A DNA stretch of 64,000 nt, from assembly GCA_032158295.1 (NCBI GenBank), contig CM063262.1, forward strand, positions 4,621,394 to 4,685,393, written 5' to 3'. Under the pieces are notes generated by a model. The model saw only the letters and a program-made list of their open reading frames with translations. It had not been told where the DNA came from and searched no databases. Position numbers and translations under genes: made by a program. This DNA comes from Pycnopodia helianthoides. Taxonomy: Eukaryota; Echinodermata; Asteroidea; Forcipulatida; Asteriidae. This document shows positions 1-64,000 of the stretch, in pieces (the stretch's first letter is position 1; every line of letters begins with the position of its first letter).

Positions 1-113
1 TACGCATAGTATGCCAGCCCTCCTCTGTCCTGATAGGGTTGCTTAAAGATAACAGTTAAACAGCAGACGAAAACAAAAATTTAGAATGGCGTCGTTGTTT
101 TACTTAAATGTTC
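1..113. other. Flank downstream of the PAN/FAMeT gene
   Basis: This short stretch lies past the stop codon of the minus-strand gene that ends at 114. It should hold the start of that gene's 3' UTR. I see no canonical AATAAA signal on the minus strand here, so the transcript probably ends outside the window. Confidence 0.4.
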
Positions 114-2614
114 TTAAAACGGGTTACAGGGATTAAAGAAATCCCATTGAATTTCTCGTCCATCTCCCCCGAAGGCAACGTACCAGCTGGTGACTTGAGG
201 TGGAATTGGGTCTTGGTAGCTATAAGAAGAATCCCGATTTTGTTTGCCCACGGTGATGAGGCCGCCATCGATGGTGATCACGATGACCGAACCGATGAAG
301 CTGTCGTCTTCTTTTGTTTTTTCGTCAACCCAGCCGCTGCTTCTCTTTACTTCAATGTTTGACTCTGTGAACGATATGCCTGATTACAACCAAACCAAAA
401 AACGACATATATCTAAATAATATTGCAAACAAGTTGAAAGCAAACCCTGTTATGCAGAAGCTACTGGCATTGATGAAACGGTGTAAACATTAAGTGCATG
501 TAAACGTTAACTACCTGTATACACACCGGTACTTTGTGATTTAATTTGAGTATACTTAAATGAAATCACAAAGCATCGATTGTGCCTTTACAATCTGATT
601 ATGATTTTTAGGTTAAAATATTATTATATAACCATATAGACTGTGCAAGTCTCGCGCGTATCGGAACGAGAAAACACGTCAAACGAAGAAACGTTTTAAA
701 TTATATCTAATGACAAAATCTGAGCAACAAAAATACTCAGTACAATTTTTATTATAAAATTAGTTTTAGTTTTTATAATAAATACACAAATAATGTGTTA
801 ATTATTATTAAAACATAATTAAAACTCTGGGACAAGGATGCTTATTTGATCTTAAATTTTTAAAAACCCCTTACGCAGATTCGCGAAGGTCACACCGGCG
901 TAAAATTAACGCTTGGCACAGTTTATAGAGGACGCTGACGCCTCAACAACCATAGACTGCAATGAAAAGGCCTGGCATTGCAATTACAGCATCTGGCAAT
1001 TATCATCGCACATCCAAAACAAGCGTTTACATAAGTTTTGTTATCGGAGGTGAGCACAAAATTCTTATTTTTTTGCAGTAACTGGAAGCTGAGGTCAAGT
1101 TTAATTCTCGAGTTTTCTTCGTTACATTGTTGAATTGATTTTACTTTCATATTTTTTATCTCTAAGTATTACATTCCCAACAACATATATAATTTTCATA
1201 GTCATAAACTATGTTAAACTAAAATAATTGACAAAACAAAATCTCGCCCACGTAAAACTCCATATGGTTGGGACCACTATGGTCCCGGAAGTTCAAATGA
1301 GCGCGAGACTTGCACAGTCTATTGTGAACATTTCTGTTGTGAAAGGGTGAATCTGATAAACTAAAAGACATGTACCTACCAACTCTGTATAGTTCATTGT
1401 CAGGAGTATTTGCAGAGAAGATCAAATCAGGCCAATGACCAGATGTTTCAGCTTTAAACTCAAGACGAAGAGGCGTTGGTAATGCTGATGGTATCTTCAC
1501 AAACTCCCATGGTGCTGTTGTGTGGGTCCATTCACAGGGTGGTGCCACAGAGGTACTGGATGCGTCAGCAACTAATGTCAAATTAGTGAGATAAAGTATT
1601 GGTGTATACAATGAAAGACTTCAATATCAATGTTGCACATGGTGAAACGTTGACCTCTTATTATTGTTTCTTCTGCAAGTTTGCAAAAACGAATCTACAG
1701 CACCCGTAACAAACCTACTGTTAAGGATGTAAACTAAGGATGTAATATTCGTAACAATGTTTCGTTGCAGCATTGGCAATGCAACAAATACAAAAAAATA
1801 CTCATTTGTAAGATAAATAATCAATTTGTAAGAAAATCATTTTACAAAATACATCGAAAGGACATAAATAAACAGATGAAATCAATAATATGGTTTTGGA
1901 AAATAGTTTAAAGTCATTGGCGTAACTGGACATTTTCATTTCAGGGGAAGGGCAACCCTTGGCAAAGACATGGGGGGCTTTGCTGTAACAAGCCATTCAT
2001 TTCTGAATGTTTTGGATCTCATGTGGGCAACGCGGGTAATGCCTCTTAGCGGGGGTTGGCTCCCGCCCTTGCCCCCACTGGTTACGCTACTAAATCAGAG
2101 ATTACACTCATACGGTATGTGTGGAATAGTGCCTCACAAGTCTACACTTCTTCATCCATTTTCTTTAACATGAGATATAATTCTCTCAATAGTGTGACGC
2201 CATAGAAATAGTTTTAAAAAGTCAAACAGTTAAGAGCAGCTTACCTTCTTTGTGTTCTTCCTGGATTTCTTCGTCGAACAAGACGCATCCTGTGGACCAC
2301 ATTGTCTTCATTGTTTCCTGTGGCAATGTGATATTGAGCTGGCAGAGGTTTTGATCTAGGCAGTATCTGAAAGACTCACAGATGCCATCCCTCATGCAGA
2401 TTAACCCACACATCACAGCCGAGGGGGCAGTTACATTGCGGTTGAAGTTTCCACTCGGTGTGTGAATGCTTCTGGGTCCGGGGCAAGAAGGCCGAATGGG
2501 TCCCTCCCCATCGTGAAGGGATCGTCGCCGGAAAGAAGTGCAGTGCCCGTCCGAAGCCGCCACAGTTACAAAGAGTGTCGTCAATATGGCTAGCTTGCAC
2601 AACACGACTGCCAT
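114..2614 (-). CDS. Secreted PAN/apple-like + FAMeT-domain protein, 3 exons
   Basis: Joined minus-strand exons 2614-2245, 1571-1380 and 379-114 give 828 nt and 275 residues. Both introns have GT-AG ends and both junctions fall in phase 1. The start MAVVLCKLAILTTLFVTVAA is a clear signal peptide. Residues about 25-110 carry eight cysteines (25, 44, 69, 73, 79, 85, 91, 110), including the block MCGLICMRDGICESF typical of PAN/apple modules, and two N-glycosylation sequons (NVT, NIT). Residues about 135-272 resemble the farnesoic acid O-methyltransferase-type domain (Methyltransf_FA): LRLEFKAET, then DGGLITVGKQN, then YQDPIPPQV, then IQWDF near the end. That domain is usually a binding or adhesion-type beta module rather than a proven enzyme, so no reaction is claimed. 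Each domain call is from motif memory. The exon structure is firmer than the domain names. ZNF511 lies head-to-head upstream. Confidence 0.75.
380..1379 (-). other. Intron 2 of the PAN/FAMeT gene
   Basis: This 1.0 kb AT-rich intron runs from a GTAGGT donor beside 1380 to an AG acceptor beside 379. No repeat family or conserved feature was recognised in it. Confidence 0.7.
1572..2244 (-). other. Intron 1 of the PAN/FAMeT gene
   Basis: The intron has a GTAAGC donor beside 2245 and an AG acceptor beside 1571. Nothing else was recognised inside. Confidence 0.7.
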
Positions 2615-4115
2615 TGTGACAGTAGTTTGAAGCGCCTTTCACTGGATTTAAATTGACTTACATTTATCCACAAGTTATTAATCAATGTCAATCATGAGAA
2701 GGATCTTATATCGAAATCATTTGCTTTTTTATTTGAAATAACGAGTACATTCTCCGTCATTGGATTTTAAAACAATCCACGGTCTGTTTCTTATAACACA
2801 ACCGATGCGTGAAAATATTGTGACTGGTATCAAAAATCAGTGCACGTCCAGACACCAGTGGTCCGGTTCGTCAACTGACAGCGATTCCCTCGGAATAAAG
2901 CCATATAGAGGCAGTAAAGAAAAAAAAACGTCTAATTGTTAATTACAACTAAATGATTGTCCCCTGTTGCCAAGTAACAAGTAAACAACTCTGTATAGGC
3001 CAGCATCTGTGTGTTGTAATCCTCTCGTAACGCCGCCGCCTCTCCCTCGTTCCGTTAATTGTCAGATTATTAAGTCAAAAAAAGGTTGTTCAAAATTAGC
3101 CCCATTGAAAAATCAATCCATAAAATTAAGGATGACAACAAAAAGTTATCTCGTAAAAAAAGTAATGAAGAAATTACTCCTGACCAATAAATAATGACGA
3201 GAAAGAGAAAATTTATGGTTGATAAAGGAAATAGTCCTAACTTTATGGTTTGTACTTTTTTTTTAAAAACCATCCTGTTGTTTATGGTACCGCTGCTGCT
3301 GACCTTGAGGGTTCTAATTTTTTGCCGAAGGAGTTATCTCCTTAGCGAGAGAGGATTGCTTCTTTTGTTAGTTATAATCCTTCTTTATTTATCAATTTGC
3401 AGCTTTTGATGATACTCTTAGATCTTCACCAGGGTTCTTTTCTAATACTGTTTTGACGAAAATTGTATTGGCCAGGCATTGTTCAATACCTCCCATTCCG
3501 ACGTCAAAGTAATCTTCTGTTGTCCGTGTTCTGTAATCCGCCTACTTGAAAATCCCATTTTCAATAAATTTCTAGAAAATCAAATTATAGGAAAAAAAGT
3601 ATGCAAACAAAAAGTTAACCAAATCTCTCCAACCAAAATCGTACCTAAAGAATTGCCCTTATACTTTTTTTTTGAGCAAAAGAGAACACATTTTGATTGG
3701 GAACTTCAAAAATACCCGTAGATTTGAAAGACCAAATTACATTGTATATCCATGACGGAGTTTAAAATGTTAAAACTACTGCATAATTTATATTACCACC
3801 GTCGATAAAACTAGACCTCTGGGCTTTGATTTTTACCAAAAGATTCCAATCTTCTTGCCTTGAGAGTATTACCTGTTGCACCATATTTGTATCCTTTATT
3901 GTAATCAGTTTGTAGGTTTGTTTTTGTTGGTATGGTATGTTGTTGTTGTTGCTGTTGCTGTTGCTGTTGCTGTTTGCTGTCATTGTCATTGACATTGTTG
4001 TACTAATATACATGAAAGAGAAATAATTTGTCTTTCCTCCAAGGTCAGTTTGGATTTGATGTTTGAAAAATGAACATAAGTTTAACAGACAAAACACTTC
4101 TTATCTTAATTTCAG
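2615..4115. promoter_or_regulatory. Head-to-head spacer between the PAN/FAMeT gene and ZNF511
   Basis: The two flanking genes point away from each other, so this 1.5 kb must contain the promoter of the minus-strand gene. It probably also holds the unlocated first exon and the promoter of ZNF511. Short open frames here (for example 2760-2942 and 3479-3721) show no resemblance to the ZNF511 N-terminus. No TATA box or other regulatory site could be fixed. Confidence 0.45.
3940..3985. repeat. GTTGCT-type microsatellite
   Basis: A run of GTT and GCTGTT units lies about 130 bp before the first recognised ZNF511 exon. Confidence 0.85.
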
Positions 4116-7100
4116 GAGACGCTTTCTTTGAAGATGGGAACATTGAGACCAGCTTAGCATACAAGCAGATGCCAGTACACGATGATTATGATGAGGATGA
4201 AGAACATGTGATGAGGTGAATAGCATATTTTGCATGATTTCATCAAGATGTTTCAAATTTTTCTTGTCGACATGTATGCTAAGAAGATTTAGTTCTGTTA
4301 GCCTTTTTGAGGTAATGGTAGGAGTGCACCATTTGGTTTGGGTGTATACAGACAAATTTACCCAAACCTGTGTCGTAGTGTTGTGCCCACCATATCTCAA
4401 AATGGCTTAAACCAGTAAGATTTCTATTGCATTTTACCTCTTAATTCCTTGAAGTTGCATGATCCACTATACAATTGTTGCACGCTGTGACAGGTCGGTC
4501 CATGGTGTTTTGTACACCCAAGGGGGCAAAAGGCACGGGAGGCTTCACCTCGGGTGCCATTTTTCTCCCCTGCAGGCCTACAAAACCCCCACCACAGCGT
4601 GCACCAATTGGTTTGGTACACCACGGTAATAGATTCCTCTTCTCTGGAGGCGATCCGTTGTCATCGTCCAACATTATTACGACGAAGTCGGCACGGTTAG
4701 AAAAGCAGACGAACAGTGGCATTGTTAGCAACAGTTGCGGTCTCCGACTGCCATTTTGTTTCACTGTTCCCTACAGCACATCACACAAGAACATGAATCA
4801 ATTTACCGAGTATCAGCGTAATAACAACCCAATTATAATAATATGTACAAGGCGGTGGAAACGATCAACAGTGGGCACGATCAAGTGGGGAACTTCACTC
4901 ATGTTCCTCTGACCCATGTAGATACATGTACGTCTTTGTAGCACATCACATAATAGACCCTTCCCATGAAATATGTCAATTGAACATCGCGCGCACTCTC
5001 CCTACTGGTTGGCAAAATGAGAGAATATGGCACCTTTTTGTATGGGACTGATATGATGGTGGCATGACGCACGTCTGCGTTTGTGCTACTGCCTAGTGCA
5101 CAACTCTACGGCGTTTGCCAACCAATAGTGTTTGTACGCATGCGTGAATGTAACTAGCATATTTCAAGGGAGAGGTCCATTGGTAACAATTCACAATCTA
5201 TTGCTGTGGTATACCCCCAAAAAATGGAATCTTCATCGAAGATTTGTTTTTCTCCTTTCAATCAAGGCATAATGATTTCAAGTGTCATGTGATGGGCTGC
5301 AACCAAACCTTCACGACAGTTGCATCTTACGAGATCCACTACAACGGCTCCCATCGTAATATCTGTCGCTACTGCCGCCGCTCATATCCGTCCAATCACC
5401 TCCTGGAAATTCATATTTTGGAGTCACATGATTCCTTGTTTGAGATCATGGCCCAAAAGCAGCCAATGGTAGGTACAGACCAGAGCCCAATTTCATAGAG
5501 CTGCTTTAAAGCAGACAATTTCACTTACAAATTGTGTGCTTACCAAAAATTAGCAGGATACCAGTCAGAAATGGGGCATGTACATGGTATTTTTGCTGGT
5601 AACCTTATTCTGGTAAGCAAATTTTGTTGTGCTTAGCTACTTTATGTGCTTAAGCAGCTCTATGAAATTGGACCCTGGGCCCAGTTTCATAAAGCTGCTT
5701 AAGCAGACTATATTGCCGAACAACTTCTTGCTGGGGAAGAATAAGCAGGAAACCATTTACAAATGGTACATAAGACACTAGTATTTTGGTTGGTAACCTT
5801 AGTCTGTTAAGCGAAATTGTTTTGTGCTTAGCTACCATGCTTAAGCAGCTCTATGAAATCGGGCCCAGTGTGAACACATCTTCTCCACCTTTAAATATTT
5901 TAAATGGTCCTTTAGCCCTCACGCTGTGTTGCCAGACAGCCTTGTTTTGGGTGATTTAATTTTCATTTAAAAAAATATGAAATATTGGTCACAGATCAGG
6001 GCTCGAATTTTACACGGGACTGCTGGCCCGAGGCCAGTAATTTTAGCGCCGAGCCAGTAAACTCAAGAAGGGACAAGTCCAGTGGTCTTGTGTTTTTCAA
6101 TTCAATATCATTGTAAAAAAAAGAAGATGTCCAAATGTTGAGTTTGAGTCTCATAAATATGTTTCAACTCTGCAGAGTATCACTCGTTCAACAGAAGAGA
6201 TAAATCTTCTCTTAGTGTTTGTTCAAGTGAAACAGTTTGTATGATAAAACCGTGTTCACATCTTGATTCTAGTATTTCCTCCTTTCGATTCTGGTCTCGT
6301 AAATAAAACTCTGGTCCAGTAAACATTCTGAGCTGCAAGTCCCGCGGTTTTGTGGATTTTTCCCCAAAGATTCAAGCCCTGCAGATTATATCACACTAAA
6401 GTTATTTGATGTACTTCTGTAAAATGTTACAGTACCAGTGTCTCATTGAGAGCTGCAGTGACAAGTTTGCTGACTCTCTGAAGAGGAAAGATCACATGAT
6501 CAAGCACCATCACTATCCGGCGAACTTCAGATTCCAGAAGGGGATCTGTAAATCAAGGTAATACTTTTGAGTTATTCCAACATCCAACCTCGTTCCCAGT
6601 TGTGTTCGATCTCGCCGTGCCTTTTTTGTTTCTTTCCTATAATGCCTTGCTTGATCGTAACCCCTGGAAGTGTGACTTTGAAAGATCCAAATATATTGGG
6701 TATTTTAATTAGTCTTGTGGTTGATCCATTCTGTGTTAGAGACTAAACAGAGTGCGTTATCAATAGACGCATCAAGTCATAGAGCAACTGGTCCCCTCTC
6801 ATTCTTTTTTGATCTGGTGATCTTGCCGTGTCTAATTGCATGTCTTTGAGTGGATACCAGCTGTGTCGGTCAAGGCCCTGTAGTTTCATGCAATGGATGA
6901 ACACTTCTATCTAGGCCTTAGTGTTAATCTTGGCCTTATGCTGAAAAGTATTGACATTAGCACTAACGCCTGTACAAGTATATCTCCTGTATCTTCCCTT
7001 TGGGTGGCATGGATGGCTCACGTCACACTGCTGTGGCCCTGGTTCGAATCCTGGCTAAGACCATATGTGAGTAGAGTTGTGCGTCACTTCTATGCCACAA

Positions 7101-8927
7101 GCGTGTTTTTTTTCTCCAGAATCTGTAGTTTTCCTCACAAAATTTTTTTGTTAACACTTTCGATCTCTGGTTTTGCTTCGTGGTCATATGTGGGTCAATG
7201 TGGCTGGCTGCCAAAGGCTGCCTTGCATGCCTGCGGCTCAAACACGTTGCAGCCTCATCCGTTGCCTCATCCGTCAAGAGATTGAGAATGATTAGCCTCC
7301 CAAATTGTTTTAGTAACCAATGTACTCTTCATTTGCCTCTGTGGTGCAGGTCAAATCCACCAGCTAAACCAATGCAGAGCACAGGTGAAGATCAGATGGA
7401 CACTGAAGCACCGGCAGGTGGTGACACACACGGTGATACATCCCCACCCGTGAGTGATGCGCCCCAATCAGCGTGCAGTGAGAAACTGACAACAAATCGA
7501 GGGCATGGACCACAAGCTGAAGGCAGACAGAGGTAAATTGGATCACCCACCAAATGTCGGCCTCGCTACCACGGGCAGTGCTGTGTATCGATACCTCTCG
7601 CCACTTATTATAAACCCTGGAAGGGAAGTGCTGAAAAACTTCGCTGAATGGTTAACCAAAAGTGACTGTTCTGCGCGCATGCGTGTTAGAAACTTTCAAG
7701 AGTGTGTAGGGCGTTTAGCACTGGCATATCAATATGCTGGTATTTTGACGCAATCCACTTCAAATGTATCATGTTTTTACATGGTCACCCTAAACTGAAT
7801 ACAGTTCGACATATCACAAGATCAAAGAAGAAATGAGAGGGGACCAGTTGCTCTATGTCTTGATGCCTCTTTTGATAGCGCACTCGGCGTAATTCGTCTC
7901 TAACACAGAATGGATCAACCACAGAGCTAATTAAACTATCAGTATGATTGGATATTTCAAAGTCACACATCCACTGGTTATAATTGATCACGGCGAGATC
8001 GTACACCACTGGGAACGAGCTTGTTTAAAATACGTATTATAAACCAAATTACTGCCAGAGTTTCCAAAATGTGTCCGTGCTCAATCACAGAATTTCCTGA
8101 ATATTTTTTGTTGTTGAGACTATCGTTGTCACAATGTAACCATGACTAACCAATTAAAGACAACAGACTTTCGCGAGAAAATGTGGTTTGTGTTTACCCC
8201 AAAATCGACCGAACCCTTGGCCAGAAGCCATGGCCATATAATTGGCCTCGAGCATTCTGGATTCTCAGATGTATCTCCCATGCCAACTACAAATGGTAAT
8301 CAATTATGGAAGCCTAGATCCTTTGTCCAACAAAAAGAGGAAGGTCTGGATTTGGCACTACACAATAATCCCTGGTAAAAGGGAGATTTTGAGCATGAAT
8401 TCCAGTACCATTTACCCTTCGTATGGGGCAAACGGAGCATTACACAATGCTTACATGGTACATGCTACACAATGGATTGTTTGGGCCTGTTAACACGTCA
8501 ACAAAGAGATAAAAGTCAATTGAAATTGGAGACTTTAAGACTCTAGGTGGCAGCAGACTGTACCATTTTCAATATCCCCTATTTTTGAAGATGTGCACAT
8601 GCTCAAAGTGGCATTTAAAAAATGGGGAAAAACCTATCCAAGCCTAATTTCTTTTCCTTCATTTAAATGTTAATTTAAAGGGTTCCGGTCAACATATCAT
8701 TTGGTCGTGGAGGGACGCGATCGTTTCAACGTGGGCACCAAAAACAGAAGAATAAACCTAAGAAGAAGGGAGCAGCTAACCAGAAACCTTCCGGCCCTGC
8801 CCCAATGGAGGATTCAATGGATGTGCCACCGACGACGATGGAGGGTAATCAAGGGAATGATGTCATGAATATCAAGGAGGCAAAAATGGAGGAGGAGCCA
8901 ATGACTGTATCTCATGAATATTCATGA
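4116..8927 (+). CDS. ZNF511: Zinc finger protein 511 homologue (5' exon not located)
   Basis: Five exons join in one frame: 4116-4215, 5267-5468, 6433-6557, 7350-7532 and 8681-8927 (TGA at 8925-8927). All introns are GT-AG and about 285 residues are encoded. The first exon carries AFFEDGN, matching the FFEDGD segment that precedes the fingers in vertebrate ZNF511. Exons 2-3 encode three C2H2 fingers: CHVMGC with HYNGSH, then CRYC with HILESHD, then CLIESC with HMIKHHHYP. The segments HILESHDSLFEIM and HYPANFRF are close to the family. The last exon starts VPVNISFGRGGTRSF, equivalent to the family's IPxxIxFGxGxxRxF block, followed by a lysine-rich stretch. A longer acidic tail follows than I recall in the human protein. 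It is probably a nuclear nucleic-acid-binding protein of poorly known role. The first 4116 codon needs one base from an upstream exon, so the N-terminus is missing from this model. Confidence 0.92.
4463..4632. mobile_element. Palindromic short element, family with 21769-21892
   Basis: Both ends carry TTGTTGCACGCTGTGA / CACAGCGTGCACCAA-like arms, with a GTTTTGTACACC block repeated inverted. A related copy with the same central palindrome lies at 21769-21892 in RSPH1 intron 6. No coding capacity is apparent. The element lies in the first recognised ZNF511 intron. Confidence 0.7.
4955..5182. mobile_element. Short inverted-repeat element in ZNF511 intron
   Basis: The left arm GAAATATG and the right arm CATATTTC, plus an inner TTGGCAAA / TTTGCCAA pair, form a roughly 225-bp fold-back unit. 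It is probably a non-autonomous DNA transposon (MITE). Confidence 0.55.
5483..5677. mobile_element. GCCC-CATAGAGCTGC palindromic MITE (family F1), copy 1
   Basis: The element begins CCCAATTTCATAGAGCTGC and ends in the reverse complement. Its core carries the family motif GGTAACCTTATTCTGGTAAG. It starts only 14 bp after the splice donor of a ZNF511 zinc-finger exon and abuts a second copy. Confidence 0.85.
5677..5866. mobile_element. F1 palindromic MITE, copy 2, abutting copy 1
   Basis: It starts GGGCCCAGTTTCATAAAGC and ends GCTCTATGAAATCGGGCCC. It shares its first bases with the end of the preceding copy. The two copies have diverged, so this looks like two insertions rather than a recent duplication. 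Confidence 0.85.
5998..6383. mobile_element. CAGGGCTCGAATTT-type MITE (family F7)
   Basis: The ends are CAGGGCTCGAATTTTACA and a CAAGCCCTG right terminus. The interior has the family marks GGCCAGTAATTTTAGC and TGGTCCAGTAAACATT. Other copies lie at 9735, 16652, 52733 and 62689. This copy sits just before a zinc-finger exon of ZNF511. Confidence 0.85.
6589..6824 (+). repeat. Interspersed repeat, left arm of an inverted pair in ZNF511
   Basis: The segment starting CTCGTTCCCAGT and containing GTTGATCCATTCTGTGTTAG recurs in reverse orientation at 7811-8019. The pair flanks the single ZNF511 exon 7350-7532. The arms look about 75-80% alike by eye. Confidence 0.8.
7811..8019 (-). repeat. Interspersed repeat, right (inverted) arm in ZNF511
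   Basis: This is the reverse complement of the 6589-6824 unit. It shares the CTAACACAGAATGGATCAAC and GGGGACCAGTTGCTCTAT blocks. It lies in the intron after exon 7350-7532. Confidence 0.8.
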
Positions 8928-9036
8928 CGTCTACAATGTAATAGTTGTGAATAGAGGTTTTACAGTCACGTGATGTTATCACGTGACTGTGTGTTTGAGA
9001 CGCCATTATTGCCGGTCAATGACCAGAGGCAAGATC
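8928..9036. other. 3' flank of ZNF511 with a perfect E-box palindrome
   Basis: At about 8963-8988 the sequence CAGTCACGTGAT is followed by a 3-base spacer and ATCACGTGACTG, a 12-bp-arm perfect inverted repeat with two CACGTG cores. It may be the end of an older element that also ends near 9415. No clear poly(A) signal was seen for ZNF511. Confidence 0.5.
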
Positions 9037-9320
9037 CATAGAGTTATATATAAGAACTAGAGGGCGCACTGGCAATACTGCGTGCACAAACGCGCCGGGA
9101 CCGCAAGGAGACACGAGCGCCATATTTTAGAGGGCAATATTGAGTACGAAGTATACGATGTGCGTATGGAAAATGCACGCATCACGCGCTCGGTGTTCAT
9201 GTTGTTGTTTTGCCTACAGTAAAGTAATGGTAGTGGTACTTAAAACATGGCCGCACCACCCTCGCGACGAGTCGCGTAACTTGGCTAGTGCGCCCTCTAG
9301 TTCTTCTATATAACTCTATG
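9037..9320. mobile_element. 284-bp MITE with 9-bp target duplication
   Basis: Terminal inverted repeats of about 32 bp start CATAGAGTTATATA and end TATATAACTCTATG. They contain the AGAGGGCGCAC / GTGCGCCCTCT block. The direct repeat GGCAAGATC flanks both sides (9028-9036 and 9321-9329), a textbook 9-bp target-site duplication. That size is typical of Mutator-like elements, but no transposase is present. Confidence 0.85.
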
Positions 9321-9734
9321 GGCAAGATCACAGTTCATTACGGTAACCTTGACCGGCAAGATGGCTGCCGTTTGTGTCAGTCGGGGCCAGTGACGTCAGC
9401 TGAAAAACCTCTATAGCTACAGCTAAATGTTAAAGCTTGTACATTATTTATTTTTTTAAATAAGTACATGTAGCCAACATGCTTGCAATATTGTCACTTG
9501 TGATGATGACCTCATCTTTAAGAAACGTACATCGTTGATGAAAAGCTGATGTCTCATAACTCTTTCCCTCATAACTCTTTCACATGTGGGTTTTGTGTCT
9601 TAACATGAGAGATCAACTTCTCTAGTGGAAGGAAGTTCTTAGTTATTGTAAGGTGTATCATTTAGACTGCTCACTTTGAGCGTTTTGTTGGACTGGAATA
9701 ACATGTTTAGTGTGAGTCTATGATGCACTAACCA

Positions 9735-10099
9735 GGGCTCAAACTTTGTACTGGACCGCAGGCTCGTGGCCAGTGATTGTAGCCAGTAAACTCATGACTG
9801 GACAAGCTCGGCGGACTGATGTTTTTGTTCAAATGTTGACTTTCAGTCTGATAAATCTCTGTCAGTTCTGTTGAGTATTGAATTATTCTTACCCATAATT
9901 CAAATGAGATCAATCTTCTCTTAGTTTACCCTTCAAATTTAAAACTGTCCAGATGTTAAACTGGTATTTATTTATTTGTTCTCATTTCAATTCTGGTCTT
10001 GAAAATAATAATAACAATTCTGGTCCAGTAAACATTTTGAGCTACATGTACAAGCCCTACGGTCTTATGGATTTTGTCCCCCAAAAATTTGAGCCCTGA
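9735..10099. mobile_element. F7 MITE copy
   Basis: It starts CCAGGGCTCAAACTTTGTAC and ends AAATTTGAGCCCTG. It shares the GGCCAGTGATTGTAGC and TGGTCCAGTAAACATT blocks with the 5998 copy. Confidence 0.8.
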
Positions 10100-10905
10100 T
10101 AATGTACACTGATGATTTACAGGGATGGTACGAATCCCCAGGGAGCTGAGATGGTTTAAGGAATGAAATGGCCCAGTGATCAGGGTACTAATGTTTGAGA
10201 CATGGTGTATAAAGCGCTATATAAAAACCAAACATTATTATGGTACAACATAGTTTTTCAGCTCCTAGATTTATTGATTAAGTTTCACATTCAAGCGTGG
10301 ACTTACATGTATGGTATCAGAAGCAGTCAAGTGGTTCCACAAGAGTTAAACATTATTATTCTAAATGAATAGCTAAATATGCAAGAATACTAAGAATTTA
10401 AAGCTTCTTCCCTCCTTTCTCAGTTCAAAATGCAATTTTTGCCTCCAATTATTTGTCTTAAATGGGTTCAAATGTTCATAGAGGAAAACAGTAAATAAAG
10501 AACAGTGAAGTGAACTTAAGAGCACTCTGCACTAATAACGTCACTTTTGCTCAAAATAACTGGCTGTCAGACAAACGTTCCACTCAGTACTTAAAGCTTG
10601 TAAACATAAAGCATGGACACATACGCGCACGTACGTTACTAGAATTTTGACATATTGTCTTAGATCCGGGTACTGAGCTCATAGTTTTAACATTAGTGCA
10701 GAGTGCTATTGAAATGAAATGAATTTAACTGAACAAATGGATGTGTACAGACTTCTGATAGAAACAAACAAACAAATTTTGTACGATTTTTGTTAATTTA
10801 TTTGTTTGGTTTTTGTTTATGTTTTTTCGACATGTTAAATGAAGCTTTGAATCCATAGTGTTAGGCAGAGGGGTGTCTGGGTGTCTTTTAGACACCCTGT
10901 TTTAA
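10100..10905. other. Intergenic stretch, nothing recognised
   Basis: AT-rich sequence between two mobile elements. No gene, RNA or repeat was identified. Confidence 0.5.
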
Positions 10906-11290
10906 AAGAACGTTACAGAATTGGTAAGAAAAAAACTTGTAAAATATACTTTTGATCACAGATTTACATAAAACTTACACGGTCTAATGATGATGATAGT
11001 AGAAAACATCCCTATAAATATTTCTGTCTGAAATGCCATATTTGATGAGAAATGAATAAACTAATTTTCCGATTGGAGTTTATCGCTCAGAGAGCGTTTT
11101 ATTCATTTGTTGAATCTATACGATTTCATGCAAATGTGTAATCGGTTTTTCACTATTTTCTCGTGACCGAGATGGCCGATCGATCTCAAACTTCTACAGG
11201 TTTGTCAGTTTATGTGTATGGTGGATTACATGAAGTGCTTACACTGCCAGCAACTGTTTTGTTAGCAAAAACCAATTCTGTAATGTTCCT
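10906..11290. mobile_element. TTAA-flanked MITE (family F4)
   Basis: It has TTAA on both sides and inverted ends AAGAACGTTACAGAATTGG / CCAATTCTGTAATGTTCCT. A near-identical copy lies at 48072-48458. TTAA target duplication is the hallmark of piggyBac-type transposition. Confidence 0.85.
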
Positions 11291-11439
11291 TTAAATTTGG
11301 ATACCCTGTTTTATCTATCATTTACATGTAAATGTATTGTAAGTAAACAATTTGGACACCCAGTTTTAACATTTCCAGCAAATTTTGACACCCTTTTACC
11401 AAATCCTTGCTAAAAACCATGGCTTTGACCTAGATACTT

Positions 11440-11592
11440 AAATTCTTGTAAGGGCAAGGCAGTTTTTCATCCATAATGGCCACCTCATCTGATTAGTGAA
11501 TACAACTTGTTTCAAGGGGCACCAAGGCAATGACCAGGAACATGGAGGCAGTTGCCACCATTGCCTCCATGAAGAATCAGGCCTGCGACTTT
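11440..11592. mobile_element. Diverged AGGCCTGGAATT-family (F6) element
   Basis: GGGCAAGGCAGTTTTTCAT, AAGGGGCACCAAGGCAATG and a terminal CAGGCCTG match the F6 family seen at 19830, 24298 and 54177. The left end has decayed. Confidence 0.6.
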
Positions 11593-12029
11593 GTTGAATT
11601 ATTGGTCTCGATGTTTGCACTATTCAATGTGACCCCAAAGTTTGATCATTTGCTGTGTTTATTGAAAACTAGAGATTTGAAACTATTTTACTCATTACAA
11701 AATCTTGATGTACTTTCCCTTTAAAAAAAAGAGACATTTAATGTAAACTTGTAAAATTTGTACTATAAGTCATAATATATTTATTGTTTACTTTGCCTTG
11801 AAATGATATTAAATGCATCATTTTATACAAATGTTCATAAACAACTGAAGTCATTGAAATCTTGTAGTGTTTCCTCAAGTGTTGATTATAATTTTTAAGT
11901 GTGTTTGAAGACAAATTAGCTGCACAAGTGCAAATAAAAATGAGCATGATTGAATTAAGTCATTCCTACCCCTGTCCATAATCTATTTAATTGATTCACG
12001 AGCCATTGTTGCCTTCATAAAATCTTCAT

Positions 12030-12145
12030 GGCCCAATTCCATAGAGCTGTTGAAAATTACTGCTTAGAAATTCTCTGCTAAGCAAAAATTAAGCTGTGTA
12101 CCAGTTGCAGATGGTGCATGTGACATGTTTGGCAGGTAGCCTGCC
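12030..12145. mobile_element. Partial F1 MITE
   Basis: The GCCCAATTCCATAGAGCTG end and the interior motif AAGCTGTGTACCAGTTGCAGA are present. The right half is missing. Confidence 0.65.
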
Positions 12146-13294
12146 TTCAAGTTTAGTGGTTTAAAGTTCACGATAAATCAAATCAATACTAAAGTCCTGT
12201 GGTAGAAACTATTCTTGAGATGATCCGTGTACTTCCGTTAGTGAAAGCATGGATGGTGAAAGTAAGAGATTTCTTGTAGAACCATGAACTATAAAAAGGA
12301 ATAGCAATGATTTATTGGACACTTGAAGATTTTTTTTTCCAGCTCACTCTAGCTGTTGTATAGTCATACATTGTACAATGTCATACAATGTTATTATTAT
12401 TACATGTCTGGCTCGCAACAGATTACGAGTGAAAATGAACAGGTGCCATGCCTTAAAAAATATGCAAAACAATGTAATACTTTTAGTTTTATGCAAAGTA
12501 GTTTACCTCTAGATCTGTCTCTAATCCAAACAGTAGAGGGCGCTATAACAGTTATCTTACCGGTCCACAGTCCCTATGATCTAGTCCATTGGACTCATGA
12601 CATCACATAAAACAAAAGACCTGTGTAGTCTATTAGCAATTTCCTTTTTTTTTCTTCTTTATCTTTTAAAAAAAATTATTTTGGGCGGCAATTCTCAACA
12701 ATATTTGATTTCTGTATGTCAGTTACAGCAAAATGTATAAAAGCAATGCAGACTCTTTCTTAGAAAATGAACTGGAATGCTCAAGGTCAGTTTTTTGTAA
12801 GAAAAAATGACTTAGTCTTAAATAAAGTAAATTATAAAAACCATTGTCTTTGCCTTCCCCCCCCTTTCAAAAAAAAGATGACTCCCAATAATATAATAAA
12901 CATGTATTGTTTTCTTTCTGATCATCTTTTAATGCTTGATTCCTTTTCCCATTTGATTATTTCTTTTGTGCTTTAATCCATTTCTCTATAATTGTGTCCC
13001 GTGTTTGTGATTACACCAGCCAACTGCTTTACCCCCCTCCCACTTTTGTCTCTCCCTTTCCGATTATTTGTCCATCTCGCCTGATGCTCATCAGACATCA
13101 TTCCGTTCCTTTGTTTTTACCTTTAATTTCTACCTCCATTTCTCCCAATTGACTGCTTCTATAACATTATTAATACATATGTGTTTGTGTTGTGTTGTTA
13201 TTAATTAGTCTTTGAGAAAGATTCTACTCTTTTAGTGTCTGAACATTCGTTGTTTTATTGGGGGGGAAATGATCTTAATTTAGCTTTAATTCCT
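12146..13294. other. Intergenic stretch upstream of the RSPH1 promoter
   Basis: AT-rich and pyrimidine-rich sequence with short open frames that look like chance. Nothing was recognised. Confidence 0.5.
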
Positions 13295-13643
13295 CTAGCA
13301 GGTGTTTCGAAGCTTGCCGTTGGCCGGGGGGCTCAATCCACTCGGCCGCTTGCTCGTGGAGTATAGCGCCCCCACACGACAATTGAACGAGCCCTTCACA
13401 ACGCGAGAGGTCATGTAAACAGTTTTGGCCGGGCGGCGTTGCCAAGCAATAGGTATACCGCCCAATGCGGCGCGTTTGTTATGCTTTCCTAGCGCTTCTG
13501 TAAACTGTGATTGGGCGTCTTTTGGGCGATTCAACATAAAATTGGTTGCCTGAGTGTTTAGTTGCATCATTGGTGCACCACGGAGCTGAAAATCAAGTCA
13601 AATTTAGCTTTTACATAATCTCTCACACAAAAAAGCATCGGAA
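13295..13643 (+). promoter_or_regulatory. GC-rich RSPH1 promoter and 5' UTR
   Basis: This is a locally CpG-rich island in AT-rich surroundings, ending at the RSPH1 ATG. It holds an RFX X-box-like site (13438-13450), a CCAAT box at 13462-13466 and an inverted CCAAT (ATTGG) at 13510-13514. There is no TATA box. The transcription start is inferred to lie between about 13520 and 13640. Confidence 0.65.
13438..13450 (+). promoter_or_regulatory. RFX X-box-like element
   Basis: GTTGCC-A-AGCAAT fits the RFX consensus RYYNYY-N(1-3)-RRNRAC with one mismatch at the last base. It lies 194 bp before the RSPH1 start codon. RFX factors control ciliary genes across animals, which fits a radial spoke gene. 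Confidence 0.6.
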
Positions 13644-16600
13644 ATGTCGGATCTAGGTTCAGACTACGATGAGGAGGAGCAGGGACCGTATTTAGGGGTG
13701 AGTTGCCGAACAAACTAGTCACTGCTTGCATGCAGAAAACATTTGCCCAGTATTCGGACGGAATAGACACGCTTCTTAATGAATTCCTTCTTAATCATTC
13801 TTAATAAAATTTACGAATATGAACACGCTTGTTTTGGGTTGGTGGTATTGGGAAAGGAACCAATTCTGTGATGTTGTGTAGAATGTATTCAATATCTTCA
13901 GTTAATTACTTCTTCATTATTATTAACTAATCATCCTCAGTAAAATACTGGTTTTTTTTCCCTACGGAAACTCTTCAGAATCAGAATCAGACTTCAATCA
14001 ATTCAACTTAGAATTTTGACCAATCATTCATATATAACTTTATAATAAGGCGTATTTTAAAAAAAAGGCAGGGCCAGGCTAGGTGAAGCCCCAGACCATA
14101 AATACTAAATAGTTCCAATTCACTTTGTATCCTTGGCCCTACGCCTACGTATCCAAAAATTCTGTGACAATTTGTCAAACAGTAACCAAATGTTTTTATG
14201 ATGAGATTTTTCCCCCAGTTGTTACTTACCATAGCATAATAGTTCGTTGCCCGATTTCTCAAATAGGTGGCTTTAGAACCCCAGAGTTTAAATTTTGTAA
14301 TGTGTGTTGTCATTCTGTGTGTTGAATTTCTGCATTTTCAGCAACTTTTTATTGTGTTGTTGATTTAGCTGTAAACCATGTGCAATTCAGCCTTTGGCTG
14401 CAGTGCATGATCTTAATAAACTGTTATGAATGAATGAATGAAAACTGTGAATCATTTCAACACTCATATATATATATATATTTTTTTTTTAGGAGTACGA
14501 AGGTGAAAGGAATGACAAAGAAGAGAGACATGGCAAAGGGAAGGCAACACTACCAAACGGTGACACATACGAAGGAATGTATGAATTCGGCAAGAGGCAG
14601 GGACAGGTATAGAATATGGGCGGCCGGGAATTTTTTTATTTTAATTTTTGTTAATTGGTTTATTGCTAAAATTGCTGAATTACATGAAGTTTACAAATTA
14701 CTGAAAATTACAATAATAAAACTCGGACAAATCTGAGACAAAAATATACAGAAATGCACATTAGAAAAGAAGTAGAAGACGTAGATAATGAAAATTTGAT
14801 TAATTAAACTTGGGAGATAAACTTGAAACAGACAAGGGAAACATTCATCTTGGAGAGGGCAAGGCCATTTACATTTTGCAATTGCGCACTTGCCTCCAGG
14901 AAGTGTCACACCTGGAACTTAAAGTAGAAGTATATTAATAGTGTGCTTCTCCTTTAAGTTTTAGGCGTGATACTTCAAGGGGCAGCGCAGGCCATGTGTC
15001 ATTGCCTTGGTGTTCTCTACTTGAAATATTCCAATAGAAATTTACAATTTTTCTCATAGACAGGGTTGTCCCCATGCACAAGCTTAATTATCGGACCAAT
15101 ACTTTCCAATTCTGTGCCGATACGTGTTGGTTTAGGGCTGATACACACAAAAAAAAAGAAAAAAGAAGGGGAAAAAGCCCGGAAAGGGGGGGGGGGCCTT
15201 GAGATCAAATTTACAAAAAAAAATCAAGATATCATCATTTAGAATGCCCCAGATTGCACAGTAGTAACACCAAAGTAAAAAACATTCAGAGAACCTTGTT
15301 TCATTTCAGCGTCTTTGGCAAAATTTCGAAAATTTTGGTCCAGAATGCCCCCCCAATTTTGAACAATCCTGGTGGGGGAAACCCTGATGGAGGTGCCCTT
15401 TACCAATGGCCAAAAAAATGCCTTGGTGCCCTTGCCCCTTTCAAACACAAAGCATCAGGGCCCAGTTTCATAGAGCTGCTTAAAGGTATTGTACACTTTT
15501 GGTAACAGCTCAAAATCAGTGTCCACATTTTGTGTGATTAAACATATGATGAACAAACAAACCTGTGAAAGTTTGAGCTCAATTGGTCATCGAGGTCACG
15601 AGAAAATAGTGAAAAGAGATCTTATGTGTTTTCTGTTTTTTCAAATTATCGAGCGCGGTAACTACTATTGTTTTACTCGTTTAGCATTTTAGGCAGAATA
15701 GCATTTTAGGCAGAAATATTTTAAGGAACCCTTTCTACCATTACTTACTTTAAATCATGTAAATTATGTGTGAATCTGTGAACATTGTGTTTTTCGATCT
15801 TACCAATAGTGTACAGGGCCTTTAAGCAGAACATATTGCTTAACAATTTTCTGAGTAGAAATCAGCTGAATACAGTCACATATTGTACATGTCAGGGTTC
15901 TGCCCACAGTGTTCGGTGCCGGAAAACCTGACCGGCACTCAGGATTCCCGAACCACCACACATTTTCAAAATTTTTTAATTAACGCTTGCAATTTCCTTT
16001 CAAAGGTTTTCAACGAAATGTAAAATTGGGTATTTACCAGTAAAAATGGTATCCGAAGCCATTGATTTTTGAGTACTAATTTGATTTGAGTCTATTTATA
16101 TGATCTACGGTGTAACTGATCCATCTCGCAATGGTTTCTAGGGAAACATTTTTCCCACCACTAAAAAAATCCTGGGCAGAACCCTGCATGTGACATGGTA
16201 TTTTTGCCGGTAACCTTATTCTGGTTAGCATAGTTTTGTTGTGCTTAGCTACTTTTTGTGCTTAAGCAGCTCTATGAAATTGGGCCCAGGCCTGAAGTTC
16301 AACCCCAAACCATGTATACTCTCGTATTGATTTTGTGACATTTCAATGTTGAGGGAAAAAAAAAAACATGTTGTGATTTTGTGCTCATTCAATCTCTGCA
16401 CAGGGTATGTACAAGTTCAAGAACGGTGCTCGCTACATGGGTGAATACAAACACAACAAGAAACACGGGCAGGGTGCGTTCATCTACCCGGACGGATCCA
16501 AATATGAAGGTTTGTAGTTTACGATGACAAGCAGTAGTTGTTGTATATTTGGTTTGCGGTAACACCATGTGTATATCTACTTAGCTGTATAGATTTTTGT

Positions 16601-19600
16601 TCTTTAAAGAACTGAGAAGTCTTTCCCGAATTCCGCAAAATCTGGTAGTAGCAGGGCTCGAATTTGGGGGGAAAATCCACCAGATTTCAGGGCTTGTAGC
16701 TCGAAACTTTTACCGGACCAGAAAATTTGTTACAAGACCGGAATCAAAATGAGAAGAAAAACTATCTACACAGTCTCACATTTGAGCTGTTTTTGAACAA
16801 GGAATAAGAAAAGATTCATCTTATTTTTTGTATGGGTAATACTTCAATACTCAACTGAATTTAAAGACATCTGTATTTATCAGTTTAAATTGAAAATGCA
16901 GTGAGGTGTAATTTTTCAAAAACACAAGACCGCCGGACTTGTATTGTTATAAGTTTACTGGCCCGATGCTAAAATCACTGGCCTCGGGCCTGCGGTCGAG
17001 TGTTAATTTCGAGCCCTGAGTAGAACAGATACCCAGACATGTTCTCTAAAGAACAAAAAATCTACACAGCAAAGTAGATATACACATGGTGTTACCGCAA
17101 ACTGAATACACGTTGATACCTCACCATGCACTGCCTTAAAAACTATACAAGCAGTAGTTGTACGGTAGCTTCACGTGTGTTATGAAATAAAGAGTAGGGT
17201 ATCCACATTGAGTAGTAACCATAGCTAATAAAGCTTGCGGGTACAACCATGTTTAAATCTCTTTTGGGAGGAGTGTTGGCTCTGAGAAGAGTCTGTGTGG
17301 TCTCGACGTTTCCAACTGCTCGTCTTCAGGAGATTGGAGAAAACGAGCAGAGTGTACTGTTCGAAACGCCGAATTTTGCACTGTTGCTTCAAAATCAAAC
17401 TGAGCCCCAGAGCCGAGATTTAGAAGAAGCTTATTGATACACATTAGGTTAAACATCTAGAAGAGCAATTTCAATTACCTGGGCTGGATTTCTACAAAGA
17501 GCTTAGATCTCAGGCAGCGTGTGAAGTCTTCATGTGTAATGAAGACAATGATAAAGGATATGTTCAAGATGTCTTCATGGAATAACAGGAGCACCTAAAC
17601 GCATCGATTTAATTTGGAGGGCGCTCAATTTGATTTGAATTCTAGAAGAATTAGTCAGAAAAATTGACTGAGAAGTTAATAAAACCGAAAATTAACGGGG
17701 GGGGGGGGGGGGCATTTTTATGTCTGTCTGATAAATCTTAGTGCTTTGTGAAATCAAGCCCTGGTGGTCAGTGAATGGGTCTCTCTTTTAAAAAAGCAAA
17801 AACACACATTAAAATGTGACCCCTTCTGGTTTGATTTTTAGGTAACTGGGTTGATGACCAGCGCCATGGGTTCGGTACCTACACCTACCCCAACGGTGAC
17901 TCCTACGAAGGGGAGTGGCAAAGCCATCTAAGGCACGGCCAGGGGGTGTACACCTACAAGGACACCGGTACCCGGTATGTCGGTACCTGGATCAACGGCA
18001 AGAGGGAAGGTGCAGGGGAGCTGATCCATGCAAATCACCGGTTCCAGGGTGGATGGATCGCTGATCAGGTAAGATGACCTTTAGCTACTCTGTGGTATAC
18101 ACAACCCTTTCCTAAATGTTGACGACCGCACTCATTACCCACCCCCCCTCTTCTTTACCATAGGTGACTTTAGTCAACAGCACTCATACGCCCTCTTCCT
18201 TACCACGGGTGACTTCAGTCCACTGCACTCATACCCCCTCTTCCTTACCCTAGGTGGCTTTAGTCCACTGCACTCATACCCCCTCTTCCTTACCATAGGT
18301 GACTTCAGTCCACTGCACTCATACCCCCTCTTCCTTACCCTAGGTGGCTTTAGTCCACTGCACTCATACCCCCTCTTCCTTACCATAGGTGACTTTAATC
18401 GACTTCCGTATGTTTGTGCACAAAAAGTGTTTGAGATTCGAGATCACACTAAGGAAAGAAAGATTAAGAACTTTGGCCTTATTGACCGATCTCAATGAAT
18501 TGTAGATTATACGAAAGGGAATTCTATTTAAACAATTGGCATCTGAACACATTATGTGCGTATTGGTGTTTAAGAATGTGTGCTTCACGCTTGATTGGTC
18601 AAACAACTCGGTCACCTCCATTTCTTAATTATGTCAACAACTAAAACTAGTAATGAGGTGGTTAAACTGCCTTTGTTTTTCATGTGACTACAACAACGAA
18701 TTAGGAAAAAAAGTACTCCTTTAAAATATTGTAAACTCTAATTATTTTTGACTTCTTTTGTTTTTTGTTTTTTTACACAGCCACAAGGGAAAGGCAAATA
18801 TCTATTTGACATTGGATGTGAGCAGCATGGGCAGTATGTTCCTGTAGAACAGGTGAGAATATTACAGTGTTTTTACCCTGAAGAAGTCCAGGACCCATAC
18901 CTATAACGCTGTCAAGCAGACATTGTTGCATAGCTTTGCATCTCCAACCTTTAGAGACTGTTAATTTCTTTATAATTATCACCATACTCCCAGACATGGG
19001 CCAAGTTCGCGCAAGAACTATCGTTGACCATAGTTCGACTAGTTTAGCCCAAACTCTGTTTAGTAGACGATAGTTGGACCACTCTAGTCGACTATTTTGT
19101 TACCAATAGCCTTTTTCATGGCACAGTGCAGAGTGGACCAGTTATAAGAAACTGATAACGTACGTTGAGTTTCGTTGACTCGCCGGTCGTGTTGACATGA
19201 CATGACTAGAGTCGTTTGCACTATAACTTCTGTGCGCATGCCCTACGTACGTCACTGAACAACCACTAGTTAAACATTGTTCCTTGCGCGAACTTAGCCA
19301 TGGCTAACACTGTTGTGTTTTCGATATTACTTTTTTCTTGTAAAAGTGTCTTACCGCACAAAATTAGTTATTTGTAAAATTACACATTATGCCTAGCATT
19401 CATTCAAATATGCTTCTAACATGTTGTCTGCATTCGAGAGCAAGTTTGGGTGCTAACCTTTAGCCGAGTTGCAATTCGAATCACGGATATGTGGTCTGTG
19501 TTTCAGTTGAATGTATTTAGTCGATTGACTCGTCAAATTAAACTAGTTAGCCCATGGCATTGAGTTGATGACACGATGGGCAGATAAGATATGCCCATAA

Positions 19601-22600
19601 ATGTTCATAATTTCTTCACATAACTCGCGTAATATAGTGCAATAATAAATTATAATATTACTGAGTGGGTTTTTTTTATTGGCAAAAACCTACCATTAAA
19701 CCATGGAGTACTCCAGGAGATGTTTGTTACAATTAACTGTGAGTGTGATTACTAAAGGTTTACAAAACTTTTGCCATCACATAAACCATGCAGCTTTGCT
19801 AGTTTGCTTCTAGATCCACTATGGTTAACAGGCCTGGAATTTCATCTTGGCGAGGGCAAGGCAATTTTCATTTTGCAACGGGCACTTCCATTGGAAAAAT
19901 CTCAAAGTCTATTGAAAACTTTTGAAGGGGCACCAAGGCAAAGACCAGGGCATCAGAGGCCATGGCCTTTGTGGCCTGTGTGTAATTCCAGGCCTGGGTT
20001 ATCAAAATTAAAGTCTAGTCGACTTTTGTCACCCACCCGAACTTGCTCCCAGTAGTACATCTTAAAGTCAGGAAATTTTGATCAGCTCATAAATATTTAC
20101 AAGGTACGTTTATTTTCGTCTCATTAGCCGCAAAATGGTGACCAGGAAGACGAGGAGGCCCAAACCGTGACCATCCCGAAATGGCGAGCAGGTGAAATCC
20201 GAGCCATCAGCGAGTACAATCCCGCCGAAGAGCTGGCCGCCGCGGCAGCAGCCGAGGCCGAAGCGCAGCAGGCAGAGGAGAAGATGGAGGAGGGGGCGGA
20301 GCAAGCCCAGGAGACACCTGCCGAAGGGGAGGCACCAGCCACCGACGCAGAAGCAGGTAAGCAAAAGTGTCAATTCATTTATTAACTCCGGTTGTGAAGC
20401 CAAGGATTCTCAGAACCCCCATGGAGAGAAGACAAGGAAGGAAGTTTCAGTTTTAGATGTGGGAGGAAAACCCCAAGGATATTCCAGGGAAAACCCACGC
20501 AATCAGGGAGGGACTGAAAAGGGACTGTATAGTGCTTCTTGCGGGATTCAAACCGGGGTCCCAGCTGGCAGCCGGACGGATGATGGAAATATTTACCCTG
20601 ATATTCCATTGTGTAGCTTGCATCTAGGCATTCACCTTACCATGCTCTGCTTTGTTTTGCCCGTACAAAGAGTACAGAAAAAACATTGTTGGGCAAGTCA
20701 AAACTACAATTTGTAGTCTGCTAGTGGCCAGTCATTCTGTTACTTGTGGTGCTAAAATTTGATTACAAAAGCTTCTAAATCAGGAAACTGTAAGTCCAAA
20801 TCGAGACTCTTGTAAATGGTTACCAAGTCAACAAAAACAGATTTTCTTGCAACATGTACACTTTGCATTGATAGTTCAGGCCTGGAATTTCATCTTCGAT
20901 AGGGCAAGGCCATTTTTCATTTTGCAAAAGGGCACTTCCATTGGAAACTCATAAAGTCTGTCAAAACTTTTGAAGGGGCACCAAGGCCGAGTCTAGGGCC
21001 CAATTTCATAGAGCTGCTTAAGCAGAACATTTTGATTAACAGTTTTCTGCTCAGCAAAACTAAGCAGGAAACCAGTCAAAGATGGCACATGTGGTATGGT
21101 ATTTTGGCTGGTAATCTTAGTCTGCCACGCCAACCAGTTTTTAGGGAGTTAACATATAAATTTGTTATACTACTGTTACGATAATAGATTGTGAATTTTT
21201 ATTGGTCGAGAACCAATCACATGATGTGGTACAAAGACACATGTACATGTACATGTTACAGGGGAACATGAGTGATCTATCCCACAAAGTACATTATCTT
21301 GATCGCTCCCACCGTTGGTCTTTTCCAGTGCCTTGTACAATACTAGAAATAGCCCCGAGTTCGAGGTTGTAATTACGCCGGTACCAGGTAAACTGGGTTT
21401 ACCTGTGCGATGTGCCTCAGGGAACAGTGAAGCAGTATTTCTGTCAACTACCACCATTGTTGTTTACAATTCCTTCGCCACTGTTCGTCTGCTTTTTTAA
21501 CTGTGCCAATTTCGTCGTGACAAGGTTGGAAGATGAGAACAGGGCCCAATTTCATAGAGCTGCTTAAGCACAAAATGTAGCTAAGCACATCAAAATTATG
21601 CTTACCAGAAAAAGATTACCAGCCAAACTAGCATGTCACGTGTAAAATTTGTGACTGGTATCCTGCTAATTTCTGCTTAGCAGACAGTTGTTAAGCAAAA
21701 TTTTCTGCTTAAGCAGCTCTATGAAACTGGGCCCTGATCGCCTGAATCTATTACCATGGTATAAGCAAAACAATTGTTGCACGCTGTGATGGGGTCCATT
21801 GGTTTTGTACACCCTTGGCGGGCAAATGATTCCCTCCCTTCGCCTTGGATGTCATTTGCCCCCTTGGTTGTACAAAACACTGAACCCATGGTCTAAAACT
21901 CACCGTACACTGTATAACACATGAGGACATTGACTCCCAAAATGGTGCTTATGCCAAGATTATTGTGATGACTACGTCAGGTGAATTGGGCCAATAAAAA
22001 GCTTACCCTGAATCATGTGACGTACATGTAGCAACACTTTCTTCAGTCTGGGGGAATCCAATTTGAGTGTTCACTTGTGTCCAATCAAGTCATGGTACCA
22101 GACATTATTCAAAGTTCAACTCGCAAATGGCTTATTCGGCATTTGTCATTTGTTGTTGTTGTTTTTTATGGGTTTTGTGGCATTGCATGGTGAGGTATCA
22201 ATGTGTATTTGAAATCTACTCCACGGCAGAAGAATAAATAGCAAGACAAGTTCTCCAGAACAATCTACACAGCAAAGTAGATAAATATACATGGAATATA
22301 CACGTACGTCATTGTTGTTTTTTATTTACTTGAGAAGAATTAACTAAAAATACATGTAACGGAAACGGCAATAAAGAGCTACATGTAGAAACCTCAGTTG
22401 GTACATATGTAGAGCACCGGCACGTTAATCAGGAGGTCGTTGGTTCAAATCCCGCTCTAGTCAACTTTTTTTGGTCAACCTCAAATTAGTTCAAATTTAC
22501 CCAGAGTCAGTTTCCCCTGTGCTTTATTACTTGATAAAGATAACAGTTATTGTATGGTATCCAGACTCAAAACAGTGACACCCATGTGGCTGACACATTT

Positions 22601-24208
22601 ACGATGACATTTTGAAGCGACTAAATTTTCTCCAGACTGGACCAAGCTCATCTACATATTTTTTTTAAAACTATGACCACCCGTTTACATGTACACACAT
22701 AACCAATGCAATAAGAGACAATTACGTTACACCTGAACCAGTGATGTGTGGTTTGGTGTTCAATGCGAAGACGTTTTATTGGAAAATTGAGTTATACATA
22801 ACCTTGTTGCAGTGAAATGTGCAGTGCGGCATCTGCTGGGGTCACATTTTTTATGTGCAGTGCGCCATCTGCTGGGGTCACATTTTTTAAAGGCTATTAA
22901 ATGTTTGTAATAATACAAAAAAGCTATTGACGATTCATTAATTCATAGTCAATATACTGCTTTTTATGCGAAAATTGTTTATTATGCTCTCGTCCTCGTG
23001 TGTCTGAAAGGCCCTGTACACTATTGGTAAGATCGAAAAAACACAATGTTCACAGATTCACACATAACTTACATGATTTAAAGTAAGTAATGGTAGAAAG
23101 GGTTCCTTAAAATATTTCTGCCTAAAATGCTATCGTTTCTGAGAAACGAGTAAAACAATAGTAATTATCGCGCGCGATAATTTGAAAAAAAACAGAAAAC
23201 ACATAAGGTCTCTTTTCACTATTTTCTCTTGACCTCGATGACCAATTGAGCTCAAACTTTCACAGGTTTGTTGGTTCATGCATATGTTTAATCACACAAA
23301 ATGTGGACACTGATTCTGAGCTGTTACCAAAAGTGTACAATACCTTTAATTCAACTTGCCATCATAAAATAACACATAAGTGAACATGTGCAAAATCCCT
23401 CATGTAATATAAATTTCATTAATTGTATTTTACTCATACACCGATTTGTGTTAAAGGTAGGGTCATACTTTGGTAATGACCCACCCCCCCCCCAAAAAAA
23501 AAAATAAATCATCTGAAATGCCCCAGTTGATTATAATCTGAATCTGAGAAACGATTCATGCATAAATCGTTCCTCAGGCTTCTGAGGGTTGGTGTCCATT
23601 CGCGAATGCTGCGGCCAGAGATGCATCAATGTCTGACAATTATACGCGTTGCGTACATGCATGCATGTTTCCATTGTTTGACCTTGCCAATGCAAGGGGT
23701 CTATTGGGAGACTTGGCTTATTCAGTAATCCATGCCTGACTATGCCAGTCTAAATTCACGCTTCTTAACCCTCCTACTCTCAGCGACTCTTGGCAACATT
23801 TTCCAGTGAGTTGACCAACCATTTGAAACCATTCGACTGCCAAGGTTGTGTACGGTGGCACAACTGTGCACAGAACTAACTGTGTACTGTGTACATGCAT
23901 TCCCTCATGGTATCATATTGCAGGCTGGCATAGTTTATCTATCATTCAAAACCACAGTGAATGGTATTGAATGGTCAGACAGCAAGAGGGTTAAAGAGGT
24001 TCCAACCTTTTCTTCTTCTTTTTTTCCCAAAGCTCCTGAAGAAGGTCAAGAAGGTGAGCCAGCACAAACTACAGAAGGAGAGGGGGAGGCCCCAGCACCT
24101 GCAGAGGGTGAGGAAAGCCAACAGGATGCAGTTGAAGAAGGTGGCGACGGTGGCGAGGAAGCAGCTGCCCCTTCACCGGTAATGGAAGAACCCGAGGAGG
24201 GAGATTAA
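13644..24208 (+). CDS. RSPH1: Radial spoke head protein 1 homologue, 7 coding exons
   Basis: Exons 13644-13697, 14493-14606, 16404-16509, 17842-18068, 18781-18852, 20128-20356 and 24033-24208 join to 978 nt, 325 residues and a TAA stop. All introns are GT-AG. The product is a structural protein of the radial spoke head in motile 9+2 cilia and flagella. The start [12 protein letters not shown] matches the vertebrate RSPH1 start. Residues about 20-160 hold six MORN repeats: [91 protein letters not shown] and [18 protein letters not shown]. The family segment [15 protein letters not shown] follows at about residues 171-185, and [11 protein letters not shown] after it. The tail (about 225-325) is Ala/Glu-rich and acidic, as in the family but diverged. 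Length is close to the vertebrate protein (about 310). An X-box-like site upstream suggests RFX control. Confidence 0.97.
14838..14905. mobile_element. Fragment of F6 element in RSPH1 intron 2
   Basis: TTCATCTTGGAGAGGGCAAG followed by CATTTACATTTTGC matches the left half of the F6 family. The right half is absent here. Confidence 0.5.
15484..15821. mobile_element. TTAA-flanked MITE (family F2) nested in F1
   Basis: It has TTAA at 15480-15483 and 15822-15825 and ends AGGTATTGTACACTTTTGG / CCAATAGTGTACAGGGCCT. Copies lie at 23009-23345 and 33960-34294. It is a non-autonomous, piggyBac-like element. Confidence 0.88.
15893..16186. mobile_element. CAGGGTTCTGCCCA MITE with 5-bp target duplication
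   Basis: The inverted ends CAGGGTTCTGCCCA and TGGGCAGAACCCTG are flanked by direct CATGT copies at 15888-15892 and 16187-16191. It is inserted in the same F1 element. Confidence 0.85.
16540..17125. mobile_element. Long inverted-repeat element enclosing an F7 copy (family F8)
   Basis: The left arm TTTGCGGTAACACCATGTG runs into TATATCTACTTAGCTGT. The right arm carries the reverse complement, ending GTGTTACCGCAAAC. The arms are about 80 bp. The interior 16652-17019 is an F7 element. A related single arm lies at 22180-22300. Confidence 0.75.
16652..17019. mobile_element. F7 MITE nested in F8, reverse orientation
   Basis: It starts CAGGGCTCGAATTTGGGG and ends TTAATTTCGAGCCCTGAG, with GCCTCGGGCC near the right end. 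Orientation is opposite to the 5998 copy. Confidence 0.8.
17698..17713. repeat. G homopolymer in RSPH1 intron 3
   Basis: An uninterrupted run of about 16 G. Length is likely to be unstable or mis-called. Confidence 0.9.
18160..18392. repeat. 45-bp tandem repeat in RSPH1 intron 4
   Basis: There are about five copies of a 45-bp unit built on CACTCATACCCCCTCTTCCT then TACCATAGGTGACTT. Because 45 is divisible by three, the minus strand stays open (15-residue repeat RKRGYECSG), but this is not a gene. The same unit in opposite orientation forms the 41400-41935 array. Confidence 0.9.
18393..18612. mobile_element. Non-repeat half of the array-bearing element, copy A
   Basis: It shares GATCACACT, GGAAAGAAAGA, the CGATC-containing centre and AATGTGTGCTTCACGCTTGA with the reverse complement of 40965-41310. 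The same tandem unit lies on the same side in both copies, so array and body form one interspersed element. Confidence 0.75.
18998..19300. mobile_element. Fold-back MITE in RSPH1 intron 5
   Basis: The inverted ends GGCCAAGTTCGCGCAAG and CTTGCGCGAACTTAGCC delimit about 300 bp. No second copy was found in the window. Confidence 0.75.
19830..19997. mobile_element. AGGCCTGGAATT MITE (family F6)
   Basis: The ends AGGCCTGGAATTTCATC and TGTAATTCCAGGCCTG are inverted. The interior has GGGCACTTCCATTGGAAAA and AAGGGGCACCAAGGC. This is the reference copy of the family in this window. Confidence 0.88.
20878..20996. mobile_element. F6 MITE, right end lost
   Basis: AGGCCTGGAATTTCATCTTC through AAGGGGCACCAAGGCCGAG, then a direct join to an F1 element at 20996. 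Confidence 0.75.
20996..21135. mobile_element. Partial F1 MITE
   Basis: It starts GGGCCCAATTTCATAGAGC and keeps GGAAACCAGTCAAAGATGGC. The right end is missing. Confidence 0.7.
21542..21734. mobile_element. Complete F1 MITE
   Basis: A full-length 193-bp copy from GGGCCCAATTTCATAGAGC to GCTCTATGAAACTGGGCCC. Nearly the whole element is self-complementary. Confidence 0.9.
21769..21892. mobile_element. Palindromic element related to 4463-4632
   Basis: CAATTGTTGCACGCTGTGA followed by GGTTTTGTACACCCTTGG, with the inverted CCCTTGGTTGTACAAAAC. Confidence 0.7.
22180..22300. mobile_element. F8 element fragment
   Basis: ATGGTGAGGTATCAATGTG and ATCTACACAGCAAAGTAGAT match one arm of the 16540-17125 element. 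Confidence 0.6.
22400..22530 (+). mobile_element. tRNA-derived SINE head
   Basis: CTCAGTTGGT, then TAGAGCACCGG (box A region, split by a short insert), then GGTTCAAATCCCGC (box B). The body GTCAACTTTTTTTGGTCAA follows. The acceptor stem is not conserved, so it is not a tRNA gene. A related minus-strand copy lies near 44845-44960. Confidence 0.65.
22816..22890. repeat. Two-copy direct repeat, 37-bp unit
   Basis: GTGCAGTGCGGCATCTGCTG and its near-identical GTGCAGTGCGCCATCTGCTG follow each other directly with a shared GGGTCACATTTTTTA tail. Confidence 0.8.
23009..23345 (-). mobile_element. F2 TTAA MITE, reverse orientation
   Basis: It starts AGGCCCTGTACACTATTGG and ends CAAAAGTGTACAATACCT followed by TTAA. 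The left flank is CTGA rather than TTAA, so one target copy has decayed. Confidence 0.85.
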
Positions 24209-24297
24209 ACTGTACTCTGTGAGTTGCAAGATTTTGTAACTTCTGGCTGAGTTGTGGGGGGCAGGAGGGGGTGGTCGTCAAACAACTTTGCATATTT

Positions 24298-24455
24298 CAG
24301 GCCTGGAATTTCACTTTCGGCGAGGCCGGCTTCATTTTCAAAGGGCACCTCCATTGGAAAATCTTTAAGACTATGGGAAACTTTTAGAGGGGTGGGAAGG
24401 CCTAGAGCGAGGAGGGCAACAGAGGCCATGGCCTCCGTGTAACTCCAGGCCTGAT
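24298..24455. mobile_element. F6 MITE
   Basis: CAGGCCTGGAATTTCACTTTC to GTAACTCCAGGCCTG. It lies about 90 bp after the RSPH1 stop, so it is probably transcribed in the 3' UTR. Confidence 0.85.
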
Positions 24456-24837
24456 ATTTGCAAATGAACTAAAGTCGGCGTAATACTATTTCCCGCAAAG
24501 AAGTTTTTGCAAATTCCAACAGTTATTATGTAGGTCATGCTGGGAATGAAAAAAGTTGCAAGCTCGTACCATTTCGCCCCCTATCAGTCCCTCATTGTCT
24601 TATTGTGAGATGTAAATATCAAGTTTTTAAAATGTTTTTATAAGAACCCTTACGGTTGGGTAATAATTACGAGGCGTGTCAAGTCAACCTCTTCCACCGA
24701 TAGACGAATCCTTTAAGCCCTGCCCATTGTAGCAACTGTCTATAACAGTGCTCACACAGGGTGTGCGTGCCTGCTCCATGAGCTTGTGTACACTTTGCAA
24801 TGGGATTTTAATGTGTCAGACATGTAGGCATTTAGTC

Positions 24838-25018
24838 CCAATGCTTAAGCATACAAAGCAGCTAAGTACATCAAAATTATGCTCACCAGAATAAGGTTAC
24901 CAGCCAAACTAACATGTTCCGTGTACCATCTGTGGCTGGTTTCCTCCTCATTTTTGCTGTGCAGAAAACTGTCGAGCAATATTTGCTGCTTCGGGCGACT
25001 GTATGAAATTTGGCCCTC
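24838..25018. mobile_element. Diverged F1 MITE
   Basis: CTAAGTACATCAAAATTATGC, GGTTACCAGCCAAACTAAC and a decayed TATGAAATTTGGCCC end. Confidence 0.7.
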
Positions 25019-25849
25019 CGGGTTGTGATTGGTTTTACTGCATAAAAGGCAAGGCTTAATTGACCAGTCTATTCACAGCTAACACTGTAGCCTCAGTGCA
25101 CAAAACGTTGTATCTCGATTTGGCAATAATGTTGTATCTTTATACATGAAACTGCTCCGTGCAATAATGATTGTATGTCGGCGCTTACTTAATTTGTGTG
25201 TACATTCCGGGCTATTTTAAGTGAGATGCGATGTTTTGACAATTTCATTCTCGTGCCTCATATCAGCGCTGTATCGGGAGTTTACAACATTTTTGCACTG
25301 ACTCGACGACATAATCTTGGGATGATGGAATCTCTCGGAACTCAAAACGTAAATGTACGACAGGGAGTCGTGTTTCAACTATTTTTTTAAATATCCAATT
25401 TTATGAACTTCCAATAGAACTGTTCACATCCACATGTTTCAGGATGTTGTTTTTTTAATCACACAATGTATAAATGTGCATACATGTACTATTTTAAATT
25501 TGATTTGATTTTCGACTGTTGAGTACACTCATAGTTTCTTGGGGCATGGATATCTTTGCGTCTTAAAAAACCCAAACTCCTATAAAAGTGTCTTTGGCTT
25601 GAGAACCGTTTTGACTCCTCCAAAATCCTCCGCCTTAGAGGCGACGTCAAACGGGGCAATTTACAGGCAACCAGTTCAACGCAATCTCCAAGAAGGAAAA
25701 ATACATTCACATGTTGATGTCCACATAATTTTCCAGTGGACAGTAAAATACTGTCGGTAAAATGTATGTTCTGATGACTAAAGTGTTCCTTGAGCGTGCA
25801 GTGCAGTTGGTTGCCCCCAAGTTGCTTGTAAGAATTACCCTGTGTGAAG

Positions 25850-26023
25850 CCCGGTTCATTCTTCCTGCGAATGCGAAGCGAATTTTGACGTCACAATTGC
25901 AAATTGCAACGTACAAATTGCAACAGTTGAGATGCGCTCAGCTCCTGCGAAACATTCGCAGCGAAAAACAGCCCTGTGACTTCAAAATTCGCTTCACATT
26001 TGCAGGAAGTATGAACCAGGCTT
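25850..26023. mobile_element. AAGCCCGGTTCATTCTTCCTG fold-back MITE
   Basis: The left arm GCCCGGTTCATTCTTCCTGC pairs with the right arm GCAGGAAGTATGAACCAGGC over about 175 bp. Confidence 0.75.
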
Positions 26024-26654
26024 AATATGGTTTTATAGATGATTCTGACTTCATGCCACACAGCGTTAAGTCCGCCATCTTTGCGAGCAAATAAGTAAAA
26101 TTTTAAACGCAACACTGAGTTATGTGTAAAAACTGCAAGATTGGTCAGTGAACTCACTGTGTAGAAGCATTCGCATGCTTGATCCAGTTGCCCGTAAAGA
26201 TTGCGTCCGTTGGGAACTGTCCACAGAAACTAAACGCCCAAATGTTTGGACTTCGATAAGATTGGCATGCCTGGTCCAGTGATTAGCAGTTGTTATTTTA
26301 GCCTGCCGTAACTGTACCCTTACAAAGCCAGACAACTTCCTGAATGGGATTTTAGAGGATTCTGGACTGATTTTTACCTGATGGATACTATCGTTTACAG
26401 GCATTGACAATTGTAAGAGTCAAATTTTGTCAATAATCTGAAATTTCCCCTAAATCCTAAATCTTTAAAGAAAAGATTTATAAACACTTTGGTTTTTAAT
26501 GAATTTACATGAATATTTAGTACTATCTTTTGTCCGTCCCCTTTCTTCCCTTTTCGTTAAATACAATTTCCATTTGCACTTTGTTATTGTACAATATTGG
26601 CATTTAATTTCTGTTATTTATACATAGTATGTGCCTTTAAGAGTTCTCGAAATT

Positions 26655-26660
26655 AATAAA
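26655..26660 (+). terminator. Candidate poly(A) signal AATAAA
   Basis: AATAAA is followed by CTTTGTGTATTTCTTG, a suitable GU-rich downstream element. Its owner is uncertain. RSPH1 is the nearest upstream plus-strand gene, 2.4 kb away. Confidence 0.35.
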
Positions 26661-26779
26661 CTTTGTGTATTTCTTGAAGGCGGAAGTGTTCTTTTATTTA
26701 ATTTTCCTTGAATGTGTTTTCTGTTAAATCAGAAAAGAAGTACCTTGTGTATCTAGGTATAAGGATGTCAGTTTTTGAC

Positions 26780-27790
26780 CCAAATGTGATCAAATGACCC
26801 CTTGTGATTTTGTTCATTTTTTGGGCCCAAATGTGATAATAATGCTGGACTTACCCCTTGTGATTTTTTTTTCAATTTTTAACCCAAAGGTGATCAAAAT
26901 GCTGGGCTTACCCCTTGTGATTTTGTTCATTTTTTGGCCCAAATGTGATAAAAATGCTGGACTTACCCCTTGTGATTTTTCTCAGATTTTGGCCCAAATG
27001 TGATAAAAATGCTGGACTTACCCCTTGTGATTTTTCTCAGATTTTGGCCTAATTGTGATAAAAATGCTGGACCTACCCCTTGTGATTTTGTTCATTTTTT
27101 GGCCCAAATGTGATAAAAATGCTGGACTTACCCCTTGTGATTTTGTTCATTTTTTGGTCCTAAATGTGATAAAAATGCTGGACTTACCCCTTGTGATTTT
27201 GTTCATTTTTTGGCCCAAATGTGATAAAAATGCTGGACTTACCCCTTGTGATTTTTTTCATTTTTTGGCCCAAATGTGATAAAAATGCTGGACTTACCCC
27301 TTGTGATTTTTTTCTCAGATTTTGGCCCAAATGTGATAAAAATGCTGGACTTTACCCCTTGTGATTTTTTCGATTTTTGGCCTAAATGTGATAAAAATGC
27401 TGGACTTACCCCTTGTGATTTTGTTCATTTTTTGGCCTAAATGTGATAAAAATGCTGGACTTACCCCTTGTGATTTTGTTCATTTTTTGCCAATGTGATA
27501 AAATGCGACTTACCTTGTGATTTTGTTCATTTTTTGCAATGTGATAAAAATGCTGGACTTACCCTTTGACATCCTATGTGATTTAAAATTTTTTGACACC
27601 CAAAGGTGGATAATAATGCTGGACTTACCCCTTGTGATTTTTCTCAATATTTTTGGCCTAAATGTGATAAAAATGCTGGACTTACCCCTTGTGAGTTTGT
27701 AAATTTTTTGACCCAAAGGTGATAATAATGCTGGACTTACCCCTTGTGATTTTTCTCAAATAATTGAGCAGAATTTGATAAAAATGCTTT
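26780..27790. repeat. Tandem array, about 55-57-bp unit
   Basis: There are about 18 units of CCAAATGTGATAAAAATGC then TGGACTTACCCCTTGTGATT, with two alternating tails (GTTCATTTTTTGG and TCTCAGATTTTGG). Open frames across it are by-products of the repeat. Confidence 0.95.
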
Positions 27791-27799
27791 ACATGAGGG

Positions 27800-29490
27800 T
27801 TTGCACCCTACCATCCACACTCCAAAGGGGATAGCCTAGTCTCATCCACATCATAAGGGGTAAGCCTTGTACCCAAACACCCAAACCATAAGGCTCATCT
27901 CTCACCCACATCATAAGGGGTAGTAAGCCTTGTACCCCAACACCCACACTGTAAGGCTCATCTCTCACCCACACCGTAAGGGTAAGGCTCATCTCACCCA
28001 CATCATTAGGGAGTAAGCCTTGTACCCCAACACCCACACTGCAAGGCTCATCTCTCACCCACATCATAACGGGTAAGCCTAGTGCCCCAACACCCACACC
28101 TTAAGGGGTAAGGCTCATCTCTCACCCACATCATAACGGGTAAGCCTTGTACCCCAACACCCACACTGTAAGGCTCATACTCACCCACATCATAACGGGT
28201 AAGCCTAGTGCCCCAACACCCACACCTTAAGGGGTAAGGCTCATCCCTCACCCACATCATAAGGGGTAAGCCTTGTACCCCAACACCCACAAAGGGGTAA
28301 GGCTTTGTATCTCTCCCACTCGCATCACAAGGAGTGAGCCATGTTTACCTTCCCCATGTCATAAGTGGTCTTCCTTGTACAGTATAGCTTTCCCCCCCCC
28401 AAAAAAAAATAAGCTTCAACTAAAACACTACAAAAGGGGTAGTAAGCCTTGTACCCCAACACCCACACTGTAAGGCTCATCTCTCACCCACATCATAACG
28501 GGTAAGCCTAGTGCCCCAATACCCACACCGTAAGGGGTAAGGCTCATCTCACCCACATCATAAGGGAGTAAGCCTTGTACCCCAACACCCACACTGTAAG
28601 GCTCATCACCCACATCATAACAGGTAAGCCTAGTGCCCCAACACCCACACCTTAAGGGGTAAGGCTCATCTCTCACCCACATCATAAGGGAGTAAGCCTT
28701 GTACCCACACTGTAAGACTCGTCTCTCACCCACATCATAACGGGTAAGCCTAGTGCCCCAATACCCACACCGTAAGGGGTAAGGCTCATCTCACCCACAT
28801 CATAAGGGGTAGTAAGCCTTGTACCCCAACACCCACACTGTAAGGCTCATCTCTCACCCACATCATAACGGGTAAGCCTAGTGCCCCAATACCCACACCG
28901 TAAGGGGTAAGGCTCATCTCACCCACATCATAAGGGAGTAAGCCTTGTACCCCAACACCCACACTGTAAGGCTCATCACCCACATCATAACAGGTAAGCC
29001 TAGTGCCCCAACACCCACACCGTAAGGGGTAAGGCTCATCTCACCCACATCATTAGGGAGTAAGCCTTGTACCCCAACACCCACACTGCAAGGCTCATCT
29101 CTCACCCACATCATAACGGGTAAGCCTAGTGCCCCAACACCCACACCTTAAGGGGTAAGGCTCATCTCTCACCCACATCATAACGGGTAAGCCTTGTACC
29201 CCAACACCCACACTGTAAGGCTCATACTCACCCACATCATAACGGGTAAGCCTAGTGCCCCAACACCCACACCTTAAGGGGTAAGGCTCATCCCTCACCC
29301 ACATCATAAGGGGTAAGCCTTGTACCCCAACACCCACAAAGGGGTAAGGCTTTGTATCTCTCCCACTCGCATCACAAGGAGTGAGCCATGTTTACCTTCC
29401 CCATGTCATAAGTGGTCTTCCTTGTACAGTATAGCTTTCCCCCCCCCCAAAAAAAAATAAGCTTCAACTAAAACACTACAAAAGGAAGAG
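27800..29490. repeat. Higher-order tandem array of CCCACATCATAA/GGTAAGCC units
   Basis: Units of roughly 55-65 bp alternate between two types, ACCCCAACACCCACACTGT and GTGCCCCAACACCCACACC, joined by AAGGCTCATCTCTCACCCAC. The unit order is duplicated on a larger scale: about 455 bp at 27981-28436 recurs at 29031-29484. Minus-strand frames with repeated GVGVQGLP are not genes. Confidence 0.95.
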
Positions 29491-31160
29491 GACTTGACCG
29501 TAGCTCTTTTTTTTAGTATCCAATTGGAAAGATATTATTGCTTTCTACAAGAAATACATAATGTACTTTCAAAAATAATATACATTTGTGGATCATCCGA
29601 AACACCTATAGTGGTTTAAAGCTTTTTGATCATCATGTGCAGATGCTGCTTTATAGCCTGATGACAAATGAAAGTTGAATTGAAAATGAAAGTAAAAATT
29701 ATAAATTCAGCGAACAAAGGCCGAACTGTTCTTTCCCTTCCAGCCTCATGTCGGTGTTGTTAAAGCTACATTGCCTGATTTTTTCCCTCAAATTTTATGG
29801 CCAGGAATTGATTTAAATAATGGCTTTCCTGTCCAATTTCAACAAAAACGCATGCAATTTAACGCCTGGGCTTTAATAGTTATGAAACAAAATGCTCTGC
29901 GGCATCAGCATTCAACAGTCAAAAGAAGTCAAACAGTAAATTTCACACAGCTTAGCATTCACTGGTCAAATAAGACCGTTCAAATTCATGAGGTCGCAAA
30001 GATCATTCAATTTCGCAAAAAAACAAAGCAGCAAGAGGCTTTCCCCAGTTTCATAAAACTGTAAACGGGTCATCGAGACTCAACTGAAGAATGGTGGAAA
30101 AAGTCATCTTGAATGTCCATAAATGAAGTATAATGACAGAACCGAGCCTGGAATGAGAAGAGTGAAATCCTGCACGGCTCGAAAACGAAATCAATTGCAA
30201 CAGTAGATAAACAGAAACCCTAAGCTAGAAATGATTCAGCGAAACACGTGTGTGAATGTGAACGCGTGTTAATGAAACTGAATTTGTCTTTTGCTGAAAT
30301 TGACCAGGGGGAATACCCATAGTTACAAATGTGTTTTTATCATCAGGACCCAACATAACCTCATTTTAATAGCAGCCCTTCGACCTTTGCACGGTCAGCC
30401 ATTTGCGTGTAGAGCTTTGTGAATTGGGGACAGCAGTGCATAGAAGCATCACTCTATACTGTCATGGTAATGTACAGGCCTTGCGTTTAGGCTTCATGTA
30501 AAGTAGCCCGCTGGGCCAGTAAACTGTGCATTTTACTTGCCCCCAGGAAGTTTTAGTAGCCCAGATTTTAAACAGGAATTGCCATAAATGTAATGTTCTG
30601 ATGTGCTTATGTTAAGGAAGTTAAATTCACATACTCGATAACGATTAACACATTTTAGACATTAATTATTCACATTTGAAAAGGGTAGAAATTAGCATTT
30701 TAAACGAGTAGGTTGCACAGTTTTTACTAGCCCACAGGGAAAGTTGAGAAGTGGTGTTTACAAGCCCATAGCATTTTTTACTAGACAATGTACGCCGGGC
30801 TAGTTTTAAGGGCGAGCCCTGGTGTAACAACACTTTAATCCAAACAGATACATAAACACACTACAAATGTAGCATGAAGTCAAGGCTCTACACGCACAAG
30901 GCAGATCCCTGCAAGTAGCGAACAAACAAACAATCTGCAGACAACGAGTACACGCATTCTATTTTTAACATCCCCATGGAGACATCTTTTTGTTCTTTCC
31001 TTTATCCCTGTACATAAAAACATCCTCCCATAGACTCTGTACACAAAACTCCTTGTGGAGCACCCCAGTCTTTAGAATTGGAGACGGTCTGTTTTCCCTC
31101 GTTTTGTTCTGTCCTTGGTCTCCCATGAAGGTAGCGAATATTTACGCAGTACTTTGTGCC
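29491..31160. other. Intergenic stretch after the arrays
   Basis: AT-rich sequence with no gene recognised. At about 30479-30822 there is a diverged element with GTAGCCCGCTGGGCCAGTAAA on the left and CTAGTTTTAAGGGCGAGCCC on the right. It resembles the F7 family in theme but not in detail. Confidence 0.45.
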
Positions 31161-31745
31161 TAAACAATAATAATAACGACTAGTTCTTATGTAGCGCATT
31201 TTACAATAACGTATCTATCATCGGCTTAGAACTATAAGGTCGTTAACGCAGTTTGTATGAATTTCATCAAATTGGATTTTTGCATATTTTGGAGCTCCTG
31301 ATAAATGGAGTTTATTGATCAAGAGTGGTCTCCAAAAATTAGTAAAAAGAAACATTCAGTTTCTAAGAAAAGATTTACTTGTGGATTTTGATTTACTTTT
31401 TCAAACTTGTTTGCATTTTTCACTTAACAACCTTTTGATCATTACGGATTTGAAATTGCCATTAACGACCTTATAGCACTGAGCCGACGCAATGTGCTTT
31501 ACATTATTAGTGCCCTGGTCATTGGGCCAATAGCATTCCTGTAACTTTTCTCAGCTCCCCGGGAGTACACAATACCAACCTCTACCCTCGCAGGTACCCA
31601 TTTATACCCCTGGGTGAATAGAAGCAATTATAGTAAAGTATCTTGCTCAAGGACACAAGTGTCATGACCGGGATTCGAACCCACACCCCGATGACTCAAC
31701 CACTCGAACTTGAATCCGATGCTCTAAACCGCTCGGCCATGACAC
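31160..31745 (-). mobile_element. tRNA-Ser/Leu-like SINE split by a MITE
   Basis: Read on the minus strand, the head at 31743-31666 has GGCCGAGCGGTTTAGAGC (box A) and GGGTTCGAATCCCGG (box B). The body has CACCCAGGGGTATAAATGGG and CCCAATGACCAGGGCAC, and the tail near 31165 is a TAATAATAATAACG-type run. The tRNA-like arms are too irregular for a functional tRNA. The body is interrupted at 31229-31478. Confidence 0.8.
31229..31478. mobile_element. Fold-back MITE nested in the SINE
   Basis: The left end CTATAAGGTCGTTAACG and the right end GTTAACGACCTTATAG-like arm (ATTAACGACCTTATAG) face each other. The SINE sequence GCTTAGA / CACTGAGCC continues on either side. Confidence 0.7.
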
Positions 31746-31769
31746 CAGAACTGCCAACATTTGCATTTT

Positions 31770-31940
31770 GCAATCAGGGAGATTTTGCACCTTAACCAGG
31801 GAGATATTTAGAATTACATTCAACAGAGCAGGGAAAAAGTTTCCATAATCAGGGAGATTATCAAATTTGTTCATCAGACCACGGAAAGATTGGTTTATTT
31901 TCAGGAAAACTTTCTGCATAATCAGGGAGAGTTGTCGGCT
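31770..31940. repeat. CAGGGAGATT interspersed repeat
   Basis: TTTCCATAATCAGGGAGATT and TTTATTTTCAGGAAAACTTT recur at 57720-57835. It adjoins the SINE above. Confidence 0.7.
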
Positions 31941-32025
31941 CTGTGACACCCCCATGCGTGTGGACTACGCTTCCGTGTAGGTTCTTCTTCTTTGCTGTGA
32001 CGTGTTACCAGTGACGTGTTACCAG

Positions 32026-32102
32026 CATCGCTCAATTCCCGAGACACTAACATGTGTTTTTATAGACTCATCACAAGTTAGGGTCTCAGGGACTGAGAAA
32101 TG
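32026..32102 (-). ncRNA. mir-125: mir-125 precursor hairpin (lin-4 family)
   Basis: The 5p arm occupies 32092-32071 on the minus strand and equals canonical miR-125 at all 22 positions as I know it (seed CCCTGAG, 3' end AACTTGTGA). The 3p arm is at 32057-32036 and pairs with it along nearly its whole length, with three internal mismatches. The loop is 13 nt (TGAGTCTATAAA-type). The lower stem CATTTCTCA / TGAGCGATG extends pairing by nine positions, as Drosha substrates need. It is the last member of the cluster in transcription order, 957 nt after let-7. In other bilaterians miR-125 acts with let-7 in developmental timing and differentiation. Confidence 0.97.
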
Positions 32103-32209
32103 GGTCAATAGTCTCTGCTGATGGACTCGCTGCTAGGACGCTCAAAGTTGTCCTCTTCATCTACTGGTTCAGGGCTTAGATTTCACAACCGAGCTAAGAT
32201 TGTTCTTAA

Positions 32210-32567
32210 AGACACTGGACACTATTGGTAATTGTCAAAGACCAGTCTTCTCACTTGGTGTATCTCAACATTTGCACAAAATAACAAACCTGTGAAAATT
32301 TGAACTCAATTGGTCGTTGAAGTTGCGAGATAATAATGGAAGAAAAAACACCCTTGTCACACGAAGTTGTGTGCTTCAGATGCTTGAGGTCTCAAAATCA
32401 ATTCAAATATTTTACTGAGAAATTACTCCTTCTCAAAAACTACGTTACTTCAGAGGGAGCCGTTTCTCACAATGTTTTATACTATCAACAGCTCTCCATT
32501 GCTCGTTACCAAGTAAGTTTTTATGCTAACAGTTATTTTGAGTAGTTACCAATAGTGTCCAGTGCCT
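32210..32567. mobile_element. TTAA MITE (family F3) between mir-125 and let-7
   Basis: It is flanked by TTAA at 32206-32209 and 32568-32571. The ends are AGACACTGGACACTATTGG and CCAATAGTGTCCAGTGCCT. Other copies lie at 35730, 37970, 49234, 60509 and 63034. Confidence 0.88.
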
Positions 32568-33059
32568 TTAAGACTCATACAGGATTGGTAGAGCTAACAA
32601 AATAGTCGCAGATGGTGTTCATGTTTTGGGTGATTAACCGTATACATGAAATAACAAACCTGTGAACATTTGGGCTTAATCCGTTGTGGGAGTCAGGAGA
32701 AATTAGTGAGAGAAAAAACATGCACAATTTTCAGCATGTAGACACATTGTCCTTAATTTTGGTTGTGACAACTGAAATCAGCTGTTGCATTTTTTTTATT
32801 ATTTAGGATTTTAATAGTTTTATTTGAAGATGACTTCATTTCAGAGGGAAATATTTCACACACAAAAATCACTGGCCTTGGGCCTCGACCCTCTTGTAGG
32901 ACTTTAAAAGACTGTTAAAAATCCGCGAGGCACTCATGCAAACACTATTAGGTGTGGACATTCTATGCAAATGATCCAGAAATATTCAGCCAATCACATT
33001 CTCCTCTGCAGTGTGCAAAATGCCGACTCATCCAATCCGATCCCACGATGCATTTGCAG
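32568..33059. other. Spacer between mir-125 and let-7
   Basis: It includes about 200 bp (32590-32800) that distantly resembles the interior of the TTAA families (AACAAACCTGTGAACATTTG). The rest is unrecognised. Confidence 0.4.
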
Positions 33060-33145
33060 CACCTTTTGGAAAGTTAGCAGGTTGTATAGATATCGCCTAA
33101 AGGTGTATTTCTTATCTTTACAACCGACTACCTCACACAAAGGGT
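33060..33145 (-). ncRNA. let-7: let-7 precursor hairpin with divergent 5p arm
   Basis: The 5p arm at 33135-33114 (minus) starts TGAGGTAGT, keeping the full let-7 seed GAGGTAG, but differs from canonical let-7 at positions 10 (A to C), 18 (T to A) and 21 (T to A). The 3p arm at 33089-33068 reads CTATACAACCTGCTAACTTT, a typical let-7 3p. The loop is 24 nt and the lower stem CCTTT/AAAGG extends pairing. Substitutions 10 and 18 are not compensated on the 3p arm, so they add a C/U and an A/A mismatch. Its place between mir-100 and mir-125 confirms identity. The 5p arm should still silence seed-matched let-7 targets. Confidence 0.94.
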
Positions 33146-33384
33146 ATGCCTCTTAGTAAGTGTGCCGACGACGTCTGGATTAAAAAGTCTGCCTGCAAAG
33201 AATATTTCAAAATTAAATTGTGAAACGACATTATTGAATAAAGCCTTGAACTCTTATTTTTCTTTCTTTCACAAATGACTGTTCTGGAGAGATGAGATTT
33301 GACAAATGTGAAAATTCCTGACAAATTGGCACGGTGGGTCTGGGTTCCCGTATTCCATACCCAGAGCTTGGCAGATGTTTACCA
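33146..33384. other. Spacer upstream of let-7 in the host transcript
   Basis: Nothing recognised. It lies in an intron or primary-transcript segment between mir-100 and let-7. Confidence 0.4.
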
Positions 33385-33560
33385 TTCAGGAGGTTTACAG
33401 ACTCTCTGCATCACCAGAAATACAAAACTACAGGTTTGGACGCAACGTGGACTATTTCTTTCTCCCTTTGATGACCCCTTTTCAAGAAACTTTGAAGGCT
33501 CAAGGAGATTTTGAAAAAAATCCTGAAATCACAAAAAATTTCCCGAGAAAATCACAAACC
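33385..33560. repeat. Interspersed repeat shared with 39985-40155
   Basis: TTTACAGACTCTCTGCATCACC, then ACAAAACTACAGGTTTGGAC, then AATCCTGAAATCA recur in the same order at 39985-40155 (ACAAAACTACAGGGTTGGAC). Confidence 0.7.
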
Positions 33561-33959
33561 TGTATTTCATATAAGGCTGTTGTGCAACGAAGATCCTAGC
33601 CCTCCCTAATCCTCCTCGTGAATTTTTGTCAATTGCGGAGGATTGAGGACTGTATAAGCCCAAATAACAATTACTGATTCACTGGGCCAGGCCTACCAAT
33701 CTTATCCGAGTCCAAACATGTCGGTGTGAAGCAACAAGAGAGTAAGGGATAGTGGAGGACTGGGGGTCACCTCTGGGCAAGTGGGCCTAGGAAACAAGGG
33801 CTTTAATAAAATTTCTTCAGCTAAGAAGCTAGATATTTTTCGAGTTCAAGTGGTTTTTTTTTCTTTTCTCGTTTTCGATACCTGGGCAAGACTTGCACAG
33901 CCCTAATGGAAAACACTAAACCTGTACATGGAATGAGAGATTGAATAGATCAATCTTAA

Positions 33960-34294
33960 AGGTATTGTACACTTTTGGTAAGCAGCTCAAAATCAGTGTC
34001 CACATTTTGTGTGATTAAACATATGCATGAACATACAAACCTGTGAAAGTTTGAGCTCAATTGGTCATCGAGGTCACGAGAAAATAGTGAAAAGAGATCT
34101 TATGTGTTTTCTGTTTTTTCAAATTATCGCGCGCGATAATTACTATTGTTTTACTCGTTTCTCAGAAAAGATAGCATTTTAGGCAGAAATATTTTCAGGA
34201 ACCCTTTCTACCATTACTTACTTTAAATCATGTAAGTTATGTGTGAATCTGTGAACATTGTGTTTTTCGATCTTACCAATAGTGTACAGGGCCT
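33960..34294 (+). mobile_element. Complete F2 TTAA MITE
   Basis: TTAA on both sides, with ends AGGTATTGTACACTTTTGG and GTGTACAGGGCCT. The interior carries the palindromic core ATTATCGCGCGCGATAAT. Confidence 0.9.
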
Positions 34295-34842
34295 TTAAGA
34301 TGGCGCTTGTATGAGGAAAATATCTTTCAAATTCCTCGACTAATCTGGTGATGATGATTCTGCGTTTTGAAGTACATGGATTGCATAGACGGAAAAAAAA
34401 ATTAATAATAAATTTAAAAAAAATTCTTTGCACTGACACCTGTGGTAGTCTGCAGTGGGTTATTTTCAAATATTTTCGTTGTTTGTTTTCAAAATAAAAT
34501 TTCACAGCCACTTGCGTGAGGGGGGGGGGGGGGGTGAGCAGATGGCGGAAAATACGTGGCATTTTTAAAAATCATACTAGACCTGTTTAATCATAAACAA
34601 GGAGGCAAACACGCCTTTAAACATGTGCAAACACTGACTGTAGAGCAAACAATAACTCATTATGTTAATACTACAGGCCCTGGTATGGGTTTTCCCCGAT
34701 GCAGCAATCGACGTGCCAGCAAGTTTTGCCAACGAGGTCTGCTGGCAGTATCATTTAGAGTCCAAGTTGAGTTGGGCACAATTTTAACCAATCTTACTGC
34801 GGAATTCTCTGCTTAGGAATGGGTCCCACGGTGCAGAAAAAT
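34295..34842. other. Spacer with a G homopolymer
   Basis: A run of about 15 G lies near 34518-34533. No gene or repeat family was recognised. Confidence 0.5.
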
Positions 34843-35115
34843 ACTGCTTGGGGGTACTGCTTGGGGGTACTGCTTGGGGGTACTGCTTGGGGGTACTGCT
34901 TGGGGGTACTGCTTGGGGGTACTGCTTGGGGGTACCGTTTGGGGTACTGCTTGGGGGTACCGTTTGGGGGGGGTATTGCTTGGAGGTACTGCATGTGGGT
35001 ACTGCATGTGGGTACTGCTTGGAGGTACTACTTTGGGGGTCCTGCTTGGGGTATTGCTTGAGGGTACTGCATGTGGGTACTGCATGTGGGTACTGCTTGG
35101 GGGTACTGCTTGGGA
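34843..35115. repeat. 13-bp minisatellite GGGTACTGCTTGG
   Basis: About 20 imperfect 13-bp units with variants GGGTACCGTTTGG and GGGTACTGCATGT. Glycine- and serine-rich frames in it are spurious. Confidence 0.93.
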
Positions 35116-35729
35116 CAGAGATCTATTTCTGCTTGTAAAAAAAGTAGCATGTATACCAGCTGTAGGTAATCTCCAGGAATATGATTACTGGCAAATACAA
35201 CAGCGCCCTCTTGAGTTCATGAAGTCCATAATGTGCCATGCAACTGATGGTCGGCCTTTTGCCAAGACGTTTTCCCTGATAGTTTCCTCACCATACAGGT
35301 AGGATTCTGCTTCTACATGTAGCTTTGCTGCCAGCACCTGAAGAGTAAATCAGAAGAGAGAAAAAAACAACATTTTTACTGATTAAAATCATTGGGAAGT
35401 ACTAAGACATACACTTTAACCATAACTTGCTTCCCTTGTTGTGAGGGCGCTGTTTGAACGTATGATGTCTTCATGGAGGGGTCTATCACTTGGTCCTAGG
35501 GGGATGTGAAGGGGGATGACACATGTGCAGGAACCCCAACTAAAATGAATCCCAGCCCAGTATATGCAATACAAGTGAAGGGATTCTCCCATAATATATA
35601 CATGCAAACGTATCCAGGCATATATCCTCACAGCCAAGACAGGAAAAAAAAAAAAAAAAAAAAATAGAATTTAAAAAAAACTTCACATAAAATTCACAAA
35701 AATGTGAAAATGTACCCAGGGCTTTTAAA
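35116..35729. other. Spacer, nothing recognised
   Basis: A plus-strand frame near 35150-35300 ends at a CATACAG/GTAGGA junction that could be a donor, but the peptide has no recognised family. An A homopolymer of about 22 lies near 35643-35664. Confidence 0.4.
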
Positions 35730-36020
35730 TAAGACCAGTCTTCTCACTTGGTGTATCTCAACATATGCATAAAATAACAAACCTGTGAAAATTTGAACTC
35801 AAGTCCGTCGAAGTTGCGAGATAAGAATGGAAGAAAAAACACCCTTGTCACACGAAGTTGTGTGTATTCAGGTGCTTGATTTCAAGACCTCACGCGTGAG
35901 GTCTGAAAATCAATTCAAATATTTTACTGAGAAACTACTTCTTTCTCGTTTCTCACAATGTTTTATACTATCAACAGCTCTCCATTGCTCGTTACCAAGT
36001 AAGTTTTTATGCTAACAATT
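35730..36020 (+). mobile_element. F3 MITE, ends lost
   Basis: AGACCAGTCTTCTCACTTGG through ATGTTTTATACTATCAACAG and CTCGTTACCAAGTAAGTTT. It matches the 32210 copy closely but lacks the terminal TTAA ends. Confidence 0.8.
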
Positions 36021-36289
36021 ATGCTAACATGTTGAGCTAATTGTTTTGCTTTTTTTTATGAGCAGCTTGATTAAATTGGGCCTTGGGAACAACATATTGT
36101 GTGCAAATTATTAAAACAGTCATCAGTAAAGTCAACAATTTAAGTCAGCGCAAATACATGTAGTCATAGAGCTTTGACAGCCTTTAGCTGTACCAGCAAA
36201 ATCCATAAGAGTCAACATCGTTAACCAGGCAAGGTCTACGTACATCGGCCATCTTTACCAATTTCCATGGACTCCACATTTCCAACCTG

Positions 36290-36490
36290 CGACCTCCGGA
36301 GCAGGCGCTCTATCGAGCTATATTTAGCCTTAATGTTGGCGGTCTCCCTATTTTGTCAGTATCTTTGTTTGATGGTGCAAGTCAGAAGCCATTCAACCTA
36401 TAACTGCCGTATAGCCAGGGATCACAACCTAAGTTTACGATACAACCTGGGAAGCGGCAGCAGAGGGATCACCTTACAGGGGATATTACT
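36290..36490 (-). mobile_element. tRNA-headed SINE, shared with 63500-63955
   Basis: CTATCGAGCTATATTTAGCC marks the degenerate tRNA head. CAGAAGCCATTCAACCT and GTTTACGATACAACCTGGG then GAAGCGGCAGCAGA are shared with the terminal SINE of the window. Confidence 0.65.
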
Positions 36491-36663
36491 CGGGTACAAA
36501 TTTACAATTAATATATATATTTGCTTTAATCACCAAATCGTTGGTTATTTAACACAATTAATAGTAAAGCATGCCGGTCTCTTTGTAAAAACGCAAAAGC
36601 AAGATGGCCTACTTTTGCAAACATCTATCGTGTATGTCATTTACATGTACATAGTAGAGGACG
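36491..36663. other. Spacer, nothing recognised
   Basis: AT-rich spacer between a SINE and a minisatellite. Confidence 0.4.
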
Positions 36664-36776
36664 GGCATGTCACATGCATGTCACATGCATGTCACATGCA
36701 TGTCACATGCATGTCACATGCATGTCACATGCATGTCACATGCATGTCACATGCATGTCACATGCATGTCACATGC
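36664..36776. repeat. 11-bp array CATGTCACATG
   Basis: About ten perfect copies. The unit is nearly self-complementary (one central mismatch), so the whole array can fold back. Confidence 0.95.
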
Positions 36777-37241
36777 ACGCTGACGAACCCAAACTCTTCA
36801 CCAAAACACATGTGGGTCTTTCCATAAATGAGGGGGGCCAAAGCCTGACATGGTGTTATATCTCAAAAGATAATGTACTCTCTACATTCTTTGCATGTTT
36901 TAAGTGGTGGGGATAGCTCATACGTTTAATGTATAACTTCAATTTCTGGAATCAGATTTTTTGTTTTTTTATATACGATCCAAAACGATCCATCACACTG
37001 TAACGGAGACACCGGAGTCTCAGTTTCCTGTTACCGTGGGAAACTCGAGACTTGTTTTGCCATAAATTAGTAGGGTTTCATTGAAAATTAAAATTTCACA
37101 GGGTAATATGTAAACATCATTGGTATACTGTCATTATTATTTTCAGTGAAAACCTTCAAACGTAGGCCAAGAAGTAAAAGCCAACAGTTTCAGGCGTAAC
37201 CGAGACACTGGTGTCTTTGTTACACCCTGACTCAAAAAGTC

Positions 37242-37496
37242 CTCTCTACCTTATTATGCATCATAAATATATCTGATCTTCTCCGTAAATACATTCCTGT
37301 TCGTCCTCTTCGTTCTGCTGGCCAATCCCTACTGACGCAAACTACTTTTTCCACTAAATTTTATGGTCAAAGAGCCTTCAACTTCATTGCACCTTCGTTA
37401 TGGAATGACTTACCACTTCATATTCGCCAAGCTGGCTCTCTTCAGATTTTCAAGAGACTTTTAAAAACTCATTTGTTTGAATCTTTAGTTGTGTAA
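37242..37496 (+). pseudogene. C-terminus of a non-LTR retrotransposon ORF2
   Basis: The frame 37242-37496 reads SDLLRKYIPVRPLRSAGQ, then TTFSTKFYGQRAFNFIAPSL, then WNDLPLHIRQ and FKRLLKTHLF with a stop. This block (LRS, YGxRAF, APxLWNxLP, FKxxLKTxLF) is the conserved end of reverse-transcriptase polyproteins of CR1/L2/Jockey-type LINEs. No upstream RT is left, so it is a 5'-truncated copy. The following 3' tail has GCGCATAAAGGCTTCTGC. Confidence 0.85.
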
Positions 37497-37969
37497 CTTG
37501 CTTTGATATTCATTTCATTGTTTTGTGTTGCGCATAAAGGCTTCTGCATTGTGCGCTATGTAACTATCTCGTATTGTTATTATCATTATAAATGTCTGAA
37601 TGTAGCAAAGTGCATAGTAATACATGCTACATGTACGTAGTAGGTATTACATATGAGGAGAATAAATTTTAAAAAGGCATAACTAACAAATTTTTGTTTG
37701 GGGGCATAATATTCAGAGATGCAGTCTGTTCGTGAAATTGCAAAATGCAATTACTGTGATGACTGCCCACTTTCCAATTACTGTAATCAAGAAATGAAGC
37801 AGCCATTTGTGACGGCTTACAGTCATGTTTTTAAGGCAAGAAGTAAACAAAAGAACCTCAACTATCTAGAAAAAAAATGATTTTTTGGGACTTGCCCTTC
37901 CATTATGAAAACGGTTACAATGCATATATCTTTTTTTTTTCAGTGATGTATTTTTTTCCTGACATTATA

Positions 37970-38349
37970 GGCAAGATATACTTTGGGTAATTGTCAAAGA
38001 CTAGTATCCCCACTCGGTGTATCCCAACATATGCTTAACTAACAAGCCTGTGAAAATATGGGTTCAATTGGTCATCGAAGTTGCAAGAAAATAATGAAAG
38101 GAAAAAAAGCCTTGTTGCATAGAATTGTGTGCTTTCAATGCCTGAAAAGGCTTCATGCCTGAAGCCTTTCTCAGATTCAAATACTTTTAAGTGAGAAATG
38201 ATTACCTCTTTCTCAAAAAAACTACATTACTTCAGAAGGAGTCATTTCTCACAATGTTTAATACTATCAGCAGCTCTTAGGTGCTCCTTACCGAGTAAGT
38301 TTTGATGGTAACATACTTCTTGAGTAATTACCAAAAGTATCCACTGCCT
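37970..38349 (+). mobile_element. F3 TTAA MITE, diverged
   Basis: AATTGTCAAAGACTAGTATC, GTGCTTTCAATGCCTGAAAA and an AAAGTATCCACTGCCTTTAA end. It has an extra palindrome AAGGCTTCATGCCTGAAGCC in the middle, shared with the 49234 copy. Confidence 0.82.
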
Positions 38350-39531
38350 TTAAAATCCCTCTGCTGTAAAATAAAAATACACAACTGAGCTTGTTGAAAT
38401 GTCAATATCCCAAAAATCCCTTCCCCCAAATGCTTTGAACCAAAATGACAAAGTAAACCAAGTTCTTGTTGAATGAATTTAAATCTACAAGGTTGGAGTG
38501 AATTTGAAATTCTTTATAGTTATGCATCAGGGATTTATAAGAAAATATTGCTTGGTTTTACCCAGACATCTATGTGTGTAAAGCACTGTACACTCAATGT
38601 TCAGCACAAATAAAAAATTATTAAAAAAAATGAAATTGTTGCGGTACCCGTTGCTAAAATATAGGATTCAAACTCAGGGGCGTAGCTAGGACTTTTTCAT
38701 GGCCATGTTTAAACGTGCGATTATAAACAGTCAGAAGTGATTAAACATGACCTGACCTTATCAAGTCAAAAGAGGGCGCTATCAGACAATTGCACGGAGC
38801 GTGCAAATTTCACGGCCCAATTTAAGTTGATAGGTTGCATATTTGCTAGCAAGTTTGAAACTTGCGCGTGGAGGCACTCGGCGCACGACACGTGTCTAGA
38901 AATTCAAGGAGAGAGTCAAGGTGAGCCGAAGCTAAAACTGTCAGATTTGTTCTCAACTTTTACTGGGTTTTTGGACGTTTTTAAACAGTAAAGGTATTTA
39001 TAATGGGAATCAAAGTGTGCTAAATCGGTTTAAAGTTGTTAAACACGTTGAGACTTGGTTTATGATAACTTTAACTCGACTTCATCCCGGTGAAGTTATC
39101 AAAAACCAGGCCCTCAGCGTGTTTTTAAACAACTTAAAGTTTAAAACCTCTTTCATCCTACTTTGAGATTCCCTTATTTATTTCCATTGCTCCGGCTCTA
39201 ATCTATATGGTTCCAACAGGACTGTTTTGAAAGCATTTCCTGATACTGTACATGTATATCCTCGTGCACGCATAAATATATGAAACACAAACCCCCCCAG
39301 ATGCGAGAATATCACTGTTTGCATGACCCAGAATCACAGATAAAGACACAGCGGCCAACATTGTCAGGGACCAGTATCCGCACTTTGTGTGACCCAACAT
39401 AAAAAAAAACCACTGTAACAAACCTGTGAAAGTTTAATCCCTTTGGAGACCATTCAATTGTGCATAATCATCACTATACGCCCAGACATGGTTTAATTCT
39501 TTTATTTTTTTAAACACTTCTATCTTGTTAA
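38350..39531. other. Spacer, nothing recognised
   Basis: About 1.2 kb without gene signals. 39001-39170 contains a weak fold-back (TAAAGTTGTTAAACACG / CGTGTTTTTAAACAACTT), possibly an old MITE. Confidence 0.45.
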
Positions 39532-39890
39532 AGGGAAGGTATACGTTTGGTAATCACTCTAAAAATGTATGGCAATAAAAACTGACTTGGTTAGAAGTAC
39601 ACAACTTTCGATAGTATAAAGCATTTTGAGAAATATTTCAATTCAAAATAATGTGGATATGGAAAAAGATGTCGGTTTTTATCCCCAAAAAATTGAATCT
39701 GATGTATTCCTATTAGGAATTATTCTTCCTGCATGGACATAACCACTCCAGATTTTTGGCGATATCTCAAAACGCTACCCCCCTTTTGAAATAAAATTTT
39801 CACAGGTTAATTTGATAGTACATTTATATAGCATTAAAACAATTGAACGGTTCCAAAAACTAAAGGTATACTTTGCACCTGTAGCCTCGA
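39532..39890. mobile_element. TTAA MITE (family F5)
   Basis: It starts after TTAA with AGGGAAGGTATACGTTTGG. The interior GATATCTCAAAACGCTACC and CTAAAGGTATACTTTGCAC match the 52147 copy. Confidence 0.75.
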
Positions 39891-39984
39891 TTTGGATTTC
39901 AATTATGACAGTCGTGGCATACGAGATCTTAAAAAAGGAGTACAGACCTGGAATCTCCCACATGTTACAATACATGAGACTTAC

Positions 39985-40155
39985 ACTCTACAGACTATGG
40001 GCATGTACATCACCGGAGACACAAAACTACAGGGTTGGACACAATAAGAACGGTCTCTTTCTCTCTTGGGTGACTGCTTATACGTCTTTCAAGACAAATT
40101 TTGAAGGCTCAGGGAGATTATGAGAAAATCCTGAAATCAGGAAGAAGAAAAAACC
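39985..40155. repeat. Interspersed repeat, second copy of 33385-33560
   Basis: Same block order as the 33385 copy. Both lie in the mir-100 to let-7 interval. Confidence 0.65.
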
Positions 40156-40176
40156 TGACAAATAACATGCCCACTG

Positions 40177-40400
40177 CTATTGCTCGATACATGTAGTATT
40201 ACATTTTGCATGGCCTGACTGAGACACCATACATGTAGTATTACATTTTGCATGGCCTGACTGAGACACCATACATGTAAGTATTACATTTTGCATGGCC
40301 TGACTGAGACACCGTACATGTAGTATTACATTTTGCATGGCCTGACTGAGACACCATACATGTAGTATTACATTTTGCATGGCCTGACTGAGACACCATA
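40177..40400. repeat. 42-bp tandem array, about five units
   Basis: The unit is TACATGTAGTATTACATTTT then GCATGGCCTGACTGAGACAC. The units are almost identical, so the expansion is recent. The 14-residue frame repeat on the minus strand is a by-product. Confidence 0.95.
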
Positions 40401-40964
40401 CCCAAAAGGTCAAAGTACTTTCGGCTATGGATGCCTTTTATAATGGCATACCCACCTGCTGGGAAAGGTGCACAACTAATTGCAAAGGTCAGTGTATTGG
40501 GTCCAGAGATTAAAAGCGGCTAGACTTGCCAAGGTCACCTGCAGTCTGCTGACAAGGTCACTCTGGAAGGTCACTGGGGGCCCCCCATGGGTGTCGTAGC
40601 TTCACCATAATCTGCAGCAGGGAAAACAACATTTACATACGTTTTTTTTAGACCCTGTAAATCAACCAGGACGTCACCGTGTTAGGTCAACCCAGTGACC
40701 CGCTTTATTCACTTTATCTTGTTGTTCGTCATTTTGTACACAAATTTTTCATTTATACAGAGATCCCAAATGCATAATCAGAGCATAACCTAGCACTGTG
40801 ATCAGAGGTGTGATTGTGTTAAAACCCTGCAGCGATCAGGACCTGTTCGGTTGCAACACCCCATGTGGTCTACTGTCAGCCATTACGCTGACAAGCTTTT
40901 TTCCATAGGTCAACCTTTTTTTGTTACTAAATTGTTTTGGCATAAACAACCGCTGGTGGCCACA
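40401..40964. other. Spacer, nothing recognised
   Basis: No gene, RNA or repeat family was recognised. Confidence 0.45.
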
Positions 40965-41310
40965 TTGTTTGACCACTCAAGCGTGAAGCACACATTCTTA
41001 CACAACAGAACGCTTTCCTTCAAAGGCCATTTTTTTTTACACACTCTATTATCTCCATGAAGATTTTGTTTTACAGCAAAATAAGTAGAACAAAAGTTCT
41101 AACTTATTGAATTCCCTTGCGTTAATCTTAAAATCATTGCGATCGATCGGCCAATAAATGTCAAAGTTCTTTGTCTTTCTTTCCAGAGTGTGATCTGTAA
41201 TCCCCAACCACATGGCACTCCGTGGTTGTTTTGCATTTCGGATCTTTCAACTCCAATTTGAAGAGATTGCTTATTAAAAAAAAATAGCAACCTTATTTTA
41301 CTTTTACTGT
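40965..41310 (-). mobile_element. Non-repeat half of the array-bearing element, copy B
   Basis: The reverse complement of this segment matches 18393-18612 (AAGCGTGAAGCACACATTCTT, TCTTTCTTTCC, AGTGTGATCT). The 45-bp array follows on the same side as in copy A. Confidence 0.75.
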
Positions 41311-41399
41311 CAGTGGAAAGATCCTATCTTTCTCTTTTTCCAATAATGGTAAGCTTGGGTACAGAGGCTAAACATGGACAAATCTTGTAAGCTTGGTCG

Positions 41400-41935
41400 A
41401 CTAAAATCACCAATGGTAAGGATGAGGGGGTATGAGTGCAGAGGATGAAGTCACCTATGGTAAGGAAGAGGGGGTATGAGTGCAGTGGACTAAAGTCACC
41501 TATGGTAAGGAAGAGGGGGTATGAGTGCAGTGGACTAAAGTCATCTATGGTAAGGAAGAGGGGTATGAGTGCAGTGGACTAAAGTCACCTATGGTAAGGA
41601 AGAGGGGGTATGAGTGCAGGGACTGAAGTCACTATGGTAAGGAAGAGGGGGTATGAGTGCAGTGGACTAAAGTCACCTATGGTAAGGAAGAGGGGGTATG
41701 AGTGCAGGGGACTGAAGTCACCTATGGTAAGGAAGAGGGGGTAGATCAGTGGACTAAAGTCACTATGGAAAGGAGGGGGTAGAGTGCAGGACTGAAGTCA
41801 CCTATGGTAAGGAAGAGGGGGTATGAGTGCAGAGGACTAAAGTCACCTATGGTAAGGAAAGGGGTGTGCAGGATGAATCACAAGGAAGGAAGAGGGGTAT
41901 GAGTGCAGAGGACTGAAGTCACCTATGGTAAGGAT
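41400..41935. repeat. 45-bp tandem array, second locus
   Basis: About 12 units of CTATGGTAAGGAAGAGGGGG then TATGAGTGCAGTGGACTAAA, the reverse complement of the RSPH1 intron 4 unit. Some units have small deletions, which may be real or from assembly. Confidence 0.95.
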
Positions 41936-42487
41936 AGAAACAGTTTGTGATGTACCTTTCTTTAGAAAAATCATGTTCACCAAATGTACAGCCTTCACTA
42001 AATATTTTCAAGTACTGGAACATAGTCTTTGTACTTTTATCAATATTGTTGGTATGCTGTAAGGTTTTCAATTTTTTTAAAGAATTTTTTTTGACTTTTT
42101 TCCCGTTAGTTTGTGGAATTTGCGATCTTGAAGCCCAACCGAACCAACAACTCGATTACAGTTTGGTTCAAACAGCTGTGTCACAGCGGTTGAACTGAAT
42201 GCACGAAAAACGCTTAAATCTCAAACATTCTGGTTGGGGTCGCCAAAACACGCCCCCCCCCCCCACTGTAGCTTTTCACAAGGATTTGAAATGGGCCTCC
42301 ATCACCATCCTTAGGCAGCGACTAAAAGTTCTTCCAAATTATCTCAAATCTCGGGCAAGTGTTGCAATTTGGTCTGGCCGCAGCTGCATGCCTTCGAAAG
42401 GGCATCACTTTGTGGAGAAATTGTCTGATTATATACGGGTCTCTCCTTTTTAAACATCGAGGAACTGCAACTGCGTGATGCACAGGT
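41936..42487. other. Segment downstream of mir-100
   Basis: No repeat or gene recognised apart from a C homopolymer near 42254-42264. It belongs to the host primary transcript. Confidence 0.4.
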
Positions 42488-42568
42488 CTTACCCACTCAA
42501 GACCCATGGATTCGAACCTGTGATTGGAAGTCAGCACAAGTTCGGATCTACGGGTTCAGGTTGGCAAG
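42488..42568 (-). ncRNA. mir-100: mir-100 precursor hairpin (mir-10/99/100 family)
   Basis: The 5p arm at 42556-42535 (minus) starts AACCCGTAGATCCG and equals canonical miR-100 at all 22 positions as I know it. The 3p arm at 42522-42501 starts CACAGGTTCGAATCC and pairs along its length with a few G-U or mismatch positions. The loop is 12 nt. A further stem CTTGCC/GGTAAG at the base sets the 81-nt precursor. It is the first member of the cluster, 9.3 kb before let-7. Seed ACCCGTA defines the family. Confidence 0.97.
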
Positions 42569-42729
42569 AAGTTTACTTGCTGTTGTTGTTGCACTTTTGA
42601 CTCTCCCTCCCTGTGTGGCGGTTGGGGTTCCAATGTTCGTAACTGAGAAACACTGGACTGCTGCCATTAATTTCATTGCTGCAGAGGCACAACAAACAAG
42701 TAGCTTGAAGTACAAAAAAGGATAACATG

Positions 42730-42862
42730 TTTGCTTACCAAAACAAGGTTACCAGCTAACGCACCATGTCACATGTATCATCTGTGACTGGTGTCCAGCT
42801 CATTTTTTGCTTAGCAGCAAACTCTTAAGCAATAATTTCTGCTTAAGCAGAGCTACAAATTT
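42730..42862. mobile_element. Partial F1 MITE just upstream of mir-100
   Basis: GCTTACCAAAACAAGGTTACC, ACATGTATCATCTGTGACTGG and a GCTTAAGCAGAGCTACAAAT end. It lies about 160 bp from the mir-100 hairpin. Confidence 0.7.
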
Positions 42863-42954
42863 GGTAGACGGCCTCAAACACGTTTTTTTTTTTCAAAAGA
42901 GCAGAATGAGGGCCTTTAATAAAAAAAAAAGAGTTGTTTAAATATATTTTATCA

Positions 42955-43085
42955 TTTTCTTCAAGGAGGAAAGAGCCCGACTAAAAATTTGCTGGCTTTG
43001 TAGAACTTAGAAGTCTAAAATATGGGCTTGAGCTAAATCAATCGTTGAAAGAATGGTGCCAAGATGAAGCCAAAATAGGCCTACA
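42955..43085. repeat. Interspersed repeat shared with 47400-47515
   Basis: GGCTTTGTAGAACTTAGAAG, then ATCAATCGTTGAAAGAATGG, then AAGATGAAGCC recur at 47400-47515. Confidence 0.7.
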
Positions 43086-44844
43086 TGAACAATTTATTAT
43101 TTTTGAAAAGAAAAAAAAGGATGTGCGTTAAAAAAAGGATTAGGGCGGGGAAGATCAACTGGTGTTTTTATTTTTAACTCGACCTAAAAAAGTTAGCAAA
43201 TGCTGGCGATACATCCACTACCACCACAATTATTTCTTATTTATTTATTTGTGATTTATGTATGCATGTATGCATTTAAATAATTAGTTGCTTATTAATT
43301 TATATTTTCCAGTTTCAATTCTTAACATTTATGTATTCAGTTTTTATCTGTAAATTTGAAGAATCTGTTAATTTTCTGTTTTCCCTTTCCTGTAATTTGC
43401 GGTTCATCCGCTGTTAGCTTGGACAATAAATACAAATACAAATGCAAATACAATTTAATATATGCCAGTCTGGCTGACAACATTCTGTTCCTTAACAGAT
43501 GTATCAACACATAGCCATTCACAAACACTGTGGAGACCCAAATTGCTTTTTTGAAAACATGATCGATTCTCAACTCAACTGGAGGCCAAATTAGACTTCA
43601 TTACTAATGTACTCCCCTTTGGAATTATTTCAGCACAGCAAACACAAAGTTGCTGACTTGCTCTGCCGATCTAAAGGCCACTTTTGAATGTTGTCACAGT
43701 GTCTGGTCTGAATAGGCCAGGGCAGCCGGACCCCCCACCAGTGGGCACTATCAATTAGTGTTTTGGATTATGATTGAGCCCGCTGGTGTTGATCCAATTA
43801 CACTCGAGCCAGGGGCTGTTTGCACAGTGTTATGTGTACTGGACAGTTAACAATACACCCCTGTAATGGATTTATGAGGTAATTTGCCTCTCAATTGGCC
43901 ATAAAATATAACCGGACAGGATGTGGATTGAGGTCGTTGACTTTCTGGCTCGGATGTGGTCACGGTCAATTGGCCACTGGTCAGTCGTATATCAGGGAGC
44001 TCCATGGTCATACTATTACCCTGTGACATCACAGGGTTTACAGAAGGGCCACCACAGCCTGCACTTCCTGCAGGCCACGATTTGTACACAGCCCAAATCA
44101 AAGACAGTAAAACAGTAACAAAAATCTTCCCGGAATTAAGTGCAAAACAAACAGATACAAAAATAGTCCGATACCTTACTTTGTCAAGATTTTGAGCAAC
44201 GTATAGATTTCCCTTTTTTATTAAATGTGTGCCATGTTGTTGTGTTTTTTCTGGATGTATTTTTATATCATATGTAAATCTTAACTATTTTTAAAGTAGT
44301 TATTTTGATGTACATTGTAATGTTTTTAAGTTGTAAACTTTGTAGCACTTTAGCCCCTTGGCTACAAATACACTGTTTTAATAAGCCAGAAATGTTCCTT
44401 GTATCCAGTAACAGAAATGCTAATATTCATTGTTAAAAAAAAAGAAAAAAGAACCAGACTATTTCACCTTCCAGCCTCAGTTTGGTAATACATCGAGTTG
44501 AATGAAAGAAAATCAAGATGGCCTCACAATGATAAAGATCTATGGACGAAAACATTGGATCTTACATTTCATGGAAATTGCACATTGGAACTTTTGATTT
44601 GAAGCAGAGGGCAAAATTTGTTCAGCTGTTATTCGGCACATATTATTATTAAGTAACTAGAACCGGGGGGGGGGGGGGGGTTATGGTTATGAACGAGCAG
44701 TGCGTGCTGGGAATAAAAATAGCGTGGCGAGATCGATCACCCCTGGGAGCAAGGTTGGATTTGTCAGGGGATGATTTATGTCCGTATCAGGCTCGTTTCG
44801 ATTGCAGTGATTAAAATATATAATGTGGGATTGAACAGAAAAAA
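43086..44844. other. Spacer within the host transcript, nothing recognised
   Basis: AT-rich. A run of about 18 G lies near 44667-44684. No candidate exon or known repeat was found. Confidence 0.45.
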
Positions 44845-44960
44845 ATATGACTAGAGCGGGATTTGAACCAACGACCCCCGGAGGTCGCTGATTCTAGTTG
44901 TTTAAAAATTTACCCAGTCAGTTTCCCTTGTGGTTTATTATTTGATATTAAAAAGTTGCG
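44845..44960 (-). mobile_element. tRNA-derived SINE fragment
   Basis: GAGCGGGATTTGAACCAACG is box B in reverse complement, and CCAGTCAGTTTCCCTTGTGG matches the body of the 22400 copy. Box A is lost. Confidence 0.6.
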
Positions 44961-45053
44961 TCCCCTTAAGGTGATCCTGCTTATTTTTGTTAAGCAGAAA
45001 GTTTGTAAGCAATATTTGCTGCTTAATAAGCAGCTGTATGAAATTGGGCCCAG
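44961..45053. mobile_element. F1 MITE remnant
   Basis: Right half only: GGTGATCCTGCTTATTTTTG then GCTGTATGAAATTGGGCCC. Confidence 0.65.
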
Positions 45054-45677
45054 CTTGATTCCTTTATCATGAAGATCTTCCTAGCTATTCACACAATTTT
45101 TGGCGGGGATCAGGATTGAAGTGCCAGTATATCTACAGTAAAAAAAAAATTAAAAAAAACACAATGGATTCAAATGAATACAAGCCTTAAATTCACTCTG
45201 TCCCAAGTTGGTCCTGGACTTGATAAAAAAGCGTACACAACTCTCCCCAAGAAAAAAAAATCCCTGAGAAACCCAGCCACAAACAGTATGACGTGGTATT
45301 TCGGTTGCTACACTTTCCTTGGTGAGTAAAATCGTTTCACACCAGGCTGCTTTTTTTTGGGGGGGGGGAGGGGGGGGGGGTTAAGCAGCTCTATGGAATT
45401 TTGCCAGTTTTATCTTATAGCTTGATCTATTTACAAATGCATCCAATCACACCCCTGGATTGTTACAAAATCAATTCAAATTCATGATTAGAAATTATGT
45501 TCATTCAATTTTGCAGGTGTCTCTCCCAGCTGAACTTCTGCGAATTCCTTTCCATCAATTTGTGGTTTCTCCTCACAAAAAGTTTCAATACCCCCCCCCT
45601 ACCCCGGTATTCATAATGGTTCAAACTCTGCCCCAGACAAATTTTATGCTCTAGAACTTTGTTACCACTATCTGCGG
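45054..45677. other. Spacer, nothing recognised
   Basis: It contains a G-rich run near 45359-45380 followed by an F1-like TTAAGCAGCTCTATGGAATT remnant. Confidence 0.45.
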
Positions 45678-45811
45678 TTAAACCTAGCCTTTTGTCAAGG
45701 CATTCCTGGCTGGGACAGCTTCTGCATTAGCCGCGAAGCGACTCGCATCGGAGAGAGACCACACGAGCGCGCCATGATAAAGAAGGCCTTGACAAAAGGC
45801 AACGGTTAACC
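45678..45811. repeat. 134-bp fold-back unit
   Basis: The arms GCCTTTTGTCAAGGC and GCCTTGACAAAAGGC are perfectly complementary over 15 bp, and the core is GC-richer than its surroundings. It is probably a small MITE. A structured RNA is less likely. Confidence 0.6.
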
Positions 45812-46429
45812 AGAATGCGAGATGCCATTCATACAGCAACCTAGCCACACTCCCCCCCCACCTCCCTCCTCCCCCGACCTCCATGGTATTGCCAGCTACT
45901 TATACCAGAGAATTTCAAGTAAATTTACACTAAGACCACAGGCTTTGTGTCTCAAAACATCAACAAATTTTTACCATACCAGAAATATTTCGTTACAAGA
46001 CCTCAACTATTTTTCTTGTTGTCAGTTTACTGTGCGGTTCGGAAATCGACTATAGCCTTTTATTGTCAGTAACTCTTCAAAAGTGTGCATTTGGTTAAAA
46101 TGCTAGACTTTAGAGGCCGTGTCTGTAAAGTGCTCAACGATTTGAACGTCATGGCTTCTGTGGATTGTTGAGAATGAGCTCAATATTGTGTCCCTGGGGC
46201 ATTTGGGGTACACTAGCCCTCTAAAAAAATGTCCCCTGTTTGCTAAAAGGTGTAGGGTCAGGGTCATCTTTCCAGAATAAAGTCTGGCCAGTTTTTACTC
46301 ATTCAGGGATGTAATAATCATCACTCTAGTTGCCTATCCCGAGGCGCTTAGCAAAGTGAAGTATTTTCCTGCAAGGTATTGCAGAGCTACGTTTTTAAAG
46401 TATGAGACCTATTTCTTTACATAGCACCA

Positions 46430-46728
46430 TGTAATGGTTTACAAGGTGCTGTGGAGCAATATGCTGCCAATCAAACCAGGAACACCTGGGCGAACCCCTT
46501 CTCTTTTCGATAAGTGCACTGGGTTCTTTTACGTGCATTACACAACACACGGAGACCAACGGCTTCATGTCCCATCCGAAGGACGCAGCAATAATGGTTA
46601 AGTTTCTTGCTTAGAGACACAAGCGTCACGACCGGGACTGGAACCCACACTCTGCTGAACAGAAAACACCAGAGCTCGAGTCCGGAACTCTTACTCGCTC
46701 GGCCACGACACGCCAAGACTAATTGAAC
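46430..46728 (-). mobile_element. tRNA-Leu/Ser-like SINE with conserved body
   Basis: On the minus strand the head has GTGGCCGAGCGAGTAAGAG and a box B-like GGGTTCCAGTCCCGG. The body has TCCTTCGGATGGGACATGAAG, CCAGTGCACTTATCGAAAAG and the ACCATTACATGGTGCTATG tail, all shared with 47608-47870. Confidence 0.78.
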
Positions 46729-46730
46729 AA

Positions 46731-46802
46731 TTTCCAAAGGAAGTGCCCTTTGCAAAATGAAACAACGGCCTTGCCCTTTCAACGGATGAAATCCCAGGCC
46801 TG
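46731..46802 (-). mobile_element. F6 MITE half, next to the SINE
   Basis: TTCCAAAGGAAGTGCCCTTTG through GAAATCCCAGGCCTG, reverse orientation. Confidence 0.7.
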
Positions 46803-47169
46803 ACGAGTCACACACGCTAACCCCATCTGCATGAAGGGACATCTATCCCGTAAGAATCAACCCGTGATCAAAAAATATGATGACAAAATTTAATTTGTCG
46901 GTTCTGTCTCGCAGACACACACAGCAATGTTTTCTTTCAGAAGTCTCGTTGCAACTCAAGCCCCCAAAAACAGCCTTCACTTCGGGTAAAAATCAATGCG
47001 GCTCTCGCTCTTCCTGGAGGCTGACCCACCTCCTGCTCATAAAATACATAAAGGGTCACCTAGAAACCGATGGCAACATCGCCGACGTCTGCCGAGACTT
47101 CTCCTCGATTGAAACAGATACGACTTTTCATCCCTCTCAGCCTTTGAATGTTAGGCCGAGTAAAATATA

Positions 47170-47308
47170 CAGGCCTGGAATTTTAATCTTATTAGGGCAA
47201 GGCCATTTTCATTTTGCAAGGGGCACTTCCATTGGAAGGGGCACCAAGGCCAAGAGCAGGGCAACAGCGGCCATGGCCTCCGTGGCCTCCGTGTAATTCC
47301 AGGCCTGA
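47170..47308 (+). mobile_element. F6 MITE
   Basis: CAGGCCTGGAATTTTAATC to TGTAATTCCAGGCCTG, with GGGCACTTCCATTGGAAGG inside. Confidence 0.88.
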
Positions 47309-47399
47309 AATATATAAAAAATACTAATACACTAGGTTGGTCGTCCTGGTTTTTTTTATTTTAGAAAGGTTTTTTTTTTTATTTTGTATAATTATTTTT

Positions 47400-47515
47400 C
47401 ATTTCAAGGAAAAAAGAGCAAGCCTAAAAAAATGTGCTTGCTTTGTAGAGCTTAAGAAGTCTAAAAACATGAATCAATCGTTGAAAAAAGGGTGCTACGA
47501 TGAAGCGAAATATAC
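47400..47515. repeat. Second copy of the 42955-43085 repeat
   Basis: GCTTGCTTTGTAGAGCTTAAG and ATCAATCGTTGAAAAAAGGG match the first copy in order. Confidence 0.7.
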
Positions 47516-47607
47516 CATACCCGATATGGGGGGCAGTGGGTGTCCCCCAATGTTCCCATATTTTTACACACGATTTTCCTATTCTGCATAAGTACCCCCC
47601 ACCCTAA

Positions 47608-47870
47608 AATCCTTCGGATGGGACGTAAAGCCGTTGGTCCCCGTGTGTTGAGTAATGCATGTAGAAGAACCCAGTGCACTTATCGAAAAGAGAAAGGGTT
47701 CGCCCAGCACCTTGTAAACCATTACATGGTGCTATGTAAAGGAACAGGTCTCATACTTAAAAACATAGCTCCACAAATACCTTGCAGGAAATAATACTGA
47801 ATGTTGAAGCGCCTTGAGCGTCACTGAGTGATGGATATGAGCGCTATACAAGAAGCCACTATTAAACACC
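47608..47870 (+). mobile_element. SINE body and tail, head lost
   Basis: TCCTTCGGATGGGACGTAAAG, CCAGTGCACTTATCGAAAAG and ACCATTACATGGTGCTATG match 46430-46728 in the opposite orientation. The end is GAGCGCTATACAAGAAGCC. Confidence 0.75.
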
Positions 47871-48071
47871 CAAACGCGAGGCGACGTGTCCCTATACCCT
47901 GGCAACCACAGCATTTGCCATGGTGCTCTGTGCTTTTTGCTGTGGTGCCCTTCGCGAAGTTCCAAGACAAATTTACCTTTATGTTTATAGAAGTGCCCCT
48001 CACCAGAGGAAAGATACCGTGCCCTTCAAGAGTGAAGTTCAGGGCCTGGATTTATGGCTAAAGAAGGTTAA

Positions 48072-48458
48072 AGGAACATTCCAGAATTGGTAAGAAAAAA
48101 ACTTGTAAAATGTACTTTTTGGTCACAGATTTACATAAAACTTACACGGTCTAATGATGATGATAGTAGAAAACATCCCTTGAAATATTTCTGTCTGAAA
48201 CGCCATATTTGATGAGAAATGAATAAACTAATTTTCCGATTGGAGTTTATCGCTCAGTGAGCGTTTTATTCATTTGTTGAATCTATATGATTTCATGCAA
48301 ATGTGTAGTCGGTTTTCCACTATTTTCTCGTGACCCAGATGGCCGATCGATCTCAAACTTCTACAGGTTTGTCAGTTTATGTATATGGTGGATTACATAA
48401 AGTGCTTACACTGCCAGCAACTGTTTTTGTTAGCAAAAACCAATTCTGTAATGTTCCT
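48072..48458. mobile_element. F4 TTAA MITE, near-identical to 10906-11290
   Basis: TTAA on both sides, with ends AGGAACATTCCAGAATTGG / CCAATTCTGTAATGTTCCT. High similarity to the other copy suggests recent activity. It ends 72 bp downstream (minus sense) of the 48530 host exon. Confidence 0.88.
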
Positions 48459-48529
48459 TTAAAACAAAGGAGGGCAAGGTGTGACCCGTCTAATAAATTT
48501 ATTTTTTTAAAAGAAGGGGAAAAACTTAC

Positions 48530-48577
48530 CTTTCACATGTTTGGCAAATGGGAGGAGGCCAACATCGGACGATAATC
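48530..48577 (-). ncRNA. Candidate 48-nt host-transcript exon
   Basis: On the minus strand the acceptor tract TTTCTTTCGTTTCTCAAATG runs into CAG, and the exon ends AAAG before GTAAGT. Both sites are strong. One frame (LSSDVGLLPFAKHVK) is open but matches no family I know. It is probably a non-coding exon of the cluster host. Confidence 0.5.
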
Positions 48578-48666
48578 CTGCATTTGAGAAACGAAAGAAA
48601 TGTACAAAAATTTAACTTTTAAAAATATGTACAAGAAAAGAGAATTAGTTGTTGCAAACTGCTTAC

Positions 48667-48680
48667 CAAACAAAAAGGAC
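48667..48680 (-). ncRNA. Candidate 14-nt microexon of the host transcript
   Basis: On the minus strand GTTTTTTCACCACAG precedes the 14 nt GTCCTTTTTGTTTG, which is followed by GTAAGC. Acceptor and donor are both good and only 14 nt apart. It lies 89 nt upstream of the 48-nt exon. Confidence 0.4.
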
Positions 48681-49233
48681 CTGTGGTGAAAAAACGCAAA
48701 ACAAAAAGTTAGTGACCTGATGTTTCGACCCTAGCAGAGTCGTTCCCAAAGGCTAAAAAATACGTATCTAGACTAATGAAGGGCGTGTTTTTGTTAATGA
48801 CTGATAATTTTTAGAAGGATTATTAGAGTTTGAAGACTGAAAACATTAAATGCGATGGGTATATTTGACCTCACATGTTCATGACGACAGATTCACCCGA
48901 GAGAAAATAAGTTTACCTCTTGACTATTTCCGTTTTTGTTTTTTTCCTACTCTCTTGTAACTGTCGAGACTTCACTTTTCCTTTACATCACGATTGAACT
49001 GGACGATCAAGGGGTGGGGGGGGGGGCGCTGTTCCGAGTTGGCATATCTTGATTTGCGAACTAACTCGCAAAATCATGAATATATTGTCTAGAAGGACGG
49101 TATGGAAACTGGTGAAATATGTTGGCCCGAATATGTGTGTACAAGTTAAAATAAACAGCCAGCTGCACCTCTTGCTTACACCATGAAGTGATGACAGCGT
49201 TTTTTAGTAATTAAGACAGTTCACCCCATTAAA

Positions 49234-49600
49234 GGCAGTGGATACTTCGGGTAATTACTCGAGAAACACGTTACCATGAAAACTGACTCGGAAAGGAGCA
49301 CCCAGGAGCCGCTGATAGTGTAAAACAATGTGAGAAACGACTCCCTCTGAAGTAATGTAGTTTTTGTAATTCCTCACTAAAATACTTGAATCTGAGAAAG
49401 GCCTTCACGCATGAAGCCTTTCTCAGGCATTTGAAAGCACACAATTCCATGCAACAAGGGTGGATTTTTTCCTTCATTATTTTCTTGCAACTTCGATGAC
49501 CAATTGAGCCCAAATTTTCACAGGATTGTTATTTATATGTTGGGATACACCAAGTGAGGATACTGGTCTTTGACAATTACCAAAAAGTATACCCTGCCTT
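49234..49600 (-). mobile_element. F3 TTAA MITE, reverse orientation
   Basis: It follows TTAA with AGGCAGTGGATACTTCGGG and ends AAGTATACCCTGCCT. The right TTAA has become TTGA. Confidence 0.82.
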
Positions 49601-49636
49601 TGAACTGTGTAGAAAGTTCTTTCTCATTTAGACTCT

Positions 49637-49787
49637 GGGGTCGATTTCACAAAGCACTAAGATTCATCTTAAGATGAGTTATCAGTTATTACCATAGTGA
49701 TTTGTACTGTGACATCACTCTCTGCAAAGCAACTGCGATGGATCTACAGTTACGATCAGTCTGACCTCTTTGTGAAATCGAGCCCAG
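49637..49787. mobile_element. GGGTCGATTTCACAAAG palindromic MITE
   Basis: The left end GGGTCGATTTCACAAAG faces the right end CTTTGTGAAATCGAGCCC over 151 bp. Confidence 0.8.
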
Positions 49788-51230
49788 GTCCTATAAAATG
49801 AATTCTGATCAGGGTAAAAACTTTTGAACTGTAAGCCCTGCAAGTCTTGCGGAATTTCACCCCTCGGAGTTCGAGCCCTGAAACCTGTTTCTACCTTTCA
49901 CACAAAAACAATTTGACAAATAAAAGGGAAGGTCTTGTTAACTTCAGGGGTGAGAGTTATTGCTGTAAAAAAAAAAAAAAAAGTCTGAAAGTGGAATCCA
50001 GATCTTAGGAGGTACTTTGAAATGATGGCAATTCCACCTTTTGGTAACCCCTGGAGTTCTAGATTCAAAGGAGCTTTTTATGAACAGTCTCCTCAGTGCT
50101 AGAGAAGTACATCAAAGAGCATTACTTATTTTATTTGGAGAAAAGGTACGCTCATTATTTTGTTTACCAGGCAGACTTTAAAAAAAATATATATATATAT
50201 AAATTCAGATAAAAGTCTGAAAATTCTCATTCCTGTAACTTACTGCCAGTCAAACCTTTTTTACTAGCAGCTATCACAAAAAGAATATTGGGACTAAAAA
50301 CAAACGGAATATAAATTAGTCTGAGAGGAAAGATTAACTCCACTGATCCCCCGCCATATGCCACATTATCCTAAACCTTGTAAATGACATGGTAGGATTC
50401 CTAGTACACTCAGGAATGCACAGAGTACCGGCTAAACAAATTGAAGCTACCGTCGAGTCCAACAATCAGAAAGCACTCCAATGTTTGCCGCTGTTTTGGG
50501 GCGTTTACATTTTTTTTTTTTTTTTTTAAGCCAAACATGGCCAAGTCTGAGCGACACATACACATTACATATTTAATATAATTCTTTATACCCAAATACC
50601 AAATAAAGTCAAGGAGATGTGTAAAAAAAAACAGTGCTTTCTTGTGGCAACACTCCCCCATTTTAACAAATGAAATTTGTCATTTGCCATGGACGAGAGC
50701 TACGTGCTTATACCTTAGGACATAGTGAGGTGGGAAAAGGGTCATGTGATCATACGTAACAATCCATATTAGCATGTCGGCCAGACACATAGCAGACAAT
50801 GCAGACTTCAGACTGTATTGTCTGAATGTACTGTTTAACACGACCCGGTATATATACATGGCTTTCAGTCGAATTCTTAACAGCATGTTTCCAAAAATGA
50901 CATGTTAGGTTTTTTTGGGGGGTATTATAGGCAAGTCAGAAGGGGCATGACAATATATTTTGAAAACACTTGTTGTTGATTCGACATACTTTGGCGTTAT
51001 CAGTTTAACGGATTAAACAAGATTTTTTTTCCCCCATTTCAAACGGTGTCGGAAAATAAAAAAAACAGTGGAACTTAAAGACTAATCATACATCATTATG
51101 GACAACTCTACTCAAATTGATCAATTTGAATGAAGCAATTACTCATAGATAAATTAAAAACTTATGAATTTAAGTAAGAAAGATTTTTAGAAGTTATGGC
51201 TGCCAATCTTTTTGCAATCTTACTCTCTGG
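49788..51230. other. Spacer within the host transcript
   Basis: 49810-49882 is the right end of an F7 element (CGGAGTTCGAGCCCTG). A TA-rich run lies near 50187-50202. No exon could be supported. Confidence 0.45.
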
Positions 51231-51427
51231 GCCCAATATTGTACAGCTGCTTTAGCAAAAAACTGTAACTGAACAATTTCCCGCTGAGCAAAAAATTAAG
51301 CAGAAAACCAGTCACAGACGGTACACGTGACATGGTACTTTGGCTGGTAACCTTATTCTGGTAAGCAGCAATTTGTTGTGCTCTGCTACTTTTTGTGTTT
51401 ACAAGCGGCTCCCGAAGATTTGGCCCT
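51231..51427. mobile_element. F1 MITE, right end decayed
   Basis: GGGCCCAATATTGTACAGC to GGCTCCCGAAGATTTGGCCC, with GGTAACCTTATTCTGGTAAG intact. Confidence 0.75.
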
Positions 51428-51894
51428 GGACCAATGCAGGTCCGATACCCGGACGGACTCTGGGGCGATTGCCTCATGCCCTTGATCATTGCCCTGGTGT
51501 CCCTCGAAATCTTCCAAAAGATAGAGTTGTTCGGTTTTCCTTACAGTGGTCAATCTGTCTTTCCCTTACAAGAACGAAGTACCAGGACCGGGACAGTATT
51601 CCGTCACGATCAGACATCTATAAGGATGTCTGAGAAAACAGTTTTGAGAAACAGTTTTCTCAAAACCATTTGGTGTGTCCGACACAATCGTCAACCTTTA
51701 CCAAAAAGTATTAACCTACATTTTCCTCTGAGTGTTTTGTTGTTGTTGAGCAAACATCATGGTATTTTGTTGAGTAGGTGAAATACAACATAAGAAACAG
51801 GTCCGATCTACCACTTCACATTTTACAATTTCTAATTAATGTGTAGAATCTTCAGGTGGAGACCGAAATCTCATAAAAGACTCTGTTGCTCAGC
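51428..51894. other. Spacer, nothing recognised
   Basis: The plus-strand frame 51395-51781 here has no recognised domain and overlaps the end of the F1 element. Confidence 0.45.
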
Positions 51895-52037
51895 AGGCCT
51901 GGAATTAATCGCAAGCCCTGGAGACCATGGCCTCTGTTGCCCCTTGCAAAAGTTTTCCATAGACTTTTAAGATTCTCCAATGGAAGTGCCCTTTCGTAAA
52001 GTGGAAATGGCCTTGCCCTCTCAAAGATGACATTCCA
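51895..52037 (-). mobile_element. F6 MITE
   Basis: CAGGCCTGGAATTAATCGC to GATGACATTCCAGCC. Reverse orientation shown by CCAATGGAAGTGCCCTTTC. Confidence 0.82.
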
Positions 52038-52575
52038 GCCGCCGATTTTCACGAAGCTCTGAGCAACTGCGTAGGTCCACATGCGCAACATTCATTGCGT
52101 AAGTTGTGCACCACTAATGCAAGAAATCTTGCACAAGTGGACTTAAAAGGAAGGTATACGATTGGTAATCACTCTAAAAATTTATGAAAATAGAAAATAA
52201 AAACATACTTGGTTAGAGGTACAGCAGCTTTCGATAGTACAAAGCATTTTAAGAAATATTTCGATTCAAAATGTGGATTAAGGAAAAAGATGTCAGTCTT
52301 TTTCCCCCAAAAAATTTGAATCTGAGATCAGAAACATTTCTCAGATTGTTTATTCCTATTAGGGATTATTCTTCATGCGTGGACATAACCGCTCCAGATT
52401 TTTGGCGATATCTAAAAAACGCTACCATCTTTTGAAATGAAACTTTCACAGGTTAGTTTGATTGTATATATCTACATTTAAATAGGATTAAAACAATCAA
52501 ATGGCTCCAAAACCAAAGGTATGCTTTGCACACGTGGACTTAAAGCAGTTGCGTAAAGTTTCATGAAACGGTTGC
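52037..52575. mobile_element. CGATTTCA fold-back element split by a TTAA MITE
   Basis: The outer parts CCGATTTTCACGAAGCTCTG then CAAGTGGACTTAA, and AGCAGTTGCGTAAAGTTTC at the other side, form one element. The same element is uninterrupted at 52750-52888. An F5 MITE sits in its TTAA. Confidence 0.7.
52147..52540. mobile_element. F5 TTAA MITE nested in the fold-back element
   Basis: AAGGAAGGTATACGATTGG at the left after TTAA, and CAAAGGTATGCTTTGCACA at the right. It matches 39532-39890. Confidence 0.78.
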
Positions 52576-52732
52576 AGACCATCAAGACAGTGTAGCTGGA
52601 CAATTCCTGAAACTTTGTTTTCTAGGAGTTTCTAGAGATTAACCCGTTTTTTAAAACGTAAATATTTTGTTTGAAAAGAAAAGGAACAGAGTGATCCTGC
52701 TTAGCAGGGATAGTATATAAATAAATATCAGG

Positions 52733-53232
52733 GCTTGAATTTTCCACAAGACTGCAGCAGTCGATTTCACAAATTTTGACGCAGCTGCTGCAAGTCCACT
52801 TGTGCAAGATTTCTTGTGTTAGTGGGGCACAGCTTACGCAATCAAAGTTGCGCAAGTGGACTTACGCAGAGTTCCATGAAATCGGCGGCAGGGGTTTGTA
52901 GCTCAAAATATTTACCGAACCAGAATACATTTTACAAGACCAGAATCTATACGAGCGAGAACTTTTTTGCAAAATTTAACATGTAAATTGTTTTTCCTGT
53001 TTTAGCAATCACCGAGAGAAGATTGATCACATTTTGTCTTATGAGCAAGTACACTTTCATGCTCAACACAGAATGGAAAGATTTTTACCGGACTCAAACT
53101 CAAAGTCGACACTTGAACATCGTTTCTTTTTAATTAAAGATATGGCTCGGCGAAGGTATTGTTATTCGATTGAACAACACAGGACGGCCCACAATGCTAA
53201 AATCACTGGCCTCAGACTTTTCAAGCTCTGAA
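52733..53232. mobile_element. F7 MITE with a nested fold-back element
   Basis: CAGGGCTTGAATTTTCCAC at the left and CTTTTCAAGCTCTG at the right. The interior 52750-52888 is a TCGATTTCAC / GTGAAATCG-type fold-back with ACGCAATCAAAGTTGCGCAA. Confidence 0.75.
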
Positions 53233-53299
53233 TAGAAGGTTGTAATTTCCTCTCCTCAAAACACTGATGATTATAGGATTAAAACTGGCCTGTTTTCAT

Positions 53300-53410
53300 C
53301 GGTCGCACTCGTTGCTCTAACGAGCAAGACATCTGCTCTACATGGTCAGGGTCGTGGGTTCGAATCCCACCGCAGTAGACTGTGTAGGCTTTCGGGAAGC
53401 ACAGCCCTGA
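53300..53410 (+). mobile_element. tRNA-like SINE head
   Basis: CGTTGCTCTAACGAGCAAGAC then GGGTTCGAATCCCACCGC (box B). The box A region and acceptor stem do not form a standard tRNA. Confidence 0.5.
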
Positions 53411-54176
53411 TCAAACATTAGCGTAAGGTATTGGATGAACAGCTTTAGGATTCTGTGAACAGAATACTTTTTTGAGTGATGATTTTTTTGTCATTAGAGC
53501 TGTTGAGATTTGCCGTTGACAATATGGGCAATTCTCACACCGCCCATCACATGACCCCGATTGTTTAAGTTCTTTCGTGATTCGCACAGCAGCAAGGTTG
53601 TATTTTTCTGTATTAAGGGGGATGACATGATACTTTTTGTGTATTTTAAAAAACATTTAGGCCTACATCAAGTCAAAAAAATGCCTCTGCGGTGTTGTTG
53701 AGTTGTGCGAGCGGTTGTTTGAAGTCGACCGCATTGGGGGGGGGAAGGCCTCTCCGGCATAGACCATAGAGGGCGCACTGCATTGTAAATCGGATGTATG
53801 ACATATCCCAGCATCTCAAGTCAAAGAGAAAATCATGCACACCTCATTTCTGATGCCAATCTCCAGAGTTAGAACTCGAGTAGCTAACAAGCCGTCAACA
53901 AACTCAGCCACTTGAAAAATAATATTCCTTGTGACTTTTTCTTTGCACTGAAACCACAAGCACTCGGGTATCCGGCCGTGCTTTTACATGAGGAATTCCA
54001 CACTTGATAAAGAGTACAACTCCATAAGCCTGATCCATTTAGGGCCAAGACTAAATTCCTGATGGCTTAAAAAATGTCTCCCTCCCCAAAAAAGACAGAG
54101 GTCCTTTATGGGTTGGTCTTCAATGTGGTATTTGAGGTTTTCATCTGTCTAGAGTAAAACTATTAACAATGAAGAC
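53411..54176. other. Spacer, nothing recognised
   Basis: The minus-strand frame 53411-53656 has several cysteines but no recognised family. Confidence 0.45.
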
Positions 54177-54338
54177 AGGCCTGGAATTACTCGGAGACGA
54201 TGGCCTCTGTTGCCCCTCGAGTCTTGGCCTTGGTGTCCCTTCAAAAAGTTCCCCGTAGACTTGAAGACTTTCCAGTGGAAGTGCCCTTTGCCAAAAATGA
54301 AAAGGGCCTTGCCCTCTCAAAGATGAAATTCCAGGCCT
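54177..54338 (-). mobile_element. Complete F6 MITE
   Basis: CAGGCCTGGAATTACTCGG to GATGAAATTCCAGGCCTG, with CCAGTGGAAGTGCCCTTTG. Reverse orientation. Confidence 0.88.
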
Positions 54339-55899
54339 GCGAAGAGCTACAGTAGTCTGTGTCTTGGTCTGGAAGACATGGAGCCCCCCCCCCCCCCCCA
54401 CCACGAGCTTCTTGGATGTTACAGGATTGAGCCACAAGTACACGATCTGAATATCAGAAATGAAACTCTGACATTGCGAAAAATCAGAATAGCTACAGTG
54501 TTTACAAGTTTCGATGGCCTTGAAGTTGAGGGGTGGGGAGAAGGGGGGAAGGAAAATCACCAGAAAAGTTGCATGCCTGGAACAAAGGGCGGCGGGGATG
54601 GGTTTCCCCCTTGGTCTAGATGACAACATGCCCCTAAACCTGATGGGTGTTTTCGCAGACTTCAACTTCATTACCACAAATCACAAACTCAGAATTTTGA
54701 CTTGAATTCGATTGATTCATTGCAAATTTTTATTTTAAATTCCCTCAAAAGAGAAACACAAATGATTAAACTCTCTTTCCTGCCCCCACCTTTTGATTAA
54801 TTGAGGCGGGTAATTAACATCAGAGTACATACTCACAACCATTTTGTACCAAAAGCATCCCTCCTAGATCTTCTCCTCTTCCTCTAGGAAATAAACGATT
54901 TCCAGATAAAGATGAGCAGAGACTCCGCCTTGAAATTGTCAAAACATGGGCGTGTTAAATCAACTTAATTGATAAAGGGTGGTCACTCGATTATAAACGC
55001 ATTTTGTCCGTTTTAAAGACCGCGCAAGAAATTTGAAAACACACATACAGGAAAGGTAAATCCCCCTCACCTAATAAAGAAAAAGAAAAAAAAGAAGGCC
55101 ACCCCCAACAAACAAAAAACCAAATGCAAGCAAAACAAAACAAAACTTGATTACAAAAGTTCCAATCAGAAAGCTGACCGCTTATAAGGTTTGTACGACC
55201 AATCCATCAGAGAAACATTTTTTTCGTCTGAATTACTGTCAAGAGTCGAGGAGTTAGCATTTAAAAAGAAAACCCACAAACCCCCTTCGCTTATATTTCG
55301 ACTTATACGAGCGAGCACAAAATCCCTGACACTATCCAGTTTCCGGTTTTTGTTTTTTTTCGACTTCCAACATGACCCCACAAATCTGATGAAATACACA
55401 CAGCTTGACTGTATGCTTAATTGTTGAATTTATCTAAAAGCTGGGGATGAATTGCCTCTTTCGAAACACAACCAGGTACTTTTCCTTTAATCCGATATCA
55501 TTTTCAAAAAAACAGTTTTCCTCACCGTTTTCCTGTTATTCCACCGCAAGAAGCAGAACTCAAATTCATGGATGGGTCAACCTCATCGTCATCGTCTTCC
55601 CATCTTTTTCCCGAAGTCGGAGAAAGAATTTTTTCAAACCAGGCTTGTCGGATCTAAGTTACCATCAATCCCCAATGACCCTTTTCACTGTTCAAAGTGA
55701 GACGACATGACTTTGATGCTTCTACTTCTACGTGAATGGTCTCAAAGTACATCAAAAAAATACATATATATTAAAAAAAAAAAAAAAACAGAAGTGTTTT
55801 CGGTTCTGTCTCTTTACGCCTTGAACCATGTTTAGTTATAGGTTACTAGTTCTTGATCTGTAAACACAGTTGAATTATCTTCGATGTAGCAACAACCAA
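54339..55899. other. Host-transcript intron, nothing recognised
   Basis: C homopolymer near 54385-54399. No repeat family or supported exon. Confidence 0.45.
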
Positions 55900-57719
55900 C
55901 AATCCTCGATGTGGAAATCTTTAAAGAGAGACTATGCGACGGTCCTTCGTTTAGACTAAAGGGGGCGCTCTAATGGATGTCTTGCAATCCGGTTGCGAAT
56001 ATGCTAATCATGGGACTTTGGTGGGTGATGTCAGGCACGTAGGGTGGCGGAAAAACCCAGACAGCATTACATTCCGTCATGCTTTCACCTCCCTCAAGCA
56101 TGCCATGCTGCATAAAATTAGCCGCCATGTTTGAACGTCTGGCTTTTTCATGTTTTTTTCACCCCCGTAATGTTTTTTGAAGGGGGGGGGGGGCAGGGAA
56201 ATGGCCAACATCCGCATAACATTGTCATCGGACGATGTGATCGGATAAATTTTTAAACAATAGCCGATTAGTAACACAGCAAAACATTCAGTCGTAAAAC
56301 AAGGAAATAACATTCATCATGCGGTACTCCACATGAAAAACGACATACCCTGACAAATCCCGAAGACTAGGAGTGGCCTATTTAACCATTCAAGCTATAA
56401 AAAAAATGTCGTCGGATTAGCGAAGAGAATGAGAGAGAAAAAATGTACCTCTGTGACAGGCTTCGAAAAATTCCCCAACAGGTTTGGGTGGAGAGAGAGA
56501 GAGGGTTGGAGCACAATGGGGCTGTCCGTGGGTACAAGTCTGGTTTAACCACACACACACACATACACACTGTACAGCTAGCCATGCAGGGCACGTACGC
56601 TACTACTGCTGCTGCTAGGAAGGAGTGAAGTTCACTACTAGCTAATAATGCACATGAACAGCCAGCCTGCTCCAGACAGTAGTTAACAAAGGAATATCTG
56701 CAACCATGTGACACACTGCTAATACAAGCACGGGCCATGTCATAACCTTTAGAATATGGCAATCGGTTTTGGGCCGCCCCTCAACTACATGGCGTGTTTT
56801 GTTAAAGTAATGTTCTGCACACGTTTTTTTTTTCCGCCTCGATTAAAAGAAATAGAAAAATCAACCCTTTTTCTTTCGGCGGGTTTGAAAATGCAAGATG
56901 AGCAACAACTCGGGAAGGAAAAATGGCCTCGGAGAATGCCTAATTTTACACAGAACTGTAATGTGAAACACACAAAATTAAGATAAGGACACAGACGACA
57001 AACTGTGATCTAAGTAAAGGAGTATAAACTAGAAAGACAATTTTTTAAAAAGGCCACATGTAAAGTTCAAGTCTAACAGCAAACCTGGCCACTGCAACAT
57101 TATAATCCAACAGTTCAACCCATCCTCGAAATGAATCAAAAACTGAATTCATCGCCTTGTCAACAAGTACACAAAAAAACCATGAATCTTCCCAAAATTT
57201 CTCCACCTTAATGTAGTGAAAGTCATGACAGAGCGACGTTTGTACTTTTTTTTTTATAAACTCGACTGGTAGTCAGATTCCATTCTTCATGGTTTGCGAC
57301 AGAATCGGAAAGCAAAAAACATATCACAATGTGGCGCCTAAACGACACTAAAAAACAAGTTGTACTCGTAAGAAGACCAGGGGTGGAGGGTCGACCAATC
57401 TAGGAGTGAAACCAAACATATTATACATGTACATCAATCTGAGAAAAAGCTTCTTATTTAACTTCAAATCTTTTGATTCATATTGTCTGCTGGAGAAAAA
57501 AAAAACCAGTGTAATTTTGAATTTCAAGATTTTCAAGTGCAATCAAGATTTTCAAATCGTTTAAAGTCACTTTTTTTCCTTCACTGGGAACTGCCCAAGA
57601 TTTAAACGGGTCCAGCCAAACTGGAGAATTTCCTGCTCAATTTTAAAGCGGGAAATTGCTTTTAAAAAAACTTCACAGTTTTGACGGACGATCAGACTCT
57701 TCTTTTCAGCATGTCACCA

Positions 57720-57835
57720 CCCAAAACAGATTCCATAATCAGGGAGATTTTTTCAAATTTGTTCCTCAGAGCGTGTAAAGATCGGTTCATTTTCAGGGAA
57801 TGTTCCGCAGAATCAGAGAAGAGTTGCCCGCCCTG
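57720..57835. repeat. CAGGGAGATT repeat, copy of 31770-31940
   Basis: ATTCCATAATCAGGGAGATTT and GTTCATTTTCAGGGAATGTT match the copy near mir-125. Confidence 0.65.
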
Positions 57836-57843
57836 GTACTTAC

Positions 57844-57955
57844 AAGCCTGAAGCTCGGCGGGAACACATGTTCAAAGTGGTAAAAAGAAAGCCGCTGTTG
57901 CGGGAACTCTTGAAGTGCTCTGAGAGAACAGTATTCAAAAACAATCAAACTGTTC
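57844..57955 (-). ncRNA. Candidate 112-nt host-transcript exon
   Basis: On the minus strand ATTGCTACACTTTCCAG precedes the exon and GTAAGTACC follows it. No recognised peptide. Confidence 0.35.
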
Positions 57956-58440
57956 CTGGAAAGTGTAGCAATGAATAATTTAAAAGGCCACAAGCACACG
58001 GGAAAGAGACACGATGAGACATTGATTGAACCAACGAGACCTGTTAATCGAAAATGATTCTTTTAAAAAAAAAAGAAGTAAATCTTGTGACGATTACCTT
58101 TAGAAAAATGTCTATTAAAGAGCGAAGTTTCAAGACCCGACGCTAGACGGATTAGTACAGAAAATAAAGAAACGGCAGTTCGGGTCACCCGTTGCGACAA
58201 GTGTCCATTGAATTTCGTATCGCCAAAATACAAAATTCAGGTTTTTTCCCCTCCATCGATGAAGGGCTTCTAAAAAAGACGACGAAGATGCTCAAAAGCT
58301 GGCAGATAACTCTTGAGGTGTGGGGGTGCTGAAAGGGCGGCCATCCAACAAGAGACCGTGGGTGCCCCTGAGACACGACGCTGGCAAACAGCGGCCCACG
58401 TGATGGGTGTGGTTCTGCCTTTTCACATTTATTGACTTAC

Positions 58441-58474
58441 CAAATGTTAGGTTACAGGTGATAAAGTACAGACC
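58441..58474 (-). ncRNA. Candidate 34-nt host-transcript exon
   Basis: On the minus strand GTTTTTTCTACTCCGGTAGC then AG precedes it and GTAAGTC follows. Splicing from the 58833 exon would give an early stop in the small upstream frame, consistent with a non-coding RNA. Confidence 0.35.
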
Positions 58475-58832
58475 CTGCTACCGGAGTAGAAAAAACATTT
58501 CACGGCATAATAGTACAAAACAAGTGGGCAAGAGGGGGGAGAAGGCAAGTTATTGGCTTTACATTTTCAAAATTCAATTTCTCCAAATTTGACTCGGTTG
58601 CATTATTGATGAGAGAAAAGGGTGAAGGTGGACTTCTTTTTTCTCTATTTTTTTCGTCGCTGGCGCAAAATGTCTCATCAGATTTCGTTCAATATGGAAC
58701 ATACAAAATCAGATGAAGAACGGGCGAAAGTTTCTAATGTTATTTGGAGTTGGGATAATAATAAGCTTATGGATGTGTCTGCAATAACTAAACAAAAAGA
58801 CAACTGAGAGAAAAGAAAACATCTTAACTTAC

Positions 58833-59090
58833 GTTTCTCCACTTTTCGGCAACATCCAACGAGACCCATACCGTAAATGGCGACAGGCATGATAGCCAAA
58901 ATAGGAAGAGGGTGCCCGATACGAAGAGTTTGGTCGAGAAGAAAAGAGAGAAAAATCAGGAGGCGGTAACTTCACGATTGTCTGGCGAAACAGTTGATGC
59001 GGGCGGACGAATAGAGAGCCTGTCTGACAGGGTGTGTGAAGCATGGTGGGCAGAAGGCTTGCAAACGGCGCAAAGTGGTTCACCATGCGT
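58833..59090 (-). ncRNA. Candidate first exon of the cluster host transcript
   Basis: It ends GAGAAAC before GTAAGT on the minus strand. Two frames run through it, one from a far upstream ATG near 59086 and one starting MPVAIYGMGLVGCC at 58890. Neither matches a known protein. The upstream boundary is arbitrary. Confidence 0.4.
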
Positions 59091-60508
59091 CACTCAATAT
59101 GGCGGCAAGGCCTACTTTTTTTCCCTCCTTCCCGCGCATGACACATGACGTTGCAGTGAGTTGGCTGGTACACAATGGGGGCCACAACCTCATGATCACA
59201 GGTACGTGCTCTCCGCCGCTGCAGACTATGGGGGTACTTGAACCGATCTGTTAACTCTACCCCCCCCCCCAAAAAAAAAAGTCTGTCTGGGTCTAACTGA
59301 TTATAATAACCCCAGACCTAATGCAATCAAAGAATTACGCTCCTACTCGGCCCGGCTTACACTTCCCCGAACAAACAGGAATATCCACCGTTAACTCCTT
59401 TGTGACCGACAGAATAGGTAGTTTACGGAGCAGCAACAGAGAACACTGTTGGATTTTTTACAGTGGGGCTGTCACGATAAGCCATGTCTGGCACCATCCA
59501 CACACATCCACACTGCTCAGCACACCCTTTCATGAATGCTCTGGCCCATTAATCCATGTTCGGGGGCCACGTGGTGGCGGCTGAGACATTCATGTTCTGT
59601 CCGTAGACACGAAAACTATGCCGTGTTGGGGCAGACCTTTCCCGCGAAAAAACACGCCGGACTCGGTGGGAAAATCCAAGATGGCGACGACTGCTAACGG
59701 CTCGTGTTGGAAAGCGATGGTGCGATATCTATGCTTCGAATCGAGGTGGCCCTTTTTCCCACTACAACTAGATGACCTCTTCAGTGTTCTGCGGTGCATG
59801 TACATATGAATCCAATAGCAAAAAGGCAGCCCCATACAGCAGACTCACATCCACTGCAGCAAAGTGGAACACGCCAGTCTAACAAGGGGTCAGGGGGTCA
59901 CTACTGTCTGACATTAGGAACGCTCCAATTTAAACAGGGGCACACAACACACACAGCCCCGACGACGACGACAAAGTTTTTTTACTTCTAACCCATTTTT
60001 TTTCCGCCGGCATTAATCAAACAAAGAGTACAATATGAAAATGATGTCAACTTTCAAACTGTTCTGCCATATGTTGTTAAACATTGTACTGCACCTCTCA
60101 CTTGAACACCTGTACAAGGCCTCATGCTCTATCGACCTCCCCCTCCAAAGGCTGAGCAAACTTTTTTCCCCAAACCCCCCCTCGTCTGCAAACTTTTGGT
60201 ACAGTCCTTTCCACTTACATGCATACATGTACAGCTGAATACAGATCACTTCAGGCCGATTACATTCTTTTTTTCGGGAGGGCCGGTGTGACACAAACAG
60301 CCCCCTCCAAAAATAGAGGGAAATAATATCAGTAAACAAATATAAAGAGATAGACTTCATGGCCCGCCGAATACAAAATGAGGTGTTGCGTTCTCCCAAA
60401 TGGATTCACTTTTAACGGTGAACTTAAAGTAAGTAAGAATGCATGAACTAAATGTAGCTAGTGGTTGATGAACCCAAACGCGAGAAAAAAACCTTGTTTC
60501 TTTTGAAG

Positions 60509-60775
60509 ACAGGGGTAGACTTTGGATAATTACTCCACAAGCTCATGACCATGAAACCTTACTTGGCAAGGAGCACTGGAGAGCTGTCGATAGTTCAATA
60601 CATTGTGAGAAACGACTTCCTTGGAGTGTAGTTTTAAGAGAAAGAGGTACTTTTCAAACCCCCCCGGAAATTTGAATCTGAATCTGAAAGCACACACAGT
60701 TCTGTGCAACAAGGGTGTTTTTTCTTTCATTATTTTCTCGCAACTTTGACGACCAATTGAGCTGAATTTTTCGCC
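60509..60775 (-). mobile_element. F3-family MITE fragment
   Basis: GGGGTAGACTTTGGATAATTA, CAAGGAGCACTGGAGAGCTG and ACGACCAATTGAGCTGAAT match the F3 interior in reverse orientation. Confidence 0.65.
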
Positions 60776-61130
60776 AACCAGAAAGAAAAAATATCAACAA
60801 CTCTTGTCTACTTGTTTACACCCTTCCCTAGGATGTGAACAGCCTTATGTTTTACTGGTCCCATCATTTTTTGGGCAGGAACCAGGGAGTTTGTTCTGAA
60901 TAGCTGATTCGAACCTGTTCAAATTTGACTTCTTTATTTGCTAAAGTCGAACTCAGCATTTTGTTTTACACAGTTTAATAAGGAAAGAAGAATAAATTCA
61001 ATCTTTTATCTCCAGTGGCTCTTCTTAGGAGTGTGAGTTGAAGCATCTAGTGGTGGCCTTGGATTCTGCGAGACAATCTTGCCTACAGATGATGCCTCAA
61101 AGGCCCAGTGTTGTAACTTTGTCATTTTTT
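60776..61130. other. Spacer, nothing recognised
   Basis: No gene or repeat recognised. Confidence 0.4.
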
Positions 61131-61350
61131 CTCAAGCCAAGTCAAGTCAAGTCAGATGTAATTTTTGCTCTCATCAACTTAAATCACAAGTAATTTTTGC
61201 TCCAGTCAAGTGAAGTCACAAGTCATTTTTTCACAAGTCAAGTCAAGTAACAAGTAATTCTTTGCTCAATTCAAGTCAAGACACAAGTCACTGTTTCTTA
61301 AGTCAAGTCAAGTCAAGTCAACTCAAGTCACAAGTCATTTTTGCTCAGGT
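61131..61350. repeat. CAAGT-based tandem repeat
   Basis: Irregular AAGTCAAGTCAAGTCA runs separated by ACAAGTCATTTTTGCTC. Confidence 0.9.
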
Positions 61351-61439
61351 CAAGTCAAGGCAACCCATACACAAATAGTGGTGTTCGTCTTTGTTATCTC
61401 TTGTTTCAGACATGTCCACATCATCCAGACATCATCCCA

Positions 61440-62275
61440 GTACAAATGTCTACATCATCCACCCAACAACCAGCTACCACCCAAGGCCACAACTACCACC
61501 ATCAAGTCCCTCCACACCAGAAAGGCCACAAGTACCACCATCAAGTCCCTCCACATCAGGGAGGCCCCAAGTACCACCATCAAGTCCCTCCCCATCATCC
61601 ACCCAACAACCAGCTACCACCCAAGGCCACAGTACCACCATCAAGTCCCTCCACATCACCCACCCAACAACCAGCTACCACCCAAGGCCACAAGTACTAC
61701 CATCAAGTCCCTCCACATCATCCACCCAACAACCAGCTACCACCCAAGCCACAAGTACTACCATCAAGTCCCTCCACATCATCCACCCAACAACCAGCTA
61801 CCACCCAAGGCCACAAGTAGCTACCATCAAGTCCCTCCACATCATCCACCCAACAACCAGCTACCACCCAAGGCCACAAGTACTACCATCAAGTCCCTCC
61901 ACATCATCCACCCAACAACCAGCTACCCCCAAGGCCACAAGTACCACCATCAAGTCCCTCCACATCATCCACCCAACAACAAGCTACCACCCAAGGCCAC
62001 AAGTACCACCATCAAGTCCCTCCACATCATCCACCCAACAACCAGCTACCACCCAAGGCCACAAGTACCACCATCAAGTCCCTCCACATCATCCACCCAA
62101 CAACCAGCTACCACCCAAGGCCACAAGTACCACCATCAAGTCCCTCCACATCAGGCACCCAACAACACAACCAGCTACCACCCAAGGCCACAAGTACTAC
62201 CATCAAGTCCCTCCACATCAGCACCCAACAACACAACCAGCTACCACCCAAGGCCACAAGTACCACCATCAAGAA
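61440..62275. repeat. 62-bp tandem array, about 13 units
   Basis: The unit is ACCACCATCAAGTCCCTCC, ACATCATCCACCCAACAAC, CAGCTACCACCCAAGGCCAC and AAGT. As 62 is not divisible by three, the reading frame rotates from unit to unit and all three plus frames remain open for long distances. The longest, 61391-62626, reads into an F1 element. A mucin-like exon is possible but unsupported. Confidence 0.93.
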
Positions 62276-62325
62276 AGACCCTCCTCATCAGAAGTTGACA
62301 TTTCCACCAAACCACTGGCCATCAG

Positions 62326-62600
62326 GGCCCTACTTCATAGAGCTGATGAAGTACTAAAAGTAGTTATAAGTATTACGGTTACCAGCCAAAATACCATGTC
62401 ACATGTACCATTTGCGACTGGTATCATGCTCATTTTCACTCAGCAGAAACTTTTTAAGCAATATTATCTGCTTGTGGACAATATTATCTGCTACCACGAA
62501 AATGCATTTGCTATAATCAAAAATTACATTTTGCTTAGCAATTTTTTGTACACTGCTCAGCAGTTTTGTGTGTACTTCAGCTGCTCTGTGACACTGGTCG
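62326..62600. mobile_element. F1 MITE with internal expansion
   Basis: GGGCCCTACTTCATAGAGC, GGTTACCAGCCAAAATACC and CAGCTGCTCTGTGACACTGG. A duplicated ACAATATTATCTGCT lengthens it. Confidence 0.7.
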
Positions 62601-62688
62601 TCTTATGGGTCACAACAACACTATAACCTTTTGAAAAAAATCCTCAGTATTGACATCTCATGAACTCCAAGGGTGTTGAGAATTTACA

Positions 62689-63466
62689 CAGGGCTTGAAA
62701 TTTACACTGGACCTTGCAGGCCCCGGGCCAGTGATTTTAGCATTGGGCCAGTAAACAGATGACTGGACAAGTCTTGTGCTTTTTCATTCAGCCTCAAATG
62801 AAGGGTATAGCCTACCTTTGGTAATTACTCCAAAAATGAATGACCGCAGAAGCTTACTTGGTTAAGAGCACAGGAGAGCTTGTTGATATTATAAAACATT
62901 GTGAGAAACGACACCCATTGAAGTAATGCAGTTTTAGAGGAAGAGGTAATTTTTTCACCAAGAAATTTGAATCTAAGCCATCTGAAAGCATCTCAAAGTC
63001 CAGTGGTGTTGTGCTTTTTCATTCCGCCTTTAAAAGGGAGGGTATACCTTTGGTAATTACTCCAAAATTATGACCACGGACACTTACTTGGTAAAGAGCA
63101 CAGAAGAGCTGTTAATAGTATAAAACATTGTAATAAGGAACAACACCCTTTGAAGTAATGTAGTTTTAGAGAGAGAGGTAAATTTTTTTTTACAAGAAAT
63201 TTTAACCTAAGCCATCTCAAAGCATCTGAAAGCACTTAATTCTATGGAACAAGGATGTATTTTGTTTTCCTTTCATCATTTTCTTGCAACTTTGATGACC
63301 AACTGAGCCCAAGTTTTCACAGGTTTGATATTTCATGCATATGTTGGGATACACCAAGTGAGGATACTAGTCTTTGACAATAACACTTAATTGTGGGTCC
63401 AGTAAGCAAATTGGAGCTCCAAGCCCTGTCGTCTTATGGATTCGCTCACAACATTTGAGCCCTGTT
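62689..63466. mobile_element. F7 MITE interrupted by F3-type insertions
   Basis: CAGGGCTTGAAATTTACACTGG at the left and ACATTTGAGCCCTG at the right. The F7 phrase TTGTGCTTTTTCATTC occurs twice, before each of two F3-type bodies (62803-62990 and 63034-63385). Confidence 0.75.
63034..63385 (-). mobile_element. F3 MITE nested in F7
   Basis: AGGGTATACCTTTGGTAATTA at the left and AGGATACTAGTCTTTGACAA at the right. A partial second copy precedes it at 62803-62990. Confidence 0.75.
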
Positions 63467-63499
63467 ACTGAGTCTCAACATGATTTTAGGTTTAACAAA

Positions 63500-63955
63500 G
63501 ACAAAATTGAAGAGAGCGGGACGTGAACCAGCGACTTTAATGTGCCTGCACTCTACCAACTGATCTATCCAGCCCTAGTGTTGGCAGTCTCTCTATAGAT
63601 AGGTTGCAGTATGACGTAAATCGGCCATCTTTACGGGCAGTTTAGAACAAACAGTCGTGCGTTTCGTGTGAGAACGGCGTGCAGCACGCGCGCATTTCAC
63701 GAAACTCATTGCAGGATTGGTCAGTGAACAACGCGGCTGCGTTAATAAGTTGAGCGTTTGACGCACCTGCAAGCCAAAATGCAATTTGCCCGTAAAGATG
63801 GCGTCTACTGGGAACTATCTATTTTGTCAATATCTTTGTTCGAGGATGCCAGTCAGGAGCCATTCAACCTGTAACTGCCACAAACACCAACGGATTACAC
63901 CCAAGTTTACGATACAACCTGGGAAGCGGCAGCAGACAGATCACCTTAAGGGAGA
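63500..63955 (-). mobile_element. tRNA-headed SINE
   Basis: GAGAGCGGGACGTGAACCAG (box B reversed) then CTCTACCAACTGATCTATCC (box A reversed) form the head. The body shares AGGAGCCATTCAACCTGTAA and GTTTACGATACAACCTGGG with 36290-36490. The head is too degenerate for a tRNA gene. Confidence 0.72.
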
Positions 63956-63956
63956 T

Positions 63957-64000
63957 GCCTGGAATTACAGGGAGGCCACGGAGGCCAAGGCCTCTGTTGC
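63957..64000 (-). mobile_element. F6 MITE cut by the window end
   Basis: GCCTGGAATTACAGGGAGGCC then AAGGCCTCTGTTGC matches one end of the F6 family in reverse orientation. Confidence 0.75.

Follow-up and report, generated by a model that had tools for sequence, protein, structure and literature searches.

The let-7 microRNA is a textbook case of near-frozen sequence across bilaterians, its canonical 5p strand being UGAGGUAGUAGGUUGUAUAGUU, and in the fly let-7-C and vertebrate clusters it lies in the order mir-100/let-7/mir-125. Members of the let-7 complex are transcribed jointly in vertebrates and insects (PMC1388199). Among echinoderms, miR-100 has been found in embryos of Patiria miniata; the same study failed to find it in the reads or genome v2.1 of S. 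purpuratus, although a northern blot had earlier been positive (Kadri 2011, PMC3247247).

The window analysed here, the whole 64-kb stretch of sea-star DNA, carries three hairpins on the minus strand in the order mir-100, let-7, mir-125, where an earlier sequence-only reading had placed them, and their positions, Rfam matches and folds uphold that arrangement (Table 1). The same reading had recognized the bilaterian cluster in its ancestral order, and the families, their order and the shared strand bear this out. The cluster spans about 10.5 kb from mir-100 through mir-125, and each of the three mature strings occurs once in the window. We consider it probable (roughly 80%), from the sequence, that this is a single-copy, working sea-star let-7 complex with a sequence-shifted let-7. 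A polycistronic minus-strand primary transcript would carry all three members, and Drosha and Dicer would process it into three mature microRNAs; in the let-7 variant, central and 3′ pairing would be altered and the hairpin looser. The D4/D5 repeat has more copies in the mir-100/let-7 interval. Rfam matches near 36.7 kb (mir-4536, mir-3927, mir-513 and others) sit on an 11-bp tandem array and were rejected, as was mir-3596 on the plus strand, an antisense match to the let-7 hairpin that falls far short of its cut-off (51.1 against 96).

Table 1. Hairpins of the cluster and a repeat copy within it, in window coordinates.
Feature	Position	Strand	Details
mir-100 hairpin	42493..42563	-	5p AACCCGUAGAUCCGAACUUGUG 42556-42535; 3p arm 42522-42501
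let-7 hairpin, divergent	33065..33141	-	5p UGAGGUAGUCGGUUGUAAAGAU 33135-33114; 3p arm CUAUACAACCUGCUAACUUUCC 33089-33068
mir-125 hairpin	32029..32098	-	5p UCCCUGAGACCCUAACUUGUGA 32092-32071; 3p arm 32057-32036
Interspersed repeat copy, between let-7 and mir-125	32201..32571 (approximate limits, by eye)	.	direct-repeat families D4, D5

Folding of the three intervals, a check that the sequence-only reading had proposed, supports the hairpins: mir-100 (42488-42568) folds at -32.8 kcal/mol (z -5.0), mir-125 (32026-32102) at -32.3 kcal/mol (z -6.4) and let-7 (33060-33145), the weakest of the three, at -24.3 kcal/mol (z -3.2), with 0 of 200 shuffles equal in each case. A wider let-7 stretch (33050-33155) gives z -2.7, equalled by 2 of 200 shuffles. 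In a hairpin scan, which listed 46 places at a threshold of -28 kcal/mol, mir-100 and mir-125 pass and let-7 falls below. Several of the top-ranked places in that scan are tandem or inverted repeats. MirGeneDB-style criteria for a microRNA include at least 16 arm pairs and a loop no shorter than 8 nt. With 22-nt arms assumed, all three hairpins lie within these limits, having 19 (mir-100), 16 (let-7) and 18 (mir-125) arm pairs, and the let-7 arms are compatible with 2-nt overhangs. The loops had been described as short, which suits mir-100 (12 nt between the assumed arms) and mir-125 (13 nt) and is less apt for let-7 (24 nt).

Against Rfam model RF00104 (mir-10 family; gathering cut-off 47.5 bits), mir-100 scores 52.6 bits, the mir-10 of this genome 46.6 bits, slightly below the cut-off, and mir-125 36.5 bits (E 8.6e-6), also below it; 5 of 14 control genomes give weak matches, none above the cut-off. 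The let-7 hairpin scores 47.1 bits against RF00027 (E 3.6e-7 in 15 kb) and misses the gathering cut-off of 53.5, which is an annotation threshold and not a biological definition. Genome-wide it is the sole RF00027 match at E up to 10 (E 2.7e-6), and weak matches in 6 of the 14 control genomes all stay under the cut-off. A strict cut-off would thus miss this let-7, and annotation at that level could report a false let-7 loss. Its membership of the family is indicated by the seed and by its location, with mir-100 and mir-125 flanking it on the same strand.

The unusual feature of the locus, overlooked in the sequence-only reading, is this divergent let-7, of which the genome searches found no other copy. 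Its 5p strand differs from the canonical form at 3 of 22 positions (C10, A18 and A21), all outside the seed; the seed GAGGUAG (positions 2-8) is intact, the first nine bases UGAGGUAGU are unchanged, and bases 11-17 are as in the ancestral form. Two of the three substitutions disrupt pairs for which the 3p arm retains the partner bases, without compensation, and the predicted duplex with that arm is -16.3 kcal/mol for the variant 5p vs -24.4 kcal/mol for the canonical 5p. The mature arms had been called canonical for miR-100 and miR-125, and both 5p strands are indeed the canonical strings, although that wording hides a let-7 that is not. The miR-125-5p also equals spu-miR-125-5p (PMC4669494 Table 1).

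The pathway partners of let-7 are present. TRIM71/lin-41 (best PDB match 6fpt, E 1.5e-186) is 87% identical to that of Acanthaster, 74% to a brittle star and 68% to a sea urchin, and lin-28 has its cold-shock exons and two CCHC knuckles (best PDB match LIN-28, E 6.8e-12), with one CTACCTCA in its last coding exon. The genome also has a match to miR-2012; this and the TRIM71 identities point to a sea star and support the echinoderm origin supposed in the sequence-only reading. Two let-7 8-mers CTACCTCA lie in the 7,391 nt downstream of the TRIM71 stop. In that stretch the average over 419 permuted 8-mers is 0.043 occurrences, and only 3 of the 419 reach two. The TRIM71 3′UTR is unannotated, and the second 8-mer, 5.9 kb beyond the stop, may be outside the transcript. 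A third match near TRIM71 is a 7-mer, TACCTCA (L051:5352). Since the seed is intact, the variant let-7 most likely continues to repress its customary heterochronic targets, TRIM71/lin-41 among them.

These partners bear on whether the let-7 locus is instead decaying and let-7 being lost, which we regard as improbable. Early decay would give uncompensated substitutions such as those on the presumed guide arm, and the weakest fold of the three hairpins, the score below the Rfam cut-off and the lack of any other let-7 in the genome searches are all in keeping with it. However, the first nine bases are intact and 16 arm pairs remain, lin-28 and TRIM71 are retained with seed sites near the latter, and to our knowledge loss of let-7 in any bilaterian would be extraordinary.

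Whole-genome searches of the assembly (479,350,823 bp in 742 contigs) turned up no further copy of mir-100, let-7 or mir-125. The mir-10 model matches three loci, each on both strands: mir-100, mir-125 and, as the sole further family match, mir-10 on a different contig, its 5p identical to spu-miR-10 (PMC4669494 Table 1). Exact scans of viral contigs with the three mature strings gave 0 each. A canonical let-7 might nevertheless lie elsewhere, unassembled or missed, with the cluster copy a diverging paralogue. The 742 contigs and the lack of a COX1 match mean that the assembly may be incomplete, and the let-7 model search carried just 57 of its 69,013 first-look candidates through to scoring. 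Yet the exact canonical 21-mer occurs 0 times in the assembly, a degenerate search allowing up to 2 mismatches finds 1 place with 0 mismatches, none with 1 and 19 with 2 (32 for the reversed-pattern control), the Rfam let-7 model yields 1 locus, and the copy found occupies the ancestral slot between mir-100 and mir-125; we judge a hidden canonical copy very unlikely. Equally hard to credit is the idea that mistakes in assembly or consensus, or an atypical allele, produced the differences and that the usual let-7 of the species is canonical: a canonical 5p strand would give the 3p arm better pairing, but three separate substitutions in 22 bases are an unexpected error pattern for contigs of 14 to 25 Mb, and the mir-100, mir-125 and mir-10 mature strings are unchanged in the same assembly.

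If the cluster works with its shifted let-7, as we favour, a lineage with changes beyond the seed of its sole let-7 would be a natural test of how much non-seed sequence matters. Pairing at the two TRIM71 8-mers was modelled against 6,000 implanted controls. The site at 4028 has no preference (variant -14.9, canonical -14.8; difference P 0.44), and its poor pairing outside the seed leaves variant binding weaker than typical (P 0.81). The distal site (L051:8434) can pair at both altered positions 10 and 18, with predicted energies of -22.6 (variant), -18.8 (canonical) and -13.6 kcal/mol (urchin form); variant binding has P 0.024 and the difference P 0.053, a weak preference because two sites were tested. 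Preference has no consistent direction among five further genomic seed matches; folded without controls, variant and canonical forms give -17.5 and -16.6 at the lin-28 coding match, -19.0 and -22.8 at C10:15032574, where the canonical is favoured, -13.2 and -13.5 at L057:2019, -18.5 and -16.4 at L057:2255, and -19.5 and -13.6 at L057:9739. That TRIM71, a key target, changed together with the sole let-7 in this sea-star lineage is a speculative and unlikely reading of these models; if true, it would be guide/target co-evolution in a regulator that ranks among the most conserved in animals.

The cluster had been thought informative for echinoderm evolution, and it is far less so, as Patiria miniata, likewise a sea star with miR-100, was already reported. 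The authors of that study worked without a sea-star genome and could not show the cluster; its intactness is unsurprising because miR-100 was already known from sea-star embryos (Kadri 2011, PMC3247247). The urchin let-7, spu-let-7 UGAGGUAGUAGGUUAUAUAGUU (PMC4669494 Table 1), shares its first nine bases with the let-7 described here, which differs from it at 4 of 22 positions. The urchin form has A15, whereas this sea star has the canonical G15 along with C10, A18 and A21. Taking one genome together with the canonical form, this hints weakly that A15 may postdate the base of the echinoderms, having arisen inside the group. Compared with the bilaterian let-7 complex of flies and vertebrates, the sea-star locus has the identical three families in the same order on a single strand, and differs in its length, in the tandem and interspersed repeats between its members, in being single copy and in its altered let-7.

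The mir-100, let-7 and mir-125 hairpins, reported by the sequence-only reading in that order on the minus strand, are present as described, with 5p starts separated by 9,421 nt (mir-100 to let-7) and 1,043 nt (let-7 to mir-125). It had also called the miR-100 and miR-125 mature arms canonical base for base, and both strings do have the canonical form. Folded at 42488-42568, 33060-33145 and 32026-32102, none of the three hairpins was equaled by any of 200 shuffles; let-7 is the weakest fold (z -3.2), and 2/200 shuffles equal it in a wider stretch. At Rfam gathering scores, mir-100 alone is detected in the whole 64 kb. With E relaxed to 1, positions 30000-45000 give 22 matches, including let-7 (47.1 bits vs. 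a cut-off of 53.5) and mir-125, scored as mir-10 family (36.5 vs. 47.5 bits); many of the rest lie in an 11-bp tandem array or antisense to the three hairpins.

Coordinates of the hairpin arms and neighboring features in the window
Feature	Position	Strand	Remarks
mir-100 mature 5p arm	42556-42535	-	
let-7 mature 5p arm	33135-33114	-	
mir-125 mature 5p arm	32092-32071	-	
MORN-repeat exon	17835-18074	+	Pfam 3.2e-21
C2H2 zinc-finger exon	5187-5495	+	zf-C2H2, E 1.1e-6
Open frame, weak PAN-domain match	2222-2638	-	E 0.0011, under cut-off

The MORN exon matches RSPH1 (radial spoke head 1; E 9.3e-43) and, slightly better, MORN1 (7.5e-43). The gene could possibly extend to about 24200, where an acidic open frame (23810-24208) may be its tail. 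A 45-bp tandem unit at 18144-18404 recurs inverted ∼23 kb away, at 41399-41934. Within the cluster lie diverged copies of an interspersed repeat (families D4 and D5; 61-83% identity to the reference copy), at 32201-32711 (first limit by eye), 33989-34092, 35731-36057 and 37996-38353, and one of them separates let-7 from mir-125.

The mature let-7 5p, UGAGGUAGUCGGUUGUAAAGAU, keeps positions 1-9 and departs from the canonical form by an A-to-C change at position 10 and U-to-A changes at positions 18 and 21; compared with the urchin form (spu-let-7, PMC4669494), position 15 differs in addition. The changes at 10 and 18 are uncompensated, since the 3p arm (CUAUACAACCUGCUAACUUUCC) still carries bases able to pair with A10 and U18 of the ancestral form. 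The arms keep 16 pairs, with a duplex energy of -16.3 kcal/mol, compared to -24.4 with the canonical 5p and -18.2 with the urchin 5p. Assuming equal base use, chance alone would yield a 22-mer within three mismatches 0.0003 times per 64 kb (2.4 times per 479 Mb), and none occurred in 100 shuffled windows. The match in the window is not explained by chance, which is even less likely because it lies in a hairpin between mir-100 and mir-125.

Across the genome (479,350,823 bases, 742 contigs; window at C20:4621394-4685393), the canonical let-7 21-mer has no exact match. With positions 10, 15, 18 and 21 left open, the cluster let-7 is recovered at 0 mismatches, nothing at one and 19 places at two (32 places at two for the reversed pattern). 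The Rfam let-7 model finds one locus (57/69,013 first-look candidates scored), and the mir-10-family model six matches (59/55,657 scored), which are three loci each seen on both strands: mir-100, mir-125 and a mir-10 on another contig, C9, whose 5p, AACCCUGUAGAUCCGAAUUUGUG, is that of spu-miR-10. Prokaryote control genomes gave weak let-7 matches in 6/14 and weak mir-10 matches in 5/14, none over cut-off. No second copy was thus found of let-7 by exact, degenerate or Rfam-model searches of the genome, or of mir-100 and mir-125 by the Rfam-model search.

The hairpins would be processed by Drosha and Dicer from a common minus-strand primary transcript, with the 5p arms acting as guides and the intact let-7 seed predicted to repress TRIM71. 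In ordinary animal targeting, the center and 3′ end of a microRNA rank below the seed. Because position 10 is central and 18 and 21 lie near the 3′ end, all outside the seed, a working variant let-7 is the simplest reading.

TRIM71/lin-41 is a single open frame of 793 codons on contig C4 (best PDB match TRIM71, 6fpt). Two let-7 8-mer seed-match sites, CTACCTCA, lie 1.5 and 5.9 kb beyond its end; 419 permuted 8-mers average 0.043 there, and three reach two. At the distal site, pairing is possible through variant positions 10 and 18, and the binding energy is -22.6 for the variant, -18.8 for the canonical and -13.6 for the urchin form (implanted controls: P = 0.024 for variant binding, 0.053 for the difference). 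The proximal site shows no preference between let-7 forms, and the direction of preference is inconsistent among five further seed matches. The gene lin-28, on C10, has split cold-shock exons and two CCHC knuckles (best seven PDB sequences all LIN-28, E 6.8e-12 to 1.2e-10), with one 8-mer (C10:15040595) in its last coding exon, just before the stop. Co-evolution of let-7 with its targets may be taken as a lead only.

Among the matches listed (120 of 256 proteins with E no higher than 1e-50, from 8,000 scored), TRIM71 identity is 87% to Acanthaster planci, in a set clustered at 90% identity where this row may hide other sea stars, 74% to Amphiura filiformis, 68% to Diadema setosum, 67% to Saccoglossus kowalevskii and 63% to Anneissia japonica. 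A string of miR-2012, a marker of echinoderms and their kin, occurs on C22 with one terminal mismatch (reversed control, 0 matches). On this evidence, the animal is most likely a sea star.

Positions 1-14 of the variant let-7 (RNA, DNA, both strands) are absent from the PMC main texts searched, and among the papers listed none was seen to describe the cluster in a sea star or the variant let-7, which MirGeneDB, miRBase or other sea-star genomes may already contain. The sea-cucumber let-7 in PMC4669494 bears an urchin name that may reflect the mapping reference, not the animal's own sequence. On the proposed absence of miR-100 from some sea urchins, Kadri 2011 (PMC3247247) reports S. purpuratus reads and genome v2.1 to be without it, although an earlier northern was positive. 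The same study places miR-100 in sea-star embryos, and an intact miR-100 is therefore far less telling than was proposed. Relatives of mir-100, let-7 and mir-125 are described as jointly transcribed in vertebrates and insects (PMC1388199). That a sea star has the cluster is no surprise; what merits follow-up is the divergent let-7, apparently the only one in the genome.
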